In this document: one piece after another, positions 1 through 36,221 of the stretch
How positions within the stretch are numbered: position 1 is the stretch's first letter
Layout of the letters: each line of letters begins with the position of its first letter
Assembly: GCA_017531385.1 (NCBI GenBank)
Contig: JAFXLD010000031.1
Coordinates: 1-36,221, forward strand
DNA: 36,221 bases
Source: Clostridia bacterium
Lineage (GTDB): Bacteria; Bacillota; Clostridia; Oscillospirales; Acutalibacteraceae
Reading direction: 5' to 3'
The notes under the pieces: generated by a model
Databases searched by the model: none
What the model was told of the DNA's origin: nothing
The model's input: only the letters and a program-made list of their open reading frames with translations
Made by a program: the position numbers and the translations under genes

Positions 1-1
1 C

Positions 2-82
2 ACAATGAATGTGTATGCTCATGCTACAAGGGAAGCGAAGCGTACTTCCGCAAGACTGCTTGACAAGGTAGTCGGCGGCTAA
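2..82 (+). CDS. Tyrosine recombinase (integrase), C-terminal end only
   Basis: The reading frame is open from the window edge and ends in TAA at 80-82, giving 26 residues. The peptide contains MNVYAHAT followed by a basic alpha-helical tail. This matches the C-terminus of phage or ICE tyrosine recombinases, where a Y-x-H-x-T segment around the catalytic tyrosine is followed by a short helix. The Tyr at residue 5 could be the nucleophile. The rest of the gene is outside the window, so activity cannot be judged. An integrase end here suggests that a mobile element lies to the left and that an attachment site may lie just downstream. Confidence 0.6.
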   Translation, partial: TMNVYAHATREAKRTSARLLDKVVGG

Positions 83-91
83 AAACAAAAC

Positions 92-132
92 TTTCCCTTG
101 TTTTAGCTCATAAGGGCAAAAACAAGGGAAAA
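92..132. terminator. Long perfect hairpin after the integrase
   Basis: A 13-bp perfect inverted repeat (92-104 with 120-132, TTTCCCTTGTTTT / AAAACAAGGGAAA) has a 15-nt loop and starts 9 bases after the integrase stop. The arms carry T and A runs on either strand, so it can end transcription in both directions. It could also be part of an attachment-site region. The rest of 133-313 holds no gene I can support. Confidence 0.55.
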
Positions 133-313
133 TACATTAAACTTGAGTATGAAACTGCTGAAAAATCCAGTAAAATCAAGGGTTTTCAGAGAGTTGGTTA
201 GATAAATAAGAATTTATCTGACTAAAATCAACACATTTTTAAAATCTTGTTGTTCAGATTGCTTTCTTTTGTGTGTACAATAATGTTGTAAAATTCAAAA
301 GGAGGTTCACAAA

Positions 314-667
314 ATGAACACAGACAAAATTTATGCAGAATCAATCGCAAAGGAGTATGCTCCTAAAGACAATTCAAAGGTTATGGCACTTCGTAAGCTT
401 GATGCAAAAGCAAAAAAGCCCGCATCAATATTTACTTACACCTTCGGTATTATTTCAAGCCTTATAGCAGGTCTTGGAATGAGTCTCTCGATGCAGGTAA
501 TAGGAAGCACAACACAGCACATGATTCTCGGAATCATCATTGGAATTATCGGTTTTACACTTTGCGGAATCAATTATCCGATTTATAAAAAAATGCTTGA
601 AAAGGGTAAACAGAAATATGCATTTGAAATCGTTGAGCTTGCAAAGCAGATAAGCGAAGAAGAATAA
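314..667 (+). CDS. Small two-helix membrane protein, unknown function
   Basis: 117 aa. AAAGGAGG at 298-305 precedes the ATG. Residues 1-35 are charged and hydrophilic; two hydrophobic stretches follow (about 38-62 and 68-88) with a short GSTTQH turn, so both ends probably face the cytoplasm. The C-terminus is a charged helix. I do not recognise a catalytic motif. The TetR regulator begins 20 bases downstream on the same strand, so the two are probably co-transcribed and the regulator may control this gene. Confidence 0.8.
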   Translation: MNTDKIYAESIAKEYAPKDNSKVMALRKLDAKAKKPASIFTYTFGIISSLIAGLGMSLSMQVIGSTTQHMILGIIIGIIGFTLCGINYPIYKKMLEKGKQKYAFEIVELAKQISEEE

Positions 668-687
668 AAAACAGAAGGTGTTGTTAA

Positions 688-1284
688 ATGAATAAAAATG
701 AAAGCAAATATTTCAACACCGCAGTAAAGATGGATAAAGCACTGATTGAATTACTTGAAAAGAAAGATTTTGAGTATATTACAATTAAAGAAATCTGTGT
801 ATCAGCAGGAGTAAATCGTTCAACATTTTATCTTCACTACGAAAACACAGCCGATTTGCTTAAAGAAACTACTCAATATATTACTGACAGTTTTCTTTCC
901 TATTTTTCATATGAAAAACAAAGTATAGCGTATCAGTTTGATAATTGCGATTTGAAGGATTTGGTTTTTGTAACTCCCGAATACCTGTCGCCGTACCTTA
1001 CTTTTATAAAAGAAAACCAACGCATCTTTAAAACTTCAATCAAACAGTTTGGTTCAATGAATTTTGACAGTGTTTACAACAAAATGTTTAAATACTTTTT
1101 CAATCCTGTTCTTGCCCGATTTGATTTTCCTGAAAAGGACAGAGTATACATTCTCAAATTCTATCTTGTAGGCATAACTGCTGTTGTTATGGAGTGGCTT
1201 GAAAACGATTGCGCAGAGGAAATTGACAACATTATCAGAATAATAATTGATTGTGTGGTCGGGAAGTCAGGTATCAATGAATAA
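688..1284 (+). CDS. TetR/AcrR-family transcriptional regulator
   Basis: 198 aa. The N-terminal 60 residues form a TetR-type helix-turn-helix: ITIKEICVSAGVNRSTFYLHY is the typical recognition region, where the second helix ends in the conserved TFYxHY. The C-terminal two thirds are the variable ligand-binding and dimerisation part; residues resemble the C-terminal domain common in Firmicutes TetR proteins of the DhaS/YxaF type, but the ligand cannot be read. It follows the small membrane protein by 20 bases in a probable operon. A second TetR protein of nearly the same length is encoded at 10256-10849 and has a similar STFYLHY/ATFYLHY element. Confidence 0.9.
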   Translation: MNKNESKYFNTAVKMDKALIELLEKKDFEYITIKEICVSAGVNRSTFYLHYENTADLLKETTQYITDSFLSYFSYEKQSIAYQFDNCDLKDLVFVTPEYLSPYLTFIKENQRIFKTSIKQFGSMNFDSVYNKMFKYFFNPVLARFDFPEKDRVYILKFYLVGITAVVMEWLENDCAEEIDNIIRIIIDCVVGKSGINE

Positions 1285-1371
1285 TGTGTTTAAATCAGCA
1301 ATATTAAGTTTAACACCTAATCACAAAGAGTGAAACTAACAAATTCCAATTTAGCAAACTGAATATTTTTA

Positions 1372-1397
1372 CTGCTCTCTTAAGAGGGCAGTTTTTT
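1372..1397 (+). terminator. Rho-independent terminator of the TetR operon
   Basis: CTGCTCTC (1372-1379) pairs with GAGGGCAG (1384-1391) around a TTAA loop, followed by six T residues. Confidence 0.8.
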
Positions 1398-1408
1398 GTT
1401 TCGGGAGA

Positions 1409-1438
1409 TTGAATTCTGTGATTCAGATATGATATAAT
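1409..1438 (+). promoter_or_regulatory. Sigma-A promoter of the Nudix gene
   Basis: TTGAAT (1409-1414), an 18-bp spacer and TATAAT (1433-1438) lie about 38 bases upstream of the Nudix start, inside the dispersed repeat. Confidence 0.7.
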
Positions 1439-1475
1439 AATTTCGACAAACTTGAATTTGTATAGGTGTTGATAA

Positions 1476-1910
1476 ATGATTGAAGTTAAATTTTATGACC
1501 AAGTAGCAGATGAACTTTTGAAGTTTGCAGTTATTATTTCTAAAACAAATGGTAAGTGGGTGTTTTGTAAGCATAAAGAAAGAAATACTTACGAAGTTCC
1601 CGGAGGTCATAGAGAGGAAAACGAAACTATTTTAGAAACCGCAAAAAGAGAACTAAAAGAAGAAACAGGTGCATTGGATTTTAGTGTGTCTCCCATTTGT
1701 GTTTATTCGGTAACAGGTAAAAACAAAGTGAATGAAACAGGCGAAGAAACCTATGGTATGTTATTCTTTGCAGATATTAAAATATTTGAGAACGAATTAC
1801 ATAGTGAAATGGAAAAAGTTTTGATTACAGATATATTAGTGGAGAATTGGACATACCCTTTAATTCAACCAAAGTTGATTGAAGAAGCAAAACAAAGAGG
1901 ATTTATATAA
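1476..1910 (+). CDS. Nudix hydrolase
   Basis: 144 aa. The complete Nudix box Gx5Ex7REUxEExGU is visible: GHREENE at residues 46-52, followed by RELKEETGA, so the metal-binding glutamates are intact. Family members cleave nucleoside diphosphates linked to another moiety; the substrate cannot be told from sequence. TAGGTG precedes the ATG. The gene is driven by the promoter within the repeat just upstream and appears monocistronic. Confidence 0.92.
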   Translation: MIEVKFYDQVADELLKFAVIISKTNGKWVFCKHKERNTYEVPGGHREENETILETAKRELKEETGALDFSVSPICVYSVTGKNKVNETGEETYGMLFFADIKIFENELHSEMEKVLITDILVENWTYPLIQPKLIEEAKQRGFI

Positions 1911-1939
1911 CATCCAATTTGCAGAGGAGGCTGCATTCT

Positions 1940-1999
1940 GTGAACAGAGAAGAATTACACAGCATTGTTGCAGAACAACAATCTAATATACCTGAATAA
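1940..1999 (+). CDS. Possible 19-aa peptide or gene remnant
   Basis: A GTG codon preceded at good distance by GAGGAGG (1924-1930) opens a frame of 19 codons (begins MNREELHSIVAEQQ) ending in TAA at 1997-1999. It looks like the first residues of a larger gene that was truncated, or a leader peptide of the MFS gene. There is no further support. Confidence 0.25.
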   Translation: MNREELHSIVAEQQSNIPE

Positions 2000-2040
2000 A
2001 AATCTCACATAAAATCTTTATACAAAAGGAATAATAAGGT

Positions 2041-3444
2041 ATGGTTAAAGACAAATTAAGTAAAAAGAACTGGTTTATAATTACCCTGTTCTGTTTTATG
2101 GGCGGTATTGCGTGGAATACTGAAAATATGTATTTCAACACCTTTATCACCAATGAAATATATGCCGATGTGTCACAGGCGGCAATTTTAGGCTCAATGG
2201 AAGCAACGACGGCGGTAGCCCGTATGGTAGCTCTTTCTGCTGTTGCGGCAGTGGTTACTACATTTATAATGGGTGCCCTCAGCGATAAACTGAAAAACCG
2301 TAAGATGTTTATTTCAGTTGGTTACATATTATGGGGTATTGTTACTGCTATGTTTGGCTTCATTACAAAAGAAAATGTGGCAAACTTTTTTAATCTTACG
2401 GATGAAGCAAGAATTCTCGGCATCACGGTGTGGTTTGTTATTCTGATGGATATTGTAATGACCTTTATGGGTTCCACCAGTAACGATGCCGCTTTTCAGG
2501 CTTGGGTAACAGATGTTACCGTACCAAAGCAAAGACCTTTTGTTGAAACTGTGTTATCTGTTGTGGGGACTGTATCTTCCTTTGCGGTGACAGGTGTCGG
2601 CACCTTTGCACAGGCAGGTACTATCAGCTATAAGATTTTCTTTATGGGACTTGGTGTTGTGGTAACCTTGTGCGGTATACTCGGTCTGTTTCTTATCAAA
2701 GACCCGCCGCGTACTGCACAGATTGAAAGTTCTTCAAATTATTGGGTGGACCTCTTTTACGGTTTCAGACCGTCAGTTATAAAGACCAATGCAAGACTCT
2801 ATCTGTCTCTTGTATCGTTCTGCTTTGCAATAATTGCATTCCAGGTTTTCTATCCTTATATGCTTACATATGTTCAGTATGTTGTTATTCCCGATAACGG
2901 CGGTGTAAGCAATATCCTAAAACCATCTGTTATAATAACTGCTGTGGTTGTTGTGATTGTTTTGCTTGTCTGCATTGTAACACTTTTAAAGCTTTCAATA
3001 AAGAAAAGAGGCTTCTGCCTTGTAATAGGTGTTGTTGTATTGACCTTAGGCTTCTTTATGCTTTCGACAAGCACAAGCATATATGTTATTCTTATTAGTA
3101 TACTGCCTGTTGTTATCGGTAATGCTCTTGTAAATATTTTGTTCGGTGCCACTGTCAAGGATTTCATTCCCGAAGGCAAGGCAGGACTTTTTCAGGGAGT
3201 CAGAATGATATTTGCTGTTATGCTTCCTATGGTTATAGGCCCCATTATCGGTGATAAGGCATGTCAAAGTGCAGCACAGACGATTATAAATGAAGTCGGT
3301 GCTGAAGTAATAGTACCTGCTAAGAATATGTTTTTATGGGCAGGTGTAGTTTGTATTTTTGCTTTGATTCCTCTTTATTTTCTTATCAAAAAAGGTTTTG
3401 ATATTAAAGAGAGTAAAACTACGGAAAATGAAATTGTTTCCTGA
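2041..3444 (+). CDS. MFS transporter, GPH/sugar-symporter type
   Basis: 467 aa with about twelve hydrophobic helices. The loop GALSDKLKNRK (about residues 79-89) is the MFS signature between helices 2 and 3. The overall pattern (long TM2-TM3 region, FFxxFVTNE-like start MYFNTFITNEIY) resembles glycoside-pentoside-hexuronide symporters. The neighbouring gene begins 10 bases after its stop and encodes a GH127-like arabinofuranosidase, so I infer import of an arabinose-containing disaccharide or oligosaccharide. AAGGAATAATAAGG precedes the ATG; a weak possible promoter lies in 1965-1990. Confidence 0.88.
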   Translation: MVKDKLSKKNWFIITLFCFMGGIAWNTENMYFNTFITNEIYADVSQAAILGSMEATTAVARMVALSAVAAVVTTFIMGALSDKLKNRKMFISVGYILWGIVTAMFGFITKENVANFFNLTDEARILGITVWFVILMDIVMTFMGSTSNDAAFQAWVTDVTVPKQRPFVETVLSVVGTVSSFAVTGVGTFAQAGTISYKIFFMGLGVVVTLCGILGLFLIKDPPRTAQIESSSNYWVDLFYGFRPSVIKTNARLYLSLVSFCFAIIAFQVFYPYMLTYVQYVVIPDNGGVSNILKPSVIITAVVVVIVLLVCIVTLLKLSIKKRGFCLVIGVVVLTLGFFMLSTSTSIYVILISILPVVIGNALVNILFGATVKDFIPEGKAGLFQGVRMIFAVMLPMVIGPIIGDKACQSAAQTIINEVGAEVIVPAKNMFLWAGVVCIFALIPLYFLIKKGFDIKESKTTENEIVS

Positions 3445-3454
3445 GGTGAAAAAT

Positions 3455-5266
3455 ATGAATAAATGGAGCTTTTACACATCAAAAGAGATAAAGCCTGAGG
3501 GTTGGCTTCGCCGTCAGCTGGAAATTCAGGCGGAAGGACTTAGTGGAAATCTTCACAAAATCTGGCCTGATATCCGTGACAGCGCTTGGATAGGAGGAGA
3601 CCGTGAAGGCTGGGAAAGAGTACCTTACTGGCTTGATGGTTTTATTCCACTTGCTTATTTGTTGCAGAATGAAGAAATGATTGGGGTCGTAAAGAAATAT
3701 ATTGATGCAATTATTTCAGCACAAGAGGATGACGGTTGGATTTGTCCCTGCAAAAAGGAAGAAAGAGAAAAATACGATACTTGGGCAATACAGCTTATCT
3801 GCAAAACTCTCAAAGTTTATTACGATTGTTCAGGAGACGAAAGAATTCCTCATGTTATTTACAGAGTGCTTAAAAACTATTACGAAATGCTTAAAAGCGG
3901 AGAAATCAGCTTGTTTAAGTGGGGCAAGAGCAGATGGTTTGAAACCTTTATTTCTCTTAATTTTTTATATGAAAAATACAGGGAAGACTGGATTAAGGAC
4001 CTTGCAAAAATCATAAAAAAACAAGGCTTTGATTATAACACTGCAATTGATTCGTGGAAAAAGCCGAGCCATATATGGCGTCATAATACCCACATAGTAA
4101 ACATCGCCATGATGCTTAAAAGTGAAGCAGTTTCTCACGAGTTGTTAGGCGAAGAGTATACTGACAACGCTGAAAAACTTCGTGAAATCCTTGATAAGTA
4201 CAATGGTACTGCTTTTGAGGGCTTTACAGGGGATGAGGTGCTTTCAGGTCTTGACCCTACCAGAGGCACCGAATGCTGTGCAGTAGTGGAGCAGATGTAT
4301 TCCTATGAAGAAATTTTTGCCCATACCGGTGATAATAAATGGGCAGAACGTCTTGAAGTTCTCGGCTTCAATGCTCTTCCTGCCACACTCAGCGAAGATA
4401 TGTGGACTCATCAGTATGTTCAGCAGGTAAATCAGATTGCCTGTCAGAAAACGATGATTATGGCTCCGTGGAGTACAAACGGCCCTTATGCTCATACATT
4501 CGGTCTTGAGCCGAATTTTGGTTGTTGTACCGCAAACTTCAATCAGGGCTGGCCTAAATTTGCACTTTCAGCATTTATGCATAATGGAAACACAATAATA
4601 AATTCTGTTATGTTGCCATCTGTTCTGAAAGGTAATGGTGTTACAATCAAGCTCGAAACTAACTATCCTTTTGAGAATAAAATGCATTATTACATAGATG
4701 CAGAAAGGGATTTTGACTTTGTAATCCGTATTCCAACCTTTGCAAAAAATCTTAAAGTAAACGGCGAAAATACAGCAGTTAAAGACCTTGAATTTGCAAT
4801 AAAACAAGGACGGACAGAAATTGAGCTGGAATTCGGTGCAACACCGTTTTTCAAAAAGAGACCAAAAGACCTTTATGCTTTGCAGATGGGCTCGTTGCTT
4901 TTCTCTGTGCCTATTGAATATGAAAAGCAAATGAGAGAATACACCAAAAAAGGTGTAGAGCGTAAATTCCCGTATTGTGATTATCAGTTCATACCAAAAA
5001 CACCCTGGAATTATGGCTATTCAAATGCGGATTTTGAAGTGAGCTTTAATGGAATCAGCGATATTCCATTCTCACAGAAAAATCCACCGGTAACCATAAA
5101 AGCAAATATGCAACAAATCGATTGGGGACTTAAATTTCCATACAGAAGTATTGCAAGAAAAACACCGAAATCAAGAGTGCCAAAAACTCAAGTGCAGGAA
5201 AAAGAGCTTTGCCCATACGGCTGTGCAAGACTCAGAATGACAGAAATGCCGGTGCTTGGTAAATAG
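3455..5266 (+). CDS. GH127-like (DUF1680) beta-L-arabinofuranosidase
   Basis: 603 aa, no signal peptide, so cytoplasmic. The start is the ATG after GAGGTGAAAAAT; a longer in-frame extension would overlap the transporter gene. The first 400 residues are an (alpha/alpha)6 barrel region. E273-C-C275 and C357-C358 match the Glu-x-Cys and Cys-Cys zinc site of Bifidobacterium HypBA1, in which the first Cys of the CC pair is the nucleophile; E261 in GDE is a candidate acid/base. The remainder is beta-rich. The gene is translationally close to the MFS transporter, which suggests uptake followed by intracellular cleavage. The substrate is inferred from the family; related GH127 and GH146 members differ in linkage. 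Confidence 0.85.
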   Translation: MNKWSFYTSKEIKPEGWLRRQLEIQAEGLSGNLHKIWPDIRDSAWIGGDREGWERVPYWLDGFIPLAYLLQNEEMIGVVKKYIDAIISAQEDDGWICPCKKEEREKYDTWAIQLICKTLKVYYDCSGDERIPHVIYRVLKNYYEMLKSGEISLFKWGKSRWFETFISLNFLYEKYREDWIKDLAKIIKKQGFDYNTAIDSWKKPSHIWRHNTHIVNIAMMLKSEAVSHELLGEEYTDNAEKLREILDKYNGTAFEGFTGDEVLSGLDPTRGTECCAVVEQMYSYEEIFAHTGDNKWAERLEVLGFNALPATLSEDMWTHQYVQQVNQIACQKTMIMAPWSTNGPYAHTFGLEPNFGCCTANFNQGWPKFALSAFMHNGNTIINSVMLPSVLKGNGVTIKLETNYPFENKMHYYIDAERDFDFVIRIPTFAKNLKVNGENTAVKDLEFAIKQGRTEIELEFGATPFFKKRPKDLYALQMGSLLFSVPIEYEKQMREYTKKGVERKFPYCDYQFIPKTPWNYGYSNADFEVSFNGISDIPFSQKNPPVTIKANMQQIDWGLKFPYRSIARKTPKSRVPKTQVQEKELCPYGCARLRMTEMPVLGK

Positions 5267-5334
5267 AATTAACAAAATATAAATTTAAGATTAATGTTGG
5301 TTAATTGAGTGGTTCAAAAAAGAGACGTACTCTC

Positions 5335-5373
5335 AAAAATCGACGAATTTCGACAAGAAGTTCGTCGATTTTT
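5335..5373. terminator. Bidirectional hairpin terminator
   Basis: AAAAATCGACGAA (5335-5347) pairs perfectly with TTCGTCGATTTTT (5361-5373), giving 13 bp with an A-run before and a T-run after. It ends the transporter-arabinosidase operon. Confidence 0.75.
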
Positions 5374-5450
5374 ACTTATTACTTCTTCACTATTCACTAA
5401 CCTTCGTGTCGATTTTTGGGAAGTAAGAGTGAATAAGTGTGGGCGGCACA
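5374..5450. repeat. Imperfect inverted repeat of small-repeat type
   Basis: TTCACTATTCACT near 5384-5398 is mirrored by AGAGTGAATAAGTG near 5427-5440, with a second TCGATTTTT between them. It resembles a short non-coding repeat; the 26424-26569 element has comparable CTCACT/AGTTAG-type arms. Confidence 0.4.
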
Positions 5451-5460
5451 CTCGCCTGGA

Positions 5461-5489
5461 TTGTAATTTCATATTATGTGTGATATAAT
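5461..5489 (+). promoter_or_regulatory. Sigma-A promoter of the CPBP gene
   Basis: TTGTAA (5461-5466), a 17-bp spacer and TATAAT (5484-5489). The following AATAAGAATTTGAC also occurs downstream of the promoter in the 7551-7680 repeat. Confidence 0.7.
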
Positions 5490-5529
5490 CAGATTGACAA
5501 ATAAGAATTTGACGGGGAAGTTGCAAGAA

Positions 5530-6267
5530 GTGATAAAAAAATTATATGAGAAGAGTGAAATTTGGTTTGCAGTAGCATGGATTATTGCATATGTTATACT
5601 TGCATCAGTAGGAGATAATATATCGACAAATATAGGCATCTCAAAGATTGTTACATTACCTATATTGACAGCACTGTCTGTGGTATTATTTTTCTTTGTA
5701 AAAAGAAATGGATTGATAGAAAAATATGGTCTTTGTAAGCCACAGATTTTCTCAGCAAAGATGCTGTTTTACTTCCCGTTGGTTGTTCTTCTGACAGCCA
5801 ATTTGTGGTATGGTGTTGTACTGAAGGAATCAACGTTAGAAGTAGTGTTGTATATCTTGTCCATGTTTTGCGTTGGTTTTCTTGAAGAAATGATATTCCG
5901 TGGGTTTTTGTTTAAAGCAATGGCTGAGAATGGTGTGAAATCAGCGATTATTGTTTCAAGTATCACATTTGGAATCGGACATATTGTGAATCTTATAAAT
6001 GGTTCCGGGGCAGAATTATTACCTAATATTTTACAGATAATATATGCAGTGGCTATAGGATTTGCATTCGTGATGATTTATTACAAGACAAAAAGCTTGC
6101 TGCCTTGTATTATAACGCATAGTGTTTTTAACGGATTGAGTGCATTTTCGAATGAAGCTGTAATGACACCACAAAGGCAAATCATTTCGGGCCTTTTAAT
6201 TGCAATTATTGCAGGTGGATATGCAGTGTATATTGCAGTATTTGTTAAGGAAAAGAATACAAAATAA
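5530..6267 (+). CDS. CPBP-family intramembrane metalloprotease
   Basis: About 245 aa from GTG at 5530. An in-frame ATG at 5476 overlaps the promoter -10 region, so it cannot be the start; GGGG at 5513-5516 fits the GTG. Several transmembrane helices surround the family motifs: EEMIFRG (E119, E120, R124), FGIGH (H151) and HSVFNG near residue 200. These correspond to the EExxxR and two His motifs of Rce1/CPBP (Abi) proteases. Members process prenylated or bacteriocin-related peptides or act in immunity; the substrate is unknown here. No bacteriocin gene is visible next to it. Confidence 0.88.
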   Translation: MIKKLYEKSEIWFAVAWIIAYVILASVGDNISTNIGISKIVTLPILTALSVVLFFFVKRNGLIEKYGLCKPQIFSAKMLFYFPLVVLLTANLWYGVVLKESTLEVVLYILSMFCVGFLEEMIFRGFLFKAMAENGVKSAIIVSSITFGIGHIVNLINGSGAELLPNILQIIYAVAIGFAFVMIYYKTKSLLPCIITHSVFNGLSAFSNEAVMTPQRQIISGLLIAIIAGGYAVYIAVFVKEKNTK

Positions 6268-6301
6268 TATAGGAACAACTTGTATTTTTCAGTTTATCCG
6301 T

Positions 6302-6331
6302 TTGACAAATTCCAATTTGCCGAACTATTAT
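6302..6331 (+). promoter_or_regulatory. Sigma-A promoter of the GH5 gene
   Basis: TTGACA (6302-6307), an 18-bp spacer, TATTAT (6326-6331). The spacer contains the AATTCCAATTTGCC text also found in the dispersed repeat. Confidence 0.6.
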
Positions 6332-6390
6332 TAAAACAACTCTGATATATTAATCTCAATCTGAAATTTATTGTAACAGGAGGATACAGT

Positions 6391-7536
6391 ATGAGTCTGA
6401 GTATGCTGCATTGTGAGGGTGAAAAAATCATCAATGCCGAAGGAAAACAGGTGTTTTTGCGAGGAACAAATCTCGGCGGATGGTTGCTCGATGAATTATG
6501 GATGGGTTTTTTCAAAGGGGGAGAAGCTCAATGGGATATTGTGACCACTCTTGAAAGGCGTTTCGGTAAGCAGGAAGCAGAACGGCTTATAAAATTACGT
6601 GAAGACAACTACATCACCGAATACGACCTTGACTATCTTCAGTCGCTCGGCTTCACCTGTGTTCGTGTTCCGTTCTGGTATCGTAATTTTCAGACGGATG
6701 ATTCAGGCACATGGAAACGAAAAGAAAACGGTGAAATCGATTTCTCACGCCTTGATTGGGTTGTTGATGAATGCGAAAAAAGAGGGATGTATGTCATTCT
6801 TGATATGCACGGTGTGCCGGGTCATCAGAGCATCGCCCACCACAGCTGCCGTGTAAACCATTGCAGACTTTATGATGAAACCGAAGAGGGCGCTCATTTC
6901 CGTGCACTTGCCTGTGATTTATGGCGTGAAATTGCTTGTCATTTTGCAGGTAACGGAACGGTTGCTGCCTATGACCTGATGAATGAGCCGATGTGTGATT
7001 ACGAAGGCGAAGATAAAGTCAACAGCAAATATCACGATGTTTACTCTTTGCTTTACGATGCAGTCAGGGCAAAAGACCCCAATCATATCATAACACTTGA
7101 GGCTATCTGGACACCTGATGACATACCGCACCCTGAAGAACGGGGATGGGAAAATGTGATGTATCAGTATCACCTTTATGATGATTCAAACGACAGTTTC
7201 AGGGAAGTTACCGAGCACCATGCAAGCAGAAACTTCAATGTGCCTGTGCTTGCAGGTGAATTTTCTCCTTGTCGGGGTACAGCAACATGGGAATACATAC
7301 TGAAGCTTTTCAATGAATGTTCATATAACTGGCAGACATGGACCTACAAAGGACATTGCCCCAAGGGAGAAACGAGCCAATGGTTTATGATGGGTTCAGA
7401 TGACGAGGACAATGTTGTTGATATAAATAACGACTCAGCCGCAGAAATTGAACGCAAATGGTCATCTGTCAGAACTCAAATCTGCTGTAAACCGATGAAT
7501 GACCATGCTTTGCTCTCTGAATATGCGAAAGCATAA
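6391..7536 (+). CDS. Intracellular GH5-type glycoside hydrolase
   Basis: 381 aa, preceded by AGGAGG at 6380-6385. RGTNLGGWL near residues 24-32 is the GH5 N-terminal signature, YDLMNEP gives the acid/base E199, and VLAGEFSP gives the nucleophile E290. There is no signal peptide, so it acts on imported oligosaccharides, probably beta-glucan- or mannan-derived. Family knowledge: such forms resemble endoglucanase/exo-1,3-beta-glucanase GH5 enzymes (BglC group). It is monocistronic, between a TTGACA promoter and a terminator-bearing repeat. Confidence 0.9.
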   Translation: MSLSMLHCEGEKIINAEGKQVFLRGTNLGGWLLDELWMGFFKGGEAQWDIVTTLERRFGKQEAERLIKLREDNYITEYDLDYLQSLGFTCVRVPFWYRNFQTDDSGTWKRKENGEIDFSRLDWVVDECEKRGMYVILDMHGVPGHQSIAHHSCRVNHCRLYDETEEGAHFRALACDLWREIACHFAGNGTVAAYDLMNEPMCDYEGEDKVNSKYHDVYSLLYDAVRAKDPNHIITLEAIWTPDDIPHPEERGWENVMYQYHLYDDSNDSFREVTEHHASRNFNVPVLAGEFSPCRGTATWEYILKLFNECSYNWQTWTYKGHCPKGETSQWFMMGSDDEDNVVDINNDSAAEIERKWSSVRTQICCKPMNDHALLSEYAKA

Positions 7537-7570
7537 ATCTTTATGGATTGATTTTCAATTTCCCAAACTG

Positions 7571-7600
7571 AACATTTTTACTGCTCTCACATTTGTGCGG
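7571..7600 (+). terminator. Terminator of the GH5 gene
   Basis: CTGCTCTCAC and GTGCGGGCAG pair around an ATTT loop with one mismatch and are followed by TTTTTT. Confidence 0.7.
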
Positions 7601-7623
7601 GCAGTTTTTTGTCTGCCGACAGA

Positions 7624-7653
7624 TTGAAATTTGTTCTGTGAGTGTGGTATAAT
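7624..7653 (+). promoter_or_regulatory. Sigma-A promoter of the XRE gene
   Basis: TTGAAA-18 bp-TATAAT within repeat copy 2; the start codon is about 130 bases downstream. Confidence 0.65.
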
Positions 7654-7781
7654 TAATTTGATAAATAAGAATTTGACAGTCAATTTTCACTCTACCAACG
7701 GTTTACTTTTCCTCACTAAACCGGCGGTGGGTGTACTTTATGTGAGATATCGGTTATGCTGTATACAAAAGGAGGTAACCT

Positions 7782-8390
7782 ATGAACCAAGTAAAAATTG
7801 GAAAATTTATTGCCGAGTGCAGAAAACAGAAACATTTAACGCAAATGCAGTTGGCAGAAAAACTGGGCATCACCGACAAAGCAATATCCAAGTGGGAAAG
7901 AGGCATAGCAATGCCTGATTCTTCGATTATGCTTGAGCTGTGTGATATTCTTTGCATCAGTGTAAATGAATTATTAAGTGGGGAGAAAATTATTATGGAA
8001 AACAGTAATCAGAAAAATGAACAGCTTTTGCTTTATATGGCAAAAGAATTAGAGCAAAAAAACAAAACAGTTTGGAAGTCCATGTGGGTAATCATGATTA
8101 TAAGTATGACAGCTCTGTTTGCAGGTATCTTAATTGCCGCATTTTTGATACCCGAAGGAGTATGGCAACTTGTCACAATTCTTGGGGTTTGCATTGTGTT
8201 TTTGATACCTTGCTTTTATGCATTAAAGCTTGAAGTAAGTGTTGGTGCTTACAAGTGCAAAAATTGCGGTCACAAAATTGTACCTACCTATTCAGAAGCA
8301 CTGTGGGCGATGCATAGAGGAACTACTCGTTACTTAAAGTGTCCTAAATGCAATAAACGAACTTGGTGCAAAAAAGTATTGAAAAAGTAA
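7782..8390 (+). CDS. XRE-type regulator with membrane and zinc-ribbon C-terminus
   Basis: 202 aa; AAAGGAGG lies 6 bases before the ATG. Residues 5-65 are a lambda-repressor-like helix-turn-helix (LTQMQLAEKLGITDKAISKW). Residues 101-123 and 129-150 are two transmembrane helices. The C-terminus has C159-x2-C162 and C187-x2-C190, a zinc ribbon. HTH proteins with membrane anchors occur in Firmicutes as sensors of envelope or metal conditions; the signal and targets are unknown here. Monocistronic. Confidence 0.88.
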   Translation: MNQVKIGKFIAECRKQKHLTQMQLAEKLGITDKAISKWERGIAMPDSSIMLELCDILCISVNELLSGEKIIMENSNQKNEQLLLYMAKELEQKNKTVWKSMWVIMIISMTALFAGILIAAFLIPEGVWQLVTILGVCIVFLIPCFYALKLEVSVGAYKCKNCGHKIVPTYSEALWAMHRGTTRYLKCPKCNKRTWCKKVLKK

Positions 8391-8431
8391 ATTCCAATTT
8401 ATTATATCTGCAATAAATTATGGATAAAAAT

Positions 8432-8469
8432 CAAGCTACTCACTTGATGTGGGTAGCTTGTTGCTTTTG
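8432..8469. terminator. Terminator between convergent genes
   Basis: CAAGCTACTCAC pairs with GTGGGTAGCTTG around TTGAT, followed by TTGCTTTTG. It ends the XRE gene and may also serve the minus-strand glycosidase. Confidence 0.7.
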
Positions 8470-8498
8470 ATAAAATAATTACAAAAACCTTATAAAAA

Positions 8499-10100
8499 TC
8501 AATCAGATACAAAATAAATCGGTTCGTTTGTTATCTTTATGGTTTTTTCGGTTTTTATTTCATTTCCGTACATGTCGTAAGCTGTATAGCTTCCTTCGGG
8601 TGCCGTTGTCTTTGTTGTTTTGCCGAGGCTGTAATAAACTTTTATGGTTTTTCCGTCTTTTGAATATTCATCGATTATAAGGTTTCTTTCATTGGAAATA
8701 TTGCCTTTGAATTCAGCATTGCCGAGGAAACGGATAACCGTTGCATAAGTGATTGCAGCATCATAGGGCTGAAGATATTCATTGAAGAATGCAAAATTGT
8801 TAACATCGTTTTCAGGTGTTACCGTTTTTCTGAATGAGAAAGAAACAAAGCCTTCTGCACCTGTTGAACGTGTATATAACGCCTTGCAGGCAATTGTTGC
8901 CGCATCTGTACCGCCGACACCGCTTTCACTGTTAATACCACCGGTTGTAAGTCCTGCATTGCCCGTAAGTCCAAGCATTACGTTCATATAATCATAGTAA
9001 TTGTCAAGTCCGTCGTGGTTGTGATAACCGAAGTTATTAAGCAGATTTTTATTCATAAGCTCTGCAGATTTCTGATAAAACGGAAGATTAGACTCTTTTT
9101 CGGCTACTGCAAGACCGCCTGAATATACATAATTATCGGGATTCTGATTTTTAAGCACAGTTGCAGTTTTTTCGAGCAATGAGAAATATTCTTCAGGTGT
9201 GCCTTTGAAGAAATACCAGTTAGGCTCGTTCCATATCTCCCATAAGATGTCTGTATTATCTGAATAATGCTCTGCAGATTTTGTAACAAAATCAAGCCAT
9301 ATTTCTTCATTGGGAGGATATGTCCAGCCGGTTGCTTCGTCATAACTGTCTTTATATTTATCGGCAACTGACCATTTACCTGCATTGAAGCCGAGAATCC
9401 AGTTGTATTTCATACCGTGCTCGTTTACTTTGTTTACAAGCCAATCCTGTGCCGCAAAATCAACAGCGCCGAAAGCCTCACTCTGCATTGAGCCCCAGCC
9501 CACACTGTCCTCACGGACAAGATTTACGCCGAGATAATCCGCTGTGTCAAGAATCTTGTTTACAGATTCCGGAGCATCATAATTCGGAACCTGAAAACCT
9601 TCTCCCCAACGATATGCTCTTGTTATATAGGGCTGAATACCGTACCAGAAGTCATCATCAGCCTGCTCATTACGGGGCAAGATGCCGATATTGAAGCTGT
9701 AATTTGTTCTGTCGGTAAGGTCAATGCTTACAGTATAAATGCCGTTTGTTTCGGAAGTAAAACTGAATGTATTGCAGGATTTATCAGTGTCAAAAACAAT
9801 GTATCCACGTTTGTTTATGTCTGCCTGTTCGGATTTTAAACTTACTTTTGCTCGTTTGCCGTCAAGATTTTTGTCACGGCATTCAATTATGACATTGATA
9901 TCTTCTCCGGGCTCAAAAAGATTGCCGTCACCAACAACACCGTAACGAAGAAGACCGTTTGCGCTCTCTCCGTCAACATAAAATGAATCCGGTTCATCTG
10001 TCTGTGTGATAACAATCGTATCATTTGACGGGAACAAGCCGATAAAAAACATGTCAATTGCAAAAAATATTGCCATAAAAAAGGATATAAACTGTGTCAT
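8499..10100 (-). CDS. Secreted GH-A clan glycoside hydrolase
   Basis: 533 aa from the ATG at 10100, which follows GGTGAAAG; an upstream in-frame ATG at 10133 overlaps the promoter -10 box and is unlikely. Residues 1-25 are a signal peptide or N-terminal anchor with a long hydrophobic core. About 45-145 is a beta-sandwich-like domain. The TIM barrel follows: WEIWNEPNW supplies acid/base E292 and GINSESGVGG supplies nucleophile E392. The exact family (GH39-, GH5- or GH30-like) is uncertain. A small beta domain ends the protein. A divergent TetR gene may regulate it. Confidence 0.82.
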   Translation of the reverse strand: MTQFISFFMAIFFAIDMFFIGLFPSNDTIVITQTDEPDSFYVDGESANGLLRYGVVGDGNLFEPGEDINVIIECRDKNLDGKRAKVSLKSEQADINKRGYIVFDTDKSCNTFSFTSETNGIYTVSIDLTDRTNYSFNIGILPRNEQADDDFWYGIQPYITRAYRWGEGFQVPNYDAPESVNKILDTADYLGVNLVREDSVGWGSMQSEAFGAVDFAAQDWLVNKVNEHGMKYNWILGFNAGKWSVADKYKDSYDEATGWTYPPNEEIWLDFVTKSAEHYSDNTDILWEIWNEPNWYFFKGTPEEYFSLLEKTATVLKNQNPDNYVYSGGLAVAEKESNLPFYQKSAELMNKNLLNNFGYHNHDGLDNYYDYMNVMLGLTGNAGLTTGGINSESGVGGTDAATIACKALYTRSTGAEGFVSFSFRKTVTPENDVNNFAFFNEYLQPYDAAITYATVIRFLGNAEFKGNISNERNLIIDEYSKDGKTIKVYYSLGKTTKTTAPEGSYTAYDMYGNEIKTEKTIKITNEPIYFVSD

Positions 10101-10133
10101 AACTTTCACCAGACCTTTTCTTTTTATATACAT

Positions 10134-10162
10134 ATTATACCAAGTGAGAAGTATAATTTCAA
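10134..10162 (-). promoter_or_regulatory. Sigma-A promoter of the secreted glycosidase
   Basis: On the minus strand TTGAAA (10157-10162), 17 bp and TATAAT (10134-10139). Confidence 0.7.
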
Positions 10163-10197
10163 TATTAATAAAAAAACTTATTGGCTTTGAATATTGA

Positions 10198-10230
10198 TTG
10201 TTTTTATTGTTTGTTTATGCTATAATTATA
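10198..10230 (+). promoter_or_regulatory. Promoter and possible operator of the TetR gene
   Basis: TTGTTT (10198-10203), 17 bp and TATAAT (10221-10226). The -10 box lies in a perfect 10-bp palindrome TATAATTATA (10221-10230), a plausible place for autoregulation. The 95 bases between the two divergent promoters would let one repressor control both genes. Confidence 0.5.
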
Positions 10231-10255
10231 CAAATGATAAATCAGGAGGGTTAAT

Positions 10256-10849
10256 ATGAGTGCAAGCGGTGACGATAACAGAAGTGTTCGTTTTACAAAA
10301 ACTCGTATCAGGACGGCTTTTTTTGAGCTGATGCAGACAAAAAATGTTCAGAAAATCACTGTTGCTGAAATTGTAAGAAAAGCAGACATAAGCCGTGCAA
10401 CCTTTTATCTGCACTATACGGATATTTTTGACCTTCTGAAGCAGACAGAAGACGTAATAATAACTCAGGTGCTTGATGAAATTAAAAAATTTGATGAGAG
10501 CACTTATGTCATGGGTGAATTTCCGATTGCAATGCGTGTTTTTGAAGTTTTCAATGCTCATGCAAATGAAATTGAACTTCTCTTAGGGGAAAACGGAGAT
10601 TCAGGTTTTCGTGATAAATTTCAGACTGCTATGAGTAACTATTTTAAGAATCTTCTTTCATTTATTATTCCCGAGTCAGATAATCTTGATAATGTGCTTG
10701 TTTTTCTTGTAAGCGGAGTTCTGAATATGTTTCTGCACAATCTCAAATCTGAAACTCCTGCCGATATAAACACTCTTGCAATGATTGCAAACCGTTATCT
10801 GAGGGCTACAAACAAACTGATAGGTCTTCCTGAAATTGAACCTGATTAA
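10256..10849 (+). CDS. TetR/AcrR-family transcriptional regulator
   Basis: 197 aa. CAGGAGGG precedes the ATG by 6 bases. The N-terminal domain has ITVAEIVRKADISRATFYLHY, a TetR helix-turn-helix; the C-terminal domain is the variable effector-binding part. It is divergent from the secreted glycosidase and convergent with the esterase, so control of one or both is likely. The effector cannot be read from the sequence. Confidence 0.88.
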   Translation: MSASGDDNRSVRFTKTRIRTAFFELMQTKNVQKITVAEIVRKADISRATFYLHYTDIFDLLKQTEDVIITQVLDEIKKFDESTYVMGEFPIAMRVFEVFNAHANEIELLLGENGDSGFRDKFQTAMSNYFKNLLSFIIPESDNLDNVLVFLVSGVLNMFLHNLKSETPADINTLAMIANRYLRATNKLIGLPEIEPD

Positions 10850-11003
10850 GAAAACGGCTTTCGCCGTACACCTGCGGCGACCGTTTTCGATTAGTCCATC
10901 GCCGTGCACGAAGTGCAAATCGGCGGGACATACAATCTTTTTCACTTTATAGGAACGAAGTTTCCTATAAAGTGAAAAAATCGGAGCGTCTGCTCCGATT
11001 TTT
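10850..11003. terminator. Cluster of four hairpins between convergent genes
   Basis: In order: GAAAACGG/CCGTTTTC (10850-10888, with an inner GCCG/CGGC stem), CGCCG/CGGCG (10900-10925) enclosing GCAC/GTGC, an 18-bp perfect stem 10938-10955/10962-10979, and AATCGGAGC/GCTCCGATT (10979-11000) followed by T residues. The last two have A-runs before and T-runs after, so they can end transcription from both sides. Confidence 0.75.
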
Positions 11004-11011
11004 CTTATATC

Positions 11012-12559
11012 TTATTTATTCCACGGTGATACATAGTTTTCGTAAACCGACATACGCTCACCATAGGGGTTATTTACCATTGAGTCTGTTTCGTCAATTA
11101 TAAGAGTTGCTCTGTTGTCCTTATCATACTGTGTCCAGTCTTCGTGAGGACAACCGTATTTTGCAAAGTTACCCCAATATGTTCTCATTCTTGAGCCGAC
11201 CTGCATATCTGTTTCACCGCTGAAGATTTTTGTTTTGATAAGCCCTAAGTCAAGACTTGAATTGAACAGAATGGGTATATCTGTTATATGGAATGCACCG
11301 AGATTTACAAATTTCACAAGTCTCGGCTGATAGTCATAACGATAAGTGTATACATCAGTTGTTTCCGAATAATTATCGGCAAGAGTTGTAAGAGGATATC
11401 TGTACATTCTTTCTGTTCCGAGCTCTATAAATGCCTTTGTTGAGGGGTAACTCATACCCTTTATGACAGCGGATTTGAAACTGTCATCATAGTTGGGTGT
11501 GACAAGATTCTGCACAATGGGAATGAGTGTAAGAGGCGGAATGATAAAGAAGAAAAACAATGATGCTTCATTTTCCGTACAGCCTGCAAGTATTTTTTTG
11601 TCTGTATTTTCTGCCGCAGCCTGAGAGGGATGACACACTAAGAATTCACCGTCAATTACAGGATTGAATGTGCAGTTGATACCGTATTTCAGCGCAACGT
11701 CAACATCAAGTTTGCCGTTCTTTGAAACAAGCTTTTTTGCATCCATTGTTTCAAGCTCCTCTGCTGAGGGATTGCCCATACTGTCAAGCCACATTGAAGC
11801 AACATCCTTTGCCTGTTCGGGAGAATAGAATGAATCACCGCAGGCACTCTGAGAAATGATTTTGCTGAAATAAGGCTTTGCTGTGGGAACGGCAAGAAGT
11901 GCTGTTGCAAGAGCTGCACCTGATGACTGACCGAAAACAGTAACATTTGTCGGGTCACCGCCGAATGAAGCAATGTTTGCATTTACCCATTCAAGAGCAA
12001 AAACAATATCTCTCAATCCGTTGTTTGCCGTTGCACCGGGGATAACATCTCTCAGGTCAAGGAAACCGCAGACATTAAGACGGTAGTTTGCAGAAATAAT
12101 GATACAGCCTGTATCGTTTGCCATTGTTTCCATATCATAATAGCTTTCATTAATACCGCCTGTTGCATATGAACCGCCGTATATCCAGAACATTACTGCA
12201 AGAGGCTCAGAAGATTCTGTGTCGGGAACCCATATGTTGAGCTTTAAAGAATCTTCACTCTGTTTTGATTTGCTGTAGCCTGTCTGAACAGGGTCTTTAG
12301 GCTGTTCTGTTGTATCAAGAACACCATCCCAATTGTCAGGTGCAACGGGAGGAGTAAAGCGGAGAGAGCCTGTTGTTGCCTTTGCATAAGGAACACCGAA
12401 ATAGCATTCACCACCGTTGTAGTTTTTACCTTTTACGGCACCGTATACAGTCTGTGCAACGGGAGCATCATCAACGGTTTCTGCAAAAACAGGCAGAATG
12501 CAGGCAGAGATAATAATCAATGATAAAAATATACATAAGGCCTTTTTTAATGATTTCAT
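11012..12559 (-). CDS. Secreted type-B carboxylesterase
   Basis: 515 aa; AAAGG precedes the ATG. Residues 1-27 form a signal peptide ending in PVFAE. The alpha/beta-hydrolase core includes the oxyanion loop FWIYGGSY, the nucleophile elbow GQSSG with S212 (family usual GESAG), an acid residue in GCTENEAS, and the His in GAFHITDIPILF. The length fits type-B esterases. In a polysaccharide-using neighbourhood, I infer removal of acyl or feruloyl-type groups from plant material, but the substrate is open. It runs convergent to the TetR gene. Confidence 0.9.
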   Translation of the reverse strand: MKSLKKALCIFLSLIIISACILPVFAETVDDAPVAQTVYGAVKGKNYNGGECYFGVPYAKATTGSLRFTPPVAPDNWDGVLDTTEQPKDPVQTGYSKSKQSEDSLKLNIWVPDTESSEPLAVMFWIYGGSYATGGINESYYDMETMANDTGCIIISANYRLNVCGFLDLRDVIPGATANNGLRDIVFALEWVNANIASFGGDPTNVTVFGQSSGAALATALLAVPTAKPYFSKIISQSACGDSFYSPEQAKDVASMWLDSMGNPSAEELETMDAKKLVSKNGKLDVDVALKYGINCTFNPVIDGEFLVCHPSQAAAENTDKKILAGCTENEASLFFFFIIPPLTLIPIVQNLVTPNYDDSFKSAVIKGMSYPSTKAFIELGTERMYRYPLTTLADNYSETTDVYTYRYDYQPRLVKFVNLGAFHITDIPILFNSSLDLGLIKTKIFSGETDMQVGSRMRTYWGNFAKYGCPHEDWTQYDKDNRATLIIDETDSMVNNPYGERMSVYENYVSPWNK

Positions 12560-12581
12560 ACTGACACAACCTTTCTATATT

Positions 12582-12609
12582 ATTATAACTGATTTTAAAA
12601 ATAGTTCAA
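12582..12609 (-). promoter_or_regulatory. Sigma-A promoter of the esterase
   Basis: On the minus strand TTGAAC (12604-12609), a 16-bp spacer and TATAAT (12582-12587), about 25 bases upstream of the start. Confidence 0.6.
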
Positions 12610-12781
12610 TTTTCAATAAATTTCAAACTGTATATTCATGGACATATTGCCCTAATGTGTCTATATTTTTTTTGCAAAAAAACACATAAATCTCATATAT
12701 GTGGGAGTCAATGTGGGATTAAACAAAAAAGTTTTAATAAAGAATTTCACTTATCTATTGATTCGTGAACTTAGTGGCTTA

Positions 12782-12810
12782 TTGAATTTAGTAATGTAAA
12801 GTGATATAAT
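12782..12810 (+). promoter_or_regulatory. Distal promoter of the leader region
   Basis: TTGAAT (12782-12787), 17 bp and TATAAT (12805-12810). Transcription from here would give a leader of about 400 bases before the ECF gene. The stretch 12610-12781 shows no gene I can support. Confidence 0.6.
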
Positions 12811-12869
12811 TTCATTTATAAGAAAAGACCGTTAAAGGTAAAATTGATTTGTGAGTTATAAATTTCGAT

Positions 12870-13064
12870 TTGTCTGGGTGAAAATAAATGAAGTTTTATC
12901 GGGCAAATTAATCCGTAAACGGAGGGGTCGGATGCTGTGATTATCTGTTTGTGAATCGGTGAAACTGCAGGTGCGACAGCAATAATTGCTTCAACATTGA
13001 GGCGAACATGAAACGTGAAAAACTGAGAAAAGCATACAACAGTTGTTAAAACTCAACCGGATAA
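12870..13064 (+). ncRNA. Candidate structured leader RNA, unclassified
   Basis: A 195-nt segment with no plausible ORF is closed by TTGTCTGG (12870-12877) pairing with CCGGATAA (13057-13064), with two G-U pairs. Inner helices: ATCCG/CGGAT (12911-12915, 12929-12933), GCTGT/ACAGC (12934-12938, 12976-12980) enclosing GATT/AATC, and AGCAA/TTGCT (12978-12990). Phrases such as GGTGAAACTGC, CTGAGA and CCGGATAAT recall pieces of cobalamin or TPP riboswitches, but neither core is complete. It precedes a vitamin-type ECF transporter, so a ligand-sensing role is plausible. Confidence 0.4.
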
Positions 13065-13104
13065 TATACAACCACTTGAAATGAATGGGTTATGGTTGTA
13101 TAAT
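13065..13104 (+). promoter_or_regulatory. Proximal promoter inside a 9-bp inverted repeat
   Basis: TTGAAA (13076-13081), 17 bp and TATAAT (13099-13104). The arms TATACAACC (13065-13073) and GGTTGTATA (13094-13102) bracket the -35 box and overlap the -10 box, as an operator would. As RNA, the same repeat could act as a hairpin for transcripts from the distal promoter. Confidence 0.55.
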
Positions 13105-13216
13105 GTGAAACATCGGAATATTGTTTTCTTTCCGCTATAAAAAATTAAATAGTCGAGAATATGTTTGCTTTTTTTTGAGAAATTGGCACATTTTTAAGCA
13201 CAGAAAGGAATTTTCC

Positions 13217-13750
13217 ATGAAAAAACAGAATACTGTTGTAAATCTTACCCTTTCATCGATGTTTCTCGCACTCGCTTATGTTATGCCGTTTCTGACAGGT
13301 CAGGTGCCTCATATCGGTTCAATGCTTTGTCCTATGCACATTCCTGTTATTCTGTGCGGCTTCGTATGCGGTGCTCCGTGGGGATTGATCGTCGGTTTTG
13401 CATCACCTTTGATTCGTTCAGTAACATTGGGAATGCCGACGTTATATCCTGTTGCGGTTGCAATGGCTTTTGAACTTGCAACGTATGGTTTTATAAACGG
13501 AATTCTTTACCGTGTTTTTCCGAAAAAGAACGGTTACATATATTGTTCGCTTATCATCTCTATGGTAATCGGCCGTCTTGTCTGGGGAGCAGTTCAATTT
13601 GTTTGTGCAGGATTTGATGTATCAGGATTCGGATTTGCGGCATTCTGGGCAGGTGCTGTAACTAATGCACTTCCGGGAATCGTTTTGCAGATTGTATTGA
13701 TTCCGGTTGTTATAATACTTTTGGAAAAAGCAAAATTAATAAGAGGTTAA
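13217..13750 (+). CDS. ECF transporter S component (substrate-binding)
   Basis: 177 aa from the ATG after AAAGGAATTTTCC. About six hydrophobic helices. The segment GQVPHIGSMLCPMHIPVIL followed by CGxxxGxxxG and SPLIRS is typical of the integral S component of vitamin-type energy-coupling factor transporters. The A and T subunits are not in this window and are probably shared. The substrate cannot be assigned; the leader and the neighbouring metal-enzyme cluster suggest a cofactor or precursor. The methyltransferase starts 1 base after its stop, so the two genes form an operon. Confidence 0.85.
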   Translation: MKKQNTVVNLTLSSMFLALAYVMPFLTGQVPHIGSMLCPMHIPVILCGFVCGAPWGLIVGFASPLIRSVTLGMPTLYPVAVAMAFELATYGFINGILYRVFPKKNGYIYCSLIISMVIGRLVWGAVQFVCAGFDVSGFGFAAFWAGAVTNALPGIVLQIVLIPVVIILLEKAKLIRG

Positions 13751-13751
13751 A

Positions 13752-14345
13752 ATGAATAAAAAGGATGTCAGGGAATTCTTTGATTCGCTTGCGGATTCAT
13801 GGGATGATAATATGATTAAAAGTCAATGGAAAATTGATAAAATATTTGATATTTCAGAAGTGACACCCGGCAAGAAAATTCTTGATGTTGCTTGTGGTAC
13901 GGGAGTTTTAATTCCGGATTACATTAATAGGAGAGTTTCAAAATGCGTTGCTGTTGATATATCTGAAAAAATGACAGAAATTGCGAAAAGTAAATTCGGT
14001 AAATATAAGAATATTGAATTTTTGTGTGCAGATGCAGAATATGAGAAATTTGAGGATGAATTTGACTGTGTGATTATATATAATGCGTTTCCGCATTTTA
14101 TAAATCCTGTTAAGCTTTTTGAAAATTTGTCAGAGTGTCTTAAACAAGGCGGAAGAATTACGATTGCCCACGGCATGAGCAGAGAAGCGCTTATCAGACA
14201 TCATTCAGGCAGTGCTGAAAAGGTTTCAACCATTCTTCCCGAAGCGGACAGTCTGGCGGAGATGATGAGCACGTATTTTGAAATTGATACAAGAATATCT
14301 GACGACGAGCTCTATATAGTTTCCGGTGAAAAAATTGATATGTAA
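13752..14345 (+). CDS. Class I SAM-dependent methyltransferase
   Basis: 197 aa, UbiE/COQ5-like. Residues 43-52 (ILDVACGTGV) are SAM-binding motif I, followed by VAVDISEKM (motif II), a CADAE acidic loop, and FDCVIIYNAFPHF (motif IV region). The acceptor is unknown. It is translationally coupled to the ECF S component and lies just upstream of the dehydratase-like modules, so it may modify a cofactor or imported compound used there. That link is inferred from position only. Confidence 0.85.
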   Translation: MNKKDVREFFDSLADSWDDNMIKSQWKIDKIFDISEVTPGKKILDVACGTGVLIPDYINRRVSKCVAVDISEKMTEIAKSKFGKYKNIEFLCADAEYEKFEDEFDCVIIYNAFPHFINPVKLFENLSECLKQGGRITIAHGMSREALIRHHSGSAEKVSTILPEADSLAEMMSTYFEIDTRISDDELYIVSGEKIDM

Positions 14346-14359
14346 ATTAAAAAATTGGG

Positions 14360-14390
14360 GCAGCATTGTGTTTTTCAATGCTGCTTTATT
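14360..14390 (+). terminator. Terminator after the ECF-methyltransferase operon
   Basis: GCAGCATTG (14360-14368) pairs with CAATGCTGC (14376-14384), 9 bp with a 7-nt loop, followed by a weak T-tract TTTATT. The remaining 14391-14526 holds nothing I can support. Confidence 0.65.
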
Positions 14391-14526
14391 ACTTATATTC
14401 TGCGTTCTTACTGCGGAAAGTGTTCGGTTTTTTTCACTATTAAAATTATACATTGTCAGAGTTAACAATCAAACCGCATGTTTTTTTATAAACCTGACAA
14501 ATTTTGATTACGAGTCTCTCTTTGTG

Positions 14527-14555
14527 TTGAGATTTTTTTATATGTATGATATTAT
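14527..14555 (+). promoter_or_regulatory. Promoter of module 1
   Basis: TTGAGA (14527-14532), 17 bp and TATTAT (14550-14555), giving a leader of about 90 bases. Confidence 0.55.
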
Positions 14556-14579
14556 GTATAAATAAACGATTTATGCCGC

Positions 14580-14646
14580 AACATCTGACAGATGTTTTTG
14601 TGTGCTTCAATATATTTGATGTTAATTAATACACCTGAAGGTGATG
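14580..14646 (+). promoter_or_regulatory. Small hairpins in the module 1 leader
   Basis: AACATCT/AGATGTT (14580-14596) with a GAC loop is followed by TTT and resembles a short attenuator. Further down, CACC/GGTG around TGAA could partly hide the AAGGTG ribosome binding site of the first gene. Confidence 0.3.
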
Positions 14647-14649
14647 TTT

Positions 14650-15408
14650 ATGTGTACGGAAATCTTTGCCTTTGCAGGAAAAGGCGGAGTAGGAAAAACG
14701 TCTCTTTCCGCTGCGTTTATACGGATATTATCAGAGTATTTCCCTGATAAAAGAATTCTTGCTGTTGATGCCGACCCTGCTGTAGGTCTTTCTATGGCTT
14801 TACAGATTCAACCTGTACTTACACTCGATGATATTCGTATCCGGATTGCAGAAAACATTGAAAGTGGTCAGACCGCACAAGCCATTGAACTTCTGAGTGA
14901 AGCTGAATTCCATTTGCTGGATGCCATTGTTGAAAAAGATAACATTTCATTTCTGGCAATCGGTAGACCTGAAGCTGCCGGATGCTACTGCAAAGTCAAT
15001 GCTTATCTTAAGCAAGTAATCGAAATGCTTTGTGAAAACTATGATTTTGTGGTTATTGACGGTGAGGCAGGAATAGAGCAAATCAATCGCCGTGTGATGG
15101 AAAATATCACTTATCTGGTACTTGTGAGCGATGCAAGTAAAAAAGGCATCAGTGTTATTTCTGTTATTGAAGATGTTGCAAACAAGTTGACATCCTGTAG
15201 AAAAAGCGGTGTTATCTTCAATAGGGTAAGAGGAACATTTAATGCTGATTGTGTTTCAGGTATTCCTCCTGTGCTTTCTGTAATCGGAGAAGATGAAAGC
15301 CAGACAGAAAATGATATGCAGGGAGAAAGTGTCTTCAGCTTACCTGTTGAGTCGCCGTTGTATCAAGGTGCAAAAACGGCACTGTTTTCACTATTGGAGG
15401 AAAACTGA
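14650..15408 (+). CDS. CooC/AcsF-type nickel-insertion ATPase, module 1
   Basis: 252 aa. The ATG at 14650 was chosen because AGGTGATGTTT before it matches GGGTGATGAT before the paralogue at 19591. KGGVGKT (11-17) is the deviant Walker A of MinD/CooC ATPases, VDADPA follows, and G-C112-Y-C114 is the CxC motif that in CooC binds a metal ion at the dimer interface; VVIDGEAGIEQINRR is the family's Walker B region. CooC and AcsF load nickel into CO dehydrogenase and acetyl-CoA synthase; no CODH is present here, so the client is probably a protein of this cluster. It leads an operon of seven genes. Confidence 0.88.
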   Translation: MCTEIFAFAGKGGVGKTSLSAAFIRILSEYFPDKRILAVDADPAVGLSMALQIQPVLTLDDIRIRIAENIESGQTAQAIELLSEAEFHLLDAIVEKDNISFLAIGRPEAAGCYCKVNAYLKQVIEMLCENYDFVVIDGEAGIEQINRRVMENITYLVLVSDASKKGISVISVIEDVANKLTSCRKSGVIFNRVRGTFNADCVSGIPPVLSVIGEDESQTENDMQGESVFSLPVESPLYQGAKTALFSLLEEN

Positions 15409-15410
15409 CC

Positions 15411-16130
15411 ATGAAAATATTTGCCGAAGTAACAGAAAAAATGATGTCACTGTTACCTGAAACCGCAGATAAATCAGTGTTATTCAATGATGAATTTTGT
15501 GCCGTAAACGGTGAGAAAAACTCAATTCTGTTCAGAAGCGATACCGCTTACGAATTGGGCGGAAGCGGAAAACCTGCTGTCTGCAGTATAGTGTTTACAG
15601 ATTTACCGTCTATGCGTGATGAGGTGATTTTATACGGACCGGATCTGAGTGAGATAACAGAAGATACTCCTTTTGCTCATATTACTTTCGTTCAATTGAA
15701 GCAGAAAAACGAAGAAGAACTGACTTATGAACAGCTGAAAAATATAGGTTTCACTGCTTTTCAGATTTATCCTGAAGGTTATCATATCCGTATTTCACCT
15801 GTGGCGTCAAAAGAACAGGTGCGTGTGGCAAAGACAGCTTTATATTCAGATTCGCCTTTATCCTTTTTGAATGTCGGTTGCAGTTTGATCCGTGCCTTTA
15901 AGGAAAATGACGATGTTGAATTTGTCAGAACGGTTTTTATTACAAAGAAAGAATTTGATTACAGAGCGCTTTCAGACCTTGCACAAAAAGCAAAAAAAAC
16001 AACCGATGCAGTACACAGCACTTTGCAGTTGGATGAGCTTGACTGTGCATCGTGTAAAATGAAACCTATTTGTGATGAGGTTGAAGGTCTGCGGGAATTA
16101 CATTTAAAAAAAGAAAAGGAGAAAATCTGA
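15411..16130 (+). CDS. Acetyl-CoA synthase A2-domain-like protein, module 1
   Basis: 239 aa, soluble. Two stretches recall the A2 domain of acetyl-CoA synthase (AcsB/CdhC): DTAYELGGSGKP followed by VILYGPDLSEI, which matches the YxEFGG...VIGPDIDEI region, and LNVGCSLIRAF followed by VEFVRTVFIT, which matches the GEIL-x-KY...VDKVQVTIYT region. It ends with C212-x2-C215-x5-C221 DEVEG, placed like the first three cysteines of the ACS A-cluster (C-x2-C-x8-C), but the Ni-binding CGC motif and the rest of ACS are absent. It lies 2 bases after the CooC gene. Its paralogue is at 24063-24758. Function unknown; a metal-cluster scaffold or partner is an inference. Confidence 0.6.
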   Translation: MKIFAEVTEKMMSLLPETADKSVLFNDEFCAVNGEKNSILFRSDTAYELGGSGKPAVCSIVFTDLPSMRDEVILYGPDLSEITEDTPFAHITFVQLKQKNEEELTYEQLKNIGFTAFQIYPEGYHIRISPVASKEQVRVAKTALYSDSPLSFLNVGCSLIRAFKENDDVEFVRTVFITKKEFDYRALSDLAQKAKKTTDAVHSTLQLDELDCASCKMKPICDEVEGLRELHLKKEKEKI

Positions 16131-16131
16131 T

Positions 16132-16356
16132 ATGGAGCATAATCACAGCAGTCATACTCATGATCATACATCTGCCGAAGAAATAACAGCATTGCTTAAA
16201 TATATGGCACACCATAATGCTCACCATGCTGATGAGCTTCTGGAAACTGTTTCTTCACTTCCCGATAATGCTGCGGTTCTCATAAAAGAAGCAGTGGAAC
16301 TTTTAAATAAATCGACTGAAAAAATCAATCAGGCGATAAAAGAATCGGAGGGGTAA
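16132..16356 (+). CDS. Histidine-rich small protein, probable nickel binder
   Basis: 74 aa. The N-terminus has His at most second positions (HNHSSHTHDH) and a second cluster HHNAHH about residues 25-30; the rest is a charged helix. His clusters of this kind bind nickel or zinc, as in the tails of nickel chaperones such as CooJ or HypB. It sits 1 base after the ACS-like gene and 2 bases before cooT, so nickel storage or delivery for this operon is the simplest reading. Homology to CooJ is not shown. Confidence 0.75.
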   Translation: MEHNHSSHTHDHTSAEEITALLKYMAHHNAHHADELLETVSSLPDNAAVLIKEAVELLNKSTEKINQAIKESEG

Positions 16357-16358
16357 AA

Positions 16359-16544
16359 ATGTGTCTTTCATCAATTTATAAAAAAAGCGATGATGAAAAT
16401 ATTTTTCTCTTAAAAAATGTTGCACGTGTTATATGTAAAGACGGGGAGCTTACTGTTTATGACCTTATGGGTGCGTGTACAAAACTGAAGGGTGAAATCT
16501 GCGATATTGACCTTATGGAGAATATTATCCTGATTAAGGAATGA
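16359..16544 (+). CDS. CooT-family nickel-binding protein
   Basis: 61 aa, beginning Met-Cys-Leu-Ser. The length, N-terminal MC and the small beta-barrel-like pattern (VARVICKDGELTVYDLMG, then LKGEICDIDLMENIILI) fit CooT. In Rhodospirillum CooT, Cys2 is essential for Ni(II) binding, and it is present here. CooT helps mature CO dehydrogenase, so finding it in a dehydratase-like operon without CODH is unusual. It overlaps nothing and is followed by a 68-base gap before the next subunit. Confidence 0.85.
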   Translation: MCLSSIYKKSDDENIFLLKNVARVICKDGELTVYDLMGACTKLKGEICDIDLMENIILIKE

Positions 16545-16612
16545 GCGGATACAGAATAATAAAAACAATTTGATTGAATTTTTTTGCTGGAAAGAAAGGC
16601 GGATTTTATAAA

Positions 16613-17815
16613 ATGAGAGACCTCAGATACCGTGTATACTTTGAAAATCTTCTCGAAGAAGTAAAAAATGAATTGGTAGATAAGGCTCTGGAAGACGGAA
16701 AACTGGCACTCGGATATTCATGCTATTACATACCTGAAGTGCTTATGAATCTTGACGGTTGTTTTTCCGTGCGTCTGAGAGCACCGGGAGTTGCCGATAC
16801 GGCTATTGCGACATATTATATGTCGGAAAAAACATGTATGTACTCACGAAGCATTCTTGAACTGGCAATCGAAGGAGGATACAATTTCTTTTCTGCATTG
16901 CTGAGCACGGAAACCTGCGGAATGATGCATCGTTCCCATGAACATTTTGAGATGCTTGACCTTGTTAAGGAGCAGAACGAAAAGTTCTTTGTATCTCATG
17001 TTGATGCTCCTTTTGTAACAAAAGATTATGCTGTAAAGCATTATGAAAAACAGCTGAAAAAACACGTTCTTGACCGTCTGAACGAAGTTTACGGAGTTGA
17101 TGTTTCAGATGAAGCTTTACGGAAGGCAATTGAAAAACACAATGAGCTTTGCCGTATAGTTACTGAAATCGGCAATTATCGTAAACTCTCAAATCCGCCT
17201 CTTACCGGATATGAGTTCCATCTTATCGAGCTTGTCAGTGAATGTTGCCCTCACGATCTGATTATGCCGTATCTTAAGGAAACACTTGAAGAACTGAAAA
17301 CAAGAGTTGCCGATAAAGATCCGTGGTACCGTGTCAGGGTTGTTCTTGCAGGCGGTGAGAATGATGATCCTGATTTTACCAAGCTTATTGAGGACTCAGG
17401 TGCTTTTGTTGTTGCAGACAGATATTGCTTCGGCTCGCTTCCCGGCAGAGAAGAAATTGAAATCCGTGACGGTGAAACTGCACTTAATGCTATTGCAAGA
17501 CATTATATTGATACTAATGAGTGCCCGAGATTTATGAATCCTGAAAAGGTTCACGGCAGAAAGCAGTATCTCAAAAAGCTTGCGGAGGATTATAATGCAG
17601 ACGGACTTATTGTTCAGCAAATGAAATTCTGTGAATATTGGGAATATGAGCGTATGTATTGTCAGCAAGTAATGGAGAGTGACTACGGCTTGCCTTGTAT
17701 GGGTATTGAAAAGGAATATATCAACACTTCGACAGGACAGTTACGAACCCGCTTCCAGGCTTTTGTTGAAGCACTTGAACTTAAGAAAACGGAAAGGGGA
17801 GAGCAGCATGGCTGA
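16613..17815 (+). CDS. 2-hydroxyacyl-CoA dehydratase/BcrC-like subunit A1
   Basis: 400 aa from the ATG at 16613 (AAAGGCGG upstream), the same start as the 401-aa paralogue. Three cysteines fall where this superfamily binds its Fe-S cluster: C37 in GYSCYYIPEV, C75 in KTCMYSRS and C102 in TETCGMMHR. The region VRLRAP and the C-terminal VADRYCFGSLPGR (C272) and KFCEYWEYER (C340) are also kept in the paralogue. HgdAB, FldBC, BcrBC and double-cubane proteins use such subunits for ATP-driven low-potential electron transfer. The substrate is unknown. Its end overlaps the B1 gene by 8 bases. Confidence 0.88.
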   Translation: MRDLRYRVYFENLLEEVKNELVDKALEDGKLALGYSCYYIPEVLMNLDGCFSVRLRAPGVADTAIATYYMSEKTCMYSRSILELAIEGGYNFFSALLSTETCGMMHRSHEHFEMLDLVKEQNEKFFVSHVDAPFVTKDYAVKHYEKQLKKHVLDRLNEVYGVDVSDEALRKAIEKHNELCRIVTEIGNYRKLSNPPLTGYEFHLIELVSECCPHDLIMPYLKETLEELKTRVADKDPWYRVRVVLAGGENDDPDFTKLIEDSGAFVVADRYCFGSLPGREEIEIRDGETALNAIARHYIDTNECPRFMNPEKVHGRKQYLKKLAEDYNADGLIVQQMKFCEYWEYERMYCQQVMESDYGLPCMGIEKEYINTSTGQLRTRFQAFVEALELKKTERGEQHG

Positions 17816-19346
17816 AAAGAAAAACTTCGGCAGCAGAAAACGTTTTTATAACGGTTATGAGCTTGCCCGTTACAGAAAATGGAAGGGATTCAAGGATTCC
17901 TGGGTAGATTTCAAAGAATGGCTTAAAGAAAAAAAGATAAGCGGAGAACTGCTTAAAGCTGACCCTGTCCGTGCCTTCAAGGCATTGACATATTATCACT
18001 GGATGGCGCCTTATCTCGGCAGCGGAAGTATGGTTGACCGTACCATTGATGATGCTCACGGTGAAGCTTTACTTATTGCTCATAAATATATGCAGTTTTT
18101 GTTAAAAAGCAATGTGGAGGCATTGATAAAAATTTTAAAATCGGATGAGCGCTTCGGTGAAAATGAATATTCCAAGAAAACTGTAATTTTTGAGCAGGAT
18201 GCTTCGCCGATTCTTATAGGTGGTTTCCCGAATCTTCAGAATGCCGTGGAAGAACCCTATTTCCACATTCTTGCTACTGCTAATGATCAGCACGCAGGTC
18301 ATTATTTTACAGATATCATTGATTCTTACGGTCTCCCGTCAGACTCTTGCAGAAACTCTTCTGCAATCTGCGGTGTTGCAATAGATGACCAGCTTCCTTA
18401 TTACGGAGCTTGTCTTATCACAAGTAATGCACCCTGTGATTCTTCTGTTATGAACTCATCTATTGTTGAGCGTCGTCTTAAGGTGCCTTCAATTCAGGGC
18501 TGTACACCTATGCGTTGGAAGGACGAGGATACAAGGGAATATGCAGTCGCTCACGTTAAAGAGGTTATTAAATTCATTGAAGATTGCACCGGTGAAACAT
18601 TTGACTGGGATGCCTTTTTTGAGACTGTCCGTCAGTACAACGAGGAAACCCGCATCCAGCACGAATTATGGGAGCTTGCAAAATCTCCTTATTATCCCGT
18701 GCCGAGCGTACCTAATCTGTTGTACCGTTCTTTCCAGCTTTCTTTCTCAAGCGGTCTTAATAAGGAATGTGCAAAAATCGGCAGAGAGATGCTTGAAATC
18801 TGCGAAAAGTGCGTCAGGGAAAAAATCAATGTCCGTCCCAAAACACGGTACAGAACTCTTGTCTGCGGTGCTCCGTCATCATATTATATGCATTTTTCCA
18901 CATGGATGTATGAGTGCTGGGGTGTAAACACCGTTGCGGTGCTCAACAATATGTCTCACCACGAGTTTATTTCCGAGGATGACAAAGAAGAGGCTCTCTG
19001 GGGTGTTGCACAGCTCTGGGAGCAGGCAATCATGCGTCGTCATCTTGTAGGCGGATACGAAAACTTACTGGAAATGTTTGAAGAATATGAACGCTTTAAC
19101 TGTGACATGATAGTGTTTTATGACGATATTACCTGTAAGGGCAGTAAATCTATGACCGGAATGATTCAGGATATTGCAAACGAAAGAAACATTCCTTTGG
19201 TGTGGATTTCACATGATCTGATCGATCCGCGTGCTATTCCGCGTAATGAAATGAGAAAACAGTTCAATGACTTTATGTTTTCTGTTATGAATGAAAAACC
19301 GTTGGATGAATCATTGCTTGATTTTGATGATTCCAAGGGCTGGTAA
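17808..19346 (+). CDS. 2-hydroxyacyl-CoA dehydratase/BcrB-like subunit B1
   Basis: 512 aa; the ATG lies 8 bases inside the A1 gene after GGGGAGAGC. It is longer than HgdA, HgdB or BcrB (about 380-480 aa), mostly at the N-terminus, where a basic and aromatic 100-residue stretch has no Fe-S motif. C181 in PSDSC, C210 in NAPCDSSVMNSS and C443 in DITCKG are all conserved in B2 and are probable cluster ligands, as in superfamily members. C202, C353 and C370 are conserved too. It should form a heterodimer with A1. Identity of the substrate is unknown. Confidence 0.85.
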   Translation: MAEKKNFGSRKRFYNGYELARYRKWKGFKDSWVDFKEWLKEKKISGELLKADPVRAFKALTYYHWMAPYLGSGSMVDRTIDDAHGEALLIAHKYMQFLLKSNVEALIKILKSDERFGENEYSKKTVIFEQDASPILIGGFPNLQNAVEEPYFHILATANDQHAGHYFTDIIDSYGLPSDSCRNSSAICGVAIDDQLPYYGACLITSNAPCDSSVMNSSIVERRLKVPSIQGCTPMRWKDEDTREYAVAHVKEVIKFIEDCTGETFDWDAFFETVRQYNEETRIQHELWELAKSPYYPVPSVPNLLYRSFQLSFSSGLNKECAKIGREMLEICEKCVREKINVRPKTRYRTLVCGAPSSYYMHFSTWMYECWGVNTVAVLNNMSHHEFISEDDKEEALWGVAQLWEQAIMRRHLVGGYENLLEMFEEYERFNCDMIVFYDDITCKGSKSMTGMIQDIANERNIPLVWISHDLIDPRAIPRNEMRKQFNDFMFSVMNEKPLDESLLDFDDSKGW

Positions 19347-19358
19347 GGAGGAATAAGC

Positions 19359-19535
19359 ATGGGCATATTAATAATTATATTAAAAATCATTGCATGTCTT
19401 ATTGCGTTGGCAGCTTTTGTTTTTGCGCTTATTCAGGCAGTATACTGGCTTAATATTGATAATAAGATAATGTTCCTGTTATATAAAATCTTCAACAGAA
19501 TTACAGACCGTGTACCCCGTGACCGCAGATTCTGA
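19359..19535 (+). CDS. Single-helix membrane peptide, module 1
   Basis: 58 aa; AAGGAGGAATAAGC precedes the ATG 12 bases after the B1 stop. One strong transmembrane helix (about 3-27) is followed by QAVYWLNIDNKIMFLLYKI and a basic tail ending RVPRDRRF. The post-helix segment resembles YWFNLDMKLVRVVYDLL in the 51-aa peptide at 23908-24063. The conserved position next to a dehydratase-like pair in both modules suggests a membrane anchor or partner of the enzyme. It is short enough to be missed by usual gene callers. Confidence 0.75.
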   Translation: MGILIIILKIIACLIALAAFVFALIQAVYWLNIDNKIMFLLYKIFNRITDRVPRDRRF

Positions 19536-19546
19536 GTTTTTTCGGG

Positions 19547-19574
19547 TTGACACGTAATAATTGATAAATATAAT
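19547..19574 (+). promoter_or_regulatory. Strong promoter of module 2
   Basis: Consensus TTGACA (19547-19552), a 16-bp spacer and TATAAT (19569-19574). The expected start of transcription is about 10 bases before the ATG, so the leader is very short. Confidence 0.75.
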
Positions 19575-19590
19575 CCGATTGGGTGATGAT

Positions 19591-20355
19591 ATGGAAAACA
19601 GTGCTGTAATAATAGCTCTTTCAGGAAAAGGCGGAGTCGGAAAGACATCAGTTTCAGCGGCTATTGTAAAACTTCTTGTTGAGGCATATCCTGACAAGAA
19701 AATTCTTGCAATTGATGCTGACCCTGCAGTCGGTCTTTCAACTGCACTGGGCATTGAAGTTAAATCAACAATTGATGATATAAGAAAAGAAATTGTATTG
19801 AATATGCAGGACGGTAATACAAAAACTGCAATCGAGCTTCTCGGTGATGCAAGATACAGGATTTTCGATGCTCTTGTTGAAACAGACGGTTTTGCATTCA
19901 TTGCAGTCGGCAGACCCGAAAGTGCAGGCTGTTACTGTAAAATAAATTCATATCTGAAAGAAGTTATCAGCATACTTTCAAATGATTTTGATTATGTGGT
20001 TATTGACGGTGAAGCAGGTATTGAGCAGATAAACCGCCGTGTAATGGAGAAGGTTACTCATCTTCTTCTTATCACTGATGCGAGTAAAAAAGGAACTCAG
20101 GTCATTTCAACGATAAAAAGCGTTGCAGATGAGCTTGTGATGTATAAAAAAATAGGTGCAATTGTCAACAGAATTCCCGATGAAAGTGTAATCCCACACA
20201 TCAATACAAACTGCATTCCCGTTCTCTCTTATATTGAAAATGATAAAAACCTTGCAATTTTTGATATTGAGGGTAAAAACATAACGAAACTTCCTGACGA
20301 TTCAAATGTTGTCAGAGGCGTAAAAAAGGCACTTACCGAAATGGAGATTTTGTAA
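19591..20355 (+). CDS. CooC/AcsF-type nickel-insertion ATPase, module 2
   Basis: 254 aa. The ATG at 19591 follows GGGTGATGAT; in-frame codons upstream lie over the promoter. It has GKGGVGKT (12-19), IDADPAVGLS, the metal-binding G-C114-Y-C116 motif, and VVIDGEAGIEQINRR. It is clearly a paralogue of the ATPase at 14650-15408, with near-identical motifs. It heads the second operon and overlaps A2 by 1 base (TAATG). It probably loads a metal into a protein of module 2, but the client is unknown. Confidence 0.88.
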   Translation: MENSAVIIALSGKGGVGKTSVSAAIVKLLVEAYPDKKILAIDADPAVGLSTALGIEVKSTIDDIRKEIVLNMQDGNTKTAIELLGDARYRIFDALVETDGFAFIAVGRPESAGCYCKINSYLKEVISILSNDFDYVVIDGEAGIEQINRRVMEKVTHLLLITDASKKGTQVISTIKSVADELVMYKKIGAIVNRIPDESVIPHINTNCIPVLSYIENDKNLAIFDIEGKNITKLPDDSNVVRGVKKALTEMEIL

Positions 20356-21560
20356 TGAGAGATCTGAAACATCTTTATGAATTTGAAAAGCTTCTGCTCG
20401 ATGCTAACAATGAGCTTGTGCAGAAAGCGAAGGCAGACGGCGGTATTGCTCTGGGGTATACCTGTTATCACATTCCTGAAGTTCTCCTCAACTGCGGAAA
20501 CTGTTTTTCCGTCAGACTCAGAGCTCCGAGAACAGGTTCAATGGATATTGCCACATACTATATGAGTAACTTCCTTTGCGGTTATTCAAAGGCAATTCTT
20601 GAAAGAGCCATTGAGGGCGGTTATAATTTCCTGAATGCGTTGCTGTCATCTGAAACCTGTTCCGAAATGAACAGAACAGCAGAGCATTTTGAGCTTCTTG
20701 AGCTGGTACCTGAAGATAAGTTTTTTGTTACTTTCCTTGATATGCCTTTTAAAATTGAAGACCACACAGTAAGGCATTACGTTACACAGACAAGAGTAAA
20801 AATTCTTGATAAAATAACTTCTGTTTACGGTGTTGATACTTCCGATGACGCATTGCTGAAAGCTGTTGAGGAGCATAATGAAGTCTGCCGTATCATGACA
20901 GAAATCGGCAACTACCGTAAGGAAGACAATCCGAGAATTACAGGATATGAATATCATACTCTGAGTCTTGTTTCATATTGCTGTCCGAAGGCTCTTATTC
21001 TGCCTATGCTCCGTGAAACTGCCGAGGAGCTTAAAACAAGAGAACCGGATGCAAAGAAGAATTACAGAGCAAAGATTGTTGTTGTGGGCTCTGAAATGGA
21101 TGATCCCGAGTTCACATCTCTCATTGAAGACAGCGGTGCACTTGTTGTTGCCGACAGATACTGTTTCGGTGCACTTCCCGGCAGACAGGAAATAATTATA
21201 AACAAAGATGAAGATGTACTCACTCAGATATGTCTTCATTATCTTAAAACAAGTCAGTGTCCCCGCTATATGAGCCACGAAAAGGTTCAGGAGAGAAGGG
21301 ACTATGTAAAACAGCTTGTTGATGAATATCACGCAGACGGTGTTATGTACGAACAGCTTAAATTCTGTGAATACTGGGGATATGAAAGAGCACTTGCTTC
21401 ATACATAATGACAAATGATTACGGTGTACCCACCGCAGCCGTTGACAGACAGTATACTGCATCGGCATCAGGACAGCTCCGTACACGTGTACAGGCATTC
21501 GTTGAAAGCCTTGAAATCAAAAAGATTCAGAAAGAAAAGGGGGGGAAGAAGAATGGATAA
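20355..21560 (+). CDS. 2-hydroxyacyl-CoA dehydratase/BcrC-like subunit A2
   Basis: 401 aa. Shares with A1 the probable Fe-S ligands C37 (GYTCYHIPEV), C75 (FLCGYSKA) and C102 (SETCSEMNR) at identical positions, plus VADRYCFGALPGR and KFCEYWGYER. Differences such as the extra C47 and changes around residues 103-107 (GMMHR against SEMNR) suggest that the two modules act on different substrates or partners. Overlaps B2 by 8 bases, exactly as in module 1. Confidence 0.88.
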   Translation: MRDLKHLYEFEKLLLDANNELVQKAKADGGIALGYTCYHIPEVLLNCGNCFSVRLRAPRTGSMDIATYYMSNFLCGYSKAILERAIEGGYNFLNALLSSETCSEMNRTAEHFELLELVPEDKFFVTFLDMPFKIEDHTVRHYVTQTRVKILDKITSVYGVDTSDDALLKAVEEHNEVCRIMTEIGNYRKEDNPRITGYEYHTLSLVSYCCPKALILPMLRETAEELKTREPDAKKNYRAKIVVVGSEMDDPEFTSLIEDSGALVVADRYCFGALPGRQEIIINKDEDVLTQICLHYLKTSQCPRYMSHEKVQERRDYVKQLVDEYHADGVMYEQLKFCEYWGYERALASYIMTNDYGVPTAAVDRQYTASASGQLRTRVQAFVESLEIKKIQKEKGGKKNG

Positions 21561-23082
21561 TTACGGTAAACTTTATAAAGAACATACTGCCATACTTAAG
21601 CACAGGGAATGGCGTGGTTTTAAAGACACAATGTATGATTACTACCGTTGGCTTGTCACCTGGAAAGACATGATAAAAATGGTTCTCAAAGCTCCCGTTT
21701 CTACTGTCAAGGGTATCTGGAGATACCGCTGGATGGCTTCTTATCTTTCCGCACCTTCTTTTATTGACCGTCATGTTGCAGGTCTGAGAGGACCTCAGCT
21801 GCGAATGGCTCACCTTCATTACAACATGATTGTCAAGCATACAACTGACCTTATCAATCTTTCTCTCAAGGCAGATGAAAAGATCAATCCCTGCAATAAG
21901 ATTTCAAAGAAAATTGTTCTTATGGACGAAATTGTTCCTAATGAAGTGTTTACAGGATTCCCGAATCTTATTCCCGTACCTCTTCAGACACTGCCCATAT
22001 TCCTTTCTTCAATGGTTGACCAGCAGATTACACCTCCTTATCTTGAAGTTACGGAAAGCTTCGGTGTGCCTGCCGATGTATGTCCTCTTCCCAGTGCAGA
22101 AGCAGGTGTTGCAATTGATGACGATTATCCGAAAATCGGTTGTTGTATGATTGGTACAAATATGCCCTGTGACGGCTCAATCATGAACTCATCATTCCTT
22201 GACAGAAGAATCAATCTTCCCACACACTTTTTCGGTGTACCTCTTCGTTATGACGGTGATGATGTTCAGGAATATGCTGTTGAGGAAATAAAATCACTTA
22301 TTGCTTTTATTGAAAAACAGACAGGTGAAAAGTTCGACTGGGATGAATATTTCAGAAGAATGAAAGACTACAATAAGCAGCTTGAATATGAAAGACAGAA
22401 GTGGGATATAAACAAAACACCCTATCCGCAGATGACAGGTGCCTGCTTCTGGCTTTACAGAATTTTCTATTTCAATCTTTCAGGTGGCACAAATGAAAGA
22501 TTCCTTAAAGTTGACGAAAAGGTCAATAAAATAATGATGAAAGCATACGAGAAGAAAACTCCCGTATCAAAGGAAATGCGTCACAGAGCCGTTGTGTGGA
22601 GCTGTCCCGCAAACTACTACACATCATTTGCAAACTGGCTTGAAAACTGCTGGGGTATCAATGTCGTTATGGATATGGAAACGATGATTTCATATCTTGA
22701 AATTGACACAGAGGATAAAGAGCAGTCGCTCAGAGACCTTGCGAAGACATACCAGCGTTCCATTATGCGTAAACACACAAAGGGCGGATACAAAAACGTC
22801 GTTGACGAGCTGTGGAGAATCGTTGAAGAATACAATGCAGACACGGTTATTATGTATGACCAGATTTCCTGTAAGGGAATGGACGGTCTGTCTGGTATTT
22901 TTGACGATCAGGCAAGAGAGCGTAATGTCAATTTTATCTGGGTGCAGCAGGACCTTATGGACCCGAGAACAATTTCACGACGTGATATGCGTGAACAGGT
23001 AAATAAATATATGCAGACTGTTCTTCAGGAAGAACCTCTTGATGCTTCACTTCTTGATTTTGAAGACGATTTAGCTTGGTAA
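21553..23082 (+). CDS. 2-hydroxyacyl-CoA dehydratase/BcrB-like subunit B2
   Basis: 509 aa; GGGGGGAAGAAG precedes the ATG inside the A2 gene. Conserved with B1 are C177 (PADVC), C206 (NMPCDGSIMNSS) and C440 (QISCKG), plus C351, C366 and the LLDF(D/E)D C-terminal motif ending in W. The second cysteine of the SAxC region in B1 (C188) is replaced by Ala here. The N-terminal 100 residues again differ from known dehydratases. It is expected to pair with A2 and to be activated by the next gene product. Confidence 0.85.
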   Translation: MDNYGKLYKEHTAILKHREWRGFKDTMYDYYRWLVTWKDMIKMVLKAPVSTVKGIWRYRWMASYLSAPSFIDRHVAGLRGPQLRMAHLHYNMIVKHTTDLINLSLKADEKINPCNKISKKIVLMDEIVPNEVFTGFPNLIPVPLQTLPIFLSSMVDQQITPPYLEVTESFGVPADVCPLPSAEAGVAIDDDYPKIGCCMIGTNMPCDGSIMNSSFLDRRINLPTHFFGVPLRYDGDDVQEYAVEEIKSLIAFIEKQTGEKFDWDEYFRRMKDYNKQLEYERQKWDINKTPYPQMTGACFWLYRIFYFNLSGGTNERFLKVDEKVNKIMMKAYEKKTPVSKEMRHRAVVWSCPANYYTSFANWLENCWGINVVMDMETMISYLEIDTEDKEQSLRDLAKTYQRSIMRKHTKGGYKNVVDELWRIVEEYNADTVIMYDQISCKGMDGLSGIFDDQARERNVNFIWVQQDLMDPRTISRRDMREQVNKYMQTVLQEEPLDASLLDFEDDLAW

Positions 23083-23105
23083 ATAAAAAAAGGAGATAAT
23101 GAATT

Positions 23106-23906
23106 ATGAAATATTTTGGCGGTTGTGATGTTGGCTCAACATATACAAAATGTGTTATTCTTGATGAAAACGGAAACATTGTTGCAAATGTTACCAACAG
23201 AAGTAAAATAAATCCAGTTGCAAGTGCTCAGATTGCACTTAACGATGCTATAGCTCAGGTTGATAGTCTGAATTCAGCCGAGGATCTTACATATCTTATC
23301 GGTACCGGTTACGGCAGAAATAAGGTTCCTTTTGCTGATGAAAATATTTCTGAAATCAGCTGTCACGCTATGGGTGTTCATGTTACAAATCCCGAAGTAA
23401 AGGCGATTATCGATATCGGCGGTCAGGATGTAAAGGGTATTTCAATCGACACTGACGGCACGGTAAAAAACTTTGCAATGAACGATAAATGTGCTGCAGG
23501 TACAGGCAGATTCTATGAAGCTATGGCAAATGCTTTTGAAATGACTTTACCCGAATTCTCAAAGCTGTCATTGAATGCTAAAAATACAATTCCCATCACT
23601 GCACAGTGTACTGTTTTTGCAGAAAGTGAGGTTATTTCACTTGTGGGTGAAGGTAAACCTATGGATGAAATTGCGGCAGGTATTCAGCTTGCAGTTGCAA
23701 AAAGATGTTTTGTTATGGCTAAAAAAGCAGGTGCTACAAACAGTATCACTCTGACAGGCGGTTGCGCAAAAAATGATGGTCTCAAAAAAGCAATTGAAAA
23801 AGTGCTTAAAATCAAGGTTGTTGAACTCAAGACTGACCCCCAGCTTATGGGTGCTCTCGGTGCGGCTGAATATGCCCGTCAGAAGGGTCTTGCAAAGGTG
23901 AATTGA
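23106..23906 (+). CDS. HgdC/CompA-type activator ATPase (archerase)
   Basis: 266 aa, BadF/BadG/HgdC family; AAAGGAGATAAT precedes the ATG. GGCDVGSTYTK (residues 5-15) is the phosphate-binding loop of the ASKHA fold, IDIGGQDVKG another. C129 in NDKCAAGTGRF and C168 in AQCTVFAESE match C127 and C166 of the Acidaminococcus activator, which bind one [4Fe-4S] cluster between two monomers. Such proteins drive electrons into the dehydratase by ATP hydrolysis. It is the only activator seen, so it must serve both modules or module 1 uses one outside the window. Confidence 0.93.
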   Translation: MKYFGGCDVGSTYTKCVILDENGNIVANVTNRSKINPVASAQIALNDAIAQVDSLNSAEDLTYLIGTGYGRNKVPFADENISEISCHAMGVHVTNPEVKAIIDIGGQDVKGISIDTDGTVKNFAMNDKCAAGTGRFYEAMANAFEMTLPEFSKLSLNAKNTIPITAQCTVFAESEVISLVGEGKPMDEIAAGIQLAVAKRCFVMAKKAGATNSITLTGGCAKNDGLKKAIEKVLKIKVVELKTDPQLMGALGAAEYARQKGLAKVN

Positions 23907-23907
23907 T

Positions 23908-24063
23908 ATGGAAGTTTTTCTTATAATACTTGCAGTTATTGTCGGTCTTTTTCTTCTGACATTTGCAATTTACTGGTTCAATCTCGATATGAAGCTTGTA
24001 CGTGTTGTTTATGACCTGCTTCAGAAACATTACGATGCTATGAAAAGGGAAAAGAAACTTTGA
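23908..24063 (+). CDS. Single-helix membrane peptide, module 2
   Basis: 51 aa from the ATG 1 base after the activator stop. One transmembrane helix (about 2-22), then IYWFNLDMKLVRVVYDLLQ and a basic tail KREKKL. It is similar in layout and post-helix sequence to the 58-aa peptide of module 1. Its stop codon overlaps the next start (TGATG), so it is translationally coupled. Confidence 0.75.
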   Translation: MEVFLIILAVIVGLFLLTFAIYWFNLDMKLVRVVYDLLQKHYDAMKREKKL

Positions 24064-24758
24064 TGAATTTTTTTGATTCTCTGATAAATGACAGCCTCTC
24101 TGTCATTTCAAAGTATCGTCAGATTGAATATTCTCCTGACAAATCAGAAGCCCGTAGTGACACGGGATACAGTCAGGTTATTCTTCAGCGTGACACGGCT
24201 TATGAACTCAGCGGTGCCGGTATAAGTCTTGTGACTTCGTCTGATATTCAGGACAGGATAATCGTTGCGGGTGATGAGCTTTCAGAAATCAGCGGTAACC
24301 GTAAATTTGCAAGAATATCAATTATTCAGACCGATGATGTTGAAGATGAACAGAAAGCATATAACCTGATAAGAAAAATTGAATATGTCAAGTATCATGT
24401 TTTTCCCGAAGGTTATATGATAAGAACTGCATCTTCTTCTCATAAAGAATCTGTGCGTGTTGCAAAGTCAGCATTGAAAAACGGAATCAGTTTTGAGAGT
24501 GTCGGTAAGCTTATGATTAATAAATACAAGGAGATTGAGGCTGTCAGGGGAGTAAAAATAATTTTCGTGACTGTACCCGATGCTGATTATGATGCTTTTT
24601 TCCGCATTGCAGAAAAAAGCAATGACATAACAAAAACTCTCAATCATGTTATGAATACGGTCAGTTTTGATTGTGATACCTGTAATCTAAAGGCTGTATG
24701 TGACGAGGTTGAGGGAATGCGTGAGCTTCATTTCAGAAATAAAGAGATGAACATGTGA
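24063..24758 (+). CDS. Acetyl-CoA synthase A2-domain-like protein, module 2
   Basis: 231 aa. The ATG at 24063 overlaps the previous stop; a TTG one codon earlier is less likely. It is a paralogue of the protein at 15411-16130: RDTAYELSGAG, IIVAGDELSEI, VFPEGYMIR, VRVAKSALKN, SVGKLMINKYKE, VKIIFVT, and C204-x2-C207-x5-C213 DEVEG. The comparison with the ACS A2 domain and its A-cluster cysteines applies here too. It is the last gene of module 2, whereas its paralogue is second in module 1, so the gene order has been rearranged. Confidence 0.6.
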   Translation: MNFFDSLINDSLSVISKYRQIEYSPDKSEARSDTGYSQVILQRDTAYELSGAGISLVTSSDIQDRIIVAGDELSEISGNRKFARISIIQTDDVEDEQKAYNLIRKIEYVKYHVFPEGYMIRTASSSHKESVRVAKSALKNGISFESVGKLMINKYKEIEAVRGVKIIFVTVPDADYDAFFRIAEKSNDITKTLNHVMNTVSFDCDTCNLKAVCDEVEGMRELHFRNKEMNM

Positions 24759-24776
24759 TTATTCTGAACATAACTG

Positions 24777-24796
24777 CTGTTACACGGTTGTAACAG
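24777..24796 (+). terminator. Hairpin after module 2
   Basis: CTGTTAC pairs with GTAACAG around ACGGTT. It is followed by TGAAAAAAGG, not by a T-run, so it may protect the 3' end instead of stopping transcription. Confidence 0.45.
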
Positions 24797-24847
24797 TGAA
24801 AAAAGGGTAATACTCAATATTACTGTCAGTAAAGTAAATTATAAAAA

Positions 24848-24882
24848 GCCGAACGGAGCAGATTGCCCCGTTCGCTGTTTTT
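24848..24882. terminator. Bidirectional terminator
   Basis: CGAACGG pairs with CCGTTCG around AGCAGATTGCC-type loop bases; a T-run follows and an A-run precedes it. Confidence 0.8.
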
Positions 24883-24904
24883 GTTGTCTCTTCAGCAAAG
24901 ACAA

Positions 24905-24941
24905 AAATAAAAAAAGGATTGCCGAAGCAATCCCGTTTTTT
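24905..24941 (-). terminator. Terminator of the zinc-ribbon gene, bidirectional
   Basis: GGATTGC (24916-24922) pairs with GCAATCC around CGAA. The A-run before it acts as the T-run on the minus strand; a T-run after it serves the plus strand. Confidence 0.75.
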
Positions 24942-24957
24942 TGATAAATATGTTCAA

Positions 24958-25236
24958 TTATTCAGCTGACTTTGATTTTTCAAAGCATGCGGAGCAAAGA
25001 ACGCCTTTGTCGCTTGTGGGCTCGAAGGGAACTCTTGCTTCTCCGCCGCATTCTCTGCAAACAGCAGTATAGAACTTGCGTTCCCCGTTTCTGTTTGCTT
25101 TACGTGCCTGACGGCATTCTCTGCAACGCTGGGGCTCATTTTCAAAGCCTTTTTCAGCATAGAATTCCTGCTCGCCTGCGGTAAAAATAAATTCGTTTCC
25201 GCAATCCTTGCAGACTAAAGTTTTGTCTTCGTACAT
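24958..25236 (-). CDS. Small zinc-ribbon protein
   Basis: 92 aa from the ATG at 25236; a longer in-frame start at 25293 is unlikely because MYEDKTLVCKDCG is the usual N-terminus of this family. Four CxxC pairs: CKDC, CREC, CREC and CSAC form two zinc-binding units. Family members occur widely in Clostridia near sigma factors and RNA-related genes; the role is unknown. It lies downstream of the sigma factor gene on the same strand, probably in one transcript. Confidence 0.85.
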   Translation of the reverse strand: MYEDKTLVCKDCGNEFIFTAGEQEFYAEKGFENEPQRCRECRQARKANRNGERKFYTAVCRECGGEARVPFEPTSDKGVLCSACFEKSKSAE

Positions 25237-25319
25237 AAGTATCAGTACCTCGCTTGTTTTTATTTGCCTTGCTCCTTTAGAAGTATAGGACATTTATAAC
25301 CACCGTTTGCACGGACAGT

Positions 25320-25904
25320 TTACATTTTTAACGCTTTTTTCAGTTTTTCTTTTACTCTGTACAGGGCATTGTCAACGGATTTTTCTGTCATGCCCAGCTT
25401 TTTTGCCACTTCTGCATAACTGTACCCTGCAAGATAATAAGAAATAACTTTTTTTTCGGTTTCTGAGAGCGCATTTAAAAAACTTTCTGTAAAAAACCGA
25501 TAGTTTTCTGTTTCTATGTAGTTCTCTTCCGGAGATTTTTCCGGCGGAACGGTAGAATCATCAAATACAATTGAATCATTCAGAGGTGTGTTTGCGGAGC
25601 TGTTTGCTTTTTTCCATGCGGAACGCAGTTTGTTTGAAATGCAGACCGACGCGTATGTTGCAAACGAAACCTTTTTTGATTCATCAAAAGTCCGCACCGC
25701 AAGAATGAAGCCGATCATTCCTTCCTGAAACCAATCATCCTTTGTGAGTGATTCAGAATAGTAACTTCCCGATAAAGCGGAAACAGTTTTTCTGAATCTG
25801 CCTGCCAGCTCATCGAAGGCTCCGCTGAAACCGTTTCTGATGAGTGTGATAAGCTCTTCATCTGAAAAAGCGGTGAAATTACTGATTTTTTCTTTATCGG
25901 TCAT
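25320..25904 (-). CDS. Sigma-70 family factor, sigma-H-like
   Basis: 194 aa. AAAGAGG precedes the ATG at 25904; further upstream in-frame codons lie in the leader. Region 2 is present (DDWFQEGMIGFILAVRTFD, with SFATYASVCISNKLR), and region 4 (LSETEKKVISYYLAGYSYAEVAKKLGMTEKSVDNALYRVKEKL) is a clear helix-turn-helix. Regions 1 and 3 are missing. This layout fits the SigH/SigI-type alternative factors of Firmicutes. Target genes cannot be read. Confidence 0.88.
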   Translation of the reverse strand: MTDKEKISNFTAFSDEELITLIRNGFSGAFDELAGRFRKTVSALSGSYYSESLTKDDWFQEGMIGFILAVRTFDESKKVSFATYASVCISNKLRSAWKKANSSANTPLNDSIVFDDSTVPPEKSPEENYIETENYRFFTESFLNALSETEKKVISYYLAGYSYAEVAKKLGMTEKSVDNALYRVKEKLKKALKM

Positions 25905-25940
25905 GAAAAACCTCTTTAAATATATCAATATGTACATTGT

Positions 25941-25969
25941 AGTATAATACATTTTTTGTGATTTGTCAA
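25941..25969 (-). promoter_or_regulatory. Strong sigma-A promoter of the sigma factor gene
   Basis: On the minus strand TTGACA (25964-25969), 17 bp and TATACT (25941-25946). The 180-base region between this and the L31 promoter is A-rich and otherwise empty. Confidence 0.75.
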
Positions 25970-26082
25970 CAATTTTTAAGCGATTTTTGCAAAACTTTTG
26001 TTAAAACGGAAAATTTTATATTCCGGGCAGTAAATGTTTTTTAGAAATCTGCGAAAAAAAAGAAAAAAAATTAAAATAATTG

Positions 26083-26111
26083 TTGCATTTCTTGCTCCTT
26101 TGTGATACAAT
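26083..26111 (+). promoter_or_regulatory. Promoter of rpmE
   Basis: TTGCAT (26083-26088), 17 bp and TACAAT (26106-26111). Confidence 0.65.
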
Positions 26112-26149
26112 ACATCCGTTATGTAAATGATTGAAAGAGGTGAACCAAA

Positions 26150-26353
26150 ATGAAAGAGGGTATTCATCCTAATTATAACCAGACACAGATAAAGTGTGCA
26201 TGTGGTGCTGTTTATGAAACAGGCTCAGCAAAGGAAGGTCTTCGTGTTGATATCTGCTCAAAGTGCCATCCTTTCTTCACAGGTAAGCAGAAGCTTGTTG
26301 ATACAGGCGGACGTGTTGACAGATTCAAGAAGCGTTACAATCTTGATAAGTAA
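26150..26353 (+). CDS. rpmE: 50S ribosomal protein bL31, zinc type
   Basis: 67 aa. [10 protein letters not shown] is the typical start; C16, C18, C36 and C39 (CAC, CSKC) are the zinc ligands of the C+ form, and [23 protein letters not shown] is the conserved C-terminal half. AAAGAGGTGAACC precedes the ATG. Single gene followed by a terminator. Confidence 0.97.
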
Positions 26354-26371
26354 TTTATTTGAATTGCGAAA

Positions 26372-26398
26372 CGGCACTGGTACACGGTGCCGCTTTTT
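26372..26398 (+). terminator. Terminator of rpmE
   Basis: CGGCAC pairs with GTGCCG around a 9-base loop, followed by CTTTTTG. Confidence 0.8.
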
Positions 26399-26423
26399 GT
26401 CGTATGTGATTTAGTAAATCAGG

Positions 26424-26569
26424 ATTTGTCGAACAAGTAAGGAGTTAGAAGTTAGGAGTTAGGAGTGTCGGAAGTGCTACGCACTTGTTCCGCTATGCTC
26501 TAAAAAAGGGTAAGAGGCAAAGCCCCTTCATAAACTCCTCATTCCTCACTCCTCACTATACCGACAAAT
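26424..26569. repeat. MITE-like non-coding element, 146 bp
   Basis: The ends are perfect inverted repeats, ATTTGTCG (26424-26431) and CGACAAAT (26562-26569). Inside, GGAGTTAGAAGTTAGGAGTTAGGAG mirrors CTCCTCATTCCTCACTCCTCA in part, and GGAAGTGC/GCACTTGTTCC forms a central hairpin. It has no coding capacity and separates rpmE from the YigZ gene. Confidence 0.55.
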
Positions 26570-26590
26570 TACTGTTTGTAAGGAGAATTT

Positions 26591-27214
26591 ATGTCCGATT
26601 ATCTGACACTCAGAAAAGAAGCAATCGATGAATTCATAGAAAAGCGTTCCAGGTTTATCGGTTATGCAAAGCCTGTCACAACACAGGATGAAGCGATGGA
26701 TTTCATAAATTCCATCCGTGCAAAGCACTGGGATGCTACACATAATGTTTATGCGTATGTACTCAGAGAAGGGCAGGCAAGACGTTATTCTGATGACGGA
26801 GAACCGTCGGGAACGGCAGGCGTGCCTGTTCTTGACGTGCTTTTAAAAGAAAATATCACCGACTGTGTTGTTGTTGCGACACGGTATTTCGGCGGTGTGC
26901 TTCTTGGTGCAGGCGGACTTGTAAGAGCCTATTCCCATACATCAAAAATTGCAGTTGATGCTGCAGGGATAATAAAAATGAGTGTCTGCTCTGTTATGAG
27001 TGTCACCTGCGACTATAATTTTTACGGCAGACTGACATCGCTTATACCCGAATACGGAGGAATTACGGAAGACACCGATTTCGGTGAAAATGTGACCGTT
27101 AAGTTTTATCTGCCGAAAGCAAATGAGCCTCTTTTTGAGGCAAAACTTGTTGATTCGAGCTTCGGAAAGTTTTCTGCGGTAAAAATATGTGAAAAATATG
27201 CAGAAATTGAATAA
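26591..27214 (+). CDS. yigZ: YigZ/IMPACT-family protein
   Basis: 207 aa. AAGGAG precedes the ATG. Residues 68-76 (DDGEPSGTA) with VVVATRYFGGVLLGAGGL form the signature of the UPF0029 N-terminal domain; the second half is the ferredoxin-like C-terminal domain. IMPACT proteins are tied to translation control and nucleic acid binding; YvyE/YigZ has been reported as a possible elongation-factor-like partner, but the cellular function is open. It lies 86 bases upstream of dnaG, in the same direction. Confidence 0.92.
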   Translation: MSDYLTLRKEAIDEFIEKRSRFIGYAKPVTTQDEAMDFINSIRAKHWDATHNVYAYVLREGQARRYSDDGEPSGTAGVPVLDVLLKENITDCVVVATRYFGGVLLGAGGLVRAYSHTSKIAVDAAGIIKMSVCSVMSVTCDYNFYGRLTSLIPEYGGITEDTDFGENVTVKFYLPKANEPLFEAKLVDSSFGKFSAVKICEKYAEIE

Positions 27215-27299
27215 AAACAGCAAATGAATAAAAAAATATAAAAAAATACAAGGATTTTAACATTATAAAGAGTATATAATAAATGAAGGGGGAAAAAGT

Positions 27300-29045
27300 A
27301 TGCGTTTCAGTGATGAATTTCTGTCTGAAGTACGGGACAGAAATGATATTGTTGATGTCATATCCCCTTATGTTGATCTGCGTGTAAGGGGCTCTCTTGC
27401 TACGGGCCTTTGTCCGTTTCACAATGAGAAAACTCCTTCGTTTACCGTTTATATCAACACTCAGTCGTATTACTGCTTCGGCTGCGGCTCAGGCGGAGAT
27501 GCGATTACATTTATAAAAAATATCGAAAATCTTGATTACACAGAAGCCGTGACGATGCTTGCGGATCGCAGCGGTCTTGCACTTCCTGCAGACGGATACG
27601 ATGACGGTGTGGCAAAGATGAAACGCAGAATGTATGATGCCAACCGTGAAGCTGCAAGATTCTTCCACAACAGCCTTTTTACTCCCGAAGGAAAAACAGG
27701 ACTTGACTATTTCCTCTCACGAGGCCTTTCAATGGAAACAATCCGTCATTTCGGTCTGGGCTTTGCTCCGGATAAATGGGACGGACTGCTCAGGCACATG
27801 AAGTCAAAGGGCTACTCAGAGCAGGAGCTTGTTGCGGCAGACCTTGCGAAGAAAACGCAGAAAGGTTATATCATTGATACTTTCCGCAACAGAGCGATGT
27901 TTCCCATAATTGATGTAAAGGGAAGCGTAATCGCATTCGGCGGACGAGTTCTCGACGATTCAAAACCAAAGTATGTCAACACCTCGGACACTTTGGTATA
28001 TAAGAAAAGTCAGGGCGTTTTTGCTCTGAACTTTGCAAAAAGAGGTTCTGATAAAACCCTTATTCTTTGTGAGGGTTACATGGATGTTATAGCTTATCAT
28101 CAGGCAGGATTTGAGAACGCAGTTGCAGGTCTGGGCACAGCCTTTACACCTGAGCAGGCGAAACTTTTATCAAAATACGCAGAAGAAGTCATATTGTCGT
28201 ATGATAACGACGAAGCGGGACAGAACGCTACACGGAAGGCTATCGGTATTTTGTCAAGAACGCCTCTTAGAATAAGGGTTGCAAGACTGCAGGGCGGTAA
28301 AGATCCTGACGAGATTATAAAAAAATACGGAAAAGACAAAATGCGGCAGATTCTTTCATCTGCGGTGGGTGACGTGGAATTCGACCTTCAGCGGGCACAG
28401 CAAGGATTTGATTTGCAGACATCGGACGGCAAGGTTGCATACCTTGAAAGAGCAGTCGACATTTTATCAAAAATCCGCAATCCGATTCAGTGGGATGTTT
28501 ATGCGTCAAAACTTTCGGGGCAGTTGGGGGTTTCCAAGGAAGCCATTGTGATTCAGATTGAAAAGAAATCGAAGCAACGCACACGGCGTGAAACAAGAGA
28601 TAATTTTGCAAACGCTGCCACATTTAATGATGAAGCGCTGAAAAAGGTTAATCCCGAACGGCAGAAACATCTAGTCGCTGCAAAAGCGGAGGAAACACTT
28701 ATTGCGTCGCTTCTGCACAATCCCGATTTTTATTCTAAAATCAAGGATAATGTCAGTGATGACGATTTTGCCACGGAGCTTAATCTCAGGATATACAAAG
28801 TCATCGCAAGTCATATCGAGCAACACAGACCGATTGAAATTACATATTTCGCATCGGAACTTTCCGATGAAGAAATCGGTTATCTTGTAAGGCTTGAATC
28901 AATGCGTGAAAAGCTCGGGAATACTGCGCAGGAATGTCTTGACTGTATAAAAAGAATGAAGGATGAAAGACGTGAAAGGGAAGCGAAAAATCCCGCAGGA
29001 ATGACTGATGATGAGTGGTTTTCACAGTTTAAAAAACAGGAATAA
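27300..29045 (+). CDS. dnaG: DNA primase DnaG
   Basis: 581 aa. GGGGGAAAAAGT precedes the ATG. The zinc-binding domain has C38, H41, C59 and C62 (CPFHNEK, CFGCGSGGD). The TOPRIM region is at about 250-340, with LCEGYMDVIAYHQAG and SYDNDEAG as the acidic metal-binding motifs, and the C-terminal 150 residues are the DnaB-binding domain. It makes RNA primers at the replication fork. rpoD follows 20 bases downstream, as in the classic macromolecular synthesis operon. Confidence 0.98.
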   Translation: MRFSDEFLSEVRDRNDIVDVISPYVDLRVRGSLATGLCPFHNEKTPSFTVYINTQSYYCFGCGSGGDAITFIKNIENLDYTEAVTMLADRSGLALPADGYDDGVAKMKRRMYDANREAARFFHNSLFTPEGKTGLDYFLSRGLSMETIRHFGLGFAPDKWDGLLRHMKSKGYSEQELVAADLAKKTQKGYIIDTFRNRAMFPIIDVKGSVIAFGGRVLDDSKPKYVNTSDTLVYKKSQGVFALNFAKRGSDKTLILCEGYMDVIAYHQAGFENAVAGLGTAFTPEQAKLLSKYAEEVILSYDNDEAGQNATRKAIGILSRTPLRIRVARLQGGKDPDEIIKKYGKDKMRQILSSAVGDVEFDLQRAQQGFDLQTSDGKVAYLERAVDILSKIRNPIQWDVYASKLSGQLGVSKEAIVIQIEKKSKQRTRRETRDNFANAATFNDEALKKVNPERQKHLVAAKAEETLIASLLHNPDFYSKIKDNVSDDDFATELNLRIYKVIASHIEQHRPIEITYFASELSDEEIGYLVRLESMREKLGNTAQECLDCIKRMKDERREREAKNPAGMTDDEWFSQFKKQE

Positions 29046-29065
29046 ATAAAGATAGGTGAAAAGAT

Positions 29066-30166
29066 ATGGAAAACACAGAAAAAAAGAATGTATTTGCCCG
29101 ACTCATTGAGAAAGGCAAGCAGACAGGCAAGCTGACAACACAGGAAATCGACTCTGCGATACTTGATATCGATTTCGACATCGAAGAGCTTGATAAGTTC
29201 TATGAGATGGTTGAAAGCAACAATATCGAGATTGTTGACGATATGTCCGATGTTATGCTTGATGCTCTTGATTTTGATGAAAGTGATATCGGCAAGTCAG
29301 CAGAAATCGACGTTGACGATTCCGACGTCAAGAATATTCAGATGGATGACCCTGTCAAGGTTTATCTTAAAGAGATCGGTAAAGTTCCTCTTCTTACAGC
29401 AGAGGAAGAAATCGACCTTGCCATGAGAATTGCACATGATGACCCTGAAGCAAAAAGACGTCTTGAGGAAGCAAATCTCCGTCTTGTTGTAAGCATTGCA
29501 AAGCGTTACGGCGGCAGAGGAATGCAGTTCCTTGATCTTATTCAGGAAGGCAATCTCGGTCTTATAAAGGCTGTTGAAAAGTTCGACTATACAAAGGGCT
29601 TCAAGTTCTCAACATATGCAACATGGTGGATAAGACAGGCTATCACAAGAGCTATTGCAGACCAGGCAAGAACAATCCGTATCCCCGTTCACATGGTTGA
29701 AACCATCAACAAGGTCAAGAAGACAAACAGCCTGCTTCTTCACAAGAACGGCAGAGAGCCTACTGCAGAAGAAATTGCGGCAGAGCTTGGCATGAGCGTT
29801 GAAAAGGTCCGTGAGATTCTCAGAGTTGCGCAGGAACCCGTTTCACTCGAAACACCCATCGGTGAAGAGGAAGACAGCCATCTCGGCGATTTCATCCCCG
29901 ATGAAGACGCACTTGCACCTGCAGATGCAGCATCACAGCTTCTTCTTAAAGAGGCACTTAATTCTGTTCTTAAAACTCTCACTCCCAGAGAAGCAAAGGT
30001 TCTCACTCTCCGTTTCGGACTTGAAGACGGACATCCCAAGACACTTGAGGAAGTCGGTGCTGAGTTCAATGTTACAAGAGAAAGAATCCGTCAGATCGAG
30101 GCAAAAGCTCTCAGAAAGCTTCGTCATCCCGGCAGAAGCAAAAAGCTCCGTGACTTTCTGGATTAA
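29066..30166 (+). CDS. rpoD: Primary RNA polymerase sigma factor
   Basis: 366 aa, preceded by AGGTGAAAAG. Region 1.1 is acidic (about 20-80), region 1.2 begins at [16 protein letters not shown], region 2 has [31 protein letters not shown] and [13 protein letters not shown], region 4.2 ends with [20 protein letters not shown]. This is the housekeeping SigA whose -35/-10 sites are seen at many promoters in this window. It is co-directional with dnaG and probably co-transcribed. Confidence 0.98.
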
Positions 30167-30188
30167 TAGTTAATTATGTATAAGCATA

Positions 30189-30420
30189 AACACCCGAGGC
30201 ATTAGCCGAGTGTCCGTAAGGACACTCGGCAGTTTTATTCGCCTTACGGCGAGTTTTATTGCTTCGCAGTTTTATTGTGCTATGCACAGTTTTATTTGCT
30301 TCGCAAGTTTTACTGCGGATAAAATAACACTGAAACCGCAGGTTTCAATAAAACTATTGCCAAAGCAATAATATCACTCTGCCGTCAGGCAGAATATCAC
30401 TTAAACTATCAGGCACACTG
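30189..30420 (+). repeat. Array of tiny hairpins with 9-nt spacers
   Basis: Starting with GCCGAGTGTC/GACACTCGGC (30205-30230), short stems CGCC/GGCG, GC/GC, GTGC/GCAC and TGC/GCA follow one another, each separated by the identical spacer AGTTTTATT (30231, 30252, 30268 and 30288). In the second half the spacers appear reversed: AATAACACT, AATAAAACT, and AATATCACT twice, between stems CCGCAGG-type, ATTGC/GCAAT and CTGCC/GGCAG. AATAAAACT is the exact complement of AGTTTTATT. The region codes for nothing visible. It lies directly downstream of rpoD. Confidence 0.8.
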
Positions 30421-30448
30421 CCATGGAATGTGCAATATATAAAAAATG

Positions 30449-30485
30449 AGAGGTAACACGGTTTTTAGCCGTATTACCTCTTTTT
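30449..30485. terminator. Bidirectional terminator of rpoD and the M56 gene
   Basis: AGAGGTAACACGG (30449-30461) pairs with CCGTATTACCTCT (30469-30481) with one mismatch; TTTTT follows, and AAAAAA just upstream gives the minus-strand T-run. Confidence 0.8.
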
Positions 30486-30539
30486 CTGTCCTTATTAACC
30501 CTGCTCATCAAGCTTCGGGTGTTTTTCTGCTGTAAATTA

Positions 30540-33500
30540 TCATTTCGGAGCGTAAGGGGAGTCGAGACCTTGTTTACCCCAGTATGCCATCATGCTGTCA
30601 CCTGAGCCGAGAACAATATTGCCGTCTTTTATGCTTATTTCATACACAGCATAACCAATATTATCAAAATCGGAAAATGCCTTGCCTTTGATGACAACAT
30701 TCCCATTATTGTCAGCACCGAACTGTATTTCAGAAACAGGACTGTTGAAAATATTGAAATATTCGATATAACCGTTCTCATAGACAGAAAATGTCACCGT
30801 AAACAGTCCCGAGGTTGGTCCGTAGCCGAGAATACAGTCTTCCTTTATTCCGTCACCGTCAATATCGGTTGTTGTTTTATCTATATATCCTTTTTTATAT
30901 CCGAGATATTCAAAAACAGCACCGTCAGGCACACAGGGCACAGGCTTCCCATCTGTTGAGTATTTATATTCGGGCACGGGAGTTGATTCGTCAGCAGAAA
31001 AAATCAGATCAGAATCCTTTTTCCTGAATATATATTTTTGCTTTTTGTCGTTTGAAAGAATAAAAATTCTGTCAATATAGTCCTGATATGTACCCTCAAT
31101 AATGTTACTGCTAAGCCTTGACAGACTGAATATGGCTTGTTTTGTATCAGGATTCAGTGAAAGATAAGATGCGTCATGCTCATTTGAGTATAAATACTCA
31201 ATATGTCCTGAAACAGGTGCAATCGAGAAATTTTCCTTTTTAATAATATACGCTCCCATATCTCCCTGCGTAAGAACAAGTCCGTCAGAATCCTGCATAA
31301 ATACTTTAAACACAGCCGACTGAGTGCGTTCAACACAGATTAACTTTATAATGCCGGAATAAAGCTTTTCTTTTTCGTTATATACCGTAAAATTTACTTC
31401 GGCAGTATAATCCTCATGTTCTAAAACATCATAATCGGGTTCCCAGTATACTTTTTCACCCTTTTCAAATCTCATAGATTTACGTCGGGGTTGCTTTTCC
31501 GTATCAAGGTTTACCATTTTACCGTTTTTACACGATGTGACTATGTGTGTGTAATCCAGATTGAAATCAACAGTGAAAAATCCGTGCCATGTTGCACTCA
31601 TATACGGACTGTAAGTCCACTCAACAGATGTTTCAGAAATGTTTTCGGGAGAATGCAGAATAGCCGCAGCATCCTTGTAATCGCCGTATGATGCGTGATA
31701 GTATCTTATTTCATCTTCAGACTTTACAGTCGCATAGGCAAACAGAGAGCCTTTTTTTCGTGCATAAACGGTTACTCTGTAATTTTCATCAATCACAAAC
31801 TCAACTGAGCCGGGAGATGAAAGCGGGTTTATGGGCGCTGAACTTCTTTTCCAGTTGACATGATTAAGAAAATATGCTGCTTCATTACAATATGCTTCAC
31901 CCACAAGAATTGCCGATTCGCTTTCATCGCTTTTGGGATAATGAATAGCAGTTATACTGTATTTATCCGACATTTCTTTCACAACTTTGCCCGCAGTCAT
32001 ATAATCAAGCTTATCAAGATGCTCATATTTATCGGTATAAATACTGCCGTAGAAGTCAGTCTCAGGCTCGGGCAGTTCACAGTCATAAGTATTGTTTGAA
32101 ATGAATCTGCCCGTTGCGGCATCCAGTTCAATTTTCTGTGTGATTTCACCCGTCGCATAAATTTCCCTTGTATAGATAATCAGATTTTTTTCTTTGTCAA
32201 AATCTGTACGGTAAACGAATCTCACACCGTTTTCAAGTGTTTCGTAATTGCCGATGTCTGCATCAAAACAACTGAGTGTGTTATTCTCAAGAATTTTGTT
32301 TGAAATCTCGACAGATACACCCACATCCGTCAGCATGACATGAGGTACTTCGCTGTAATGACAGACTTCAGCCTTTCTGCCGATTTTTTCAAGATAGTCT
32401 TTCGCATAGGCAACACACTGTGCCCACATATCAGCATTGTCTTTTTCAGTAGGATCAAGTACGCGTGACTGATACTTTTTGGGAAACATTTCTCTTATTG
32501 AATCTCCGTAACCTTCACCGGGCATTACATATTTATGATCAGTCAGTATATAGCCGTCATCATTTTTTACAAAAGTGAAAACTGCAGGTGTGCAATGTCC
32601 CGTCTGCTCCATGAAATAGCCGTTCTTGAAGCCGAAACCGGCAAATTCCTCCTGAAGATAAACGGTGACATTGTCCCCCTCTTCTTCATAACCGTATATT
32701 ATATGTCCCTCTGCAACACATTCCGTATTGTAAAGCTCCCTTGACGAATTGATTTCAAAAATTGCTTGAGAAACAGCTCTATCAAGCTCGGGATTGCTGT
32801 CTTTAAGTTCAGGTTTCGGATTTGTCAGGAAACACACACCCACAACAATACACGAAATGACCGCAATAATGATAATCCACAATGCAGGTTTTTTGTAGCT
32901 GAGGACGGACTTTATTCTGTCCTTTACGCCTGTTTCGCCGAATGCAAGAGGACAGGCTGAAATTGTGCGTCTTGACACACTGCAGTTGATAAGTGCTTCG
33001 GAATAGGATTTTTTTATGTCCGTGCCCATTTCTTTTATGACTTTTTCGTCACAGGCAAGCTCAATATCTCGGCAAAGAAGAATATATGCAAGCCACATCA
33101 CGGGATTGAACCAATAGACAGTCAGAAGTATAAATCCCAACGGCTTCCACCAGTGGTCACGGCGTCTGAGATGTGCTTTTTCGTGTGCGATGACATAGTC
33201 CATATCACTCTCAGACATGCCCGACGGCAGAAAAATCCGAGGTCTGAAAAGCCCGAGAATAAATGGCGTATCAATTCTGTCGCAAAGCCATATATTGTCT
33301 TTCATCACAACACCTTCACGGACTTTGCGATTCAGACGAATATAGCTTATTCCCGAATAAATCAGCATTGCAAAAATGCCGCTAAGCCATACAATCACAA
33401 CCACGAAAAGGCCAACCTGCAAAGGATTTACACTGTTTGTGACATCAGGTGCAAAGGTCTCTGATATAATGGGATTTATCGTGCTGTTAAGTGCAGGTAT

Positions 33501-33746
33501 TCCGCTGTGTATTGCAGGTGAAGATGAATAAACGATATCCGCAGGAACAGTTTCGGTGCTTGGAACAAGACTGAAAATACTCTCAAAAGAGAACGGACAG
33601 ACAAGACGGAAGCCCACAAATGCCCACAGTACGGCATTTATCCATTTAGGTGCTTTTTTAAGAAGCAATCTGAGCACCACCACAGCCAACACAAGCCAGC
33701 TGGCGGTTATACTCATATTGAAAAGAGATATAAATAAATCAGTCAT
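30540..33746 (-). CDS. BlaR1/MecR1-type M56 metalloprotease with very long C-terminus
   Basis: 1068 aa. Four transmembrane helices in the first 330 residues surround the zinc protease motif H188-E-K-A-H192 (VIAHEKAHLRRRDH), with ELACDE as third ligand. Helix 5 (about 286-308) leads to roughly 750 extracellular residues, mostly beta-rich. Here the penicillin-binding domain of BlaR1 is missing; no SxxK or KTG motif is obvious. Near the end, TTDIDGDGIKED resembles a calcium-binding DxDGDG repeat. The start follows GGAGGAATAAAT, 2 bases after the repressor stop. Sensing of an unknown envelope signal is inferred. Confidence 0.88.
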   Translation of the reverse strand: MTDLFISLFNMSITASWLVLAVVVLRLLLKKAPKWINAVLWAFVGFRLVCPFSFESIFSLVPSTETVPADIVYSSSPAIHSGIPALNSTINPIISETFAPDVTNSVNPLQVGLFVVVIVWLSGIFAMLIYSGISYIRLNRKVREGVVMKDNIWLCDRIDTPFILGLFRPRIFLPSGMSESDMDYVIAHEKAHLRRRDHWWKPLGFILLTVYWFNPVMWLAYILLCRDIELACDEKVIKEMGTDIKKSYSEALINCSVSRRTISACPLAFGETGVKDRIKSVLSYKKPALWIIIIAVISCIVVGVCFLTNPKPELKDSNPELDRAVSQAIFEINSSRELYNTECVAEGHIIYGYEEEGDNVTVYLQEEFAGFGFKNGYFMEQTGHCTPAVFTFVKNDDGYILTDHKYVMPGEGYGDSIREMFPKKYQSRVLDPTEKDNADMWAQCVAYAKDYLEKIGRKAEVCHYSEVPHVMLTDVGVSVEISNKILENNTLSCFDADIGNYETLENGVRFVYRTDFDKEKNLIIYTREIYATGEITQKIELDAATGRFISNNTYDCELPEPETDFYGSIYTDKYEHLDKLDYMTAGKVVKEMSDKYSITAIHYPKSDESESAILVGEAYCNEAAYFLNHVNWKRSSAPINPLSSPGSVEFVIDENYRVTVYARKKGSLFAYATVKSEDEIRYYHASYGDYKDAAAILHSPENISETSVEWTYSPYMSATWHGFFTVDFNLDYTHIVTSCKNGKMVNLDTEKQPRRKSMRFEKGEKVYWEPDYDVLEHEDYTAEVNFTVYNEKEKLYSGIIKLICVERTQSAVFKVFMQDSDGLVLTQGDMGAYIIKKENFSIAPVSGHIEYLYSNEHDASYLSLNPDTKQAIFSLSRLSSNIIEGTYQDYIDRIFILSNDKKQKYIFRKKDSDLIFSADESTPVPEYKYSTDGKPVPCVPDGAVFEYLGYKKGYIDKTTTDIDGDGIKEDCILGYGPTSGLFTVTFSVYENGYIEYFNIFNSPVSEIQFGADNNGNVVIKGKAFSDFDNIGYAVYEISIKDGNIVLGSGDSMMAYWGKQGLDSPYAPK

Positions 33747-33748
33747 AT

Positions 33749-34111
33749 TTATTCCTCCTCAAAATCTGCAACCATTCTGCGAAGTTCGGCAATTTCCTCC
33801 CGTGAGAGTGATTTCCTCGCTGTGAATGCCGCTAAAAATGCAGGCAGAGAACCGCCGAATGTTTCATCGACGAATTTTTCGCTCTGCACCGAGTAAAACT
33901 CGTTTTTTGAAATAATCGAAGTCACCGTACCTTTATTGTTCTGAAAAATTCCTTTGTCACAGAGTCTTTTCAGAACCGTATAAGTGGTTGTTTTCTTCCA
34001 TTTAAGTTCGTTTTCACTCAATTTAACAAGCTCGGTTGTGGCAACAGGCTCATTCTGCCATATAATATCAGCAAAACGGGACTCGATAACACCCATCTGT
34101 AATTCACTCAT
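33749..34111 (-). CDS. BlaI/MecI/CopY-family repressor
   Basis: 120 aa. The ATG at 34111 follows GGAGGTGTTTTTT; a much longer in-frame ORF start lies over the operators and the tRNA. The winged helix has QNEPVATTELVKLSENELKWKKTTTYTVLKRLCDKGIFQ, the conserved BlaI region, and the C-terminal helix dimerises. In the family, the partner protease cleaves the repressor on signal. It is the first gene of the operon with the M56 gene. Confidence 0.92.
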   Translation of the reverse strand: MSELQMGVIESRFADIIWQNEPVATTELVKLSENELKWKKTTTYTVLKRLCDKGIFQNNKGTVTSIISKNEFYSVQSEKFVDETFGGSLPAFLAAFTARKSLSREEIAELRRMVADFEEE

Positions 34112-34132
34112 AAAAAACACCTCCAAAATTAT

Positions 34133-34174
34133 TCTACACGATGTAGACTGCATCTTTATTCTACATAATGTAGA
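34133..34174 (-). promoter_or_regulatory. Twin operators of the BlaI-type repressor
   Basis: TCTACACGATGTAGA (34133-34147) and TCTACATAATGTAGA (34160-34174) are two near-identical dyads with centres 27 bp apart, just upstream of the repressor start. TACA-n-TGTA is the typical BlaI/MecI half-site pattern. Confidence 0.85.
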
Positions 34175-34234
34175 CCCGAAAGTCAAGCAGTTTAAAAAAA
34201 TATCAAAAAATATTAAAAAAATTACAAAAAAGGC

Positions 34235-34263
34235 TTGCAAAATCTGAAATAATGTGGTATTAT
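34235..34263 (+). promoter_or_regulatory. Promoter of tRNA-Pro
   Basis: TTGCAA (34235-34240), 17 bp and TATTAT (34258-34263), 19 bases before the tRNA. Confidence 0.65.
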
Positions 34264-34281
34264 ATTGAACGTTCCGAACAT

Positions 34282-34357
34282 CCGGGTGTGGCGCAGTTGG
34301 GAGCGCGCTTGACTGGGGGTCAAGAGGCCGTGAGTTCAAGTCTCGCCACTCGGACCA
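34282..34357 (+). tRNA. tRNA-Pro (anticodon GGG)
   Basis: 76 nt with encoded CCA. Acceptor CCGGGTG pairs with CACTCGG (one G-U). The anticodon stem is CTTGA/TCAAG, and the loop CTGGGGG gives GGG at positions 34-36. The T-arm has GTTCAAG. A single tRNA between the BlaI operon and the mobile-element remnant. Confidence 0.95.
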
Positions 34358-34360
34358 TAT

Positions 34361-34405
34361 CGAGTGTTCATAACGGATTTTAGTTATGGACACTCGATTT
34401 TTTTG
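34361..34405 (+). terminator. Terminator of tRNA-Pro
   Basis: CGAGTGTTCATAAC pairs with GTTATGGACACTCG (one G-U) and is followed by ATTTTTTT. Confidence 0.85.
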
Positions 34406-34461
34406 TAATTTCGAGTTTCTTCGCTATGTATGGAGCAGGTTTTGAAGCCTGCTCTTTTGTT

Positions 34462-35595
34462 TTATGCGGATTTAGTAATATACTCGACGGCTACACCTTT
34501 TCGTGTGTCTACCTTGTAATTACTTCCGCATTCGGGTATCTCAATATACCCAATGAATTTGTAATGGATCATAATCCTCTGACTGCGGCTTTTACCAACA
34601 CCTTCGGTTTCATAAACTGTTATCTCGTCTATGAGTTCCCGAAGAAGCGGTGCAGTCAGTTTTTGCATTTCCATAAATCTTCGGATGGCATTGATAAATC
34701 GGTCTTTATTCTGTTGCATAGTACCGAGATTATTTATCCTCTCGTTCAGGGCTGCAATCTTGGTTTTTAGCTCCATACGCTCCACTTCGTATTTGTGGGA
34801 TAACTGCATAAACCATTCATCCGTTACCTTGCCCGAAACATTGTCCTCATATAGCTTTTCGTAAAGCTCGGCAACCTTTTGGTTTCGTGCCGTACAGCGT
34901 TGTAGTTCGCCTTGTAAGGCTTTTTGCTCATTGATAATATCCTTTTGTGTCTTTTGTGCAAGTAGGTCTGCAAATGCTTCCTCATCGCTCTGTAAGAACC
35001 TTGCCATTCGCTTTAGTTCAAGCATTACCACTTGTTCTATGGCATCAGCTCGGATATAGTGCCGTGTTTCACAAGTTCCTCTTGTATCCACCTTGTAATT
35101 GGAGCAGCTGAAATATTGAATATCCTTGTTTATGGTGTTTACGTGCGACCACAACTTGCTACCGCAATCAGCACAGTAGAGCAAATCACAAAACATATTC
35201 TTTGGAGCATTATCCGCTTTCGGTGCTCGGCGTTTGGTTTTCTTGGTGAGCTTCTGTACCGCTTCAAAGGTTTCACGATCAATTATCGGCTCGTGAACAT
35301 TCTTGAACACCGCCCAATTTTCTTCGGGGTTAGGAATACGAGCTTTGTTCTTGAATGACTTTGAATAGGTCTTGAAGTTGATTACATCACCGCAGTATTC
35401 TTGTTGAGCAAGTATCTTTGCTATGGTGGATTTACACCATTTGTACGGATTGGGTTGTGCTTTCTTTCCACCTCTGCCAAGTCCTTTTTCTCTCCAATAC
35501 GCCATCGGGATTAACACCTTTCGTTCCTGCAGGATTCGTGCAATGGTTTCGTTACCTTTGCCCTCTAAGCACATACGGAATATATCTTGCACCAT
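34462..35595 (-). pseudogene. Large serine recombinase lacking its catalytic domain
   Basis: 377 residues remain. They begin within the recombinase domain (MVQDIFRMCLEGKG, IARIL, NPYKWCKSTIAKIL), continue to the zinc ribbon (CADC...CSNYKVDTRGTCETRH) and the coiled coil (about 220-290), and end in the C-terminal region. The N-terminal resolvase domain with the nucleophilic Ser (about 150 aa) is absent. In the recombinase frame a TAG stop occurs a few codons upstream of the first Met. SNYKVDTR occurs twice, in the zinc ribbon and near the C-terminus. Family knowledge: such recombinases mobilise Tn4451- and Tn1549-like elements. Confidence 0.8.
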
Positions 35596-35737
35596 TAGTG
35601 CTGAAACGGGTTGAAACTACATAACGAACACCGTTGATAACATAAACACTGTCATCAGCACTTAAAATCTCTCCATGAGTATCATTCAATAGAGATATGA
35701 TAAATTCTTTTATTCTTTTAAAAATATTCAATAACAT
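35552..35737 (-). other. Small ORF fused into the recombinase remnant
   Basis: 61 aa; the frame begins MLLNIFKRIKEF and has SVYVINGVRYVVSTRF, a short beta-hairpin pattern that resembles the small proteins (TnpW-like) found before recombinases in Tn elements. GGAGG is 7 bases before the TTG third codon, so the start may be 35731 instead of 35737. Its last 14 codons lie on DNA that belongs to the recombinase in another frame, so the original 3' end was lost. Confidence 0.4.
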
Positions 35738-35743
35738 TCCTCC

Positions 35744-36019
35744 TTATCTTGCATCCCGTGAATAGCCACGGTTTCTGTTTTGTGTTTTATTTTTCTGTTG
35801 CTGTTCGATTTCAAGAATTTTGCCTATTTTGATTTCCACATCAGACTCTGATTTTTCAATTCTTTCGCAGGTGTTAATATCCTTACGAAGAATTTTCAAC
35901 CTTTCGGAAAATAGACTAATGGTATCTTTGATTTCTGCGATTTCCTTTTCATCACCCTTGCGAACAGCAGATTTTAATTTGTTGCGACAGATTCTTCGGA
36001 CTTCGGTTACCTCTGCCAT
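35744..36019 (-). pseudogene. C-terminal fragment of a relaxase-like protein
   Basis: About 91 residues, rich in charged coiled coil: KLKSAVRKGDEKEIAEIK, then ERLKILRKDINTCERIEKS, ending NRGYSRDAR. This matches the C-terminal tail of MobA/MobL-type relaxases of clostridial conjugative elements. No ribosome binding site precedes the ATG, and the frame stays open upstream for about 20 codons, so this is the remains of a longer gene. No catalytic HxH or Tyr motif is present. Confidence 0.5.
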
Positions 36020-36065
36020 TTCGTTTATACACTGTAGTGAAAAATATTCTGAATTTGTTTCTGAA

Positions 36066-36221
36066 ATGGATTATGAAAAGGAGCTGTTAAGAGAGCCTGT
36101 ATGCATTAAGGATATGGCGTCGGAGAAAACAGAGCTTGCAGAAACAGAGCTTGATAAAATTATTCAACCTTATGATTTCCACATACAGCTTAATGAAAAA
36201 TATAATTTATCAGAGATAGCA
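36066..36221 (+). CDS. Partial ORF running off the window, unknown function
   Basis: 52 codons from ATG to the window edge: MDYEKELLREPVCIKDM, then acidic helices (ELAETELDKII) and QLNEKYNLSEIA. It is divergent from the relaxase remnant. No clear ribosome binding site is seen before the ATG, and the frame is open upstream as well, so it may be an internal piece of a gene broken by rearrangement. I do not recognise a family. Confidence 0.4.
   Translation, partial: MDYEKELLREPVCIKDMASEKTELAETELDKIIQPYDFHIQLNEKYNLSEIA

Follow-up and report, generated by a model that had tools for sequence, protein, structure and literature searches.

The window, that is the whole stretch of 36,221 nucleotides of contig JAFXLD010000031.1 analysed here, belongs to a Clostridia bacterium of the Acutalibacteraceae and carries two consecutive gene modules in which CooC-type ATPases and small proteins resembling acetyl-CoA synthase (ACS) lie beside paired subunits of the benzoyl-CoA reductase/2-hydroxyacyl-CoA dehydratase (BCR/HAD) superfamily. 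All genes named in an earlier note on this DNA were found in frame on the + strand, with the start of the first gene moved from 14527 to about 14653 (or a GTG at 14641). The genes are as follows.

13217..13750, +, ECF transporter S component, accessory (PF12822, 1.2e-14)
13752..14345, +, SAM methyltransferase, accessory (Methyltransf_25, 4.9e-19)
14653..15408, +, CooC-type ATPase 1 with GKGGVGKT and GCYC (CbiA, 2.5e-12)
15411..16130, +, ACS-like protein 1, stand-alone ACS A2 domain with C-terminal CX2CX5C (family alignment; the family profile matches ACS)
16132..16356, +, His-rich small protein with HNxHH core and N-terminal His run (CooJ-like by composition only)
16359..16544, +, CooT with Cys2 present (PF10133, 1e-13, over cut-off)
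16616..17815, +, A subunit 1, BzdN/DCCP-like, with six double-cubane Cys (HGD-D, 5.8e-90)
17808..19346, +, B subunit 1, BzdO/HadB-like, with three cluster Cys (HGD-D, 1e-38)
19359..19535, +, one-helix membrane peptide 1, YWLNxDxK (hydrophobic segment)
19591..20355, +, CooC-type ATPase 2 with GKGGVGKT and GCYC (best solved relative CooC1, 3kje, 1.4e-15)
20355..21560, +, A subunit 2 (HGD-D, 2.2e-90; 57% identity to A1)
21553..23082, +, B subunit 2 with HadB/BzdO fold (HGD-D, 2.7e-46)
23106..23906, +, activase of HadI/MbdQ type, ATP-driven electron donor (TIGR00241, 216.9 bits; MbdQ, 3.5e-62)
23908..24063, +, one-helix membrane peptide 2, YWFNLDxK (hydrophobic segment)
24063..24758, +, ACS-like protein 2, stand-alone ACS A2 domain with CX2CX5C (modelled A2 fold)

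Between 14653 and 24758 the intergenic gaps measure only -8 to 71 bases, with 55 bases separating modules 1 and 2, so that a single transcript is possible. At the gathering threshold, Rfam recognised only tRNA in the window and thus no nickel riboswitch, and no CoA ligase was recognised within it.

With 134 to 304 bits for the HGD-D model of Pfam (PF06050, cut-off 28.4), A1, A2, B1, and B2 belong to the BCR/HAD superfamily, and they are the only four HGD-D matches in the window genome, which is 83% complete. The earlier note had paired A and B as superfamily members, which both are, but they are not equivalent, A being of the double-cubane type and B a three-Cys subunit of the catalytic type. 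In A, cysteines 37, 75, 102, 270, 302, and 338 are invariant, and among the matches listed all six are kept in 106 of 107 A subunits, the lone exception beginning at base 1 of its contig. They equal in number, and are near-identical in position to, the double-cubane ligands of BzdN, given as Cys36/73/100/263/293/327 in the accessible text of PMC11971306. A is predicted from these residues to hold a double-cubane [8Fe-9S] cluster, and as it keeps the full ligand set, net reduction rather than dehydration is to be expected. Cysteines 177, 206, and 440 of B are kept in 111 of 111 B subunits among the matches listed (this count and that for A include contigs sampled twice) and in alignments to family members are the counterparts of the BzdO ligands Cys95/128/380 (PMC11971306, accessible text). 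B has the catalytic-subunit fold of HadB/BzdO, beyond which B2 carries additional helices in its approximately 75 N-terminal residues. The activase matches BcrAD_BadFG of Pfam (1.2e-57) and exceeds the cut-off of TIGR00241 (216.9 versus 125.4 bits); its best solved relative is MbdQ. Activase, double-cubane cysteines of A, and cluster cysteines of B support the ATP-driven reductase of the earlier note. In the NCBIfam scan, which among the subunits covered A1 and B1, both stay far under every enzyme cut-off. The best model for A1 is a double-cubane reductase, below its family cut-off, and scores are 143.7 (A1) and 42.2 (B1) bits versus 350 for the DCCP equivalog NF040772, 94 versus 453.8 bits for A1 with the bzdN equivalog, and 31 versus 448.6 bits for B1 with the bzdO equivalog.

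ACS-like protein 1 has no Pfam match, and ACS-like protein 2 reaches 22 bits with CdhC, under the cut-off of 24. The profile of the family, however, matches ACS at 3.6e-9, and hhalign of the family against ACS gives a probability of 97.9%, with C204 and C207 falling on A-cluster cysteines. ACS-like protein 2 is modelled with the fold of the ACS A2 domain, and good structural matches to this predicted fold are chains of ACS or CdhC only; confidence in the model is lowest for residues 191-230, which include the cysteines (block pLDDT 59-80). We know of the A2 domain otherwise only from the nickel enzyme ACS. Among the matches listed, three cysteines are invariant in 80 of 80 aligned ACS-like proteins, and CX2CX5C occurs in all 100 ACS-like genes collected (97 by pattern, the remaining three seen directly). 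Six cysteines are invariant in 14 full ACS (507, 510, 519, 529, 596, and 598 in L118). The first two of these are matched in the alignment by the ACS-like protein, which has one further motif cysteine and none invariant after the motif; because the last three A-cluster cysteines lack a counterpart, it cannot form a complete A-cluster.

Lack of a conserved gene association had been set beforehand as refuting the earlier view, but the association is strongly conserved and exceeds chance: among the matches listed, 97 distinct ACS-like genes, many of them on cut contigs, are surrounded by this gene set. Three contigs were sampled twice (L016/L037, L017/L049, and L018/L060), hence the 100 collected genes represent 97 distinct ones, and the 74 with at least 5.3 kb of upstream sequence represent 72. 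Within 9 kb of these 74 genes, among the matches listed, there are CooC in 74 cases, A in 72, B in 73, and the activase in 73, and in most loci listed the ACS-like gene adjoins the activase or the peptide gene. The SAM methyltransferase lies within 9 kb in 16 of the 74 cases among the matches listed, a minority of loci, and an ECF transporter S component is found directly 5' of CooC in two further loci (L036 and L048). At one locus, L059, CooC and the ACS-like gene occur, but neither A nor B nor an activase lies within 10 kb, and L028 showed no core gene on examination. The 80 loci studied are the best 80 of 387, so distant members are under-sampled. Plasmid spread was rejected, the ACS-like protein of L082 having no match in 72,556 plasmid records.

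At the level of genomes, B is present in 13 of 300 family genomes, all within the 14 that have an ACS-like gene, and in none of the 286 others (Fisher 7e-22, from raw counts that ignore shared ancestry). The 13 genomes hold 25 B genes versus 14 ACS-like genes; in G263 the ACS-like gene is present as a 75-codon fragment only. The examined stretches of G047, G166, G241, and G244 contain 4, 4, 3, and 4 A-B pairs and 1, 1, 1, and 0 CooC genes, with one ACS-like gene each, which leads us to regard CooC and the ACS-like protein as maturation factors that several A-B enzymes share; CooC copies were counted in these stretches, and the genome search might miss a second ACS-like gene if it had diverged. 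For seven A-B-peptide units, the examined stretch contains neither CooC nor an activase nor an ACS-like gene. The window genome itself has two ACS-like and two B genes, with which a subunit role is compatible as well. Across 398 genomes of the phylum, HGD-D occurs in 206 and a short stand-alone ACS-like gene in two, indicating that ordinary HGD-D family members manage without the ACS-like protein.

Both CooC proteins match CbiA/AAA_31/ArsA-type ATPase models of Pfam. Among the matches listed, a deviant Walker A and a CxC metal motif are present in 81 of 81 CooC proteins of at least 200 residues, and the CYC of CooC 2 falls on the CYC of CooC1 (3kje). On the basis of these motifs, CooC is predicted to bind nickel and to mature a nickel enzyme. 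CooT scores 51.8 bits with PF10133 (cut-off 27) and possesses Cys2, which we take to be a nickel ligand; Cys2 is found in 17 of 17 CooT proteins among the matches listed, one with a GTG start included. CooT matched no solved structure up to E 1, and the His-rich protein, relatives of which mostly adjoin CooT, has no family match of weight in Pfam or NCBIfam. Among the matches listed, CooT is near 15 and the His-rich gene near 13 of the 74 ACS-like genes, counts that short ORFs can escape; a laxer threshold places CooT in 16 of the best 80 of 387 loci, and neither gene was detected in a related second branch. The full nickel kit is therefore not seen everywhere.

Carbon monoxide dehydrogenase (CODH) would be the expected client of such genes, yet PF03063 (CODH/HCP) has no match in the 83%-complete window genome. 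Of the genomes with the system, 1 of 14 in one set and 1 of 29 in another have CODH above cut-off; it is missing from 40 of 42 distinct genomes, a total that allows for G175, the genome of L037, being in both sets; a match of 29 bits in G166 (cut-off 478) was scored absent. A CODH partner is thus ruled out for most genomes, and service of CooC and CooT to a distant CODH, which the earlier note had named as refuting its view, fails in nearly all genomes tested. NiFe hydrogenase was rejected as a general client, with matches in only 11 of 42 genomes (one counted twice), none of them the window genome, each confined to roughly the first 70 positions of the profile, in frames some 360 codons long. 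The client search comprised CODH/HCP and NiFe hydrogenase. The earlier interpretation as a nickel-dependent ATP-driven reductase is partly supported: the conserved association and the absence of CODH from nearly all genomes tested favour it and the ATP-driven reductase has support, whereas nickel dependence is something that we infer from the metal-site motifs conserved in CooC, CooT, and the ACS-like protein.

A hydrophobic segment is present in 79 of 79 small peptides of the system among the matches listed. The peptide, together with the occurrence of Butyrivibrio among the hosts, prompted consideration of fatty-acid biohydrogenation or plant-acid reduction by rumen bacteria as speculative functions. 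Some loci also have a flavoprotein similar to OYE, BaiCD, and bilirubin reductase, under all curated cut-offs: among the matches listed, it is found no more than 1 kb from a core gene in 22 of 99 loci, in 13 of these within 50 bases; the window genome has an unlinked copy, 61% identical. As it is found in 60 of 300 family genomes and in 8 of the 14 with an ACS-like gene (Fisher 0.0018, again raw counts ignoring shared ancestry), it is a frequent companion and not core, and was ruled out as an obligatory partner. Riboflavin degradation by gut Lachnospiraceae was also set aside, a term search of the main text of PMC12934955, as far as accessible, giving no 'dehydratase', 'CooC', or 'nickel'. The second branch has an operon with two acyl-CoA dehydrogenase genes as well as two activases (L150, L182-L185), and these dehydrogenase genes weaken the earlier proposal that the substrate is perhaps not a CoA ester.

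With class I benzoyl-CoA reductases (BzdNOPQ, MbdONPQ) the system shares the six [8Fe-9S] cysteines of BzdN in A, the cysteines and fold of BzdO/MbdO in B, and the MbdQ-like activase. In contrast to them, the window has one activase gene in place of two different ATPases, B is longer by N-terminal helices, and CooC, the A2-domain protein, the membrane peptide, and sometimes CooT and the His-rich protein are added. DCCP and its reductase likewise combine a six-Cys subunit with an ATP-dependent activase, but DCCP is a homodimer (PMC11971306, accessible text), whereas the present A and B are different proteins, the latter with just three invariant cluster cysteines. Compared with 2-hydroxyisocaproyl-CoA dehydratase (HadBC/HadI), A has the full double-cubane ligands and nickel genes are added. 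CODH/ACS maturation (CooC, AcsF, CooT, CooJ) offers the CxC of CooC, Cys2 of CooT, and an A2 domain with the first A-cluster cysteines, but here most genomes lack CODH, only one ACS domain is present, and the A-cluster ligands are incomplete; the apparent client is the A-B family. The operon of the putative isoprene reductase IsrA also joins an anaerobic reductase to nickel chaperones (HypA/HypB) with no matching nickel enzyme, although reductase (a FAD/Fe-S protein) and chaperones are different and its nickel is putative too, as far as the accessible text of PMC10134865 goes. The MCR activation complex, too, uses ATP to send low-potential electrons by way of complex Fe-S clusters and works in a nickel context, but with other proteins and with archaeal F430 as target (PMC12176620, accessible text). 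No such system is described in the literature searched, mainly outside subscription journals and partly in excerpt, and papers naming both CooC and benzoyl-CoA reductase treat them, in their accessible parts, as separate matters.

Given the observed gene content and order, domain identities, ligand residues, co-occurrence, and absence of CODH from most genomes tested, we consider it rather probable that the two modules encode a BCR/HAD-superfamily reductase that is activated by ATP and served by its own nickel-handling arm, in which CooC and the ACS-like protein are shared maturation factors. The activase would spend ATP to drive low-potential electrons into the double-cubane cluster of A, which would hand them to the open-site cluster in B, where a small-molecule substrate would be reduced, and the peptide may anchor A-B at the membrane. 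CooC, joined in some loci by CooT and the His-rich protein, would load nickel on the ACS-like protein, a predicted A2 domain ending in the first part of the A-cluster site, from which the nickel, or a cluster bearing it, would pass to the A-B enzymes. The latter would be diversifying, a subset of loci being paired with the ene-reductase-type flavoprotein. More specifically, and only tentatively, B may carry nickel at the open site of its three-Cys cluster, built by CooC through the free-standing A2-domain carrier.

It is doubtful that the ACS-like protein is instead a structural or electron-carrying subunit of the reductase holding nickel in CX2CX5C; equal ACS-like and B numbers in the window genome and the proximity to activase or peptide would suit this, but the single ACS-like gene beside three or four A-B pairs in four genomes does not. 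CooC and the A2-domain protein might also assemble the double-cubane or open-site cluster of A-B with nickel uninvolved, since these two are near-constant partners while CooT and the His-rich gene are not, and nine of nine cluster cysteines are those of known Fe-S enzymes. We regard this as unlikely, because CooC retains its CxC site and is nearest to CooC1, CooT with Cys2 was found 17 times among the matches listed, the A2 fold points to ACS/CdhC only, and HGD-D proteins are far more widespread than the ACS-like gene.

That A-B and the activase reductively activate a nickel centre, as the MCR activation complex does with F430, has in that complex a precedent of an ATP-driven activator with complex Fe-S clusters, and the operon carries nickel-handling genes. 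It holds no known nickel enzyme, however, the window genome has neither a CODH/HCP nor a NiFe hydrogenase match, and the several diverged A-B pairs found per genome are easier to reconcile with multiple substrates than with a single client, which makes this improbable. Superfamily membership, acyl-CoA dehydrogenases in the second branch, and CODH in two genomes with the system could speak for an ordinary 2-hydroxyacyl-CoA dehydratase or aryl-CoA reductase with CooC and CooT serving an unlinked CODH; with CODH missing from most genomes and the enzyme cut-offs missed by so much, this is very hard to credit.

Nickel chemistry in biology is, to our knowledge, confined to a short list of enzymes, and as far as we know the ACS A-cluster and its loading by CooC/AcsF are regarded as exclusive to CO and acetyl-CoA metabolism. 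The BCR/HAD superfamily is known for very difficult reductions. That nickel-loading genes and a single ACS piece seem coupled to an ATP-powered reductase suggests an unrecognised kind of nickel enzyme. If our preferred reading is true, the superfamily would gain a nickel branch, through an operon in which CooC and a single ACS domain accompany an ATP-powered double-cubane reductase and whose host genomes mostly lack CODH. The nickel cluster in B, if true, would make it the superfamily's first nickel enzyme, one from a family of which some genomes have several paralogous reductases, and the A2 carrier, if true, would be the first case of an ACS domain employed for anything but acetyl-CoA synthesis. 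The hosts are gut Clostridia, many labelled as from herbivores, and include Butyrivibrio XPD2006 and NC2007, apparently isolates, which opens the system to biochemical or genetic study; it may explain reductive steps in the gut that are still without assigned enzymes.

The gene set under study (14653-24758) consists of thirteen + strand genes with intergenic distances of -8 to 71 bases. A and B are the double-cubane-type and the three-Cys catalytic-type HGD-D subunits of a predicted BCR/HAD superfamily reductase, and the ACS-like protein is a stand-alone acetyl-CoA synthase A2 domain.

Module 1, + strand: CooC, ACS-like protein, His-rich protein, CooT, A, B, membrane peptide
Module 2, + strand: CooC, A, B, activase, membrane peptide, ACS-like protein
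13217-14345: ECF transporter S component and SAM methyltransferase (Pfam), directly upstream of the system
30540-35595: BlaR1/BlaI-like pair, tRNA-Pro, and serine-recombinase-like ORF (protein names by eye)
34282-34357: tRNA-Pro
34462-35595, minus strand: serine-recombinase-like ORF (by eye)

Identities between the modules are 54% for CooC, 57% for A, 36% for B, 36% for the ACS-like protein, and 33% for the peptide. The gene names of the earlier note agree with Pfam and NCBIfam (Pfam alone for A2, B2, and CooC2), except for the ACS-like proteins, which stay below model cut-offs and were recognized via a profile. The upstream ECF S component and methyltransferase perhaps serve substrate import and modification; an ECF S component also lies beside the system in loci L036 and L048, and 16 of 74 ACS-like genes have a methyltransferase nearby. 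The region 30540-35595 may represent a mobile-element boundary.

Among 300 genomes of the window's family, 14 possess the ACS-like gene and 13 of these same genomes possess B, which was not found in any of the 286 family genomes lacking the ACS-like gene. The fourteenth genome, G263 of the same genus, retains a 75-codon ACS-like remnant (C2:2150-2374) and no B, apparently a case of decay of the system. A genome_contigs scan yielded 387 loci, and the best 80 of these are annotated as Clostridia, Oscillospiraceae, Lachnospiraceae, and some further groups. Many originate from guts of deer, cattle, goat, sheep, and buffalo; the few of these 80 records without a metagenome-assembly label include Butyrivibrio sp. 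XPD2006 and NC2007. In strain XPD2006, a RACo-type protein, by Pfam a reductive activator of corrinoid proteins, is encoded at L082:19726-20714, some 9 kb 3' of the system. Pooling the best 80 with the family and second-branch loci gives 100 ACS-like genes (97 distinct). Within 9 kb of the 74 that have at least 5.3 kb upstream, CooC is encoded in 74 cases, A in 72, B in 73, and the activase in 73, followed by the peptide (63), the methyltransferase (16), CooT (15; 16 of 80 loci with laxer thresholds), and the His-rich protein (13). One of two usual gene arrangements fits 73 of 99 loci; 23 of the remaining 26 have less than 5.3 kb upstream, and the order differs in L097 and L109 as well as in L027 and L102, both among those 23. 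At L059:9231-10699, CooC and the ACS-like gene stand alone, A, B, and activase being absent within flanks of about 9-10 kb.

Of 398 genomes of the phylum, 206 encode HGD-D proteins, but only two have a short stand-alone ACS-like gene, both HGD-D-positive (setting aside a weak 416-codon frame in G477). The system is a specific branch and no general trait of the superfamily. A stand-alone ACS-like gene is also present in 6 of 97 genomes of another class. Where contigs suffice (L150 with L186, L182, and L185, from genomes G459, G762, and G753 for L150, L182, and L185), this second-branch operon encodes two acyl-CoA dehydrogenases, one or two further proteins (no Pfam match in L150), A, B, two activases, the ACS-like protein, and CooC, so that the core of CooC, ACS-like protein, A, B, and activase is present across two classes. 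L182 has an additional A-B-activase set, and the ACS-like protein of L150 exceeds the Pfam CdhC cut-off (54 versus 24 bits). At least for the second branch, a CoA-ester substrate is plausible.

In nearly all genomes searched, the nickel-handling genes have no CODH as client. A PF03063 search of the window genome (83% complete) gave no match, and the CODH model exceeds its cut-off in one of the 14 family genomes (one further genome reaches 29 bits) and in one of 29 genomes reached via named loci, whose completeness is not given. As one genome is common to both sets, 42 are distinct, and CODH above the cut-off is absent from 40. The best solved relative of CooC2 is CooC1 (1.4e-15), with the CYC motifs of both aligned, and GKGGxGKT and GCxC occur in all 81 CooC sequences of at least 200 residues. 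CooT scores above the Pfam cut-off, and Cys2 is conserved in all 17 CooTs found, including one with a GTG start. In the accessible portion of a CODH genome-context study, CooT occurs solely beside CODH clades E (16% of operons) and F (6.1%) (PMC13056359). The His-rich protein, which CooT adjoins in most cases, has a conserved HNxxH core and resembles CooJ in composition alone.

The 13 B-bearing family genomes contain 25 B genes versus 14 ACS-like genes. G047, G166, and G244 each have four B copies and G241 three, with a single ACS-like gene in each. In the sequence analysed around these genes, every B is paired with A; the stretches from G047, G166, and G241 contain one CooC each, and that from G244 contains none. 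Seven units consist of A-B-peptide alone, the peptide lying directly 3' of B in all seven. After reduction of 111 B sequences to 31 at 80% identity, the tree shows several well-supported paralogue groups common to different genera; B1 of the window forms a long branch without placement. This distribution suggests that several enzymes are served by the ACS-like protein and probably by CooC as well. At L198:7585-14460, the genes after an unlinked A-B-peptide unit encode a LysR-like protein (by eye) and, according to Pfam, an amine-oxidase-like FAD protein and a 2Fe-2S flavin reductase, a possible hint at a substrate.

Judging from its homology, the activase would transfer electrons to A in an ATP-driven manner, and the six Cys of A suggest storage in a double cubane; the three Cys and the fold of B point to low-potential reductions of the substrate there. 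Motifs and context suggest that the A2-domain protein receives nickel from CooC, and, as the weakest step, the A-B enzymes may be the final site of nickel. An ene-reductase-like flavoprotein, encoded near the system in 22 of 99 loci (at most 50 bases away in 13), could reduce a double bond either before or after the step of B. In the window genome, contig C106 (L148:7933-10008) encodes an OYE/BaiCD/bilirubin-reductase-like flavoprotein, 61% identical to the system-adjacent one of Butyrivibrio; an FAD oxidoreductase gene lies at a distance of about 6 kb.

The nearest published idea, from the part of the source available, is a putative isoprene reductase with HypA/HypB (PMC10134865). In the literature searched, as far as it was accessible, no paper links the BCR/HAD superfamily to CooC or to an ACS domain. 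The reductase core is of an already known kind. To our knowledge, there is no earlier example of the nickel and ACS-domain arm, and if nickel sits in B, this would be a categorically new reading.
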